Source: a virus | Direction: 5' to 3' (one strand) | IMG/VR virus record: IMGVR_UViG_3300027336_000124 | Location: 1-42,061 of that record | Length of the DNA: 42,061 nt | Part shown: positions 1-42,061 of the stretch, piece by piece | How the letters are laid out: each line of letters starts with the position of its first letter | Position numbering within the stretch: the stretch's first letter is position 1 | Translations under genes and position numbers: made by a program | The notes under the pieces: model-generated | Seen by the model: the letters and a program-made list of their open reading frames with translations, nothing else | Database searches by the model: none | What the model was told of the DNA's origin: nothing

Positions 1-150
1 AAACAGCCCAGTCGGGGGTAGTATTTCAGCTATCTTCTGGACAGAGGTAACGGCAGAGGGAGCAACCCATAAATCAACGGGTCCTTCCTGGCCAAAAACC
101 AATGCGGGGGGCGCGAGCGCGACGCTTTTTTAGCGTCAGGTCGCGGACAA

Positions 151-205
151 GGTTACCAGTCGGCCAGGTTACCGGCTCCGGTTACCACCCCCAGGCACAG
201 TTACC
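151..205. repeat. Four short gttacc direct repeats
   Basis: The hexamer gttacc begins at 152, 168, 181 and 200, three of the copies being ggttacc. The spacing is irregular (16, 13 and 19 nt). The cluster lies about 80-130 nt upstream of the first rightward gene and could be a binding array for a phage regulator; this is inference from clustering only. Confidence 0.45.
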
Positions 206-230
206 ACCCCACCAGAATCTTCATTCAACC

Positions 231-266
231 AACCCGCCCGGCGGCAACGCTCGGCGGGTTTTGCTT
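231..266 (+). terminator. Rho-independent terminator-like hairpin
   Basis: An 8-bp perfect stem, AACCCGCC (231-238) with GGCGGGTT (253-260), is followed by a T-rich run (TTTTGCTTTT). It lies only 15 nt before the TTG start of the first methyltransferase gene, so it may end an upstream transcript or attenuate read-through. The same stem sequence recurs at 28627-28660, downstream of the tail genes. Confidence 0.55.
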
Positions 267-280
267 TTGGGATTCCCACT

Positions 281-1711
281 TTGAACACGCTCAACGTCGA
301 GTACCGCAAGGTCGAGGCGCTGATTCCCTACGCCCGCAATCCGCGCACGCACCATGATGCCCAGATCGCCAAGATCGCGGCCAGCATCGTCGAGTACGGC
401 TGGACGAACCCGATCCTGGTCGACGGCGACAACGGCATCATTGCCGGGCATGGGCGTCTGGCCGCCGCTCGCAAGCTGGGGCTGGATCAGGTGCCGGTGA
501 TCGAACTGGCCCATCTAACCGTCGCGCAGAAGCGGGCACTCGTGATCGCCGACAACCGGCTGGCACTGGATGCGGGCTGGGACGAAGAAATGCTCGCCCT
601 GGAACTGGCTGAACTGTCCGACGCGGGATACGACCTCGCTCTGACCGGCTTCGAGGAAGCCGAGATCGAGGCACTGCTCACCGGCGCGGTGGCCGTCGCG
701 GATGATGAATCAGAGTCTGAAGCCGACGAGTCTGACGCGGCTGACGACGTGCCAGAAGCACCCGTCGTGGCGGTTTCCCGCCCCGGCGATGTCTGGGCCA
801 TCGGCGCGCACCGCCTGATCTGTGGCGACGCCACCGACCGGGACGTGATCGCTGCACTGATGCAGGGTGAAGTCTCTCGCCTGTGCTTCACCTCGCCTCC
901 CTACGGCAACCAGCGCGACTACACCTCTGGTGGCATCGCCGACTGGGATGGCCTGATGCGTGGCGTGTTCGCGCACCTGCCGATGGCAGGCGACGGTCAG
1001 GTGCTGGTCAACCTGGGCCTGATCCACCGCGACAACGAGGTGATCCCGTATTGGGACGGCTGGTTATCCTGGATGCGTCAACAAGGTTGGCGGCGCTTCG
1101 CGTGGTACGTCTGGGATCAGGGGCCAGGGATGCCCGGCGACTGGGCAGGCCGCTTCGCGCCGAGCTTCGAGTTCGTCTTTCACTTCAACCGGGAGAGCCG
1201 CAAGCCCAACAAGATCGTCCCCTGCAAGCATGCGGGCCAGGAGTCCCACCTGCGTGCCGACGGGTCGTCCACCGCGATGCGTGGTAAGGATGGCGAAGTG
1301 GGTGGCTGGACGCACAAGGGGTTGCCGACGCAAGACACCCGCATCCCCGACTCTGTGATCCGCGTGATGCGCCACAAGGGCAAGATCGGTCAGGACATCG
1401 ATCACCCAGCCGTGTTCCCGGTGGCGCTGCCGGAATTCGTGATCGAGGCTTACACGGACGCGGGCGACGTCGTGTTCGAGCCCTTCGGCGGCAGCGGCAC
1501 GACGATGCTGGCCGCCGAGCGCACCGGTCGGATCTGCCGTAGTGTGGAGATCGCCCCGGAATACGTTGACGTGGCCATCAAGCGCTTCCAGCAGAACCAC
1601 CCTGGCGTGCCGGTCACCTTGATCGAGAACGGTGGTATCGCGTCGGGTCAGTCCTTCGATCAGGTCGCTGCGGAGCGCGTCACCACTCTGGATGCCGAGG
1701 CGATGGCATGA
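281..1711 (+). CDS. ParB-like domain fused to DNA methyltransferase (TSPPY type)
   Basis: The first ~100 residues resemble a ParB N-terminal domain (GHGRLAAARKLG, then ALVIADNRLA). After an acidic linker (~140-160) follows a beta-class amino-methyltransferase. Catalytic motif IV is TSPPY (204-208) and the SAM-binding motif FGGSGTT (402-408) lies downstream, the order expected for beta-class enzymes. SPPY is more usual for N4-cytosine methylation and DPPY for N6-adenine, so this copy may make m4C; that is inference. The start is TTG with a weak ribosome site; it gives the usual family N-terminus. It overlaps the next gene by 4 nt (ATGA). Phages carry such solitary enzymes to protect their DNA against host restriction. 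Confidence 0.85.
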   Translation: MNTLNVEYRKVEALIPYARNPRTHHDAQIAKIAASIVEYGWTNPILVDGDNGIIAGHGRLAAARKLGLDQVPVIELAHLTVAQKRALVIADNRLALDAGWDEEMLALELAELSDAGYDLALTGFEEAEIEALLTGAVAVADDESESEADESDAADDVPEAPVVAVSRPGDVWAIGAHRLICGDATDRDVIAALMQGEVSRLCFTSPPYGNQRDYTSGGIADWDGLMRGVFAHLPMAGDGQVLVNLGLIHRDNEVIPYWDGWLSWMRQQGWRRFAWYVWDQGPGMPGDWAGRFAPSFEFVFHFNRESRKPNKIVPCKHAGQESHLRADGSSTAMRGKDGEVGGWTHKGLPTQDTRIPDSVIRVMRHKGKIGQDIDHPAVFPVALPEFVIEAYTDAGDVVFEPFGGSGTTMLAAERTGRICRSVEIAPEYVDVAIKRFQQNHPGVPVTLIENGGIASGQSFDQVAAERVTTLDAEAMA

Positions 1712-2970
1712 ACTGGCTGGCCGACAAGATCGAACAGTGGCCGACCGCCAAGCTGCTGCCCTACGCTCGTAACGCGCGCACCCATTCCGAAGATCAGGTG
1801 GCGCAGATCGCTGCCAGCATCGCGGAGTTTGGATTTACTAATCCGATCCTTGCGGGCAGCGACGGCATCATCGTCGCTGGCCACGGTCGTCTCGCCGCCG
1901 CCCAGAAGCTGGGTCTGGAACGGGTACCGGTGGTCGTGCTCGATCACCTGACGCCGACCCAGCGCCGGGCCCTGGTCATTGCGGACAACCGCATCGCTGA
2001 GAACGCGGGCTGGGACGATGCGATGCTGAGGATCGAACTGGAAGCCTTGCAACTCGAAGGCTTCGATCTGGACATCACCGGATTTGACGCCGACGCGCTG
2101 GCCGAACTGATCGCGGGTGACGAGCCGGACAACGAGGGCCAGACCGATCAGGATGAGGTGCCCGAGTTCAGCGAGACACCCATCTCGCGTCCGGGCGATG
2201 TCTGGATCATGGGCCAGCACCGACTGCTGTGCGGCGACTCGACCGTGGCCGAGAGCTACGACTGGCTGATGCAGGGCGACGTGGCGGACATGGTCTTCAC
2301 CGACCCGCCGTACAACGTGAACTACGCCAACAGCGCCAAGGACAAGATGCGCGGCAAGGATCGCGCGATCCTGAACGACAACCTGGGTGACGGCTTCTAC
2401 GACTTCCTGCTGGCAGCGCTGACGCCCACCGTGGCTCACTGCCGGGGCGGTATTTACGTGGCGATGTCCTCCAGCGAACTGGATGTGCTACAGGCTGCCT
2501 TCCGCGCCGCCGGTGGCAAGTGGTCGACCTTCATCATCTGGGCCAAGAACACCTTCACACTGGGACGCGCCGACTATCAGCGCCAGTACGAGCCGATCCT
2601 CTACGGATGGCCCGAGGGGGCGACACGCCACTGGTGTGGTGACCGCGACCAGGGGGATGTCTGGAACATCAAGAAGCCGCAGAAGAACGACTTGCACCCG
2701 ACGATGAAGCCGGTGGAGTTGGTCGAGCGCGCGATCCGCAATTCGAGCCGCCCTGGCAACGTGGTGCTCGATCCCTTCGGTGGCTCTGGCACGACGCTGA
2801 TCGCAGCGGAAAAGTCAGGGCGCGTTGCGCGGCTGATCGAACTCGATCCGAAGTACGTGGATGTGATCGTGCGCCGGTGGGAAGAGTTCACCGGGAAGCA
2901 GGCCACCCGCGAGGCGGATGGCGCGTTGCTTGATCAGGCGACCAGCGATTCCTCGACGATCTCGCAGTGA
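1708..2970 (+). CDS. ParB-like domain fused to DNA adenine methyltransferase (TDPPY type)
   Basis: This is a paralogue of the preceding gene with the same architecture: a ParB-like domain (~1-100, GHGRLAAAQKLG, ALVIADNRIA), an acidic linker, then a beta-class methyltransferase. Motif IV is TDPPY (198-202), typical of N6-adenine enzymes, and FGGSGTT starts at residue 357. It is translationally coupled to the upstream gene by a 4-nt overlap. Its 3' end overlaps the 3' end of a convergent gene by 37 nt. The pair looks like a tandem duplication that diverged in target base or site. Its likely role is modification of phage DNA; the recognition sequence cannot be read from the gene. Confidence 0.88.
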   Translation: MNWLADKIEQWPTAKLLPYARNARTHSEDQVAQIAASIAEFGFTNPILAGSDGIIVAGHGRLAAAQKLGLERVPVVVLDHLTPTQRRALVIADNRIAENAGWDDAMLRIELEALQLEGFDLDITGFDADALAELIAGDEPDNEGQTDQDEVPEFSETPISRPGDVWIMGQHRLLCGDSTVAESYDWLMQGDVADMVFTDPPYNVNYANSAKDKMRGKDRAILNDNLGDGFYDFLLAALTPTVAHCRGGIYVAMSSSELDVLQAAFRAAGGKWSTFIIWAKNTFTLGRADYQRQYEPILYGWPEGATRHWCGDRDQGDVWNIKKPQKNDLHPTMKPVELVERAIRNSSRPGNVVLDPFGGSGTTLIAAEKSGRVARLIELDPKYVDVIVRRWEEFTGKQATREADGALLDQATSDSSTISQ

Positions 2971-3302
2971 ATCACAAAGCCCGTCAGGTATGGCAGGCCG
3001 CGCGGGATGCCGTATTGCTTGCTGGTTTGGCGGCCAATCGTCCAGCCCATCCAGCGCCCCGTGGCTGCGTTGATCGCGTCCGCCAGGGCCTTGCCCTCGT
3101 AAAGCCCGTTCTGGACGTCGTCGGCAAAGTGGCGACCGTGGCGGCTGTCAAGGAAGGCCCGCACCGATTCGAGCGGCTGGCTGGTGGCGCCCGAGATGGC
3201 GGTCATCGCCAGGGGCCAGGCGGCTTCGGCGTGCTCGCCCAGGGTGCCAAAGAACCCGAAGTCGGTGATGGTCGGGGCGGGAATCTGGGTGGTGGTGTTC
3301 AT
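2934..3302 (-). CDS. Small conserved phage/mobile-element protein, function unknown
   Basis: A 122-residue soluble protein without membrane segments or a recognised catalytic motif. It starts at ATG 3302 with a good ribosome site (CCAGGAG, about 7 nt upstream) and ends inside the convergent methyltransferase gene. It is the last gene of a leftward block of four small genes, each with its own repeated promoter/leader. I do not recognise the family with confidence. The context suggests an accessory regulatory or anti-host function, but nothing in the sequence proves this. Confidence 0.7.
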   Translation of the reverse strand: MNTTTQIPAPTITDFGFFGTLGEHAEAAWPLAMTAISGATSQPLESVRAFLDSRHGRHFADDVQNGLYEGKALADAINAATGRWMGWTIGRQTSKQYGIPRGLPYLTGFVIHCEIVEESLVA

Positions 3303-3397
3303 CTTGGGCTCCTGGTGGTTGATCGTTGCGACACCCGTAGTAACGCGCTTCGGGCGATGGAAGCCAAGCGCCTGTTCGATCTTTTTTGCGCTTGGCC
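3303..3397 (-). promoter_or_regulatory. Leader/promoter repeat copy 1
   Basis: On the minus strand, TTGGCT (3367-3362) is followed after exactly 17 nt by GTTACT (3344-3339), then a leader of about 37 nt with the ribosome site of the gene starting at 3302. Upstream, GCCAAGCGC (3363-3371) and GCGCTTGGC (3388-3396) form a perfect 9-bp inverted repeat that includes the -35-like box. The spacing fits a sigma-70 promoter, although the -10 box is a poor match. Three other copies precede the neighbouring leftward genes. Confidence 0.6.
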
Positions 3398-3407
3398 CCG
3401 GAGCCCC

Positions 3408-3677
3408 TTATTCGGCCATCGTGTCGGCGCGCACCAGTTCCGCCTGGGCGCTGGCGATCAGGTCCAGGCGCAGGTTCGGGGTGATGTTGCAGGCGAGCTC
3501 GTTCAGGGTCCAGTTCATCACATCGGCTTTGTCGCGCAGCGACTCAGCCTCCTCGAAGCGGCTGGTGTAGCGATCCAGTTCGCGCAAGGCCCGTTCCAGG
3601 GTGGACCGGGCTTGAGCCAGGGCCTCGCGGGCGCGGTGTTCGGCGTGCAGGGCTTGAAATTCGCGGGGGGTGTTCAT
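3408..3677 (-). CDS. Small helical protein, function unknown
   Basis: An 89-residue, charged, probably all-helical or coiled-coil protein (many A, E, R and L; no membrane segment). ATG 3677 is chosen over an upstream in-frame ATG at 3752 because AAGGAG lies 9 nt ahead of it and because the conserved leader repeat occupies the upstream stretch. It is the third gene of the leftward block. No family is recognised. Confidence 0.65.
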   Translation of the reverse strand: MNTPREFQALHAEHRAREALAQARSTLERALRELDRYTSRFEEAESLRDKADVMNWTLNELACNITPNLRLDLIASAQAELVRADTMAE

Positions 3678-3757
3678 GGTTTGCTGCTCCTTCGGGTTGA
3701 TCGTTGAGACACCCGTAGTAACGCGCTGTTCGATTGAGAAGCCAAGCGCCACTTGGC
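3678..3757 (-). promoter_or_regulatory. Leader/promoter repeat copy 2
   Basis: Minus strand: TTGGCT (3745-3740), 17 nt, GTTACT (3722-3717), then about 40 nt to the ATG at 3677. The GTTACT box and the following ACGGGTGT are shared with copy 1. A shorter inverted repeat, GCCAAG (3741-3746) and CTTGGC (3752-3757), again embraces the -35-like box. Confidence 0.6.
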
Positions 3758-3777
3758 CTCTTCCTCGATCTTTCTGA

Positions 3778-4299
3778 TCAGGCGATGCGGTACACCCGCT
3801 CGCCGCCCTGCGGTTTGTCCGACACGATGGTCAGGCCCAGCTTCTTCTTGAAAGCCCCGGCGAAGGTGCCGCGCACCGTGTGCGCCTGCCAGCCGGTGGC
3901 GGTGCAGATCTGGCCGATGGTTGCGCCTTCGGGGCGTTGCAGCATCCGGATCACTTCGGCTTGCTTGCTGTTGTCGCGGGTGCGCGGCTTGGCCTGCGCC
4001 GGTGCTTGCGTCCACGTCGCTTCGGCGGTGGCCACAGCGTGCTCCAGTTCAGCATCGACTTCCGGTATCGGCGGGGTGACGTCCGGGCGTTTCATGCCCA
4101 GGGCGTCGTAGCCCTCGGCGGCGACGAACCAGTCGGTGCCGTCGGTGGTGATCAGGGCACGGTTGAACATCCCGTCGAGCACTTTCTTGCGCGCGCCGCC
4201 CTTGATGTTGTCGGGGAACCAGTCGATCTTGCCGCCGCTGGTGTTGATGGCCTTGGCCAGGATGGCGTGCTGGGCCGGGGTCAGGTTGGTGGTGGTCAT
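3778..4299 (-). CDS. DUF3489-type protein
   Basis: A 173-residue protein. The N-terminal ~70 residues (LTPAQHAILAKAI, then KKVLDGMF) and the C-terminal winged-helix-like part (AEVIRMLQRPEGATIGQI, then WQAHTVRGTFAGAFKKKLG) match the pattern I know for DUF3489. The middle (~75-110) is a low-complexity linker. The C-terminal half suggests DNA binding. It starts at ATG 4299 behind GAAGGAGCAGCCC. It is the second gene of the leftward block; such proteins are common in proteobacterial prophages and integrative elements. The exact role is unknown. Confidence 0.8.
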   Translation of the reverse strand: MTTTNLTPAQHAILAKAINTSGGKIDWFPDNIKGGARKKVLDGMFNRALITTDGTDWFVAAEGYDALGMKRPDVTPPIPEVDAELEHAVATAEATWTQAPAQAKPRTRDNSKQAEVIRMLQRPEGATIGQICTATGWQAHTVRGTFAGAFKKKLGLTIVSDKPQGGERVYRIA

Positions 4300-4381
4300 G
4301 GGCTGCTCCTTCGGGGGTGGTGGATGACGATGTGATGAACGCGCTGTCCGGGACTGAAGCCAAGCGCTTTCTGCTTGGCTT
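4300..4381 (-). promoter_or_regulatory. Leader/promoter repeat copy 3
   Basis: Minus strand: TTGGCT (4363-4358), 17 nt, GTTCAT (4340-4335), then 36 nt to the ATG at 4299. AAGCCAAGC (4357-4365) and GCTTGGCTT (4373-4381) form a perfect 9-bp hairpin with a 7-nt loop that contains the -35-like box. The hairpin has no following U-run on the minus strand, so it does not look like a classical terminator for the upstream gene. Confidence 0.6.
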
Positions 4382-4394
4382 GGCGGCTTTCCCG

Positions 4395-4601
4395 TCAGTC
4401 CTTGGCGATTTCAGCTTCCGCGGCCTTCGGGCTCGATGCGGCAAATTCGACGCCCGCCTTGAAGGCCGCTTCCAACGCGTCCTTGAGGCACCACACCGCC
4501 GTGTCGTGGAAGTCGAGGCTGTCGGCGTTGCGGGTCTGCAGGGTTTCGATGCCGAGATGCTTCTGGGCGATGAGGGTGAGGATGGTGTCGATCTGGCTCA
4601 T
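4395..4601 (-). CDS. DUF6900-like small protein
   Basis: A 68-residue protein with the pattern LGIETLQTRN, then LDFHDTAVW, then ALEAAFKAG, which I associate with the DUF6900 family; the assignment is from memory. It starts at ATG 4601 with a good ribosome site (AAAGGAAA). It is the first gene of the leftward four-gene block and carries its own copy of the repeated promoter. The function is unknown. Confidence 0.7.
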   Translation of the reverse strand: MSQIDTILTLIAQKHLGIETLQTRNADSLDFHDTAVWCLKDALEAAFKAGVEFAASSPKAAEAEIAKD

Positions 4602-4665
4602 GGCGTTTTCCTTTCGGGGTTGGTTGGCGTGACGTGATGAACGCGCTGTTCCCGATGGAAGCCAA
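4602..4665 (-). promoter_or_regulatory. Leader/promoter repeat copy 4
   Basis: Minus strand: TTGGCT (4665-4660), 17 nt, GTTCAT (4642-4637), then 36 nt to the ATG at 4601. Unlike the other three copies, no inverted repeat flanks the -35-like box. The stretch lies between the divergent leftward block and the terminase genes, so it may also hold rightward signals or a packaging (cos) site; no such site can be identified by eye. Confidence 0.55.
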
Positions 4666-4707
4666 GCTCAATCTGCGGACATGACGAACAAATGATTGAA
4701 GGTGACG

Positions 4708-5253
4708 ATGGGACTTTCCATTCGCGCCTACGCGCGCCACCGTGGCGTGTCGCACGTGGCCGTGAAGAAGGCCATCGACACCGGGCGGATCACACCGCTG
4801 CCAGACGGCACGATTGATCCGGATACCGCCGACGCGCAGTGGGCACAAAACACATTGCAACCCCGCAAGGCAGCAGCGCCGGAGAAGGTCAGCCCCGCGA
4901 AGGCGCGCGTACTGCCTGAGCGAGAGGTGCCCGAACCCGGCACCCCACCGTTGTCGACGGGCGGGACATCGCTGCTACAGGCACGCACCGTCAACGAAGT
5001 GCTCAAAGCCCAGCTCAATAAGGTGGAGCTGGCGCACCGCAAGAAGGAGCTGGTGGATCGGGCGCAGGCTGTGGCCCACGTGTTCAAACTTGCGCGCATC
5101 GAGCGCGACGCGTGGTTGAACTGGCCCGCGCGTATCTCCGGGCAGATGGCATCCACGCTCGGTGTCGATGCGCACCAGATGCACGTGGCCCTGGAGGCTG
5201 CCGTGCGCGAGCACCTGATTGAGCTGGGCGAGCTGCGCCCGCGCGTGGATTGA
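4708..5253 (+). CDS. Terminase small subunit, Nu1-like
   Basis: A 181-residue protein. It starts with a winged helix-turn-helix-like segment (SIRAYARHRGVSHVAVKKAI), followed by a flexible Pro/Ala linker (~45-90) and a helical C-terminal half (EVLKAQLNKVELAHRKKEL) likely to bind the large subunit. Lambda Nu1 has the same plan. ATG 4708 is preferred over TTG 4696 because GAAGG lies just ahead of it. Its stop overlaps the start of the large subunit (TGATG). The predicted role is recognition of the phage packaging site. Confidence 0.8.
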   Translation: MGLSIRAYARHRGVSHVAVKKAIDTGRITPLPDGTIDPDTADAQWAQNTLQPRKAAAPEKVSPAKARVLPEREVPEPGTPPLSTGGTSLLQARTVNEVLKAQLNKVELAHRKKELVDRAQAVAHVFKLARIERDAWLNWPARISGQMASTLGVDAHQMHVALEAAVREHLIELGELRPRVD

Positions 5254-7220
5254 TGACGATGGACTACGAAGGCGCGCAGGAGATCGAACGGGCGTGGCGC
5301 GACGGGCTTACTCCCGACCCGCTGCTCACGGTATCGGAATGGTCAGATCGCCACCGGATGCTCTCCAGCAAGGCGTCTGCCGAGCCGGGGCGCTGGCGTA
5401 CCAGCCGCACGCCGTACCTCAAGGCCATCATGGATTGCCTGTCGCCGACCTCGCCGGTCGAGCGTGTGGTGTTCATGAAGGCAGCGCAGCTCGGTGCGAC
5501 CGAGATGGGGTCGAACTGGATCGGCTATGTCATCCACCACGCGCCGGGGCCGATGATGGCGGTGTGGCCGACAGTGGAGATGGCCAAGCGCAACTCCAAG
5601 CAGCGGATCGATCCGCTGATCGAGGAGTCGTCCGCACTGGCTGAACTGATTGCACCGGCGCGCAGCCGGGATTCCGGCAACACCATCCTGGCCAAGGAGT
5701 TCCGGGGTGGCGTGCTGGTGATGACCGGGGCCAACAGCGCGGTCGGCCTGCGCTCGATGCCGGTGCGGTATCTGTTCCTCGACGAGGTCGACGGCTATCC
5801 GTTGGACGTCGAGGGTGAAGGGGATGCGATCTCGCTGGCCGAGGCGCGTACACGCACCTTCGCGCGGCGCAAGATCTTCATCGTCTCGACGCCGACGATC
5901 TCAGGGGCATCGGCTATCGAGCGCGAGTACGAGGCCAGTGACCAACGTCGCTACTTCGTGCCGTGTCCGCATTGCTCCCACCGTCAGTGGCTGCGTTTCG
6001 AGCAGCTGCGTTGGGACAAAGGGCAACCGGAGACCGCTGCCTACATCTGCGAGTCATGTGACACCGCGATTGCCGAGCACCACAAGACATGGATGCTGGA
6101 GCACGGCGAGTGGCGCGCGATGATCACCGATGGCACGGGCAAGACGGCAGGCTTCCACCTGTCGTCGCTATACAGCCCGGTGGGCTGGCGTTCGTGGCGG
6201 GAGATCGCCGCTGCGTGGGAAGCCGCCGTCAGTAAAGAGTCGGGATCGGCCGCCGCCATCAAGACCTTCAAGAACACCGAGCTGGGTGAAACCTGGGTCG
6301 AGGAAGGCGAAGCACCGGACTGGCAACGACTGGTCGAGCGCCGAGAGGACTACCGCGTCGGCAGCGTGCCGCAAGGTGGTCTGCTCTTGGTCGGCGCGGC
6401 CGACGTACAGAAGGATCGCATCGAGGCCTCGATCTGGGCCTTTGGGCGCGGCAAGGAGTCCTGGCTCATCGAGCACCGAGTCCTGATGGGCGATACCGCA
6501 CGGGACGCGGTGTGGAAGGCGCTGGCCGCGATGCTGGCCGAGAACTGGACGCACGCCTCGGGGGTGGCGATGCCACTGGCGCGCTTCGCGCTGGACACCG
6601 GCTTTGCCACGCAGGAGGCTTACGCCTTCGTGCGAGCCTGCCACGATCCGCGCGTGATGGCGGTCAAGGGCGTGCCGCGCGGTGCCGCACTGATTGGCAC
6701 ACCGACAGCCATCGATGTGTCGCAGGGTGGCAAGAAACTGCGCCGAGGCATCAAGGTGTTCACGGTGGCGGTTGGGATCGCCAAGCTGGAGTTCTACAAC
6801 AACCTGCGCAAGAGCGCGGATGTGGGCGAGGACGGCTCGACCCCGGTGTTTCCAGCCGGGTTCGTCCATTTGCCCAAGATCGACGCCGAGTTCATCCAGC
6901 AGCTCTGCGCCGAGCAACTGATCACGCGCCGCGACCGCAACGGATTCCCGGTGCGCGAATGGCAAAAGATGCGAGAGCGCAACGAAGCGCTCGACTGCTA
7001 CGTCTACGCCCGCGCCGCCGCATCGGCGGCGGGACTGGACCGCTTCGAGGATCGCCACTGGCGGGAGTTGGAGCGTCAACTTGGGGTAGCGCCCCCACCG
7101 GATGCGCCACCGCCCATTCACGACATCGAATTGAACGAGGCCACCCCCAGCGGTGGCCTCGCTGCTTCTGGAACCCGCAATACCGGTCGACGCGTCATCC
7201 GAAGCCGTTGGCTTCGCTGA
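5253..7220 (+). CDS. Terminase large subunit, GpA family
   Basis: A 655-residue packaging ATPase and nuclease of the lambda gpA type. A Walker A-like segment KAAQLGATE lies at 76-84 and the Walker B LFLDEVDGY around 174-182 (Asp177, Glu178). Two CXXC pairs (Cys238/241 and Cys266/269) form a probable zinc knuckle, and the C-terminal half is the nuclease region. The ATG at 5253 overlaps the small-subunit stop, with little ribosome site, so it is probably translationally coupled. A perfect 9-bp hairpin (GAGGCCACC / GGTGGCCTC, 7137-7160) sits in the last codons. It cuts concatemeric DNA and drives it through the portal. Confidence 0.95.
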   Translation: MTMDYEGAQEIERAWRDGLTPDPLLTVSEWSDRHRMLSSKASAEPGRWRTSRTPYLKAIMDCLSPTSPVERVVFMKAAQLGATEMGSNWIGYVIHHAPGPMMAVWPTVEMAKRNSKQRIDPLIEESSALAELIAPARSRDSGNTILAKEFRGGVLVMTGANSAVGLRSMPVRYLFLDEVDGYPLDVEGEGDAISLAEARTRTFARRKIFIVSTPTISGASAIEREYEASDQRRYFVPCPHCSHRQWLRFEQLRWDKGQPETAAYICESCDTAIAEHHKTWMLEHGEWRAMITDGTGKTAGFHLSSLYSPVGWRSWREIAAAWEAAVSKESGSAAAIKTFKNTELGETWVEEGEAPDWQRLVERREDYRVGSVPQGGLLLVGAADVQKDRIEASIWAFGRGKESWLIEHRVLMGDTARDAVWKALAAMLAENWTHASGVAMPLARFALDTGFATQEAYAFVRACHDPRVMAVKGVPRGAALIGTPTAIDVSQGGKKLRRGIKVFTVAVGIAKLEFYNNLRKSADVGEDGSTPVFPAGFVHLPKIDAEFIQQLCAEQLITRRDRNGFPVREWQKMRERNEALDCYVYARAAASAAGLDRFEDRHWRELERQLGVAPPPDAPPPIHDIELNEATPSGGLAASGTRNTGRRVIRSRWLR

Positions 7221-7250
7221 TGGCCGTCGCCTTCAAACCAAGGAGAACAA

Positions 7251-7742
7251 ATGAGTCTTGCCACCCGTATCGAGAGCCTGGTCATCCGGGTCGCCCAGGA
7301 GTTCAACGACGTCCGGGCGACGGCGGGAAACCTAGCCAGCCTGTCCACCACCGACAAGTCGAGTCTGGTCGCGGCGATCAACGAACTGAAGGCGGCGGTT
7401 CTCTCCGCAACCGCCATCGACGACAACCAGATCGCCACCTCAACCACCTACTCGTCGAACAAGATCGTGTCGCTGCTCGACGCGCTCAAGGCCGACATCC
7501 TCGGTGGAGCAGACGCCGCCTACGACACCCTGGTGGAGATCCAGCAGTTGCTGCAGAACGGCACTACGGGCCTGGACGCGCTCCTCGCTGCCGTCAATCT
7601 GCGGGTGCGGTACGACGCGGCGCAAACCCTGACCGTTGCCGAGCAACTTCAGGCGCGCACCAACATTGGCGCGGTTGCGGCCGTCGATGTTGGCAACACC
7701 GACACGGACTTCGTCGTGATCTTCGACGGGGCGCTGGCCTGA
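7251..7742 (+). CDS. Fibre-like virion protein between terminase and connector
   Basis: A 163-residue protein with an N-terminal helical part (LSTTDKSSLVAAINELK) and a C-terminal segment (AEQLQARTNIGA) of the kind found in trimeric phage fibre and head-fibre proteins. It has a strong ribosome site (AAGGAG, 7 nt before ATG 7251). Its stop overlaps the next start. It lies between terminase and the gpW-like gene, where lambda has no fibre gene; a head-fibre or decoration role is plausible but inferred. Confidence 0.6.
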   Translation: MSLATRIESLVIRVAQEFNDVRATAGNLASLSTTDKSSLVAAINELKAAVLSATAIDDNQIATSTTYSSNKIVSLLDALKADILGGADAAYDTLVEIQQLLQNGTTGLDALLAAVNLRVRYDAAQTLTVAEQLQARTNIGAVAAVDVGNTDTDFVVIFDGALA

Positions 7743-8134
7743 TGAGCCTCGCGTCCAGCATCGCCGCCCTGGCTGCGCGCATCGGCTTCGAGGTCAAGAC
7801 CAAGATCGACGCCACGCACCCTGGACTTGCTCGAGTGTGGGTGAGCTTTGGCTACGTGGGCGGTCAGATCGTGATCGGCAGCGCGCACAACGTGGCCAGC
7901 GTCGTGCGTACAGCGGCGGGCCGCTACCGCGTGCATTTTGCGCTGGCGATGCCGGATGCGAACTACTGCTGGACGGCGCTCGCACGCAGCAGCAGCAACA
8001 GCGGCCAGCAGCGTGTGGCTGTCGTTCGCGCCAGTTCCGACCTGAAAACCGCCCAGTACGTCGACATCTCCTGCGCGACGACAGCAACGTCGTTCGACGA
8101 CTCCTCCGAAATCAATCTCGTGGTGTACCGCTGA
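7742..8134 (+). CDS. Fibre tip-like virion protein
   Basis: A 130-residue protein whose second half (GRYRVHFALAMPDANYC, later INLVVYR) has the signature of small beta-sandwich tip domains of phage fibres. The N-terminal MSLASSIAALAARIG resembles the start of the preceding protein, suggesting shared assembly. Start and stop overlap both neighbours (TGATG junctions). The two may form one fibre split over two genes. The longer upstream reading frame is not supported. Confidence 0.6.
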   Translation: MSLASSIAALAARIGFEVKTKIDATHPGLARVWVSFGYVGGQIVIGSAHNVASVVRTAAGRYRVHFALAMPDANYCWTALARSSSNSGQQRVAVVRASSDLKTAQYVDISCATTATSFDDSSEINLVVYR

Positions 8135-8355
8135 TGGCCTACACAGAAACCCAGCTCCAGGCCTTGGAGAGCGCGCTCGCCAAGGGCGAACGGCGGGTGA
8201 CCTTTGCCGACAAGACGGTCGAGTACCGCTCGGTCGACGAACTGATGGCCGCGATCCGTGAGGTCAGGCGTGGACTGCTGCTGCAGGCGGCTGAGACTGG
8301 GCTGCTGCCCGGTGCGCCACGCCAGATCCGCGTTACCACGCGCAAGGGGTTCTGA
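8134..8355 (+). CDS. gpW-like head-tail connector
   Basis: A 73-residue protein with the compact gpW pattern: an N-terminal helix, a beta hairpin (RRVTFADKTVEYRS) and a second helix (VDELMAAIREVRRGL). Lambda gpW (68 residues) has the same fold and the same position just before the portal gene. It stabilises the filled head and prepares the tail attachment site. ATG 8134 overlaps the upstream stop. Confidence 0.75.
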   Translation: MAYTETQLQALESALAKGERRVTFADKTVEYRSVDELMAAIREVRRGLLLQAAETGLLPGAPRQIRVTTRKGF

Positions 8356-8356
8356 A

Positions 8357-9865
8357 ATGGCGTGGTTCTCCCAAACGGTGCGCCGGTTGTTCGGTGCTTC
8401 GCCGGTACACGAAGCCGCAGGTCGTGGCCGTCGCTCGCTGGCTTGGATGCCCGGCAACCCGGGCGCGGTCGCCGCGATGCTGGCGACCAACGCCGAACTG
8501 CGCGGTAAGAGCCGGGACCTCGTTCGGCGCAATGCCTGGGCGCAGGCCGGTATCGAAGCCTTCGTAGCCAATGCGGTCGGCACCGGCATCAAGCCGCAAA
8601 GCCTGTCTGGCGACGAACGGTTCAAGGCCGAGGTGCAGGCACTGTGGCGCGATTGGGTCGAGGAAGCCGACGCGGCCGGACAGACCGACTTCTATGGCCT
8701 GCAGGCCCTGGCGTGTCGGGCGATGCTCGAAGGTGGCGAATGTCTGATCCGACTGCGGCCACGCCGTCCGGAGGATGGCCTGTCGGTGCCCCTGCAGCTC
8801 CAGTTGCTAGAGCCCGAGCACCTGCCCATCAACCTGAACACCGATCTGCCGTCCGGCAACGTCGTGCGCTCCGGCATCGAGTTCGACAACCTTGGGCGGC
8901 GCGTTGCCTACCACCTGTACCGCTCGCACCCGGAGGACGGGCGTTTGGCCCCGATGTCGGGCCAGGGCGGGATGGACACGGTGCGCATCGATGCCAAGGA
9001 GATCATTCACCTGTTCCGCGTGCTGCGCCCAGGCCAGATCCGGGGCGAGCCGTGGCTGTCGCGGGCCCTGGTCAAGCTCAACGAGCTCGACCAGTACGAC
9101 GACGCTGAGCTGGTGCGCAAGAAGACCGCCGCGATGTTCGCGGGTTTCGTCACGCGCGCCAACCCAGAGGACAACCTGATGGGCGAAGGTGCAGCGGACG
9201 CCGACGGGATTGCGCTTGCCGGACTGGAGCCGGGCACGCTGCAGATCCTGGAGCCGGGCGAGGACATCAAGTTCTCCGATCCGGCTGACGTTGGCGGTTC
9301 GTACTCCGAATTCCTGCGCACCCAGTTCCGCGCGGTTGCCGCCGCCATTGGTATCACCTACGAGCAGTTGACCGGCGATCTGACCGGCGTGAACTACTCG
9401 TCCATCCGAGCCGGGATGCTGGAGTTCCGGCGTCGTTGCGAGATGGTGCAGCACGGGGTGCTCGTGCATCAGATGTGCCGCCCGGTTTGGGCGGCCTGGA
9501 TGAAGCAGGCTGTGCTCGCCGGGGCCCTGGATGCCCCGGGCTTCGCTCGAGGCGGGCCAGCCCGTCGTCGCCAGTACCTCGCGGTGAAGTGGATTCCCCA
9601 GGGCTGGCAGTGGGTCGATCCCGAGAAGGAATTCAAGGCGATGTTGCTGGCGATCCGCGCTGGCTTGATGTCGCGCTCGGAAGCCATCTCGGCCTTCGGC
9701 TACGACGCAGAAGACGTCGACCGGGAGATCGCCGCCGATAACCAGCGCGCCGACGACCTCGGCCTGATTTTCGATTCCGACGCTCGCTACACGTCGAAGG
9801 ACGGCGGCAGCGCGGAACCCAACCGCAACGCCGCCGACGCATCCGGCAGCAATTCGACTGCCTGA
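8357..9865 (+). CDS. Portal protein, lambda gpB family
   Basis: A 502-residue portal protein (lambda gpB is 533). Recognisable family segments include ALACRAMLEGGECLIRLRP, the region ELVRKKTAAMFAGFV and GDLTGVNYSSIRAGMLEFR. The C-terminal ~40 residues are polar and low in complexity. ATG 8357 follows the gpW-like stop by one base; a longer upstream in-frame start would overlap the gpW-like gene fully and is rejected. It forms the dodecameric DNA gate at the special capsid vertex. Confidence 0.95.
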   Translation: MAWFSQTVRRLFGASPVHEAAGRGRRSLAWMPGNPGAVAAMLATNAELRGKSRDLVRRNAWAQAGIEAFVANAVGTGIKPQSLSGDERFKAEVQALWRDWVEEADAAGQTDFYGLQALACRAMLEGGECLIRLRPRRPEDGLSVPLQLQLLEPEHLPINLNTDLPSGNVVRSGIEFDNLGRRVAYHLYRSHPEDGRLAPMSGQGGMDTVRIDAKEIIHLFRVLRPGQIRGEPWLSRALVKLNELDQYDDAELVRKKTAAMFAGFVTRANPEDNLMGEGAADADGIALAGLEPGTLQILEPGEDIKFSDPADVGGSYSEFLRTQFRAVAAAIGITYEQLTGDLTGVNYSSIRAGMLEFRRRCEMVQHGVLVHQMCRPVWAAWMKQAVLAGALDAPGFARGGPARRRQYLAVKWIPQGWQWVDPEKEFKAMLLAIRAGLMSRSEAISAFGYDAEDVDREIAADNQRADDLGLIFDSDARYTSKDGGSAEPNRNAADASGSNSTA

Positions 9866-9875
9866 AGGACTTCCC

Positions 9876-11111
9876 ATGACCTTGCTGCCGCATCTGGCGG
9901 CGCGCCTCTTTGGCGTGCCGCTGGCCATCCATCGCCCGAAACTTGACGTGATCCTGGCCGTGCTCGGCCCCCGGGTCGGTCTTTCCGATCTGGCTGCCGC
10001 CCCCGGCTACACGCCGCCGACACGTGCGATGTCCGGGTCGCCGCCCGGTGTGGCCGTCATCCCCATCCACGGCACGCTGGTGCGCCGCACCGTGGGGCTG
10101 GAGGCCGAGTCGGGGCTGACCAGTTACGCGGGGCTCGCCGCGCAACTGGATGCTGCCATCGGCAATCCGGAGGTGTCGGCCATCCTGCTCGACATCGATT
10201 CGCCGGGTGGCGAGTCGGGTGGTGTGTTCGATCTGGCCGACCGCATCCGCGCGGCGAGCCAGATCAAGCCGGTCTGGGCCGTGGCCAATGACATGGCCTT
10301 CTCAGCCGCCTACGCGCTGGCGTCCGCCGCCAGCCGGGTGTTCGTCTCGCGCACCGGCGGTGTCGGCTCGATTGGCGTGATTGCGATGCACGTCGACCAG
10401 TCCGAGAAGGATGCGCAGGACGGCGTTCACTACACCGCCGTGTTCGCGGGCGACCGCAAAAACGATCTCAACCCGCACGAGCCGATCTCCAGCGAAGCCC
10501 ACGCCTTTTTGAAAGCTGAGGTCAATCGCATCTACGGCCTGTTCGTCGAGACGGTGGCTCGTCACCGGGGCATTGAGACATCCGCCGTGCGCGACACCGA
10601 GGCCGGACTGTTCTTCGGGCAGGCGGCCGTCGCCATGGGTCTTGCCGACGCCGTCGGCACTTTCGACGACGCGCTCGCGCAACTGCTCGCATCCCTTTCC
10701 CCCAACCCGACTCCGGTGGCCGTGGCCGCGCGGGCGGGCTTTTTCAGCAACCACCCCAAGGAGTCATTGATGAATGATCGAACCGACCCCGCTGCTCTTG
10801 ATCGGCCTCTTGCTGATCCTGCTGGCAGTCCTCCTCAATCGCCCGCCGCCACGTTGACCGTGGCCGATGCCGTCGAAATCGCGCAGACCTGCCAGCTTGC
10901 TGGCCGCGCCGATCTGATCGCAGGTTTTCTCGAGGCCAACACCGCACCCGCAACGGTGCGCAGCCAACTGCTTTCGGCCAAGGCCGAAGCCAGCCCCGAG
11001 ATCGTCAGCCGCATCGCACCTGACGCCTCTCGCCCCGCATCCGCCAATCCACTGCTCGAAGCCGCCCGGAACCTTGCGGCGCAGTCGTCCGCACTGAAGA
11101 AGGAGATCTGA
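9876..11111 (+). CDS. S49 family head maturation protease (gpC-like) with C-terminal scaffold
   Basis: A 411-residue fusion. Residues ~55-270 form a ClpP/SppA-type S49 serine protease: IDSPGGESGG around 106-115, the probable nucleophile Ser143 in MAFSAAYALAS, and the probable general base Lys195 in GDRKNDLNPHE. This Ser-Lys spacing suits the family. The remaining ~115 residues, starting at the internal Met299, form an Ala-rich helical region expected to be scaffold. Lambda C/Nu3 has the same nested plan. It cleaves connector and scaffold during prohead maturation. Confidence 0.9.
   Translation: MTLLPHLAARLFGVPLAIHRPKLDVILAVLGPRVGLSDLAAAPGYTPPTRAMSGSPPGVAVIPIHGTLVRRTVGLEAESGLTSYAGLAAQLDAAIGNPEVSAILLDIDSPGGESGGVFDLADRIRAASQIKPVWAVANDMAFSAAYALASAASRVFVSRTGGVGSIGVIAMHVDQSEKDAQDGVHYTAVFAGDRKNDLNPHEPISSEAHAFLKAEVNRIYGLFVETVARHRGIETSAVRDTEAGLFFGQAAVAMGLADAVGTFDDALAQLLASLSPNPTPVAVAARAGFFSNHPKESLMNDRTDPAALDRPLADPAGSPPQSPAATLTVADAVEIAQTCQLAGRADLIAGFLEANTAPATVRSQLLSAKAEASPEIVSRIAPDASRPASANPLLEAARNLAAQSSALKKEI
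10770..11111 (+). CDS. Nested in-frame scaffold protein (Nu3-like)
   Basis: Inside the protease gene, an in-frame ATG at 10770 is preceded by AAGGAG (10758-10763) with 6-nt spacing, a near-ideal ribosome site. It would give a 113-residue Ala-rich, helical protein identical to the protease C-terminus. Lambda makes its scaffold Nu3 in the same way from within gene C. The expected role is assembly of the capsid shell before degradation by the protease. Confidence 0.75.
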   Translation: MNDRTDPAALDRPLADPAGSPPQSPAATLTVADAVEIAQTCQLAGRADLIAGFLEANTAPATVRSQLLSAKAEASPEIVSRIAPDASRPASANPLLEAARNLAAQSSALKKEI

Positions 11112-11112
11112 C

Positions 11113-11493
11113 ATGCCGACCGTCTTTACCGAGGCCATGAACCTGGGCGACCTGCTCAAGTTTGAAGCGCCCAACCTGTACTCGCGTGACCGCGTCACCG
11201 TGGCCGCAGGCCAGAACCTGCCGCTGGGTACGGTGCTCGGCATCGTGACCGCCAGTGGAAAGTACAAGCAGATCGACCCGTCCGCTGAGGACGGCTCGCA
11301 GGTCGCCGCAGGCGTGCTGCTGCAGAACTGCGACGCCACGTTGGCCGACCGTGACAACGGCCTCGTCGTCGCGCGTCACGCCATCGTTTCCGACCACGCA
11401 CTGCAGTGGCCCGAAGCCATCACCGCTGCCGAGAAGGCGTCGGCCATTGCCCAGCTCAAGGCGCTGGGCGTCCTCGTCCGTCAAGGAGTCTGA
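11113..11493 (+). CDS. Head decoration protein, lambda gpD-like
   Basis: A 126-residue protein with the gpD-family pattern: an N-terminal YSRDRVTVAAGQNLPLGTVL, a central AAGVLLQNCDA and a C-terminal segment ending in LGVLV. It trimerises on the expanded capsid and stabilises it against packaging pressure. It has a strong ribosome site (AAGGAG in the upstream codons) and lies directly before the major capsid gene, as in lambda. Confidence 0.9.
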   Translation: MPTVFTEAMNLGDLLKFEAPNLYSRDRVTVAAGQNLPLGTVLGIVTASGKYKQIDPSAEDGSQVAAGVLLQNCDATLADRDNGLVVARHAIVSDHALQWPEAITAAEKASAIAQLKALGVLVRQGV

Positions 11494-11495
11494 CC

Positions 11496-12506
11496 ATGCA
11501 GAACATCTTCGAGAACCCGGCGTTTTCGATGTCGGCGCTGACCGCCGCCATCAACATCCTGCCCAACAACTACGACCGTCTGGCCCAGATGGGGTTGTTC
11601 GTCGACCGCCCGCAGCGTTTCCGCTCGATCATCGTCGAGAAGCAAAACAACGTGCTGACCCTGCTGCCGACGATGCCTGTGGGCTCGCCCGGCACCGTCG
11701 GTGTGCGCGGACAGCGCAACGTGCGCTCGTTCCACATTCCGCACATTCCACATGATGACGTGGTGCTGCCCGAGGAGGTCCAGGGCATCCGCGCCTTCGG
11801 CTCGGAGACGGAACTGCAGACGGTGGCGGGCGTGATGGCGCAGCACCTGCAGACGATGCGCAACAAGCACGCGATCACCCTGGAGCACCTGCGCTTTGGC
11901 GCGCTCAAGGGGTTGATCCTCGATGCTGACGGCAGCGTGATCTACAACCTGTACGACGAGTTTGGCATCACCCCGCAGACCTTCGCGTGGGACATCGCTG
12001 CGCACGACAGCGCTTTCGATGTCGGCAAAGCCTGCCGTGAGCTCCTGCGTTACGTCGAGGACAACCTGCAGGGTGAGCGGATGACCGGCGTCCACGTCCT
12101 GGTCGGCAAGGACTTCTTCGAAGCGCTCACGACGCACGACGACGTCATCGCGGCCTACGAACGCTGGCAGGACGGCTTGGCGCTGCGTTCGGACATGCGC
12201 TCGGGCTTCACCTTCTGCGGCATCACCTTCGAGGAGCATCGCGGTCGTGCGACTGCGCCCGGTGGCACCGTGCGCCGCTTCGTCGAGGAGGACGAGGGGC
12301 ACGCCTTCCCGCTGGGCACGATGGACACCTTCGCCACGTACTACGCACCTGCCGACTTCAACGAGACGGCCAACACGATGGCGCTGCCGCTGTACGCGAA
12401 GCAGGAGCCCCGCAAGTTCGACCGGGGCACCGATTTGCACACGCAAGCCAACCCGCTACCGCTGTGCCACCGACCGCAGCTGCTGGTGAAGCTGGAGATC
12501 GCGTGA
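11496..12506 (+). CDS. Major capsid protein, lambda gpE family
   Basis: A 336-residue protein (lambda gpE is 341). Family segments include PNNYDRLAQMGLF near the start, IPHIPHDD in the N-terminal third and a C-terminal ALPLYAKQEPRKFDRG. ATG 11496 has AAGGAG upstream and follows the decoration gene by 2 nt; the longer upstream frame is spurious. It forms the icosahedral shell. Confidence 0.95.
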   Translation: MQNIFENPAFSMSALTAAINILPNNYDRLAQMGLFVDRPQRFRSIIVEKQNNVLTLLPTMPVGSPGTVGVRGQRNVRSFHIPHIPHDDVVLPEEVQGIRAFGSETELQTVAGVMAQHLQTMRNKHAITLEHLRFGALKGLILDADGSVIYNLYDEFGITPQTFAWDIAAHDSAFDVGKACRELLRYVEDNLQGERMTGVHVLVGKDFFEALTTHDDVIAAYERWQDGLALRSDMRSGFTFCGITFEEHRGRATAPGGTVRRFVEEDEGHAFPLGTMDTFATYYAPADFNETANTMALPLYAKQEPRKFDRGTDLHTQANPLPLCHRPQLLVKLEIA

Positions 12507-12808
12507 TGGGCCTCGTCGAACAGGTCTATGCAGCCGCTTTGAACGCGGGCCTGCTGCACGATTGCCATTGGCAGCCTGCCGATGGCTCGCCGATGCAGAC
12601 GCACGCGGTCGGCTTCGCCGCGCCGGACGACACCGTGTTCGACGGGATGGCCTCGACCACCGACCACCAGATGTCGTATCCGGCGTCGGTGTTTATGGGT
12701 CTGGCCCCACGCGACACGGTGGAGATTGGCAGCGTGATCTATCAGGTGCGCGACATCCGGGCCGTGGGCGACGGCTCGGAAATGCGCGCCAAGCTCACAA
12801 GGCTCTGA
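12506..12808 (+). CDS. Head-tail joining protein, FII-like
   Basis: A 100-residue protein. Its C-terminal beta-rich part (VEIGSVIYQVRDI, then MRAKLTRL) and its place directly after the major capsid gene match the Phage_attach/gpFII family that lambda uses to join head and tail. The start overlaps the capsid stop (TGATG). Confidence 0.7.
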   Translation: MGLVEQVYAAALNAGLLHDCHWQPADGSPMQTHAVGFAAPDDTVFDGMASTTDHQMSYPASVFMGLAPRDTVEIGSVIYQVRDIRAVGDGSEMRAKLTRL

Positions 12809-12811
12809 CCC

Positions 12812-13258
12812 GTGTCCGGCAACTCGATCCGCGAACAGATTCTGCTCGCGGTGATGGCGGTCGTCCGCACGCCGGTGGAATCGCTCGGGGCCACGCTGCA
12901 CCGCTCGCCCACGGTGGCCATCAGCCGGGAGCAGTGCCCTGCGCTGGTGGTGTTCCCCGAGTCCGAATCCATCACCGAACGCGCCAACGACCGTGTCACG
13001 CGTGAACTGATCGTGCGCCTCGTCGCGCTGGCCCGCGCGGTACCTCCCGCGACTCCGGAGACAGAAGCCGACCGGCTGCTCACTGCTGCCCACGCCGCGC
13101 TGCTGGCCGACCGGAACCTGGGCGGCTTGAGCCTTGGCATCCGCGAGCAGGAATGCGAATGGGACGTCGAGGACGCCGATGCGGTGGCCGCCGCTATTCC
13201 CGCGCGCTACGCGATCACCTACCGGACGCTCGACACCGACCTTTCAGCCAAGGGATGA
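12812..13258 (+). CDS. Probable tail completion/terminator protein
   Basis: A 148-residue protein starting at GTG 12812, 3 nt after the FII-like gene. It contains VAISREQCPALVVFPE and a mixed alpha/beta pattern. Size and position (between FII and the tail tube) match the tail terminator/minor tail proteins of the gpU/gpZ slot. The family is inferred from synteny rather than from a diagnostic motif. Confidence 0.6.
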   Translation: MSGNSIREQILLAVMAVVRTPVESLGATLHRSPTVAISREQCPALVVFPESESITERANDRVTRELIVRLVALARAVPPATPETEADRLLTAAHAALLADRNLGGLSLGIREQECEWDVEDADAVAAAIPARYAITYRTLDTDLSAKG

Positions 13259-13263
13259 CACCC

Positions 13264-13485
13264 ATGACATCACTCGTTTTGATCCGCCCACACACCCACG
13301 CGGGCAAGCCGCTGCAGCCGGGCGAACGGCTCGATGTGGATGGCAGCACCGCCGACTGGCTCATCGCCAACGGCATCGCCCGCCACGACCGCCAGCCCGT
13401 ACCCGAGCCCCAGCCGCAAGGCGACGGCACACCCATTGAGCCCATCCGACCCATCACCACCCAACGCAAGGAATCCAAATCATGA
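13264..13485 (+). CDS. Small DUF7210-like phage protein
   Basis: A 73-residue protein. The first ~40 residues (HAGKPLQPGERLDVDG, then TADWLIANGIA) follow a pattern seen in small proteins placed just ahead of phage tail-tube genes; the tail is Pro/Gln-rich. Its stop overlaps the tail-tube start by 4 nt. The role is unknown. Confidence 0.6.
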   Translation: MTSLVLIRPHTHAGKPLQPGERLDVDGSTADWLIANGIARHDRQPVPEPQPQGDGTPIEPIRPITTQRKESKS

Positions 13486-14234
13486 GCACCTACGCCAGTT
13501 TTCAGGGCCGCGTCTTCCTCGGCAAGCGCGACGAATCCGGCCTGCCCATCGAAGTGCGCTCGCCCGGCAACGTCGCCGAGCTCAAGCTCTCGCTCAAGAC
13601 CGACGTGCTGGAGCATTACGAGAGCCAGACCGGCCAGCGCTCGCTCGACCACCGGATGGTCAAGCAAAAGTCGGCCACCGTGAATCTCACCATTGAGGAA
13701 TTCACCAAGGAAAACCTCGCGCTGGCGCTGTACGGCAACCACATCACCGGCAGCACAGGCACTGTGACCGCCGAAACCATCGGCGGCGCTGCTCCGGTGG
13801 TCGGCGACCGCTACTTCTTCGCCCATCCCAAGGTGTCGGCGCTGGTGGTGACCGACTCGGCGGGCACGCCCGCAACGTTGACCGCAGGCACGCACTACAC
13901 CGCCGACACCGATTTCGGTGCCCTCCAGTTTCTGGATATCACCGGCTTCACCGCGCCGTTCAAGGCCGCCTACAGCTACGGCGTCGCCACCGAGATCGGC
14001 ATCTTCACGCAGGCGCTGCCCGAGCGCTACCTGCGCCTGGAAGGCATCAACACCGCGCAGGGCAACGCCAAGGTGCTGGTCGAGCTGTACCGCGTGGCCT
14101 TCGATCCCTTGAAGGAAATCTCCTTCATCTCGGACGAGTACAACAAGTTCGAACTGGAAGGATCGCTCCTGGCCGACACCACCAAGCCCTATGACGCGGT
14201 GCTTGGCCAGTTCGGCCGCATCGTGCAACTGTGA
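13482..14234 (+). CDS. Major tail tube protein
   Basis: A 250-residue protein. The typical beta-rich tube features include ATVNLTIEEFTKENLALAL, a variable insert (~85-165, YFFAHPKVSALVVTD) and a C-terminal EGSLLADTTKPYDAVLG. It precedes the G/GT-like chaperones and the tape measure, as tail-tube genes do. It has a reasonable ribosome site (AAGGA) and overlaps the upstream gene by 4 nt. Confidence 0.88.
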   Translation: MSTYASFQGRVFLGKRDESGLPIEVRSPGNVAELKLSLKTDVLEHYESQTGQRSLDHRMVKQKSATVNLTIEEFTKENLALALYGNHITGSTGTVTAETIGGAAPVVGDRYFFAHPKVSALVVTDSAGTPATLTAGTHYTADTDFGALQFLDITGFTAPFKAAYSYGVATEIGIFTQALPERYLRLEGINTAQGNAKVLVELYRVAFDPLKEISFISDEYNKFELEGSLLADTTKPYDAVLGQFGRIVQL

Positions 14235-14245
14235 TGGGGACTGCC

Positions 14246-14644
14246 ATGAGCGATCTGGAAACTCTCATCCCGCAAGCAGTGGAGCTAGTCATCGACGGGG
14301 AGCCGTTGGCCATCAAGCCACTCAAGGTCGGCCAGATGCCCGCCTTCCTGCGCGCGATCACGCCGGTGATGCAGCAGATCGGCGGCGATGGTATCGACTG
14401 GCTGGCACTGTTCGGCGAGCGCGGCGACGACCTGCTGACGGCAGTGTCCATCGCCGTCGGCAAGCCCCGCGCGTGGGTCGACGCACTCGATGCCGACCAG
14501 GCCATCTTGTTGGCGGCCAAGGTGCTTGAGGTCAACGCCGATTTTTTTACCCGGACGGTGGTGCCTCGGCTCGACGGGTTGATCGCGCAGACGAGCGCGG
14601 CGGTGGCAGTGACCACGACTGGTTCGACACCGTCCAGCACCTGA
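14246..14644 (+). CDS. Tail assembly chaperone (G-like, zero-frame product)
   Basis: A 132-residue acidic protein (VIDGEPLAIKPLKVGQMPAF, ADQAILLAAKVLEV) between the tail tube and tape measure genes. This position and the slippery T7 run inside it mark it as the G-type tail assembly chaperone. ATG 14246 is chosen because GGGGA precedes it; ATG 14234, overlapping the upstream stop, is the alternative. The chaperone keeps the tape measure protein soluble and is absent from the virion in lambda. Confidence 0.8.
   Translation: MSDLETLIPQAVELVIDGEPLAIKPLKVGQMPAFLRAITPVMQQIGGDGIDWLALFGERGDDLLTAVSIAVGKPRAWVDALDADQAILLAAKVLEVNADFFTRTVVPRLDGLIAQTSAAVAVTTTGSTPSST
14542..14548 (+). promoter_or_regulatory. 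Programmed -1 ribosomal frameshift site
   Basis: Seven consecutive Ts lie in zero frame as T TTT TTT, followed by AC. This fits the X XXY YYZ slippery heptamer, with both Phe tRNAs able to slip back one base. The -1 frame then stays open to 14850 and encodes sensible protein, giving a G/GT-type fusion as in most tailed phages with long tails. Confidence 0.75.
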
Positions 14645-14850
14645 TCGAGCGCGGCCACCGGTTGCCCGACATCCTCGACTACACCCTGGCGCAGGTGCGT
14701 GGCTTCGCCGCCGCAACCGCGCGTGAGGACGCCGCACGCGATGCCCGGCTGCTCTCGCTGATCGCCATCGGCGCACGCGGCGACTCGCGTCACCTCGACC
14801 AGACCTTAGACAAACTCCAAAACCATGCGCATCTCGGTTCGCATCGATAG
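14548..14850 (+). CDS. GT-like frameshift extension of the tail chaperone
   Basis: This -1-frame extension of about 100 codons begins at TAC 14548 and ends at TAG 14848-14850. It has no good start of its own (only a TTG at 14662). The full fusion from 14246 would be about 201 residues. The extension contains SDHDWFDTVQHLIERG and ILDYTLAQVRGFAAA, similar to the T domain of phages with G-GT pairs, which binds tail tube protein. It overlaps the next gene by 26 nt. Confidence 0.72.
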   Translation, partial: YPDGGASARRVDRADERGGGSDHDWFDTVQHLIERGHRLPDILDYTLAQVRGFAAATAREDAARDARLLSLIAIGARGDSRHLDQTLDKLQNHAHLGSHR

Positions 14851-15469
14851 CAAGGCCGCGCAAGCGCAGTTGCGCCGCTGGGGCGGCGAGTTCCGCGAGA
14901 AGGTCCAGAAGGTAGTCGCGCGCGGCATCGCCAGTGAGGCCGCCGAACTCAAGCAGGACGTGCGCAGCCACGTCGCGGGCCAGATGACGGTGGTCAAGAA
15001 GTCCTTCGTCAAGGGCTTCACTGCCAAGGTGCTCGACAAGGACAAGAACCGGCTGCCTGCGCTCTACGTCGGCTCGCGCATCCCGTGGTCGGGCATCCAC
15101 GAACGTGGCGGCTCTATTTCCGGCCGGATGCTGATCCCTCTGAACGGTCGTGTCGGTCGCAAACGCTTCAAGGCTCAGATCGCCGAGTTGATGCGCGGTG
15201 GGAACGCCTACTTCATCAAGAACGCCAAGGGGAACATCGTGCTGATGGCCGAGAACATCAAGGAATACGACCGGCCACTGTCGGGCTTCAAGCGCCGCTA
15301 CCGCAAGGCCGAGGGCATCAAGCGGCTCAAACGTGGCGCGGATGTACCCATCGCCGTGCTGGTGCCCCGGGTGCAGCTCAAGAAGCGACTGAACGTCGAA
15401 CGCATTGTCGCCGGTCGGATTCCGCGCCTCTCCGCACGGATCGAGAAGCAGTTGCGGCTGGTGGACTGA
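14825..15469 (+). CDS. Minor tail / connector protein, possibly DUF6441
   Basis: A 214-residue basic protein (ISVRIDSKAAQAQLRRWG, IPWSGIHERGGSISG). It lies between the GT extension and the tape measure gene. The layout resembles DUF6441-type phage proteins, a weak assignment. There is no signal peptide or membrane segment. Probably a tail component or assembly factor. Confidence 0.55.
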   Translation: MRISVRIDSKAAQAQLRRWGGEFREKVQKVVARGIASEAAELKQDVRSHVAGQMTVVKKSFVKGFTAKVLDKDKNRLPALYVGSRIPWSGIHERGGSISGRMLIPLNGRVGRKRFKAQIAELMRGGNAYFIKNAKGNIVLMAENIKEYDRPLSGFKRRYRKAEGIKRLKRGADVPIAVLVPRVQLKKRLNVERIVAGRIPRLSARIEKQLRLVD

Positions 15470-15470
15470 A

Positions 15471-18400
15471 ATGGCAAACCGCATTTCCATCCTTGTTGCG
15501 CTCGAAGGCGCTGACGAGGGGCTCAAACGCGCCATCAATTCGGCCGAGCGCAGTCTTGGCGAGTTTGGCGCGAACGCCAAGACCGCAGGCGATAAAGCTG
15601 CCGCCGGGATGGCCGAGGTCAAGGCCGGAATGAGCGCATTTGGCGATCAGGTCGCCAAGGCCAAGACGCAGTTGCTGGCTTTCCTCACCATCAACTGGGC
15701 CAGTGGCAAGGTGCAGGAGATCGTCCAGATCGCCGACGCCTGGAACATGATGTCTGCGCGGCTCAAGCTCGCCACCGCTGGCAGCCGCGAGTACACGGTC
15801 GCGCAGAAGGAACTGTTCGCCATCTCGCAGCGCATCGGCGTCCCGATCCAGGAGACCGCTACGCTTTACGGCAAGCTGCAACAGGCTGTGCGGATGCTGG
15901 GCGGAGAGCAGCAGGATGCCCTCTCGCTCACCGAAAGCATCTCGCAAGCACTGCGTATCTCAGGTGCATCGGCCACCGAGGCGCAGTCGTCCCTGCTGCA
16001 GTTCGGGCAGGCCCTGGCCTCGGGCGTGCTGCGCGGCGAGGAATTCAACTCTGTCGTCGAAAACAGCCCACGTCTGGCCAAGGCACTGGCCGACGGCCTG
16101 AACGTGCCCATCGGACGGCTGCGCAAGCTCGCCGAGGAAGGCCGCCTGACCGCCGACGTGGTGGTCAACGCGCTGATGAGCCAGAAGGACAAGCTGGCCG
16201 CCGAGTACGCGCAACTGCCGATGACCGTCAGCCAGGCCTTCACGCGTCTGTCGAACGCCTTCGGACAGTGGGTCAGCAAGCTCGATGAATCGACCGGCTT
16301 CACCAAGAAGCTCGCCGAGGCCCTGACGTGGCTGTCGGAGAACCTGGACACGGTGATGAAGTGGCTGGGCCGCATCGCCGAGGTCGGCCTCGCGGTGCTG
16401 GTCTACCGCCTAATCCCGGCGCTGATCATCGCGTGGCAGACGGCAGGTGCGGCGGCGGTGACGGCGGCCAGCACCACGGCGGCCGCCTGGGCAACGGCCA
16501 ATCTATCGTTGTCGAACGCCATCGCCACGGTGGGCAAGCTTCGCGTGGCGTTCGGGGTGCTCGGCGCGGCCATCATCGGCTGGGAGATTGGGACGTGGCT
16601 GTCGGAGAAGTTCGAGATCGTTCGCAAGGCGGGCGTTTTCATGGTCGAGGTGCTGATGAAGGGCATCGAGCACCTGCGCTTCCAGTGGGAGGTGTTCGCC
16701 GCCATCTTCACGTCCGACACCATCGCTGAAGCCACCAAGCGCCACGAACAGCGGCTCGCGGAGATGAATCGCATCTTCGCCGAGATGTACGCCGACGCCA
16801 CCGAAGGTGCGAACGCAGCCAAAGGCGCGATGAACACCGCTGCGACCGCTGCCGAGGAAATCGCCAAGCGGCTCGAAGCCGTGCGACAGGGCACGCAGGA
16901 AGCGGTCGGGCGTGGCATCGAGGCGGTGCACGCCGCGCTGGAAAAGCTCAAGTCCCGGCTCGGCGAGGTCGAACAGGCCGTCGGCAAGGCCCAAGGTGTG
17001 GTCAACGACGCCACCGCCAAGATGGCCGAAGCCTACAAGGGGCTGACCACCATCGTCGAGGCGAGCCTCGCGCAGCAGGTGCAAGCGGTGAAGAACCGCT
17101 ACGACCAGGAGAAGGCGGAACTGGAGCGTACCCAGCAGTCCGAAACCGCCAAGATCACCAAGTCCACGCAGCTGCTTACCGAGGCGCTGACACAGCAGGC
17201 GACCCTGCGCCGTCAGGCCACGACCGAGACGCTCGGTCTGATCGATCAGGAAACGCAGGCGCGCAAGCAGGCCGCTGCCCGGCAAGGCCAGACCGAGGAG
17301 GAGCGCCGTGCCAACGTGCAGCGTGTCGAGAACGACATTCTCGCCACCAAGCGCCAGACCCTGGGGCAGGCGCTCACGGAGTACCGCCAGCACATCGACG
17401 CTCTCAATGCTGAAGCCAACCGGCATCTGGCGGAAGTGCAGCGCATCGAGGAAGCCAAGCGCCAGTTGTCTATGTCCACGGAGGAGCGCATCCGCGACAT
17501 CCGCCGTCAGGGTATGACGGAGTACGAGGCCACCGAGGATCGCAAGCGCCAGATCGCCGAGATGCAGGAACAGGCACGTCGCGCGCTGGCCAACGGCGAG
17601 TTGGAGCTTGCTCGCCAGCTCGCGCAGAAGGCGATGGACATGGCCGCGCAGGTGGCTACCAGCCAGACCAACGAGGCCAAGCGTGGCGAGGAAGCGCGCA
17701 AACAGTCCGAGCAAGCGGTGTCTCAGGTCACGCAGCTGGAAGCACAGTCGCGCGAGGCATACCGCAGGCAGGAGTACCAGCAGGCCACCGATTTGATGCG
17801 GCAAGCCGATCAGTTGCGCGCGGAATTGGCGCAGAAGGCCAAGGATGCCGACGTGCAGGCCGCGCAGGGCAAACAGGGCGTGCGCGATGCCATCGACCGT
17901 ATTCGCCAGTCCGAGGAGATTCTCAACCAGACGCTGGATGCCGAAGCGAAGGCGCACCAGACGGCGGCACGCTCGGCAATCACGGCGCGCGATGAGATTC
18001 AGCGGACGCTGACCGAGACCACGCGCCAGATCGACGACATCACGGCCAAGCTCAAGGACGGGCTGAAGGTCACGCTCGACGCCGACACCACGCGCTTCGA
18101 CAAGGCCATCGCTGATCTGGACAAGGCGCTGGCCGAAAAGGAATACCTGCTCCAGATCCAGGCTGATCTGCAGGAAGCGGAGAAGAAGCTCAAGGAATAC
18201 GAGCAGTTGCTCAAGGAAGGCAAGACGCTGCCGGTCGATGCTGATGTGTCCAAGGCCAAGGAGGCACTGGATAAGCTCAAGACCTACGCCGACCAAAACG
18301 CGCAGTTCGAGCTGAAGGTGGCGACCGAGAAGGCGCAGGCAGCTATCACCAATGTCGAGGGGATGATCAAGGCGCTGGATCGCATCCAGACCGAGTCGCA

Positions 18401-19508
18401 GCATCAGGTGGCCAGCAACGTCGGTGCGGTACGCGCGGAAATCGACAGCCTCAACGGGCGTAACACTTCCAGCACCCACACCATCTACGTGACCAAGGTG
18501 GAAACCAATGCCACTGGCGGTCTGGTGGGTGGCGTGCGGCGGTTTGCCGACGGCGGTGCGGTGGCTCCGGCCTTTCCCCGGATGAGCGGTGGCTCGGTGC
18601 CCGGCTCCGGCCACCACGACACCGTGCCGCGCACCCTGGATGCCGGGGCCTTCGTGATCCGCAAGGCGGCGGTGCAGAAGTACGGCAGCGGCGCGCTCTC
18701 GCGTCTGGTCAATGGCGTCGCCCACTTCGCGGTCGGCGGGCGCGTTGCCTCGTTTGGCGGTACCGGCTCCACAGGCTCCGATCCCAACGACAAGCCGAGC
18801 AGGCCCAAGAAGAACCGCGAAGCGTTCGAGGCGCTCAAGATGATCGACCTCGGCCTGCAGGGGATGAACGAGTACACGAGCTGGCTGCAGTGGAACTACG
18901 GCGCATCGGTCAGTCTGGATATGCGCAGCAAGACGATGGACAACTACGGCAAGCAGGCGCAGCAGGATCGCCGCACGCTGGAAGACTTTATCGGCCGCAA
19001 GACGCTGACCGGCAACGAGCGCCAGAACCTCGAACGCATCAAGCAGACGTGGCGGCAGGCGATGGCCCAGCCGCTGCTCTGGGGTAAAGACCTGGAGCGC
19101 GAGCTGATCGACTACATGGAGCAAAACCAGGGCGAGTTTTACCGGCGCGGTGGCTTGGCGAAATCCGACACCGTCCCGGCGATGCTCACCCCGGGCGAGT
19201 TCGTCGTGAACCGGCAGGCAGTCGCCCGCTACGGCGCTGGCTTCTTCGAAGCCATCAACAACCTGAGCGCTCCGGCGCAGGCACTGGCCGGGCGTGCGCT
19301 GGCGGGCATTCAGGGCTTTGCCTCGGGTGGTCTGGTGCAGCCCGCAAGCCGCAGCCTGCCACGTCCCTCGTTGCCCGAAGGTACGCCCACCCGCACCGTG
19401 CGCGTGGAACTGTCCTCGGGACAACAGAAGGTCAACGCCACCGTCGATGCGCGCGACGAAGCGCGACTGCTGCAACTGCTGGACGCCGCCCGCGCCCGCA
19501 CGGCTTGA
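15471..19508 (+). CDS. Tape measure protein
   Basis: A 1345-residue protein. Residues ~60-260 are the conserved tape-measure N-terminal domain (ISQRIGVPIQETATLYGKL, NSVVENSPRLAKALADGL). A hydrophobic stretch follows at ~300-385 (VGLAVLVYRLIPALIIAW and further Ala/Val runs), then a long coiled-coil rich in Gln, Glu, Ala and Arg (~400-1000). The C-terminal part carries two copies of a DTVP...(A/E)FV...V..YG motif in Gly-rich surroundings. ATG 15471 follows the upstream stop by one base. It sets tail length and helps DNA ejection across the inner membrane. Confidence 0.95.
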   Translation: MANRISILVALEGADEGLKRAINSAERSLGEFGANAKTAGDKAAAGMAEVKAGMSAFGDQVAKAKTQLLAFLTINWASGKVQEIVQIADAWNMMSARLKLATAGSREYTVAQKELFAISQRIGVPIQETATLYGKLQQAVRMLGGEQQDALSLTESISQALRISGASATEAQSSLLQFGQALASGVLRGEEFNSVVENSPRLAKALADGLNVPIGRLRKLAEEGRLTADVVVNALMSQKDKLAAEYAQLPMTVSQAFTRLSNAFGQWVSKLDESTGFTKKLAEALTWLSENLDTVMKWLGRIAEVGLAVLVYRLIPALIIAWQTAGAAAVTAASTTAAAWATANLSLSNAIATVGKLRVAFGVLGAAIIGWEIGTWLSEKFEIVRKAGVFMVEVLMKGIEHLRFQWEVFAAIFTSDTIAEATKRHEQRLAEMNRIFAEMYADATEGANAAKGAMNTAATAAEEIAKRLEAVRQGTQEAVGRGIEAVHAALEKLKSRLGEVEQAVGKAQGVVNDATAKMAEAYKGLTTIVEASLAQQVQAVKNRYDQEKAELERTQQSETAKITKSTQLLTEALTQQATLRRQATTETLGLIDQETQARKQAAARQGQTEEERRANVQRVENDILATKRQTLGQALTEYRQHIDALNAEANRHLAEVQRIEEAKRQLSMSTEERIRDIRRQGMTEYEATEDRKRQIAEMQEQARRALANGELELARQLAQKAMDMAAQVATSQTNEAKRGEEARKQSEQAVSQVTQLEAQSREAYRRQEYQQATDLMRQADQLRAELAQKAKDADVQAAQGKQGVRDAIDRIRQSEEILNQTLDAEAKAHQTAARSAITARDEIQRTLTETTRQIDDITAKLKDGLKVTLDADTTRFDKAIADLDKALAEKEYLLQIQADLQEAEKKLKEYEQLLKEGKTLPVDADVSKAKEALDKLKTYADQNAQFELKVATEKAQAAITNVEGMIKALDRIQTESQHQVASNVGAVRAEIDSLNGRNTSSTHTIYVTKVETNATGGLVGGVRRFADGGAVAPAFPRMSGGSVPGSGHHDTVPRTLDAGAFVIRKAAVQKYGSGALSRLVNGVAHFAVGGRVASFGGTGSTGSDPNDKPSRPKKNREAFEALKMIDLGLQGMNEYTSWLQWNYGASVSLDMRSKTMDNYGKQAQQDRRTLEDFIGRKTLTGNERQNLERIKQTWRQAMAQPLLWGKDLERELIDYMEQNQGEFYRRGGLAKSDTVPAMLTPGEFVVNRQAVARYGAGFFEAINNLSAPAQALAGRALAGIQGFASGGLVQPASRSLPRPSLPEGTPTRTVRVELSSGQQKVNATVDARDEARLLQLLDAARARTA

Positions 19509-19544
19509 CCGTGCGCTCCTGTTTCTCTGCCTGAAGGTTTCCCG

Positions 19545-19955
19545 ATGCAACTGAAGAACCTCGACACCGGGGTGGCTCTGCCATTGCCCGACGACTTGCT
19601 GTGGAGCGACGAGCACGCGTGGTCGCCTGCGGTCGCCAATGCGTCCTACCTGATCACCGGTGCCTTGCTGATCCAGTCGGCCACCCGGCAGGCAGGTCGG
19701 CCGATCACCCTAGTGGGAGCACCCGATATGGCCTGGGTGACGCGTGCCGCCGTCGAGCAGTTGCGCGCGTGGGCGGCGATTCCGGTGGGCGGCAGCACAG
19801 GCCGCTTCGAACTCACTTTCGCTGATGGCCGTGTCTTCACGGTCGCCTTCCGCCACGCGGAAACCGCCATCGAGGCCGAACCTGTGCTGGGCATCCCGGC
19901 GCGATCCGGCAACGACTTCTACCGCCTGACCCTTCGATTCCTGGAGATTGCCTGA
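19545..19955 (+). CDS. Phage tail-tip protein, unknown family
   Basis: A 136-residue protein, beta-rich in its second half (RFELTFADGRVFTVAFRH). It starts at ATG 19545 with GAAGG upstream and shares a TGATG junction with the following large tail gene. Directly downstream of the tape measure, this slot usually encodes tail-tip or distal-tail components. No family is assigned. Confidence 0.6.
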   Translation: MQLKNLDTGVALPLPDDLLWSDEHAWSPAVANASYLITGALLIQSATRQAGRPITLVGAPDMAWVTRAAVEQLRAWAAIPVGGSTGRFELTFADGRVFTVAFRHAETAIEAEPVLGIPARSGNDFYRLTLRFLEIA

Positions 19956-22900
19956 TGCCGATTCAATCTGGCGACGTGAAGCTGCTCAAGTCCGCCGTGA
20001 TGGCGGACGTGCCCGAAGGCGGCGGCGCGCCCACGGGCCTCGTGATTGCCGATGGCGTTTCAAACGCCATCTTCCCCGACATCTCCGAGCTGGATCGCGC
20101 CGGAGGCCGTGTCAATCTGCGCAAGAGCTTCGTGCAAGTGGCCACGGATGACACCGACACCTACTTCGGGGCCAACGTCATCGTGGCCGAGCCGCCGCAG
20201 GACGAGCGCGTCAGCGTCACGCTGTTTTCCACCCGCAAGACCTTCGACACCCGTGAGCAGGCGCAGACCCGCATCGAGGCCTACCTCAACAAAGGGCCGG
20301 AGTGGGCGGGCTACCTGTTCGAGAACCACATTGCGGGCCAGCGGGTGATCCAGCTCTTCCAGCGCCTCAGCGACGCCGTGCCCAACGTCGGCCAGACCCT
20401 TGTCCTGATCGAGAACGAAGGACTGCCCACGCAGAAGGAGCAGTACATCCGCGCCACCGCCGTGTCGGTGGTCGAGCGCAGCTTCACTTACAACACCGAC
20501 CAGGACTACAAGGCGGCGGTCGTCACCGTCGCCATCAGCGACGCGCTGCGCTTTGATTTCACGGGCTCGCCCGCCAGCAGAACCTTCACGCGGGCGACCA
20601 ACAGCACGAAAACGCGCGACACGGTGGTGGCCGACGCGGGCACCTACGTTGGCGTCGTGCCGCTGACGCAGGCTGCCAATGTGGGCGACTTCACCATCAA
20701 GGGCGCGTCCATCTACACGCAGCTCGTGCCCAGCGCTCAGACCGAGACGCCGATCTCCTTCGTGCCACCCTACGCCGCAGCCGGGTTGCCGGTACCGGGC
20801 GCGGCACCCGTGAGCTACACGGCCAGCCACGCCTGGAACACCAGCATCAAATTCAACCTGCCGGGTGGCTGCCTGCCGGGGTCGCTGTCCATCGTCACCG
20901 ATGGCATCACGATCTTCGACGATGCTGGCCTGCTCAAGACCGCCAGCGGCACGCTGGGCACCATCGACTACGCCAACGGTATCCTGAGCCTGAATTCCGG
21001 CTCGATGTCCAACAGCAAGGCCATCACCTACACGCCCGCTGCACAACTACAGCGCGCGCCGCAAAGCGCGGAGATCGCGGTCACGCCGGAATCGCGCAGC
21101 CAGTCCTACGTCGGCACCGTGAACCCGGTGCCGCAACCCGGCACGCTTGCCATCAGCTACATGGCGCAGGGCCGTTGGTACGTGCTGTCGGATGGCGGCA
21201 ATGGCTCCCTCAAAGGGCTGGACGCCAGCTACGGCGCGGGCACTTTCAACAAGAACACCGGAGCCTTCGTCGTGACCTTGGGGGCACTGCCCGACGTGGG
21301 CTCATCGCTGATCCTGACGTGGAACGTGCCGACCCAGGAAACGCAGCAGCCAACCGCCGCTCTGAAGGCATCGCAGGCCATGCAGCTTGCCCCGCCCGAA
21401 GGCAAAAGCGTTCAGCCGGGCACGCTCACCATTACCTGGCCACACGAGAGCGGCACGGGCACGCGCACGGCGTCCGCCACCACGTCTGGCGAGCTCAGTG
21501 GTGCTGCCACCGGTAGTCTGAACGTCGCGCAGAACCTCTTGAGCTTCGCGCCGAATGTCCTGCCCCCAGTCGGCGCGCTGCTGACCGTGGACTACGTTGC
21601 GGGCCCCAAGCAGGAAGACAGCTTCGCGCACCCCTCGCGCGATGGCCAGGGCAAGGTGCCGGTGACTGCAACCCTGGGCTCCATCGAACCGGGTTCATTG
21701 GAGATCGAGTGGAACACCCTGACGGACACCGCCGTGCTCGGGGTCTACACGCTGCAGCAGATTCAGGCGATGGGGCTAGGCCTGTGGAACGGCGTCGATC
21801 CCACGCAATACGCCCGCGACGATGGTGCGGGCAATGTGCTGCGCGCAGGCCAAGTCATCGGTAGCGTCAACTACGCCACCGGGGCGGTACAGTTCCAGCC
21901 CGACGTCACTGTCAAGATTCCAAGTCCCGTCTACGGGGCGCAGCGCCTTGGCTGGGCGTCGGGCGTGGGCCAGATGTTCCGCCTGAACTACGGCGGCATC
22001 AACTACGTGGATGCGCCGTCGCTCTATCCGAACGACGAGTCCGGCTACGTCAAGCTGCGCTACAACAGCGCGGGCTCGACCAGCAACCACAGCGAGACGT
22101 TCGCGTTCAGCCCATCGTTCCGGCTGGTGCCCGGCGTCAACGCGCAGGTGGTGACGGGCACGGTGTTGCTGGCCATCGCGGGCAGTCAGCCCTGGGGTGA
22201 CAACGGTCATGGCACGCTGCGCGAATTCACGCCCAGCGGCTGGGTCACGCGCGGCAGCATCAACTACCTCTCTGGTGCGGTGACGCTCACCTCGTGGTCG
22301 GCGGGCGCGACCAACAGCATCACGCGCGCCAGTTGCGTGACCACTGTGGGCGAGAACATCTCCAGCGAGTACGTGTTCCGTACCGGTGCTGCGCCACTGC
22401 GCCCAGGATCGCTCTCCATTCAGTTCGCCCGCGCGGTGGGTGGAACCCAGACCGTGACGGCAGGCATCGACGGCACGATCACCGCGTCTGGCGTCATCGG
22501 CAGCGTCGATTACGACACCGGTCTCGTGCGGGTGCGATTTGGAACCGTGGTCACGGCGGCGGGCAACGAGAGCGAGCCCTGGTTCGACGCCGAGAACGTG
22601 CGCCCAGACGGCAAGATCTTCCGGCCAGAACCGGTCGCGGCCTCCAGCCTGCGTTACAGCGCCGTGGCCTACAGCTATCTGCCCCTGGATGCGGCGTTGC
22701 TGGGCATCGACCCGGTACGCCTGCCCAGCGACGGGCGTGTGCCGATCTTCCGTCCAGGAGGCTTCGCCGTCGTCGGCCACACCGGTCGCATCACTGCATC
22801 GGTCAGCAACGGCCAGACCATCGATTGCGCGCGGGTGCGTCTGTCGCGCGTGCGTGTGGTCGGACACAACGGCGTGGTGATCCACACAGGCTACGTTACC

Positions 22901-23563
22901 GATCTGGAAGCAGGCACCGTCACGTTCACCGACGTGACTGGCTACAGCCAGCCAGTGACCATCGAGCACCGCATCGAGGACATGGCCGTGGTGCGCGACG
23001 TGCAGATCAACGGCGAGATCAGCTTCACGCGCCCGCTGACGCACGCCTATCCGCTGGCCAGTCCCGGCGATCCGGTCTCTGGCAGTTTTGTCTCCAGTGC
23101 GCTGGTGGCCGGTGACCTGTTCGCCCGCGTGAACCTCGTGTTCGACCAGAGCACCTGGAACGGCAGCTGGTCGGATGAACTGATCGGCAGCGCCGCCACC
23201 GCCACCTTCAACCACACCCAGTACCCGATCACGGTCACCAATCGTGGGGCGCTCACCGAGCGCTGGGTGGTTCGGATGACCAACAGCACCTCGTTCGAGG
23301 TCATCGGCGAGAACGTAGGTGTGATCGCCACCGGAAATACCAGCGCCGACTGCGCCCCCAACAACCCGGCGACCGGCGTGCCGTACTTCCGTCTGCCCGC
23401 GCTCGGCTGGGGCAACGGCTGGGCCACCGGCAACGTGCTGCGCTTCAACACCATCGGCAGCCAGTTCCCGGTCTGGGTGGTGCGCACCGTCCAGCAGGGA
23501 CCGGAGTCCGTGCCCGACGACCACTTCACGTTGCTGATTCGCGGGGATGTCGACACGCCCTGA
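19955..23563 (+). CDS. Large repeat-containing tail protein
   Basis: A 1202-residue virion protein. Residues ~1-210 form a distinct N-terminal domain (VNLRKSFVQVATDD, NKGPEWAGYLFENHIAGQR). Beyond it, segments starting with PG(S/T)L.I recur near residues 308, 394, 488, 579 and 816, each followed by G.I.Y..G.(L/V) patterns; the first four are spaced about 90 residues apart, suggesting tandem beta-sandwich domains. The C-terminal ~180 residues differ. It follows the tape measure and is probably part of the tail tip or a side fibre. The function is inferred from position. Confidence 0.7.
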   Translation: MPIQSGDVKLLKSAVMADVPEGGGAPTGLVIADGVSNAIFPDISELDRAGGRVNLRKSFVQVATDDTDTYFGANVIVAEPPQDERVSVTLFSTRKTFDTREQAQTRIEAYLNKGPEWAGYLFENHIAGQRVIQLFQRLSDAVPNVGQTLVLIENEGLPTQKEQYIRATAVSVVERSFTYNTDQDYKAAVVTVAISDALRFDFTGSPASRTFTRATNSTKTRDTVVADAGTYVGVVPLTQAANVGDFTIKGASIYTQLVPSAQTETPISFVPPYAAAGLPVPGAAPVSYTASHAWNTSIKFNLPGGCLPGSLSIVTDGITIFDDAGLLKTASGTLGTIDYANGILSLNSGSMSNSKAITYTPAAQLQRAPQSAEIAVTPESRSQSYVGTVNPVPQPGTLAISYMAQGRWYVLSDGGNGSLKGLDASYGAGTFNKNTGAFVVTLGALPDVGSSLILTWNVPTQETQQPTAALKASQAMQLAPPEGKSVQPGTLTITWPHESGTGTRTASATTSGELSGAATGSLNVAQNLLSFAPNVLPPVGALLTVDYVAGPKQEDSFAHPSRDGQGKVPVTATLGSIEPGSLEIEWNTLTDTAVLGVYTLQQIQAMGLGLWNGVDPTQYARDDGAGNVLRAGQVIGSVNYATGAVQFQPDVTVKIPSPVYGAQRLGWASGVGQMFRLNYGGINYVDAPSLYPNDESGYVKLRYNSAGSTSNHSETFAFSPSFRLVPGVNAQVVTGTVLLAIAGSQPWGDNGHGTLREFTPSGWVTRGSINYLSGAVTLTSWSAGATNSITRASCVTTVGENISSEYVFRTGAAPLRPGSLSIQFARAVGGTQTVTAGIDGTITASGVIGSVDYDTGLVRVRFGTVVTAAGNESEPWFDAENVRPDGKIFRPEPVAASSLRYSAVAYSYLPLDAALLGIDPVRLPSDGRVPIFRPGGFAVVGHTGRITASVSNGQTIDCARVRLSRVRVVGHNGVVIHTGYVTDLEAGTVTFTDVTGYSQPVTIEHRIEDMAVVRDVQINGEISFTRPLTHAYPLASPGDPVSGSFVSSALVAGDLFARVNLVFDQSTWNGSWSDELIGSAATATFNHTQYPITVTNRGALTERWVVRMTNSTSFEVIGENVGVIATGNTSADCAPNNPATGVPYFRLPALGWGNGWATGNVLRFNTIGSQFPVWVVRTVQQGPESVPDDHFTLLIRGDVDTP

Positions 23564-23610
23564 TGGTGTGGGTGCCCCCTGATCTTTGAACCCTTCTCGC
23601 AGGAATTCCT

Positions 23611-24876
23611 ATGACCGACCTGACCGTCAAATATTTCAGTAGCGGTATGAACGGCGCGCCCCAGATCGCCAACAACTGGGGCGATCTGGTGACGATGCTC
23701 GATGCGTGCCTGATCAATGGCTTCGCCCTGAAGGCCATCGACACGTTGACCTTCGCCGACGGCATCGCCACGGCGACCATTTCCTCGGGCCACGCCTATC
23801 GGCCATTTCAGGTGATCGAGATCGCTGGCGCTGAGCAGCCCGAGTACAACGGACAGTTCCGCGTGCTGACGGCGACGATGACCACATTCACCTATGCGGT
23901 AACCGGCACGCCCGTCTCGCCCGCCACGACGGCGACGAGTCTCTCGGCCAAGGTTGCCCCGCTGGGGTGGGAGAAGCCGTTCTCGTCGACTCACAAGGCA
24001 GCCTACCGCAGCAAGAACCCGCAGTCCCCGCAAAACCTGCTGCTGATCGACAACAGCCTCAAGACGCCCAACTACACGACGGGCTGGGCCAAGTGGGCCA
24101 ACGTCGGCATCGTCGAAGACCTGTCGGACATCGACACCATCGTCGGCGCGCAGGCTCCCTATGACCCGAACAACCCGACGCAGAACTGGAAACAGGTCAC
24201 CGCCAGCCAGTGGGGTTGGTACAAGTGGTTCCACGCGCGTGGCCCCCAGTACGAGAGCAATGGTGACAGCGGCGGCGGTGGGCGCAACTGGGTGCTGATC
24301 GGTGACGACCGCCTGTTCTTCCTCTTCTGTACCAACGCGGCGGGCTACGGCTGGTATGGCCGCAACAGCTACTGCTTCGGCGACCTCATCAGCTTCAAGC
24401 CGGGTGACAACTACGCCACGGTGCTGGCTGCCGATGACAACTACTCGGGGATGAGCAACTACTGGAGCTATCCCGGCCAGTTCAGCGGCTACGGGTTGGT
24501 CTCGTCCCTGGACTTCACGGGCAAGGTGCTGCTGCGCAACCACACCCAACTCGGCAACCCGGTGCGGTTTGGGCTCACGTCCCTGAACACGAACAACGGC
24601 CAGCAGATCTGCGGCCGGGGCCCGACGCCGTTCCCGAATGGAGCCGACTACAGCTTGTGGCTGCTGCCCACCTACGTGCGGCAAGAGGATGGCCACATGC
24701 GCGGCATCCTTCCTGGAATGCTGTGGATGCCCCAGGATCGTCCGTACAGCGACCAGACCATCGTCGACAACGTCGTCGGCCAGGAGGGCAGAAGGTTCCT
24801 GTTGGTCAGGACGCAGTACAGCTCGGAAACCGAAGGCGCGCAGATCGCGTTCGACATCACCGGGCCGTGGAGGTAA
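23611..24876 (+). CDS. Tail-tip structural protein, aromatic-rich
   Basis: A 421-residue protein, rich in Trp, Tyr, Gly and Asn (WGWYKWFHARGPQYE, GYGWYGRNSYC), typical of exposed virion domains. The N-terminal ~110 residues include a short beta domain (VIEIAGAEQPEYNGQFRV) of the kind seen in surface-binding phage proteins. It has a ribosome site (AGGAA) ahead of ATG 23611. It is part of the tail operon; the specific role is unknown. Confidence 0.6.
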   Translation: MTDLTVKYFSSGMNGAPQIANNWGDLVTMLDACLINGFALKAIDTLTFADGIATATISSGHAYRPFQVIEIAGAEQPEYNGQFRVLTATMTTFTYAVTGTPVSPATTATSLSAKVAPLGWEKPFSSTHKAAYRSKNPQSPQNLLLIDNSLKTPNYTTGWAKWANVGIVEDLSDIDTIVGAQAPYDPNNPTQNWKQVTASQWGWYKWFHARGPQYESNGDSGGGGRNWVLIGDDRLFFLFCTNAAGYGWYGRNSYCFGDLISFKPGDNYATVLAADDNYSGMSNYWSYPGQFSGYGLVSSLDFTGKVLLRNHTQLGNPVRFGLTSLNTNNGQQICGRGPTPFPNGADYSLWLLPTYVRQEDGHMRGILPGMLWMPQDRPYSDQTIVDNVVGQEGRRFLLVRTQYSSETEGAQIAFDITGPWR

Positions 24877-24879
24877 GCC

Positions 24880-25965
24880 ATGAGCTACCCGCTGAGTGAG
24901 TCCTTCGCCACTGCGCCTGCCGCCGGCTACACCGCAGTCCTGGGCGGAATGTCCGCGACGCACAACAGTGCGCAGCAATCCATCGACATCTCGGCTCCCA
25001 ACAGCCAGTCCATCCTGCGCTTCAATGAAACCGCCCACGGCGATTTCTGGTTCGAAGCCGATATCGAGTTGCTGACTGACGCAAGCGCCCGTAAGCACAT
25101 CGGCCTGTGGATGACGACCGGCAATGGTTCCGAGGGCTACCGGTTTGCCCATCTTGATGGCGGTTGGAGCGTTTCCCGCTGGAACAGTGGTTTCGGTGAC
25201 GGGGCTGGGGTGACGGGTGGCGTCAATGATGGGGCGAGGCCCATTGCTGGGTTGGCCGACGTGGCGCCGACGTTCAATGTCGGCCAGCGGTCGACCCTGC
25301 GCTGCGAGGTCATCGTCGGTGCCTTGGATACCAACGGCGTGCCCTGGACGCGGTTGATCCAGTTCAAAGCGGATGGCGTGCTGATGTTCCAGGTTGGCGA
25401 TGCCGCCTACCGGGGCAAGCTGATTCCAGGCGTCTTTTTGTACGGAGCCACGGCACGCGTCCACGCTGTCGCAGGCGACACCCCGTCTGGTTTGCCCGCT
25501 TTTCCGACGACGGTGGGCGTGAACGCCGACGACGATCTGCTGCCGCTGGCCGGGGGCTCGACCTCGGTGCCGCCCAACCCCGCCGCCAACATCGGCGTCA
25601 ATGCCCAACTCGACTTGTCGCGTCTCAACAGCCCGTCGAGCAATCAGTGGAACCGAGGTGGTGGCTACGACTGGCAGTTCCATCCGATTCAGAACGGTCG
25701 CAAGAACATCCACTTCAGCGGCCACGGATTCATCGTCGGAACGGTCAAGGAGAAGGGACAACCCGACCAACCGCTGGTGCGGCGGGTGCAGCTCATCAGC
25801 GAGAACACCCGCGTCCTGGTCGCCGAGACCTGGTCAGACACGGGAGGCAACTACCGATTCGAACTGCTGGACCCGGCGCAGCGATACACCGTGGTCAGCT
25901 ACGACCACAAGCAGATGTACCGCGCCGTGATCGCGGACAACCTACGCCCGGAGATGATGCCGTGA
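24880..25965 (+). CDS. Tail protein with lectin-like and regulatory-like beta domains
   Basis: A 361-residue protein. The first ~200 residues suggest a jelly-roll, LamG-like fold (FWFEADIELLTDASARKHI, RFAHLDGGWSV). A Pro/Asn-rich linker (~205-270) leads to a C-terminal domain resembling carboxypeptidase-regulatory-like folds (GFIVGTVKEKGQ, DTGGNYRFELL). These are candidate cell-surface binding modules. GTG of the next gene overlaps the stop by 4 nt. Confidence 0.6.
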   Translation: MSYPLSESFATAPAAGYTAVLGGMSATHNSAQQSIDISAPNSQSILRFNETAHGDFWFEADIELLTDASARKHIGLWMTTGNGSEGYRFAHLDGGWSVSRWNSGFGDGAGVTGGVNDGARPIAGLADVAPTFNVGQRSTLRCEVIVGALDTNGVPWTRLIQFKADGVLMFQVGDAAYRGKLIPGVFLYGATARVHAVAGDTPSGLPAFPTTVGVNADDDLLPLAGGSTSVPPNPAANIGVNAQLDLSRLNSPSSNQWNRGGGYDWQFHPIQNGRKNIHFSGHGFIVGTVKEKGQPDQPLVRRVQLISENTRVLVAETWSDTGGNYRFELLDPAQRYTVVSYDHKQMYRAVIADNLRPEMMP

Positions 25966-26357
25966 CCGTTGCCATCACTGTCGAACACAACGAGGCGCGG
26001 CTGGCAGGCACCTTGGCCTTCCTCGACGCAGGCACCAATCCGGCGCGCCTGCGCATTTACGGCGGTACGCGTCCAGCCACCCCGGCGACGACGCCCGCGA
26101 GCGCGATGCTGGTCGAGATCAGGCTCACCAAGCCCGCAGGCACGATTGCGGGGGGACTCCTCACCCTGACGCAACAGGAGGACGGATTGATCACCAGCAC
26201 CGGCGTCGCCACGTGGGCGCGGCTGGTCAACGGCAACGAAGTCACGGCTTTGGATCTGGATTGCAGCGGTACTGACGGCGATGGCGATGTGAAACTGGCC
26301 AGCACCAACCTCTATCTGGGCGGTGACGCCCGGATGGTGTCGGCCATCCTGGGGTAA
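25962..26357 (+). CDS. Small tail protein, unknown family
   Basis: A 131-residue, beta-rich protein starting at GTG 25962 inside the end of the preceding gene (GTGA overlap). It contains ARLAGTLAFLDAGTNPARL and a polar middle. No membrane segments or catalytic motifs. It is co-transcribed with the tail tip genes. Confidence 0.6.
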   Translation: MTVAITVEHNEARLAGTLAFLDAGTNPARLRIYGGTRPATPATTPASAMLVEIRLTKPAGTIAGGLLTLTQQEDGLITSTGVATWARLVNGNEVTALDLDCSGTDGDGDVKLASTNLYLGGDARMVSAILG

Positions 26358-26360
26358 GCC

Positions 26361-28388
26361 GTGCCTGCCGTGTCTAACGAGGTGACCCTGGTCGCCACGT
26401 TGCCCGCGCCCGCCGTCACCGTAGTCGTCGGTCCGCCCCTGGTCGATCTGCTCTTCGATCAACCCGCCGCCACCGACGCCAATTTGGTGTTCGGGGCCAA
26501 CTACATCGCGCCGCGCGACGATGTCACGGTGCAGGCCACACTGCCGCTGCCGGTCGTCACGATCAAGTTCATCCCACCGGCACGGGCCGAGTTGTTGGCC
26601 CAACTGCCGGGCCTGACGGTGCAGTCACTGGTCTTGCGCCCGAGCGTGCCCTTGAATGTGGGGGCTGGTGCTGGCGCAAGCCTGCCCGGCGTCGTGTTCA
26701 CCGGAGAGGTCAGGTACGCGTCGCACACGCAGCGTCCCACGGTGGGTCGGACTTCGCACCTCTGGCAGGTGGCGAAGCAGACGGAGGACGGCGCGAAGCA
26801 GGGCCAGCAGGATGCGGCTGCAACGCCCGCAGGCTGGAAGACGTTCTGGCGGCGCACGATTGCCACGCCGCAAGGCGTCGACCATCGGTTACCCCCGGTC
26901 TTGGCCTCGCTGCCTGCGCAGCATCGAACGGGCCAGCAACAGGCTCGGCCCTTCCACGACTTGACGTGGTTCGCGCATCAGGATGGCACGTATCTCGAAT
27001 TGGCTCGACTGAGCTTGTTTCAGAACGCGTCCCGCCTGCGCGATGCGACGGGGTTTCGTCATCAAGACGGCGACCGCACCAAGCGCGCGGGACGGGTGAG
27101 CCCTTGGCAAACCGCGCGGCAGCTCACCCAGCGCCAAGGGAGTGATTTTAAGAGCGCGAGTCCATCAGCGAGGGGATGGCGTGGCCGGTATCAGGATGCC
27201 GTGCCGTCACCACCTGGGATCAGCATCTGGGTGATCCCAGAGCCGCCCGCGCCACAACCTTGCTACACGCCGAGTACCCACCTGCTGTTCGCGGCATTGG
27301 CCCCTGCGGACAGCCACTTGCTGTTCGTTTGTGAAAACCACATCGACCCGCCACCTCCCGATGGGGAGCCGGTGGTCGTTCCCGTTCGGAGGGTGTATTT
27401 CGTGATCAACAACGTGACCCTGCACCGGCTGCCCGATGGCCTGCCGGTGCCAGTGTTCAGCCTTTCACTGGCGCTCGATGCCGCCTCCTGGACGTGGGGC
27501 TTCGAAGCGCTGCTCCCCGCCGCCGCTACAAGCCTCGTCGCCCCCGGCAGCAACGGCGGCCCGGTCGAACTGGTGGCCAGCGTCAACGGCACGCCGTTCC
27601 GCGTGCTGGCTGAGAGCATCAGCCGCGAACGCGTGTTCGGCGACGCGAGCATCCGCATCTCCGGAAGAGGGCGCAACGCCGTGCTGGCCGCGCCCTATGC
27701 CCCGGTGATGAACTTCCAGCAACCGCAGGCGCGCACGGCGCGGCAGTTGATGGACGACGTACTCACGCTCAACGGCATCCCGCTGGGCTGGAGCATCGAT
27801 TGGGGCCTGACCGACTGGAACGTCCCGACCGGGGTATTCACCCAGCAGGGTACGTGGATGGAAGCCTTGGTTGCCGTTGCCAGTGCGGCCGGGGGTTACC
27901 TGATCCCGCACCCGTTCGACCAGAGCATCCGCGTGCGCCACCGGTATCCGGTCGCACCGTGGGAGTGGAACACCGTCACGCCAGACTTCGTGCTGCCCGT
28001 CGATGCGGTGGCCCGCGAGTCGCTGCGCTGGGTAGAGAAGCCCGCCTACAACCGCGTGTTCGTGTCCGGCCAGGATGTCGGTGTGCTTGGGCAGGTGAGC
28101 CGGGCTGGGACTGCCGGGGATGTGCTGGCCCCGATGGTGGTCGATGCGCTGATCACCGAAGCCGCTGCGGCGCGCCAGCGGGGCACCTCGGTTCTGGCTG
28201 ATACCGGGCAACAGATCGAGGTGACCCTGCGCCTGCCGGTGCTGGCCGAGACGGGAATCATCGAGCCGGGTGCGTTCGTCGAGTACCAGGACGGCAGCGT
28301 GACGAGGCTGGGCATCGTGCGCTCGACGCAAGTCGAGGCAGGAATGCCGGAGGTCTGGCAGACCTTGGGGGTGCAGAGCCATGCATAA
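26361..28388 (+). CDS. Tail hub/baseplate-like protein with repeat-rich centre
   Basis: A 675-residue protein starting at GTG 26361. The N-terminal ~110 residues have three short beta repeats (VTLVATLPAPAVTVVVGPP and similar). The centre (~115-320) is rich in Gln, Arg and Trp and carries a duplicated F.HQDG...A segment (HQDG at 206 and 234). The C-terminal ~330 residues resemble phage tail hub / late-control D proteins (DDVLTLNGIPLGWSIDWGL, EPGAFVEYQDG). It overlaps the following gene by 8 nt. Confidence 0.6.
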   Translation: MPAVSNEVTLVATLPAPAVTVVVGPPLVDLLFDQPAATDANLVFGANYIAPRDDVTVQATLPLPVVTIKFIPPARAELLAQLPGLTVQSLVLRPSVPLNVGAGAGASLPGVVFTGEVRYASHTQRPTVGRTSHLWQVAKQTEDGAKQGQQDAAATPAGWKTFWRRTIATPQGVDHRLPPVLASLPAQHRTGQQQARPFHDLTWFAHQDGTYLELARLSLFQNASRLRDATGFRHQDGDRTKRAGRVSPWQTARQLTQRQGSDFKSASPSARGWRGRYQDAVPSPPGISIWVIPEPPAPQPCYTPSTHLLFAALAPADSHLLFVCENHIDPPPPDGEPVVVPVRRVYFVINNVTLHRLPDGLPVPVFSLSLALDAASWTWGFEALLPAAATSLVAPGSNGGPVELVASVNGTPFRVLAESISRERVFGDASIRISGRGRNAVLAAPYAPVMNFQQPQARTARQLMDDVLTLNGIPLGWSIDWGLTDWNVPTGVFTQQGTWMEALVAVASAAGGYLIPHPFDQSIRVRHRYPVAPWEWNTVTPDFVLPVDAVARESLRWVEKPAYNRVFVSGQDVGVLGQVSRAGTAGDVLAPMVVDALITEAAAARQRGTSVLADTGQQIEVTLRLPVLAETGIIEPGAFVEYQDGSVTRLGIVRSTQVEAGMPEVWQTLGVQSHA

Positions 28389-28602
28389 CCTCTACGAGCA
28401 GTTCCGCCAACTCATCCCTGATCCGCCATTGCAGGCGGGTACGGTAGTGGGCGTCGGCTCCGGCGTCGTGACCGTCGCCTTGCCCGGCGGCGGCCTGATC
28501 CGCGCACGCGGCAGCGCTGCCATCGGCCAAAAGGTGTTCGTGCGTGATGACGTCATCGAAGGCGGCGCACCCAACCTGATGCTGGAAATCATCGAAATCT
28601 GA
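28381..28602 (+). CDS. Small tail protein, OB-like
   Basis: A 73-residue protein with a Gly/Val-rich beta pattern (GTVVGVGSGVVTVALPG, KVFVRDDVIEGGAP), reminiscent of small beta-barrel tail-spike or hub cap proteins. It ends the tail operon and is followed by a terminator-like hairpin. The exact role is not known. Confidence 0.6.
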   Translation: MHNLYEQFRQLIPDPPLQAGTVVGVGSGVVTVALPGGGLIRARGSAAIGQKVFVRDDVIEGGAPNLMLEIIEI

Positions 28603-28626
28603 AACCCATCTTCCTGATCACCCCTG

Positions 28627-28668
28627 AACCCGCCTTGGTGCCACGTGCATCAGGCGGGTTTCGCATTT
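28627..28668 (+). terminator. Terminator-like hairpin after the tail operon
   Basis: AACCCGCC (28627-28634) pairs with GGCGGGTT (28653-28660), followed by TCGCATTT. The stem is identical to that at 231-260. The T-run is interrupted, so termination may be partial; the lysis genes follow after only 14 nt. Confidence 0.55.
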
Positions 28669-28681
28669 CTGGAGACCTGCA

Positions 28682-28987
28682 ATGACCGAACCCGAACAAC
28701 AACCAGCCGCCCTTGTGGAAAACATGCTCCTGCTGCGCCGCGAGGACTTCGACGAACTGCTCGACCGTGCCGCCGAACGCGGAGCCGAGCGTTGCCTTGC
28801 CCATCTCGGGCTGGAGAACGGCAGCGCCGCGAAGGACATCCGCGAACTGCGCGATCTGCTGGAAGCGTGGCGAGATGCCCGCCGAACGGCGTGGCAGACC
28901 ACCATCAAGGTCGTGACCACCGGCATCCTGGCCGCGCTGCTGGTGGGGGCCGCCATCAAGTTGAAGCTGATGGGAGGCGTGCAATGA
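28682..28987 (+). CDS. DUF6127-like membrane protein of the lysis region
   Basis: A 101-residue protein. The N-terminal ~70 residues are acidic and helical (LLLRREDFDELLDRAAERG), and a single C-terminal membrane segment lies around 78-95 (VVTTGILAALLVGAAI). This matches DUF6127 proteins next to phage holins. It overlaps the holin candidate by 4 nt (ATGA). It may be an antiholin-like or scaffold factor; not shown by sequence. Confidence 0.65.
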   Translation: MTEPEQQPAALVENMLLLRREDFDELLDRAAERGAERCLAHLGLENGSAAKDIRELRDLLEAWRDARRTAWQTTIKVVTTGILAALLVGAAIKLKLMGGVQ

Positions 28988-29211
28988 CTGCCAAGCCGAA
29001 GATCTGCCTTCTGGACGACTGGCGGCGCGTGTTGCGACGGGCCTGGAGCGTCCGCTTCTCGCTGCTGGCCGCTGCCTTCACGGCGGCGGAAGTCGTGGTG
29101 CCGCTGTTCGGGGACGTACTACCGCGCGGCGAGTTCGTGCTGCTGGCCTTTGCCGCCAGCATCGGCGCAACCGTAGCTCGCATCGTGGCTCAGCCGGAGA
29201 TGCACCGATGA
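28984..29211 (+). CDS. Putative holin
   Basis: A 75-residue protein with a basic N-terminus (DDWRRVLRRAW) and two hydrophobic segments (~24-42 and ~50-66), ending in a short polar tail. Size, topology and position just upstream of the endolysin gene are those of class II-type holins. It would permeabilise the inner membrane at the end of infection. Confidence 0.7.
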   Translation: MTAKPKICLLDDWRRVLRRAWSVRFSLLAAAFTAAEVVVPLFGDVLPRGEFVLLAFAASIGATVARIVAQPEMHR

Positions 29212-29717
29212 CCCGGCCACCATCACCAGCGATGCGCAGGACGGTGGCCGGACTGACGCTGTCCGCTGCCGCCCTGGTTGGCATCGTGCTGCACGAGGGC
29301 TACACCGATCGTGCAGTGATCCCCGTCAAGGGCGATGTACCGACCATTGGTTTCGGCACCACCACCGGGGTGAAGCTGGGCGACACCACCACGCCGCCAA
29401 AGGCGCTGGCTCGGGCACTTACCGACGTGCAGCAATTCGAGGGGGCGCTCAAGCAATGCGTGACCGTGCCCCTGGCCCAGCACGAGTACGACGCGCTGGT
29501 GAGCTTTTCCTACAACGTCGGCAGCCGCGCGTTCTGCCAATCCACGCTGGTCAGGAAACTCAACGCCGAGGACTACGCGGGAGCCTGTACCGAGCTGCTG
29601 CGCTGGCGCTTCTTTCAGGGAAAAGACTGCGCGCTGCCCACCAACGCGCGGCTGTGCGGCGGGCTGGCTACACGGCGAGAAGCTGAATACCGGCAGTGCA
29701 TCGGGGAGGCGTCGTGA
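29208..29717 (+). CDS. GH24 lysozyme (endolysin) with N-terminal membrane segment
   Basis: A 169-residue lysozyme. Glu30 in LHEGYTDRAVIPVKG is the likely catalytic acid, and DVPTIGFGTT is the family segment. The E...D...T spacing departs from T4/P21 lysozymes: Thr46 lies 16 residues after Glu30 and position 39 is Pro. Residues ~12-28 (TVAGLTLSAAALVGIVL) form a weakly hydrophobic Ala/Gly-rich segment typical of SAR endolysins, which need no holin pore for export. Cleaves peptidoglycan. 4-nt overlaps on both sides. Confidence 0.85.
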   Translation: MTRPPSPAMRRTVAGLTLSAAALVGIVLHEGYTDRAVIPVKGDVPTIGFGTTTGVKLGDTTTPPKALARALTDVQQFEGALKQCVTVPLAQHEYDALVSFSYNVGSRAFCQSTLVRKLNAEDYAGACTELLRWRFFQGKDCALPTNARLCGGLATRREAEYRQCIGEAS

Positions 29718-30211
29718 GCGTGATTCCGTGGCCGTACCGGCTGCTGGCACTCACGGCGATCGGCATCGCCCTGGTTGGCTTTGGCTGGATCAAGGGGGCG
29801 AGCCACGTTCAAGCGCGATGGGATGCCGCCATCCAGCAACAAGCCCTACAGACCGCAGCTATCCGCGAGCGGCAGGCGCAAGCCACCGTCAAGGTCGTGA
29901 CCCAGTACGTCGACCGCGTCCGCGTCGTTCGCGAGAAGGGCGAAACCATCATCAAGGAGGTTCCCGTCTATGTGCCCGTTCAAGCCGATGCTGCTTGCAC
30001 TATCAACCGTGGCTTTGTGCGCCTGCACGACGCTGCCGCCGCCGGTGAGCTGCCCGAGCCCGCCAGAGATGCTGATGCGGCCGCCGCAGGCATTGCGCTC
30101 TCTGCCGTCGCCGGAACCCTTGCCGCCAACTACCAGACCTGCCACGAGAATGCCGAGCAACTGAGGGCGCTGCAGGCGTGGGTCATGACAATGACCGCGA
30201 ACATCAAATAA
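29714..30211 (+). CDS. Rz-like inner-membrane spanin
   Basis: A 165-residue protein starting at GTG 29714 within the endolysin stop. It has one N-terminal membrane segment (~8-27, RLLALTAIGIALVGFGWI) followed by a periplasmic coiled-coil region. The Rz1-like gene is embedded in another frame. It should link inner and outer membranes and fuse them in the last step of lysis. Confidence 0.75.
   Translation: MSVIPWPYRLLALTAIGIALVGFGWIKGASHVQARWDAAIQQQALQTAAIRERQAQATVKVVTQYVDRVRVVREKGETIIKEVPVYVPVQADAACTINRGFVRLHDAAAAGELPEPARDADAAAAGIALSAVAGTLAANYQTCHENAEQLRALQAWVMTMTANIK
29970..30164 (+). CDS. Rz1-like outer-membrane spanin lipoprotein, embedded in Rz
   Basis: A 64-residue protein wholly inside the Rz-like gene in a different frame. 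It has a signal peptide ending in a lipobox (ALCAC; the second Cys would be lipidated) and a Pro-rich mature part (TTLPPPVSCPSPPE), the hallmark of Rz1. The ribosome site is excellent: AAGGAGG (29954-29960), 9 nt before ATG 29970. It partners Rz in lysis. Confidence 0.75.
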   Translation: MCPFKPMLLALSTVALCACTTLPPPVSCPSPPEMLMRPPQALRSLPSPEPLPPTTRPATRMPSN

Positions 30212-30583
30212 GAAGGAGCGATTGCTTTCCACTGGCCTTACTGAGGACAAAAACTGCTGACGACTTCGCATTCAACCTCGGCGTGAGGCTGATCTGGACC
30301 AGACACCGACTTGGTTGATCAATCTCAACTAACCCGTCGCAGAGACAGAACTGCCACGCGGGGTCAGTGACGGCCGGGGACAAACCGCTGTGACCTTCAG
30401 CGAGACCCGTAGCTCATGAATTTTTCCACCCCGATAGTGCCTACCACTATTCGCGTCGAACATCAACTGATATGCTGGTGGCTTCTGCTTGTATTCGGTT
30501 TGTACATGAGTGGCACCTGGTGGGTCTGCCTGCATCTAAGAACCGTTTTGGCGTTAATCAATCGAATTTTCAGACAAAACTCA
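30212..30583. other. Non-coding junction between lysis and defence cargo
   Basis: No convincing gene is seen. The upstream half has phage-like composition and the downstream half turns AT-rich, so the cargo junction lies here. A 6-bp inverted repeat, ATAGTG (30434-30439) and CACTAT (30445-30450), could be an operator for the restriction gene. An in-frame ATG at 30416 would add a Trp/Leu-rich hydrophobic N-terminus to the nuclease, judged spurious. Confidence 0.5.
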
Positions 30584-31801
30584 ATGAGCTACGGAACGGG
30601 ACGTATTGGCGAAGTCATCGCTTATTTGAAGAAGAAGCATGGCGCAGATATAAAACAGATTTCAGCAGCCAATAAGCTGCATGCGCTCTGCGAATCACTT
30701 CAAATGAAACAAAATACATTTGATCGGATGATCAGTGAAAATTCACCCGTCTTTCGCACTGTTAAGGGTCATGCCTTTGAGAGTTTTTTCGATTCTCTAC
30801 TTGATGCTAATGGAATAAAGGTAACCGAGGTTGGTGGGGACGATGCGGTCGACCGTATTGTCAATTCGAAATCACTACAGCTCAAAACCTGTACAGAGGC
30901 TGGGACCAAAGGCACAATCGTTCAGTATAAGACGCACAAGACTCACGGGGCAAAATCTGAGCAGGAGTCAATGGACTACTACCATAGGGCCGATCACTTC
31001 GCAGAGTATTTGATCGGACTGGTTTCATATGACCCCCTCAACGTAGTCGTTATTGAAAACAGAGAACTCCCTAGGCACCCTCTATCCAAGGAGCATATAC
31101 TTTCGCCGTTCTCCATTGATTGGAGTCGTCACCCAAGCTTGAATGCATTTTCACGCATTGGGGTGACCTTGAAAAATGTTGGTGCAACAAAGCCGGTTCC
31201 TGGTCAAGAAGTGTTGCCTCTTACTTCAAAGAAGCTAGGCATTTCTTCTGATGTCATCCTCAACACCATTCTGAATGATGCCAATTTTCGGATTTGGGAT
31301 ATGTCAATTAGAGGATTTTCTCGTGAAGTAGTATTTCAAGAGATGGTTGCGGCAAATGGAATCAAAATGTATAAACCCTCGGATTTGCGTTCGAGTCGCG
31401 CAGACAAGGCTGATCACGCCGTAAAAATAGCCGGATCCAATAAGTTCATTCAGATGAAAGGAATTTCAACCAATAACTGTGAGCTTAACAAAAGAGATCC
31501 AGTAATTGCGACGGAAACCCAGCTAACAAGGGGGCGCGTCAACGACCACCCAACACAAAGCCGTCTCTACCTGAGGTCTGACTTTGACTATTTGGTTCTC
31601 GGCATGGATCCTCCCGTCGTAGATATGTGCCGTAAAGCATCAGGAACTGGGGCGGGGCTTGAGTGGGAGTTTTATCTAATTCCTACGCAAAATCTTGAGG
31701 GGCATCACGAAATGCCCCACAGGCTAAAGTCTCTCCAGAAGTTTTCATACTCTTCTATTCAAAAATACAAAATTACGGACTGGACGAGGTCGCTAACCTG
31801 A
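30584..31801 (+). CDS. Putative restriction endonuclease with two PD-(D/E)XK-like domains
   Basis: A 405-residue protein convergent with two adenine methyltransferase genes (5-nt gap), the typical layout of a type II system. Two halves share a pattern: a short helical region, then GHAFESFF...ANGIK...VDRIV...LQLK (Glu66, Asp90, Gln99, Lys101) and SREVVFQE...ANGIK...DHAV...IQMK (Glu248, Asp277, Gln290, Lys292). This E-D-QXK order is that of PD-(D/E)XK nucleases, with Gln for Asp/Glu. Both halves continue with similar (D/E)Y(L)..DP segments. The start at ATG 30584 has a weak ribosome site. Base composition is markedly AT-richer than the phage. The function is inferred. Confidence 0.65.
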   Translation: MSYGTGRIGEVIAYLKKKHGADIKQISAANKLHALCESLQMKQNTFDRMISENSPVFRTVKGHAFESFFDSLLDANGIKVTEVGGDDAVDRIVNSKSLQLKTCTEAGTKGTIVQYKTHKTHGAKSEQESMDYYHRADHFAEYLIGLVSYDPLNVVVIENRELPRHPLSKEHILSPFSIDWSRHPSLNAFSRIGVTLKNVGATKPVPGQEVLPLTSKKLGISSDVILNTILNDANFRIWDMSIRGFSREVVFQEMVAANGIKMYKPSDLRSSRADKADHAVKIAGSNKFIQMKGISTNNCELNKRDPVIATETQLTRGRVNDHPTQSRLYLRSDFDYLVLGMDPPVVDMCRKASGTGAGLEWEFYLIPTQNLEGHHEMPHRLKSLQKFSYSSIQKYKITDWTRSLT

Positions 31802-31805
31802 TGAG

Positions 31806-32702
31806 CTAGAGCAAGTCAAGCTGTTCTAAGTGCTCAACGCGGTAGTTTGTAATGAATAGCTCTTTCCCCACCTTTCTGGGGCCAGAGCTATTTGCCGTGT
31901 TGTAGAACCAAGTTTGCTCATAAATGTGTGCCCACGAATAGAGCTCTCTAATCTGAGGGCAATCATCATAAGACAGCAAAAATGCGTGATCCAAAGAGCG
32001 CAGCATTTCTTCAAGACGCAAATGATCTTGAAGTTTGAAGGACTTAGTGTAGGCGCGTTTTTGATCCGCCAAAAAATAAGGCGGATCCAGGTACATCAGA
32101 ACCCGTTTACCTTGAGCTGGTGCGGTTAGCACTTCGGAAAAGTCTAAATTCGATAGATGTACTTCGCTAAGTTTTTTGTTCGCGCCACGAATGAATCTAT
32201 GCCAGTTCTCCGGTGGGGAACTTGCTCCCAACGCATATCCCCACGCGGGCTTGTGAATTATTCCGGAGTAAGAGGTTCTATTTAAATAGTACGTCTTGAA
32301 GGCGACGTCATCCTCATTTAATGGTGAGTATGTTTTGATCTCAGCATGCCTTTCTTTGCTCGCTATTTCACCTGACACTCGAGTTATCAGCAGTTCGCTT
32401 CTTTCTTTCGACTGCATTGCCCTGTAGGTTTCGATCACATCACCTTCAAGATCGTTAAGCCAGTTAAAGCGAGCTTTGGGCTTGCCAAAAAATACGCTCC
32501 CACCGCCAACAAATGGCTCTCGGTACTCATCGTGCGGGTAGGCGTTCAAAAAAGGGATGATGTACTTTAGGGCGTAGAATTTTCCGCCCGGATATCTGAA
32601 TGGAGACTGCGTATGGTCTGCACCTTTTTGGTATACGCTGCTGGCTTTGTATACCCCATCAAAAATTCTAGGTTTAGATGTGCTCAAGACCTGGCACCTC
32701 AT
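31806..32702 (-). CDS. D12-class DNA N6-adenine methyltransferase (Dam-like) 2
   Basis: A 298-residue methyltransferase with FRYPGGK (35-41) and PFVGGGSVFF for SAM binding, and catalytic DPPYF (DPPY at 206-209). It ends with LFITNY. This is the D12/Dam type. Its start overlaps the end of the upstream methyltransferase by 29 nt; the first ~30 residues lack family similarity. It pairs with the next gene and is likely to protect one strand or site of the convergent endonuclease's target. Confidence 0.9.
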   Translation of the reverse strand: MRCQVLSTSKPRIFDGVYKASSVYQKGADHTQSPFRYPGGKFYALKYIIPFLNAYPHDEYREPFVGGGSVFFGKPKARFNWLNDLEGDVIETYRAMQSKERSELLITRVSGEIASKERHAEIKTYSPLNEDDVAFKTYYLNRTSYSGIIHKPAWGYALGASSPPENWHRFIRGANKKLSEVHLSNLDFSEVLTAPAQGKRVLMYLDPPYFLADQKRAYTKSFKLQDHLRLEEMLRSLDHAFLLSYDDCPQIRELYSWAHIYEQTWFYNTANSSGPRKVGKELFITNYRVEHLEQLDLL

Positions 32703-33492
32703 AATTTGTGATCACTAGTTCAAATCCCTGTTTTCTTGCGCCATTTTGAGTGGCCGAATTTTCAACTCGATAGAAGAATTTCAAGGGGTATATATATGCC
32801 CAATCATATATTCTCCTAATCTCCTCGGCGTCATCGTATGTTAAGAAGAATTTGTGCTTCGTGGATCTCAATGCGCTTGCAAGACGGACATGGTCCTCAT
32901 GATCCAGTCCATGCCGATAGTGTTTTCTTTTTGGGGGAAGAAAATATGGGGGATCCACATACATCAGCACTTGGGCTTTCGACCCCTCTTCAATAACCTC
33001 CTGAAAATCCAGAGAGGAGAGATTAACTCCCTCCAATTTTTCGCCGCATGGAATGATTCGCTCATGCCATCGCTCCGGCGGCAGGCTGCGTTTTGGCCTA
33101 TACCCCCAGGCCGGAGATATTAATTTTCCACTGAATGAGGTTCTATTTAGATAGAAGTACTTGAACGCAATATCTAAATCGGACTGCGGAGCAAACTCCA
33201 AAACCTCTCGCCATCGATCCGGGTTGGCCACTTCATTCTCAAATCTTTGAATAAGTGCGGCTCGATCATGAGCATTGGCTACGCACCTATAAGTGGTGAT
33301 CAACTCAGAGTCAATGTCATTCAGCCAAGTGTATTGAGCTGGAGATTTGTTAAAGAAAACTGTGGCCCCTCCGGCAAAAGGCTCTCTGTATTCTGAGTGC
33401 GGAACTGCTTCCCAAAAGGGCTGCAAAATATCCATTGCGTAATGCTTCCCGCCCGGGTATCGAAACAAAAGGGGGGCTCGCTTTGCTGCCAT
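32674..33492 (-). CDS. D12-class DNA N6-adenine methyltransferase (Dam-like) 1
   Basis: A 272-residue Dam-like enzyme with FRYPGGK (10-16), PFAGGATVFF and DPPYF (DPPY at 180-183), ending with LVITNYEV. It is clearly paralogous to the overlapping downstream gene (shared YLNRTS(F/Y)SG and PAWGY), consistent with duplication. It starts 2 nt after the stop of a small RHH-like gene. Two methylases of one type beside one endonuclease suggest an asymmetric target, as in many type IIS systems. Confidence 0.92.
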   Translation of the reverse strand: MAAKRAPLLFRYPGGKHYAMDILQPFWEAVPHSEYREPFAGGATVFFNKSPAQYTWLNDIDSELITTYRCVANAHDRAALIQRFENEVANPDRWREVLEFAPQSDLDIAFKYFYLNRTSFSGKLISPAWGYRPKRSLPPERWHERIIPCGEKLEGVNLSSLDFQEVIEEGSKAQVLMYVDPPYFLPPKRKHYRHGLDHEDHVRLASALRSTKHKFFLTYDDAEEIRRIYDWAYIYPLKFFYRVENSATQNGARKQGFELVITNYEVPGLEHI

Positions 33493-33494
33493 TT

Positions 33495-33701
33495 TTATTC
33501 CTTGTTGCTGATGCTTTTGTTTTCGTCTGTAGAGTCATCTATTGGCAGTGGCATTTGCCCGGCATGTGCGATGAAGCCCTCGGCTTGGGAGACAAACCAT
33601 TCTTTCAAGGTCAACCCTTTTGCCGTCAAATTCGAGTACAAGCCGCGCTTAAGATCTGGATCAATCTCAATCACAATTCGCCCGCTGGAACCTATGCTCA
33701 T
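33495..33701 (-). CDS. Small ribbon-helix-helix-like protein, possible controller
   Basis: A 68-residue protein with a beta strand (GRIVIEI) followed by two helices (DPDLKRGLYSNLTAKG and LTLKEWFVSQAEGFI), the plan of RHH/CopG-type DNA-binding proteins. ATG 33701 is chosen over an upstream start because GAGGTGG precedes it and because the region beyond is AT-rich promoter DNA. It heads the operon with the two methyltransferases, a position held by C-proteins in other restriction systems. Regulation is inferred. Confidence 0.65.
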   Translation of the reverse strand: MSIGSSGRIVIEIDPDLKRGLYSNLTAKGLTLKEWFVSQAEGFIAHAGQMPLPIDDSTDENKSISNKE

Positions 33702-33810
33702 GCCCGCCACCTCGTGACAATGTGATGTAATGTATGTAATATAACATCCTTCTCCCTCAGCAGCCAAGCCCGGATCGCGGGTCGGGAGACGTTTCTGGCA
33801 AGGATTAATC
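33702..33810. promoter_or_regulatory. Divergent promoter/operator region with ATGTAAT repeats
   Basis: It separates the leftward RHH-methylase operon from the rightward McrBC operon. Around 33722-33747 it has two ATGTAAT copies and the near-palindrome GATGTAA...TAACATC, with TATATT on the minus strand as a -10 candidate. These are the only repeats in the gap and are candidate RHH operators. A binding protein here could coordinate both restriction systems. Confidence 0.5.
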
Positions 33811-35601
33811 ATGGCCCGCTATTCAGAGCAAGACACGAGCAAGATCTACCAGGCTGCTGATGCCTTCCGGGTCGACTGCCTCCTACGTGACGGATCACTG
33901 CTGTTCGCCGACGCGTCTGTCTGGCGTCCTGATTTACTGGATCGCATTCACAAAGCCTTCGTCGCCACCCCGGACGAAGGCGACCGGACGTTCATCGACA
34001 AGTTCAAAGACCAAGTCGGAAAGGCCGGACAGGACGTATCACGTCTTGCGGCAGAGATCTTGAGCGTGTACTTCCTGTTCCCATCCAGTGTCGGTGGCGT
34101 GCGCAAGCGGCAGGTCGTGAACGAGGTTCTCAGCTGGGGCGGCGACACCCTGCCGGAGTCCCACCTTGTATCCGCCGCTTTCTCTAACGGGATCGGCAGT
34201 GGCGGTCAGGGCTACAACACCCGCCGCCCTTTCGAGATCGCCTTTCTGATCGAACTCGCCATCGCATGGAAGAAGTTGCCAAACGATCGGCAGGTAGAGG
34301 TGGCGGCCGATCCGTGGCTCTTTCAAGAGGTCGTGGACAGCATTGAGGATGCAGAGTCGAAGCAGCTCCGGCACATGCTTCTTCATCTCCTGTTCCCCGA
34401 GCACTTCGAGCGCATAGCAAGTGGCAATCACAAGCGCAGAGTCATCAAGGCTTTCTCGGGACTGGTCACTGCCGAATCAGAGGATGATGACCGGGCGATC
34501 TTGGCCATTCGCCAGGAGCTAGAAAAGCTGCTTCCCAACCAGGAGCTGGACTTTTACTGGTCGCCGCTTGTCGAGGCTTGGTACGACGACAGCGAGGGCG
34601 CATCTGAAGGCGCGCCGCTGGAGATCATCCAGCACAAGAAGCAGATCGTCCTCTATGGACCGCCGGGTACTGGAAAGACTTTCCGCGCCAAGAAGCTGGC
34701 TGAGCGTGTCATCCGATCTGCGGCACTGAGCCAAATGGGCCCGGCTCGCTACTTCCAGTCGCAATCTGCTATCGAATCCGCGATCCGCGACAACGTGCAT
34801 CGACTGCAGCTGCACCCGGCCTACAGCTACGAGGACTTCATTCGCGCACTCCACATTTCGAATGGCGGTGGCACGGAATATCGATCTGGCTACCTTCCAA
34901 AGCTGATTGAGGACATCGAGCAGAAGCCACGCGCTGAACGTCTGCCGCACATCCTGATCCTGGATGAAATGAATCGGACGGACCTGAGTCGGATGCTCGG
35001 CGAGTGCTTTTCCTTGCTTGAGGATCGCAATCAGACGATTGAGCTTCCGGCACGCAATGGAGACGGGGCGGCAATGAAGCTGCGCATCCCCGACGATCTG
35101 TACGTGATCGGCACCATGAACCTGATCGACCAGTCCATCGAGCAGATCGACTTCGCGCTGCGCCGACGTTTCTTGTGGCTACTTTGCCCGTTTGACGCCG
35201 AGGCTCTAGTGGGGGCCGCGGAATCCAAGTGGCAGGATCTGAAATCGGGCCTGGAGTGGGGTCGCATCGAACCGGATTTCCGCAAATTGGCTGCAGCAGC
35301 GGCGGCGTTGAACAGGCAGATCCACGACAGCCCGCTGCTTGGCTCACAGTACGAGATCGGGCACACCTACCTGCTAGATGTGGTCGTGTTTCTGCGCAAT
35401 TTCCTCGGTGCTCGACCTACACGCAAGCAGAACTACCTTTGGAACAAGAGGGGTGAAGCGCTGGAGCCCGTCGTGCAGGTGTGGAATCTGTCCCTTCGCC
35501 CGTTGCTCGAGCAGTATCTCGCTGGACTGGACGCGACCGCGCGCAACACTGAGCTCGACCGGCTATCCAAGGTTCTGCTCAAGCCGTCGGTGGCCGAGTG
35601 A
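33811..35601 (+). CDS. McrB-like AAA+ GTPase of a modification-dependent restriction system
   Basis: A 596-residue protein. The N-terminal ~260 residues form a variable recognition/adapter part (including HMLLHLLFPEHFERI). The AAA+ motor has Walker A GPPGTGKT (283-290), Walker B LILDEMNRTDL (Asp385) and the McrB-type signature MNLIDQS (starting at 436), where Escherichia coli McrB has MNTADR-like residues. GTC-type specificity is inferred from this motif. It overlaps the McrC start (GTGA). It should translocate and deliver the McrC nuclease onto modified DNA. Confidence 0.88.
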   Translation: MARYSEQDTSKIYQAADAFRVDCLLRDGSLLFADASVWRPDLLDRIHKAFVATPDEGDRTFIDKFKDQVGKAGQDVSRLAAEILSVYFLFPSSVGGVRKRQVVNEVLSWGGDTLPESHLVSAAFSNGIGSGGQGYNTRRPFEIAFLIELAIAWKKLPNDRQVEVAADPWLFQEVVDSIEDAESKQLRHMLLHLLFPEHFERIASGNHKRRVIKAFSGLVTAESEDDDRAILAIRQELEKLLPNQELDFYWSPLVEAWYDDSEGASEGAPLEIIQHKKQIVLYGPPGTGKTFRAKKLAERVIRSAALSQMGPARYFQSQSAIESAIRDNVHRLQLHPAYSYEDFIRALHISNGGGTEYRSGYLPKLIEDIEQKPRAERLPHILILDEMNRTDLSRMLGECFSLLEDRNQTIELPARNGDGAAMKLRIPDDLYVIGTMNLIDQSIEQIDFALRRRFLWLLCPFDAEALVGAAESKWQDLKSGLEWGRIEPDFRKLAAAAAALNRQIHDSPLLGSQYEIGHTYLLDVVVFLRNFLGARPTRKQNYLWNKRGEALEPVVQVWNLSLRPLLEQYLAGLDATARNTELDRLSKVLLKPSVAE

Positions 35602-36926
35602 AACTAGTCGCGCGTGACTGCTCACCGCTCGTCCCGCAACCGACAGCGGCAGAGGTTAACTGGCTCCGGAAGCTCGTAACAAATGTCCGAGCATCGGATT
35701 TTGTAGTTCCCATCTCGGGCGAGAGGGACGAGGACGAGCCCATCGTCTACTGTGCATGGGACGGCACTTGGTGGGCTGGCCGGTACGTCGGCTCGATTTC
35801 CTTCGAGGGGCACAGCCTGACCATTGAGCCACGTTTTGGCCTGAACGTGCTTCGGAATTGGCTTTTTGAAGCAACGTCGGTCGTGCTGACCGACGCGCCC
35901 GGAGAACTCCGGGAGGACGAATCGTTCATTGCCCAACTTCTTGCGTCCGTCTGGGCCCATGGCTTCGTCGAGGCGGCTCGGCATGGGCTGCCTGCGCTTC
36001 GCCGAGAAGTGGCGACGAAAGGCGCGACGGTTAGGGGGCGGCTTGATGTCCCCGCATCACTGCGCTTGATCGCATCAGGTGGGGGACAGGTAGTGTCTAT
36101 CCGTTCGGAGCGGTCGTTGGATCACGCAGCATCCGATGCCATCGTCGCCGCCTACGAGGTTCTGCGACGGTGGCTTGGGGTGCCGGACGAAAAATGGCTG
36201 CCCACACGTGCGAAGGAACTACTCCCCCATTTGATGGCTGTTACCGGCGCGAGACCACGTGTCCCAACGAAGGCCGAACTGGACCGCATTCGCTACACGC
36301 CGATCACAGCAGGGTTTGCGCCTATCGCTGAGTTGTCTAGGCAGATTGCAAACCGAAGGGGGTTGGCTGCTGATATTGATGCCAGTGGCGAAACAAAGGG
36401 TGTGCTGCTCGACGTTGCGGAGCTGTGGGAGATGTACGTCCTCAGCATTTTGCGCAAGGCTGCAGCACCACTGACCGTGACTCACGGTACCCGAGATAAG
36501 GCTGCGACCAAGAAGATGCTCCACAGCGATGTCACCGGGCAAGGTTTGGGTACGCTTATTCCTGATGCAATTTTGTCTTCAAGCGCAGAGGTCCTGGGCG
36601 TTGCAGATGCGAAGTACAAATCGCTGCACCCATCTGCCAGTGCGCCGAACGGACCCCAGCGTGAGGATCTTTATCAAATGGCCGCTTACCTTGGTCGATT
36701 CCGCCACTCGACCAGAGACGATGTCTGTGGCTTCTTGGTGTACCCGCACGATCCAAGTAAGCCGACCGAGACAACGGCAGAGTCATCCAGTCCTTGGAGT
36801 CTGGATGGGCACAAGAAGATCGTTTTCACTACTTTGCCTCATGAGGCATCCGACGCGGTGATCAAGCTACGCACTACCCTCAGCATGATGGTTTCTGACC
36901 GGGGTGCCTGGCTTGTTCGTGCGTAA
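35598..36926 (+). CDS. McrC-like nuclease subunit
   Basis: A 442-residue protein starting at GTG 35598, overlapping McrB by 4 nt. The N-terminal half is the McrC-type region (YVGSISFEGHSLTIEPRFG). The nuclease core is PD (322-323) followed by DAKYK (Asp337, Lys339), the conserved McrC PD-(D/E)XK. It should cut DNA when bound to the McrB ring. The ADP-ribosylglycohydrolase gene starts 17 nt downstream. Confidence 0.9.
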   Translation: MKLVARDCSPLVPQPTAAEVNWLRKLVTNVRASDFVVPISGERDEDEPIVYCAWDGTWWAGRYVGSISFEGHSLTIEPRFGLNVLRNWLFEATSVVLTDAPGELREDESFIAQLLASVWAHGFVEAARHGLPALRREVATKGATVRGRLDVPASLRLIASGGGQVVSIRSERSLDHAASDAIVAAYEVLRRWLGVPDEKWLPTRAKELLPHLMAVTGARPRVPTKAELDRIRYTPITAGFAPIAELSRQIANRRGLAADIDASGETKGVLLDVAELWEMYVLSILRKAAAPLTVTHGTRDKAATKKMLHSDVTGQGLGTLIPDAILSSSAEVLGVADAKYKSLHPSASAPNGPQREDLYQMAAYLGRFRHSTRDDVCGFLVYPHDPSKPTETTAESSSPWSLDGHKKIVFTTLPHEASDAVIKLRTTLSMMVSDRGAWLVRA

Positions 36927-36943
36927 TCGGGAGTAGATGACTT

Positions 36944-38833
36944 ATGCCCAACCTTTTTAATCTTCACCTGAAAGCGGACGTCCTGGAACGGTACCAGCTC
37001 CCCGATATTGCTTATCCGATCAGAAAGAGTGACTTGGCGGTCTGTCTAGAGGGATCGGGGTCTTTACCAGTAGCTACGCTGCTTCATGGTTTGCAGCAGC
37101 GTAGCCGGGACGGCGCAGCCGAATGGCAGCAGGCCGAACCCGCAATGGATCGGCTTGCCGAGCTATTGGCACCCGACGATGCCCGCGACGTCATCTCCGC
37201 TGCCGGCGACCACTGGTGGCTCGAGGTCGGGCCCGTGGACCTTGCCGGCAAACTGGTCACCATCCAACGTGGTGATTTTCTGATCGCTGCCATCACCGCC
37301 CGGGACGATGGACGCTTGCGGGTGGCTGTGTTTCGCCCATTGGACGCCAAGAGCGCGGAGTACCTGATCGGGCTGGGGCAAGTGCCTCACCCTGAGCACG
37401 GCGTCTGTATGCGCGAGAACAACTGGGAGTACGCGCTCGACTGCTCTGCCGGAAACGGCAACTACTACGCTGCCGACCGGGGCGAAGCCTACCTGTCCTA
37501 CTGGGAGAAAGGCCTGGGCATCAGTTGGGTCGGTTCCGATGTGCCCGAGTGGCGCAAGCAGCTGGACCTCGTTGCCCGGCCCGCCCCCCGCGTAGTCGCA
37601 GAGCTGGGCATCTACTACACCTTGTCCAGCAATGAGGAGGAGGAGCCCGTTGCCGATGCGGGCGCGGCGGAAGAATTCGAGACACCGGCACCACCGGCCT
37701 GGCGCGGCAAGCGCCAGCAAAAACGCACGGTCCAGGGGCGATTTCTGGGCTGCCTGCTAGGTGGTGCAGTCGGAGATGCGCTGGGCGCACCGGTCGAGTT
37801 CATGAAGCGGGCAGAGATCCTCCGTCGCTTCGGCCCCAAGGGCATCACCCAGTACGCACCGGCTTATGGCGGCATGGGGACGATCACCGACGATACGCAG
37901 ATGACCTTGTTCACCGCTGAGGGGTTGATCCGAGGCTGGGTGCGCGGCTGTTTCAAAGGCATCACAACCTATTCCGGTGTTACGGCCCACGCCTACTTGC
38001 GCTGGCTGCAAACCCAAGGCGAACGTCCGACCTGCGACATCGACTTCGGCACCGATGAGCCTGGCTGGCTGTTTCAGCAGCGCCAGCTGCACAGCCGTCG
38101 CGCACCGGGCAACACCTGCCTCGCTGCCCTGCGGGCGATGAATTCCCTCGGGGAGTCGGCCCGCAACGACAGCAAAGGCTGCGGCGGCGTCATGCGGGTT
38201 GCGCCGGTCGGTCTGTTCGCCTGGCGCCTGCGTCAGCACGAATCTCCCCAAGACGCCTTCCGGCTGGGTACCGAGTTGGCTGCGCTGACCCATGGCCATC
38301 CGACCGGCGCTCTGACCGGTGGTGTGCTGGCAGTGCTAATCCTGGCGCTGACCGATGGCGCTTCGCTGCCCGAGGCGCTGGCCGCCGCCAAAAGCCTCCT
38401 GCGAGCCGAGCCCGGCCACGATGAGACGCTGCGGGCAATAGAGATGGCCGAGGAGATGGCCGAGGAGTTGGCCGATTCCGGCCTGCCCCATGAAGAAGCC
38501 ATTGCCCGGCTGGGCCAGGGTTGGATCGCCGAGGAGGCCCTGGCGATCTCCATCTATTGCGCGCTGGTCGCCCGCAATTTCAAGGATGGGGTGATTCTGG
38601 CGGTGAACCACGATGGCGACTCCGACTCGACCGGCGCGATCGTTGGCAACCTGCTGGGCGCAATGCACGGCGTGAAGGCGATCCCTGCCGAGTGGCTGGG
38701 GCCCCTGGAGCTGCGCGACGTAATCACCGAATTGGCGGAAGACCTCTACGCGTTCAAGGATTGGGCGATAGGCGAGTACAGCGACAACGAAGAGCTGAAC
38801 CAGCGGATCTGGCGGAAGTACCCGGGGTTCTGA
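36944..38833 (+). CDS. ADP-ribosylglycohydrolase with unknown N-terminal domain
   Basis: A 629-residue protein. Residues ~265-600 are an ADP-ribosylglycohydrolase: GCLLGGAVGDALGAP (from 269), TDDTQM (Asp316, Asp317, Thr318), KGCGGVMR and DGDSDSTG (Asp557, Asp559, Asp561), the metal-binding set. Residues 1-230 (WWLEVGPVDLAGKLVTI, CMRENNWEYAL) are not recognised, and an acidic/Pro-rich linker (~232-262) joins them. It follows McrC closely (GGGAG about 12 nt ahead of ATG), suggesting co-transcription. It could reverse ADP-ribosylation or hydrolyse a signal; this is inference. Confidence 0.82.
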   Translation: MPNLFNLHLKADVLERYQLPDIAYPIRKSDLAVCLEGSGSLPVATLLHGLQQRSRDGAAEWQQAEPAMDRLAELLAPDDARDVISAAGDHWWLEVGPVDLAGKLVTIQRGDFLIAAITARDDGRLRVAVFRPLDAKSAEYLIGLGQVPHPEHGVCMRENNWEYALDCSAGNGNYYAADRGEAYLSYWEKGLGISWVGSDVPEWRKQLDLVARPAPRVVAELGIYYTLSSNEEEEPVADAGAAEEFETPAPPAWRGKRQQKRTVQGRFLGCLLGGAVGDALGAPVEFMKRAEILRRFGPKGITQYAPAYGGMGTITDDTQMTLFTAEGLIRGWVRGCFKGITTYSGVTAHAYLRWLQTQGERPTCDIDFGTDEPGWLFQQRQLHSRRAPGNTCLAALRAMNSLGESARNDSKGCGGVMRVAPVGLFAWRLRQHESPQDAFRLGTELAALTHGHPTGALTGGVLAVLILALTDGASLPEALAAAKSLLRAEPGHDETLRAIEMAEEMAEELADSGLPHEEAIARLGQGWIAEEALAISIYCALVARNFKDGVILAVNHDGDSDSTGAIVGNLLGAMHGVKAIPAEWLGPLELRDVITELAEDLYAFKDWAIGEYSDNEELNQRIWRKYPGF

Positions 38834-38896
38834 GGGGGTAGTTGCCCAAATTGCCGAATCCACGCCCTCAAGGCCAAGGCGTTACCATCTGGCTCG

Positions 38897-38934
38897 GATT
38901 GCGGACGCGGGTTCGGTTCCGTGTTCCGCCACCA
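38897..38934 (+). other. Probable attachment site: tmRNA (ssrA) 3'-end-like remnant
   Basis: CGGACGCGGGTTC followed by GGTTCC and CCACCA at 38929-38934 closely resembles the T-arm and acceptor end of bacterial tmRNA (CGGACGCGGGTTC...CTCCACCA). The T-stem is poorly paired, so a functional RNA is unlikely. ssrA is a common integration target. It lies 63 nt after the last cargo gene and probably marks the right end of the element. The matching left site is outside the window. Confidence 0.5.
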
Positions 38935-38959
38935 ATTTGATGCTTGCTGGTTGTTGCCA

Positions 38960-38999
38960 GTTCATGCGGGTTCATGAGGGTTCCTGAGGTCCTCATGAA
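38960..38999. repeat. Tandem 10-bp repeats with inverted copy
   Basis: gttcatgcgg (38960-38969), gttcatgagg (38970-38979) and gttcctgagg (38980-38989) are contiguous at a 10-bp period, one helical turn. TTCATGAGG (38971-38979) is also repeated in inverse as CCTCATGAA (38991-38999). Next to the putative attachment site, these look like arm-type or excisionase binding sites. Confidence 0.6.
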
Positions 39000-39008
39000 T
39001 ATCCGTTT

Positions 39009-39063
39009 TTCCAGGTTTTTAGAGAGTTTCCGTCGCAACCCGATCGAAACTTAAAACCTGGAA
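39009..39063. repeat. 11-bp inverted repeat
   Basis: TTCCAGGTTTT (39009-39019) and AAAACCTGGAA (39053-39063) are perfect inverse copies separated by 33 nt. They could be protein-binding sites of the recombination machinery or a remnant of an element end; no gene is associated. Confidence 0.5.
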
Positions 39064-39172
39064 CAAAAATCCCAATGAAATCAATGGCTTGCTTGTGGAC
39101 TTCCGTCCGCAATCAGACTTTTTACTTTTTTCATGAACGGCTTGTATCTGGCCTGAATGGTCTGCTGTGCAA

Positions 39173-39622
39173 TCAAGCGGCGATCTCGGAATGAACGATG
39201 TGCGCGATCTCGTATTTACGGACATCCTCGAGCCGATAAAGCACTTTGCCGCCGATCTTGAGATAGTCTGGCCCCTTCCGATCGGCTCGCCATCGCTGTA
39301 GGCGTGAGGTGGAGCAGTGCCACCGCAGCGCAAGCATCTGCTCGGTGAGAAGCTCGGGCATTGCAGTCGACGATGATAAGTCGGCTGGCGCAATCGCTCG
39401 CCCACTTCGCGCCTTTTGTATGCCGAGCAATGCATCTGACGCGGCCAGCTTTCCGCGAAGATGAGCGAGCTGCTTTAGGTCGCCCGGTGTGATTGGCATA
39501 CTGACGCAAATCGATCCGTTCGGGCCGTCCTTCAATGTGCTGCTTTGCGCTCGGGATTCAATGGATCGGATCACTTGCTCAGTCGCGAGCCTATCGGCCA
39601 AGAGTGCCTTTCGGGTTTTCAT
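39173..39622 (-). CDS. HTH (excisionase/MerR-like) protein
   Basis: A 149-residue protein. The C-terminal ~50 residues (LLTEQMLALRWHCSTSRLQ, YLKIGGKVLYRLEDVRKYE) have the HTH_17/excisionase-type winged-helix pattern; the N-terminal ~95 are helical and unrecognised. ATG 39622 has a perfect AAGGAGG ribosome site, overlapped by a 7-bp inverted repeat. The position just outside the probable attachment site suggests a remnant or a neighbouring element. Confidence 0.65.
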   Translation of the reverse strand: MKTRKALLADRLATEQVIRSIESRAQSSTLKDGPNGSICVSMPITPGDLKQLAHLRGKLAASDALLGIQKARSGRAIAPADLSSSTAMPELLTEQMLALRWHCSTSRLQRWRADRKGPDYLKIGGKVLYRLEDVRKYEIAHIVHSEIAA

Positions 39623-39623
39623 A

Positions 39624-39645
39624 AGAACCTCCTTTTAAAGGTTCT
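39624..39645 (-). promoter_or_regulatory. Inverted repeat over the ribosome site of the HTH gene
   Basis: On the minus strand, AGAACCT, an 8-nt loop and AGGTTCT form a perfect 7-bp stem immediately before ATG 39622. The Shine-Dalgarno sequence AAGGAGG (39634-39628) lies in the loop and stem, so folding or protein binding here could control translation or transcription of the HTH gene. Confidence 0.45.
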
Positions 39646-39721
39646 ATTGCACCCTCTGACAGATCAAGCGTCCCGCCTGCTCCAAATCAGGTGTCTGGCC
39701 CAGCAATTGCAAAATCAGTGC

Positions 39722-41782
39722 ATGAATCCCCGTTTTGTTCCTAGTCGCTTCTTGTTGTCACTGATTTGGTGCGCAACTCCTGTTTTCGGTCACGAACTCG
39801 CACCAATAGTGGTCACGGGGCATTACGACAACTCGATCGGTACCAGTGATGCTGCCAGCGAAGGTGTGATCGGGCCAGAGTTGCTACGTAATCGAGCGAT
39901 CTTGCGCCCTGCCGATGTTCTGGAGTACATCCCAGGCATGGTGGTCACCCAGCATTCAGGTGACGGCAAAGCCAATCAATACTTTTTGCGTGGCATGAAC
40001 CTCGACCACGGCACCGACTTCGCAACGATTGTCAACGGCGTGCCGGTGAATATGCCGACACATGCGCACGGGCATGGCTACAGCGATTTGAATTTTCTGA
40101 TTCCTGAACTGGTGCAACGGGTTGAGTACCGCAAGGGGCCTTACTTCGCGTCCGAAGGAGATTTTTCATCCGCTGGCTCAGCCAACTTCGTTTATCGAAC
40201 CAAGTTAGACCGTCCTTTTGCTGATGTGACGATTGGACAGCGTGGATATTTGAGGGGTGTAGCTGGTGTTTCCCGGGAGGTGAGTGAGGGCGTGACCTTG
40301 CTGACAGCCGTCGAACGTCTGAATAACAACGGGCCGTGGAGTGTTCCCGAGGGGATTCGTAAAACCAATGCTCAATTCATACTCAGCGGAGGCAGCCCAC
40401 GCGAGGGCTGGTCAACTAGCCTGTCGGCTTATTCAGCACGCTGGAATTCGACAGATCAGATTCCGCAACGTCTGATTGATGCAGGAAGTTATCAGGGGCA
40501 ACCGTTCGGTCGATTCGATTCACTGGATCCATCGGATGGCGGAAATACAAACCGCACCAGTTTGTCGGGCAACTGGCATCAATCCACAGATCATGAGCTG
40601 ACAAAGATCGAGTGGTATGCCATCAAGTATGACCTGAATTTGTTCTCCAACTTCACCTACAGCTTGGACAGAACCAATGACCAGTTCGCCCAGACCGATG
40701 ACAGATCAGTGTGGGGTGGCAAAGCCTACAGGTCCTGGTTCACCGATTTGAGCGATGGACGGAGCATGCAAAACACCTTAGGGGTGCAGATGCGACAAGA
40801 CCGAATTCGCGTTGGACTCTATGACACCGTGGCCAGACAAATTCAGTCAACCGTTCGGGATGATGATGTTCACCAGACCCTAGTTGGCATTTATGGCGAA
40901 AACGAAATGGGCTGGAGCTCATGGCTACGAACGGTGACAGGCTTGAGGGTTGACCAATTCAGCGCCAAAGTCACCAGCCATTCACAGCCACAGAATTCTG
41001 GAAACGCAGCAGCGTCCAAGGTTTCGCCCAAGTTTTCCGTCATCTTCGGACCATGGCAGAAAACAGAGTTTTTCATCAATGCGGGCAATGGTTTTCACAG
41101 CAATGACGCACGCGGTACCACTGCCAAGGTGGACCCCAAGACGGGATTGCCGATTGATTCTGTTCCTGGTCTCGTCAGCTCGCGTGGACAAGAGATAGGG
41201 GTGAAATCGCAGATCGTTCCCGACCTACAAACGACCTTGGCCATCTGGCGGCTCGATTTCGATTCAGAACTGGTTTATGTTGGAGATGCAGGCAACACCG
41301 AAGCGGGACGTCCCAGCCGTCGAACCGGTGTGGAGTGGAGCAACCATTGGACACCGGGTGAGCATTTTTTGATGGATGCTAATTTTGCGTGGACCCAACC
41401 AAGGTATTCGAACAATGACCCCGCAGGTAATTACATCGCCAACGCTGTCCAGAAAGTTGCCAATTTCACATTCGCGTTGCGTAATTTGGGGCCGTGGTCT
41501 GGCTCGTTGGGCATTCGCTACATCGGAGCGGCTCCTTTGATTGAGGACAATTCCGTTCGATCAAACGCCAGTGTTGCCGCCAATCTCCGTGTGAACCGAA
41601 AAGTTTCAAACGATCTGGATGTCGCGCTAGACATCTTGAACCTGACCGATCGCAAGAACAACGACATCAGCTACTACTACACCTCGCGAGTCGCTGGTGA
41701 ACCGCTTGGGGGTGTAGACGGAGTGCACGTTCATCCGGCAGAGCCCCGGACTATCAGGCTCACAGCAAGAATGAGGTTTTGA
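39722..41782 (+). CDS. TonB-dependent outer-membrane receptor
   Basis: A 686-residue receptor. Signal peptide at ~1-24 (FLLSLIWCATPVFG), then a TonB-box-like APIVVTG near 27-33, a plug domain (~45-150, including RNRAILRPADVLEYIPGM) and a 22-strand-type barrel ending in Phe. The plug contains the His-rich MPTHAHGHGYSD. ATG 39722 is chosen because the signal peptide starts there; the upstream in-frame ATG at 39545 overlaps the HTH gene. The substrate is unknown; the His cluster hints at a metal or metal complex. Composition fits chromosomal DNA outside the phage. Confidence 0.88.
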   Translation: MNPRFVPSRFLLSLIWCATPVFGHELAPIVVTGHYDNSIGTSDAASEGVIGPELLRNRAILRPADVLEYIPGMVVTQHSGDGKANQYFLRGMNLDHGTDFATIVNGVPVNMPTHAHGHGYSDLNFLIPELVQRVEYRKGPYFASEGDFSSAGSANFVYRTKLDRPFADVTIGQRGYLRGVAGVSREVSEGVTLLTAVERLNNNGPWSVPEGIRKTNAQFILSGGSPREGWSTSLSAYSARWNSTDQIPQRLIDAGSYQGQPFGRFDSLDPSDGGNTNRTSLSGNWHQSTDHELTKIEWYAIKYDLNLFSNFTYSLDRTNDQFAQTDDRSVWGGKAYRSWFTDLSDGRSMQNTLGVQMRQDRIRVGLYDTVARQIQSTVRDDDVHQTLVGIYGENEMGWSSWLRTVTGLRVDQFSAKVTSHSQPQNSGNAAASKVSPKFSVIFGPWQKTEFFINAGNGFHSNDARGTTAKVDPKTGLPIDSVPGLVSSRGQEIGVKSQIVPDLQTTLAIWRLDFDSELVYVGDAGNTEAGRPSRRTGVEWSNHWTPGEHFLMDANFAWTQPRYSNNDPAGNYIANAVQKVANFTFALRNLGPWSGSLGIRYIGAAPLIEDNSVRSNASVAANLRVNRKVSNDLDVALDILNLTDRKNNDISYYYTSRVAGEPLGGVDGVHVHPAEPRTIRLTARMRF

Positions 41783-41808
41783 TTGATGATGAGAAAGATT
41801 CGGAAAGC

Positions 41809-41873
41809 TGCGGAAAGTTGCGAAAGGCGGCTAAACGAGAGTAGGGGCAAGCACCTTTCCGCAACCTTCCGCA
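41809..41873. repeat. Imperfect 19-20-bp inverted repeat
   Basis: The left arm 41809-41827 (tgcggaaagttgcgaaagg) is inversely repeated at 41854-41873 with two differences (one mismatch, one extra base). The left arm also holds two near-identical decamers (cggaaagctg, cggaaagttg). It lies 26 nt after the receptor gene. It may be a binding-site cluster or a hairpin. Confidence 0.5.
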
Positions 41874-41908
41874 GGGCAGTAGCGGGTGTTAGCAGGCTTA
41901 CACCTGCA

Positions 41909-41927
41909 TGGAATTGAACCCGGGTCC
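41909..41927 (-). other. tmRNA T-arm-like motif in reverse orientation
   Basis: The plus strand reads TGGAATTGAACCCGGGTCC, close to the complement of a tmRNA T-arm (GAGTTGAACCCGCGTCC). It is in opposite orientation to the motif at 38897 and has no acceptor end. It may be a degenerate attachment core or coincidence. Confidence 0.3.
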
Positions 41928-41951
41928 ACACCCACCACCAATACCCTGCAC

Positions 41952-41990
41952 AAAGGCCGCTAGGAATGACCACCTAGCGGCCTTTTTCAT
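41952..41990. terminator. Strong bidirectional terminator
   Basis: A perfect 13-bp stem, AAAGGCCGCTAGG (41952-41964) and CCTAGCGGCCTTT (41973-41985), with an 8-nt loop is followed by TTCAT. It can end the receptor transcript rightward and a possible gene from the right edge leftward. Confidence 0.8.
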
Positions 41991-42061
41991 GCCGGCTTCG
42001 CCCATCGAGGTGGTGTTTTGGGGCGCTCAGTCCACCATCCGTTGCGCCACGAACTCGCGCA

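Follow-up and report, generated by a model that had tools for sequence, protein, structure and literature searches.

A candidate single-chain restriction endonuclease with two Mrr-like cores, encoded beside paired D12 methylase genes at a prophage edge

The window (the whole stretch of DNA analysed, 42,061 nucleotides, positions 1 to 42,061 of the IMG/VR virus record IMGVR_UViG_3300027336_000124) carries a gene for a candidate restriction endonuclease that faces two methylase genes at the right edge of a prophage. The features discussed here, including controller-like genes of two related loci, are the following.

30584..31801, + strand: candidate restriction endonuclease of 405 aa with two tandem PD-(D/E)-QxK-like cores; full-length homologues in three other lineages
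30755..31063, + strand: core 1, residues 58-160, with E66, D90 (or D86) and Q99xK101 (alternative Q114xK116); Mrr_cat similarity and invariant residues
31289..31618, + strand: core 2, residues 236-345, with E248, D277 and Q290xK292; conserved residues, model strands and a weak Mrr_cat match
31806..32702, - strand: M2, D12-class N6-adenine DNA methyltransferase (Pfam MethyltransfD12, E 9.7e-25), convergent with the nuclease gene
32674..33492, - strand: M1, D12-class N6-adenine DNA methyltransferase (Pfam MethyltransfD12, E 2.7e-21)
L002:4059-4286 and L003:5750-5995: HTH genes resembling controllers, each overlapping the start of a relative's nuclease gene

Full-length homologues of the nuclease were found in an alphaproteobacterial metagenome-assembled genome (MAG; 60-61% identity), a Fluviicola MAG (54%) and a plasmid of Planktothrix agardhii (51%). 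A longer open reading frame of the gene opens at 30416, but the homologues begin with the same N-terminus (MSYGTGRIGE or MDYGTGRIGE), which identifies 30584 as the correct start. Viral contigs and phage records yielded no further relatives, and about 1,190 genomes drawn from Pseudomonadota and Bacteroidota contained none beyond those already known. The family is consequently rare and scattered in the sequences searched. None of the homologues found has a known specificity. The candidates L016 and L017 were rejected as chance matches, and PDLC03436, a weak match of the Fluviicola protein, is a different restriction endonuclease linked to another kind of methylase.

The arrangement of genes is shared by all four loci: the nuclease gene is convergent with two D12 methylase genes, which overlap or abut. 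The first-pass annotation, made from the window alone, had proposed looking for homologues beside paired D12 methylases, and the three homologues as well as the window copy do adjoin such a pair. In the window, M1 overlaps M2 by 29 bases and the two proteins are 48% identical; judged by sequence, they are clearly paralogues. By orthology the methylases fall into two groups (identities of 63-69% among the M1s, 55-61% among the M2s and 41-49% between the groups), an M2 orthologue lies at the same place in every locus and the DPPY motifs are intact. Two orthologous groups with intact motifs are what would be expected for one methylase per strand. As in Type II systems, the endonuclease and the methylases are encoded by separate genes that stay together in the four loci, and the nuclease with M1 and M2 is predicted to be a Type II restriction-modification module.

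Small HTH genes placed directly before the endonuclease gene typically act as controllers in Type II systems. In the Fluviicola locus, 17 bases at the nuclease start are shared with a 75-aa HTH gene, which matches the controllers C.BclI (E 6.4e-17) and C.AhdI (E 9.8e-14). At the Planktothrix locus, an 81-aa HTH_3 gene overlaps the nuclease start by 4 bases; it matches C proteins weakly and other XRE proteins better. No HTH gene lies directly upstream of the nuclease in the window or at the alphaproteobacterial locus. Directly upstream of M1 in the window, a 105-aa open reading frame (33495-33812, - strand) has a weak match to the RelB/DinJ antitoxins (E 0.0024) and may regulate the methylase genes; the Fluviicola and alphaproteobacterial loci showed no counterpart.

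The base composition of the module differs from that of its surroundings. Its GC content is 44-46% and its GC3 about 0.5 (0.47 for the nuclease), compared with about 65% and about 0.8 in the preceding prophage tail and lysis genes, and this contrast indicates that the restriction-modification module was probably acquired separately. Genes for a McrB-like AAA+ ATPase and a McrC-like protein (33811-36926, + strand) adjoin the module, and the two together form a small group of defence genes at the edge of the prophage. The next gene after McrC (36944-38833, + strand) codes for a protein of 629 aa; its C-terminal domain is an ADP-ribosylglycohydrolase (E 4e-78), and some 260 residues at its N-terminus have no assignment. 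A TonB-dependent receptor gene (39545-41782, + strand) is probably host sequence, so that the virus record seems to extend past the end of the prophage. Near the left end of the prophage, two successive genes (281-2970, + strand) each have ParB-like and DNA methyltransferase matches.

The idea of a duplicated nuclease site came from the first-pass annotation, and the eight residues that it cited (E66, D90, Q99 and K101 in half 1; E248, D277, Q290 and K292 in half 2) are all where it placed them. Judged from the single sequence, the duplicated motif is weak and only modestly beyond chance: two E-D-QxK patterns of similar spacing occurred in 786 of 20,000 shuffles of the nuclease sequence (4%), and a repeated pentamer of any kind in 217 of 5,000 (4%). 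It is conservation across the homologues that makes the motif real. Nine residues are invariant in the four nuclease proteins (E66, D86, D90, Q99, K101, D274, D277, Q290 and K292), and the two cores are about equally conserved, with 46 invariant columns of 103 in core 1 and 45 of 110 in core 2. E248 is a glutamate in three of the four proteins and a glutamine in that of Planktothrix, which has a glutamate one helical turn further on, at position 252; site 2 may thus be weak or relocated in this strain. The DP segments said to follow the motif residues of each half are found at 150-151 and 342-343, where P151, D342 and P343 are invariant and the segments align to each other. The pentamer ANGIK is indeed present twice (75 and 257), with its copies in register, but the homologues do not keep it and it was dropped as a shared module.

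Half 1 also contains a second invariant QxK, Q114-Y-K116, which the first-pass annotation did not mention. Alignment of the two halves favours Q99xK101 as the site of half 1, whereas the Mrr profile alignment puts the QxK of Mrr against Q114xK116. The partner of D277 likewise varies with the method, being D86 with MAFFT and D90 with hhalign.

Half 1 is the part of the protein with the clearer similarity to Mrr nucleases. Its match to Pfam Mrr_cat (PF04471; E 0.0054) scores 17.3 bits, below the gathering cut-off of 21 bits, and we therefore call the nuclease Mrr-like rather than a member of Mrr_cat; the Planktothrix protein gives a similar value (E 0.0056). Against a profile built from 20 Mrr_cat members taken from genomes, half 1 aligns with an E of 4.9e-6 in hhalign, a score attained by none of 300 column shuffles. 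The motif order of Mrr_cat, E ... D ... QxK, is present in the nuclease. The QxK variant, described at first as unusual, is in fact standard in the active site of Mrr-like enzymes (PMC11347163, PMC12707154), in keeping with the Mrr_cat match of half 1. The PD-QxK site is a feature that half 1 shares with the Mrr_cat nucleases; the window nuclease differs from them in falling below the Pfam cut-off and in its linkage to methylases. Neither a winged helix nor any other reader of modifications was recognized in it.

Half 2 has no nuclease match in Pfam. Its similarity to the 20-member Mrr_cat profile is weak (P 0.016; 3 of 300 shuffles), with D277 and Q290xK292 in register. An AlphaFold2 (AF2) model of the full-length protein, built from three sequences with that of Planktothrix left out, has a pLDDT of 44 and strands confined to half 2 (helix 235-257; strands 278-282, 285-292 and 294-300). 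The best match of this model in the PDB by Foldseek is I-Ssp6803I (2ost; E 7e-3, probability 1.00), followed by Hjc and RecU, all of which are PD-(D/E)XK nucleases. Given the strand positions, we assign these matches to half 2, which may, at low confidence, fold like such nucleases; I-Ssp6803I itself is a homing endonuclease that acts outside restriction-modification systems. The AF2 model of half 1, obtained from a mixed alignment of half 1 and half 2 sequences, has the order helix-strand-strand-strand (pLDDT 38) and gave no nuclease match. As both models are poor, the fold of neither half is shown with confidence. Structure prediction thus lends low-confidence support to one half of the two-core proposal and none to the other, although both motifs are conserved and half 1 matches Mrr_cat.

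The two halves are colinear from the helix containing E66 or E248 to beyond the DP segments, with 18-24% identity in the MAFFT alignment. This agrees with the self-alignment anticipated for a duplicated enzyme, but the similarity is weak: in hhalign, half 1 against half 2 gives P 0.018-0.027, and 3 of 300 shuffles attain the score. The alignment is suggestive of an origin of the halves by duplication, short of proof.

Enzymes that combine two catalytic sites in one chain and are accompanied by two methylases already form an established group, Type IIT (Mva1269I, BtsCI, AciI, BsrI, BssSI and BsrBI; the AciI system also has a controller protein; PMC4081073), so this architecture is not new. The window nuclease resembles them in its two methylases and in the two catalytic sites predicted for its single chain. 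Mva1269I and BtsCI, the members whose sites are described, have sites unlike each other (PMC6097692), EcoRI-like with FokI-like, or SD-X6-E-X14-QR with PD-Xn-EXK, whereas both cores of the window nuclease look Mrr-like with QxK. A PDB search detected no sequence match of the nuclease to nuclease chains, that of BbvCI included. BbvCI is nevertheless comparable in organization: its two homologous subunits (about 27% identical) are PD-(D/E)XK units that each cut one strand, and they are active when tethered in one chain by a 21-aa linker (PMC6326814). They are encoded by separate genes and have ExK sites (E167/K169 and E177/K179), while the window nuclease is a natural single chain with QxK. What appears to be new, with AciI, BsrI, BssSI and BsrBI compared by description only, is the nuclease family and the Mrr-like appearance of both its cores.

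We consider it probable that the locus is a mobile Type II module, inserted at the prophage's right edge and coding for a Type IIT-like single-chain enzyme. The nuclease would have two related Mrr-like PD-(D/E)-QxK units, one for either strand of an asymmetric target, which would be cut inside the recognition site or a short distance away. N6-adenine methylation by the diverged D12 enzymes would shield the target, with M1 acting on one strand and M2 on the other. That the target is asymmetric is what the paired methylases and paired cores best suggest; cleavage activity and the allotment of one strand to each site are likewise predictions.

A single active core is an unlikely alternative. Here the Mrr-like half 1 would be the cutting part, half 2 a nuclease fold that has decayed or serves to bind DNA, and dimerization would allow both strands to be cut. 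It would account for the glutamine at position 248 in Planktothrix, for an Mrr_cat match that is clear for half 1 and weak for half 2, and for the lack of a Pfam nuclease match in half 2. However, D277, Q290 and K292 do not vary across the four lineages, and conservation is about equal in the two cores; moreover, a homodimer on a palindrome is ill-suited to two diverged methylases. Another reading is a homodimeric enzyme on a palindromic target with two redundant methylases of the same specificity, as in the rare Type IIP systems that carry two methylases (PMC4081073). We regard such a homodimer as very improbable, since M1 and M2 are two distinct groups kept in all four loci and a dimer of two-core chains would possess four sites. 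The Mrr-like QxK site and the modification-dependent McrBC next to the module could also point to a modification-dependent (Type IV) nuclease that lies beside two methylases by chance. We give this reading almost no weight: the nuclease keeps company with both methylases in four lineages, an association that McrBC does not share, and at two loci the start of the nuclease gene is overlapped by a controller-like gene.

If the two-site, single-chain reading is correct and both sites work, these proteins constitute a rare family of small (405 aa) enzymes with two matching nuclease units per chain, and loss of either site should yield strand-specific nicking enzymes. Both the pair of nuclease units and the pair of methylases would probably have arisen by parallel duplications from a simpler system with one nuclease and one methylase. 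In its fuller form this scenario is tentative, and we hold it at somewhat less than even: a homodimeric Mrr-like nuclease would have been duplicated and fused, with its methylase duplicated in parallel; the outcome would be a new family of restriction endonucleases and the conversion of a palindromic system into an asymmetric one with two QxK sites of the same type. If true, this would be a readable case of the passage from a symmetric to an asymmetric restriction system.

Modules with a single D12 methylase exist on Acinetobacter plasmids (L013:3995-5650 and L014:4986-6641), the second a few kilobases from blaOXA-72. The methylase is 45% identical to M2 and convergent with a 266-aa restriction endonuclease (PADLOC REase_II), which was rejected as a one-core ancestor for want of a convincing likeness to either half (14 columns, P 0.03). 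Systems of the HaeIII family are usually paired with a cytosine methylase. An odd pairing in this respect is seen on several cyanobacterial plasmids, where a HaeIII-family endonuclease accompanies a D12 adenine methylase; on a Nostoc plasmid (L015:3142-4837), the endonuclease gene (Pfam RE_HaeIII, E 1.6e-21) overlaps that of the methylase.

Follow-up and report, generated by a model that had tools for sequence, protein, structure and literature searches.

An ADP-ribosylglycohydrolase gene behind mcrBC at a prophage end: apparent recombinant cargo from a family of defence-island genes

The cargo slot at the right end of the prophage

The window, by which we mean the whole 42,061-nucleotide stretch of viral DNA analysed here (IMG/VR record IMGVR_UViG_3300027336_000124), is a prophage. 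At its right, a cargo slot stretches from the lysis genes (to 30211) as far as an att-like end (38840-38935). In it lie a candidate Mrr-like restriction endonuclease (30416-31801, plus strand; PF04471, E 0.0066, under the cut-off); two tandem D12-class N6-adenine methyltransferases (31806-33492, minus strand; 9.7e-25 and 2.7e-21); a small RelB/DinJ-like protein (33495-33812, minus strand; E 0.0024, under the cut-off) divergent from mcrB; the mcrB-mcrC pair; and, as the last cargo gene, an ADP-ribosylglycohydrolase (ARH) of 629 amino acids with a fused N-terminal domain (36944-38833, plus strand). A relative of the RelB/DinJ-like protein also lies upstream of McrB in locus L079.

The open reading frame and family models identify mcrB (33811-35601, plus strand) as a McrB-type AAA+ ATPase of 596 amino acids, in which residues 279-454 match AAA_5 (2.9e-15) and include the Walker A motif GPPGTGKT; the match to NF008457 (2.2e-25) falls under the equivalog cut-off of that model. 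The McrC nuclease subunit (442 amino acids; 35598-36926, plus strand; PF10117, 3.3e-26) starts with a GTG, in a 4-nt overlap with the mcrB stop. An AAA motor and its McrC partner are thus both present, adjoining and overlapping, in the layout of a McrBC type IV restriction system; the window differs from such systems in that McrB residues 1-270 matched no Pfam domain and no recognised modified-base reader, and in that this copy sits in a prophage cargo slot beside restriction-modification genes.

The ARH gene follows mcrC after 17 nt, and mcrB, mcrC, and ARH are all on the plus strand, as the earlier note had described. No promoter-like site was seen in 36600-37100, and the one terminator-like hairpin near the mcrC-ARH junction is weak and lies inside the mcrC 3′ end; a common operon, with read-through from mcrBC into ARH, is plausible to probable on these predictions. 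Behind ARH, the att-like right end of the element (38840-38935, plus strand) is a conserved stretch with a tRNA-3′-like finish (...GGTTCGGTTCC...CCACCA). Sequence beyond this finish differs between loci, so the stretch fits an attachment end of the element, a role we infer; the reading as a true tRNA or tmRNA was rejected, as neither ARAGORN nor Rfam detected one there.

An intact enzyme domain, a fused N-terminal domain, and a mosaic 5′ end

The predicted catalytic domain (37743-38769, plus strand) is a complete ARH domain. Residues 269-583 match PF03747 at 3.7e-78 (263.5 bits against a curated cut-off of 26.2), and an AlphaFold2 model of residues 257-608 superimposes on the all-helical ARH fold of 1t5j with Z 37.3 and rmsd 2.1 over 293 aligned residues, and on solved ARH enzymes generally with Z 34-37. 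The intact metal-binding set claimed in the earlier note is all there (T315, D316, and D317, with D559, D561, and S562), as is the TH pair at 449-450, and these positions are invariant in 20/20 aligned relatives that cover them. The protein thus shares both the fold and the TDD/TH/GDSDS residues of the ARH/DraG superfamily (PF03747; DraG 2woc, ARH1 6g28, ARH3 2foz, MJ1187 1t5j), and differs from it in being only 24-31% identical and in carrying a 255-residue N-terminal extra part. Nor does it reach the cut-offs of narrower models, scoring 90.2 bits against DraG (TIGR02662; equivalog cut-off 337) and 75.8 bits (2.7e-21) against the immunity protein Tri1 (NF041672; cut-off 490).

The extra part bears out the earlier description of about 230 N-terminal residues of no recognised family. 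For none of 15 members did a Pfam model match residues 1-255 under E 0.1, and fold prediction of residues 1-230 (36944-37633, plus strand), which the earlier note had proposed, gave a model (AlphaFold2 pLDDT 76, pTM 0.77) with no PDB counterpart (best Foldseek E 0.23). The sole VIA match (residues 102-188, Z 2.4), to a small subunit of a bacterial kinase complex, was rejected as not meaningful. As to a TY-chaperone, comparison of the domain with the Pfam TY-Chap models yielded no match; the search with PF22552 (TY-Chap3), which matched in no genome at all, is uninformative for the domain. We found no description of the fused N-terminal domain in the open-access literature, and to that extent it is a new feature.

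The ARH gene appears to be of more than one origin. Codons 1-45 (36944-37079, plus strand) are only 35-66% identical in nucleotide sequence to any full-length relative; past codon 45 the gene is 84-93% identical to its ten closest relatives, and in nearly all of these homology to the window ARH begins at 37080. By nucleotide identity, then, the first 45 codons are from another source than the rest, and the gene is a mosaic with a break near 37080. Over codons 46-629, dN/dS against close relatives is 0.06-0.17, with synonymous changes far exceeding replacements; by this measure the gene is under purifying selection.

McrBC and ARH as alternative cargo

ARH relatives were drawn from 84,980 species genomes, and McrC relatives from viral contigs and about 1,000 genomes of three orders (those to which Dechloromonas, Arenimonas, and Pseudomonas indica belong), together with one from the L012 genome; the species labels of several relatives may be wrong, as these are metagenome bins. 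The search for conserved linkage of McrC and the glycohydrolase, which the earlier note had proposed, found the two linked in the window only, the very outcome which that note had set against its own proposal. Specifically, i) the N-domain occurs together with the ARH domain in 27 loci, 17 of which extend 2 kb or more upstream, and McrB or McrC accompanies none (0/27, or 0/17 among those with the longer upstream sequence); ii) the same McrB-McrC pair is present in 8 loci, with McrC identity of 72-85%, and ARH is found in the available flanks of none (0/8), where the flank of L083 is short, though the att-like end comes straight after its McrC; and iii) scans of the viral contigs with ARH, the N-domain alignment, and the exact 5′ 29-mer gave no further ARH relatives, while the McrB scan returned the same 5 contigs as the McrC scan. 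On the 0/8 McrBC loci and 0/17 ARH loci of this survey we reject a conserved McrBC-ARH unit.

The ends of these loci suggest how the pairing arose. The phage from which L079 comes is closely related to that of the window, with 96.5% identity over window positions 28795-30210 and 91% over McrBC, and about 40 nt behind the McrC of L079 lies a 96-nt stretch matching window 38840-38935 at 89.6% identity. The att-like end comes directly after McrC in L079, L080, and L083 (79-90% identical to the window's), and directly after ARH in L021 and L024 (84-93% identical), where there is no McrBC; McrBC and ARH thus appear to be alternative cargo at one element end, joined in the window. Cargo farther upstream is also variable, as L107 and L109 (on the contigs of L079 and L080, respectively) carry other ORFs where the window has the Mrr-like gene and methyltransferases. 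By eye, some of these ORFs resemble methyltransferases.

Since the linkage is seen only here, the end is shared, and the gene is a mosaic, we conclude from these sequence comparisons that McrBC-ARH is not a system but a recombinant formed in the cargo slot of a prophage: the pairing looks like ordinary recombination, and the place of ARH behind McrC accidental in origin.

The ARH family in defence islands and its proposed function

Domain by domain, full-length ARH proteins from several proteobacterial genera are 82-95% identical, which implies that the gene moves horizontally, and its surroundings are rich in defence genes. Among the 17 loci whose upstream sequence reaches 2 kb or more, 12 have a WYL regulator divergent from ARH; none was detected near ARH in the window, L006, or L017. 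A divergent WYL-PsyrT-PsyrA array is present in six loci, followed past PsyrT/PsyrA by BREX-3 (BrxF, BrxC) in L010 and L011, and by type I restriction-modification (RM) in L003, L004, L009, and L016 (type I methyltransferases in L009); the matches in L011 are strong (PsyrT 4e-282 and PsyrA 8e-144 by PADLOC; BrxC 0, BrxF 2e-48). WYL is accompanied by BREX-3 in L012 and L021 and by type I RM in L036; L025 has another WYL with GmrSD; and BREX-1 PglZ and BrxL lie directly upstream of ARH in L020. An HD_4 hydrolase gene precedes ARH in L013, L014, L027, and L067, overlapping it in the former two. In L049 the N-domain gene is broken; next to it are genes for an NrtR-type Nudix regulator, a YbjN protein, and an ARH encoded separately, and a sirtuin (SIR2) lies on its other side. 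ARH copies are frameshifted or deleted in L018, L019, L024, L036, L067, and L071, suggesting that the gene is often dispensable, and many relatives are copies, at least 90% identical, of one spreading island, so that the neighbourhoods are not all independent. With that proviso, ARH is, by gene neighbourhood, a recurrent defence-island gene. The RqlHI paper on this toxin-antitoxin type (PsyrTA/RqlHI; PMC4670107), whose WYL-PsyrT-PsyrA arrangement is found in ARH relatives but not in the window, does not mention ARH, nor do the open-access BREX and WYL papers that we compared. No open-access paper was found joining an ADP-ribosylglycohydrolase with DprA, RecQ, and BREX, and the repeated coupling of ARH to PsyrTA, BREX, and RM islands was not found described in that literature.

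Phage ADP-ribosyltransferases (ARTs), for example T4 Alt/ModA and AcrIF11, disable host proteins. Iyer, Burroughs, Anantharaman, and Aravind (2022; PMC9503650, section 3.8) predicted ARH-centred host systems, there called ARG-centred, that counter viral ADP-ribosylation of host proteins, in which ARH is partnered by WYL or Nudix regulators (adjoining it in >42% of systems), coupled phosphatases (R-P, calcineurin-like, HD, or HAD, in ~55%), and peptide-binding chaperones of the YbjN/TY-Chap/SseB type, and in which ADP-ribose freed by ARH is proposed to induce the WYL/Nudix regulators. In vitro, in lysate, ADP-ribose has been removed from AcrIF11-modified Csy1 by a hydrolase, a human macrodomain (PMC12421852). 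The ARH family resembles these systems in much: a scan of all window genes in 30416-38833 found no ART or sirtuin coupled to ARH (L049, with its SIR2, is the exception), and relatives have the expected WYL or NrtR-type Nudix regulators, the alarmone-type HD hydrolase in the four loci noted above, and, in L049 only, the YbjN chaperone. It differs in its fused N-terminal domain, which Pfam models do not recognise; in its ties to PsyrTA, BREX, type I RM, and GmrSD, BREX being unmentioned in PMC9503650; and, for the window copy, in having neither regulator nor phosphatase. We infer that the family fits the predicted ARG-centred anti-ADP-ribosylation systems, of which the catalytic domain and the system idea were already known. 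The earlier suggestion that the enzyme reverses a phage-made ADP-ribosyl modification therefore agrees with both the defence-island context and the published prediction, the activity itself being the presumed part.

The explanation that we favour on balance, though by no means firmly, is recombinant cargo beside McrBC that encodes a de-ADP-ribosylating hydrolase of the ARG-centred type. The cargo slot would have held RM genes and McrBC first; the ARH gene would then have recombined in from other mobile defence islands, between McrC and the att-like end, its first 45 codons supplied by a third source. When the ART of an attacking phage tags a host or defence protein, the N-terminal domain would probably recognise the tagged target, and the ARH domain would cleave the tag and so restore the protein; in the usual setting a WYL regulator would control ARH, and this regulator is missing from the window. 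Counting against the explanation are the broken relatives, the many near-identical islands among the neighbourhoods, the lack of predicted partners for the window copy, and the sirtuin of L049, with which that locus could run a modification cycle of its own.

The earlier note had suggested, as an alternative, that the glycohydrolase could be a third effector of modification-dependent McrBC restriction, and a true three-gene defence unit, with ARH as effector or regulator, would account for the 17-nt spacing, the common strand, the lack of a promoter-like site between the genes, and the defence associations of the family elsewhere. It is nonetheless very unlikely, given that the pairing recurs neither among the McrBC relatives nor among the ARH relatives, and that the ARH gene, itself a mosaic, is placed where recombination has joined sequences at the prophage end. 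The opposite reading, that recombination swept in a decaying passenger with no function in this prophage, draws on the same mosaic 5′ end and on the frequency of broken copies, but is highly improbable in view of the intact frame and catalytic residues and of the low dN/dS over codons 46-629.

Two further readings keep ARH active and give it another task. ARH could be an orphan immunity protein against the ART toxins of rival bacteria, its N-terminal domain blocking the toxin directly, much as in Tri1, the immunity protein of the Tre1 ART toxin, which also has an N-terminal extension ahead of ARH; the fold is near those of Tri1 (6dre, Z 36.7) and of a Listeria ART-ARH immunity partner (8za7, Z 34.8), there is the weak match to the Tri1 model, and the gene spreads by horizontal transfer. 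We consider this unlikely, however, as the Tri1 score is far under its cut-off, no ART toxin was found among the neighbours scanned (window, L011, L014, L020, and L025), and the surroundings are those of anti-phage rather than secretion genes. Alternatively, the divergent WYL or Nudix regulator might sense an ADP-ribose-type ligand that ARH makes or destroys, and ARH would in this way tune the adjoining defence operon, in keeping with the frequency of divergent WYL-ARH pairs, with the Nudix regulator adjoining the N-domain in L049, and with the published proposal of ADP-ribose as inducer (PMC9503650); this we think quite unlikely, as these WYL proteins have no known ligand and the loci carrying ARH with no WYL detected nearby mean that signalling cannot be the sole role.

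To return to the recombinant, de-ADP-ribosylating hydrolase, a more specific version of it, to which we give rather little weight, is that the N-domain serves as a recognition module of a new kind, through which an ADP-ribose eraser reaches defence complexes (BREX, type I RM, PsyrTA, GmrSD, and McrBC). If true, ARH would act as a portable subunit for repair, with which any companion defence system stays functional against anti-defence phage ARTs. The window itself illustrates how a false defence operon can come about: two cargo genes with no relation to each other, once joined at the end of a prophage, can be mistaken for a system. How bacteria undo phage ADP-ribosylation is the question that the predicted class of ADP-ribose erasers addresses, and the ARH family would provide a concrete, mobile, and testable member of that class, with an intact catalytic site and a targeting-type extra domain, physically coupled to defence systems for which assays are known (BREX, PsyrTA, and type I RM).

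Variable cargo and flanking genes of the prophage

The open reading frames (ORFs) lying between the lysis genes and McrBC differ among related phages, as seen when window positions 30212-38900 are compared with the corresponding regions of two McrBC-bearing relatives (L107, 1563-8150; L109, 4108-9791): the window carries an Mrr-like gene and two D12 adenine methyltransferases, and L107 and L109 carry other ORFs, some of them methyltransferase-like as judged by eye. At the opposite end of the window (281-2970), two genes stand in tandem, each combining a ParB-like nuclease part with a DNA methyltransferase part (phrog_498). Past the att-like end lie an AlpA-like helix-turn-helix gene (39173-39622, minus strand) and a gene resembling a TonB-dependent receptor (39545-41782, plus strand), both of which probably belong to the host or to another element.

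Other settings of the glycohydrolase and its N-terminal domain

The N-terminal domain of the ADP-ribosylglycohydrolase (ARH) protein also occurs alone, without ARH, in a planctomycete (L072, 203-2098), in Akkermansiaceae (L057, 9537-10684), and on a Roseomonas plasmid (L112, 5977-6723). In L049 (8806-13062), genes for SIR2, an N-domain fragment, an NrtR-type Nudix regulator, a YbjN protein, and ARH adjoin one another as an ADP-ribose-linked cluster. Among loci with ARH relatives, L003, L004, L009, L010, L011, and L016 contain a large mobile defence island headed by WYL-PsyrT-PsyrA (about 5400-9850), the tail of which alternates between BREX-3 and type I RM.

An HD_4 hydrolase beside ARH and downstream of McrC

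A gene set surrounds ARH in four further loci (L014, 7-2118 and 4010-4525; L013, 5062-5811; also L027 and L067), comprising a 513-aa protein, an HD_4 hydrolase whose gene overlaps the ARH start in L013 and L014, and a 249-aa protein 3′ of ARH; neither the 513-aa nor the 249-aa protein has a Pfam match over the cut-off. In the viral contig L081, the same HD_4 hydrolase (10005-10553; 79% to that of L014) lies ~680 nt downstream of McrC, and the McrC-side slot therefore takes in partners of the ARH system too.
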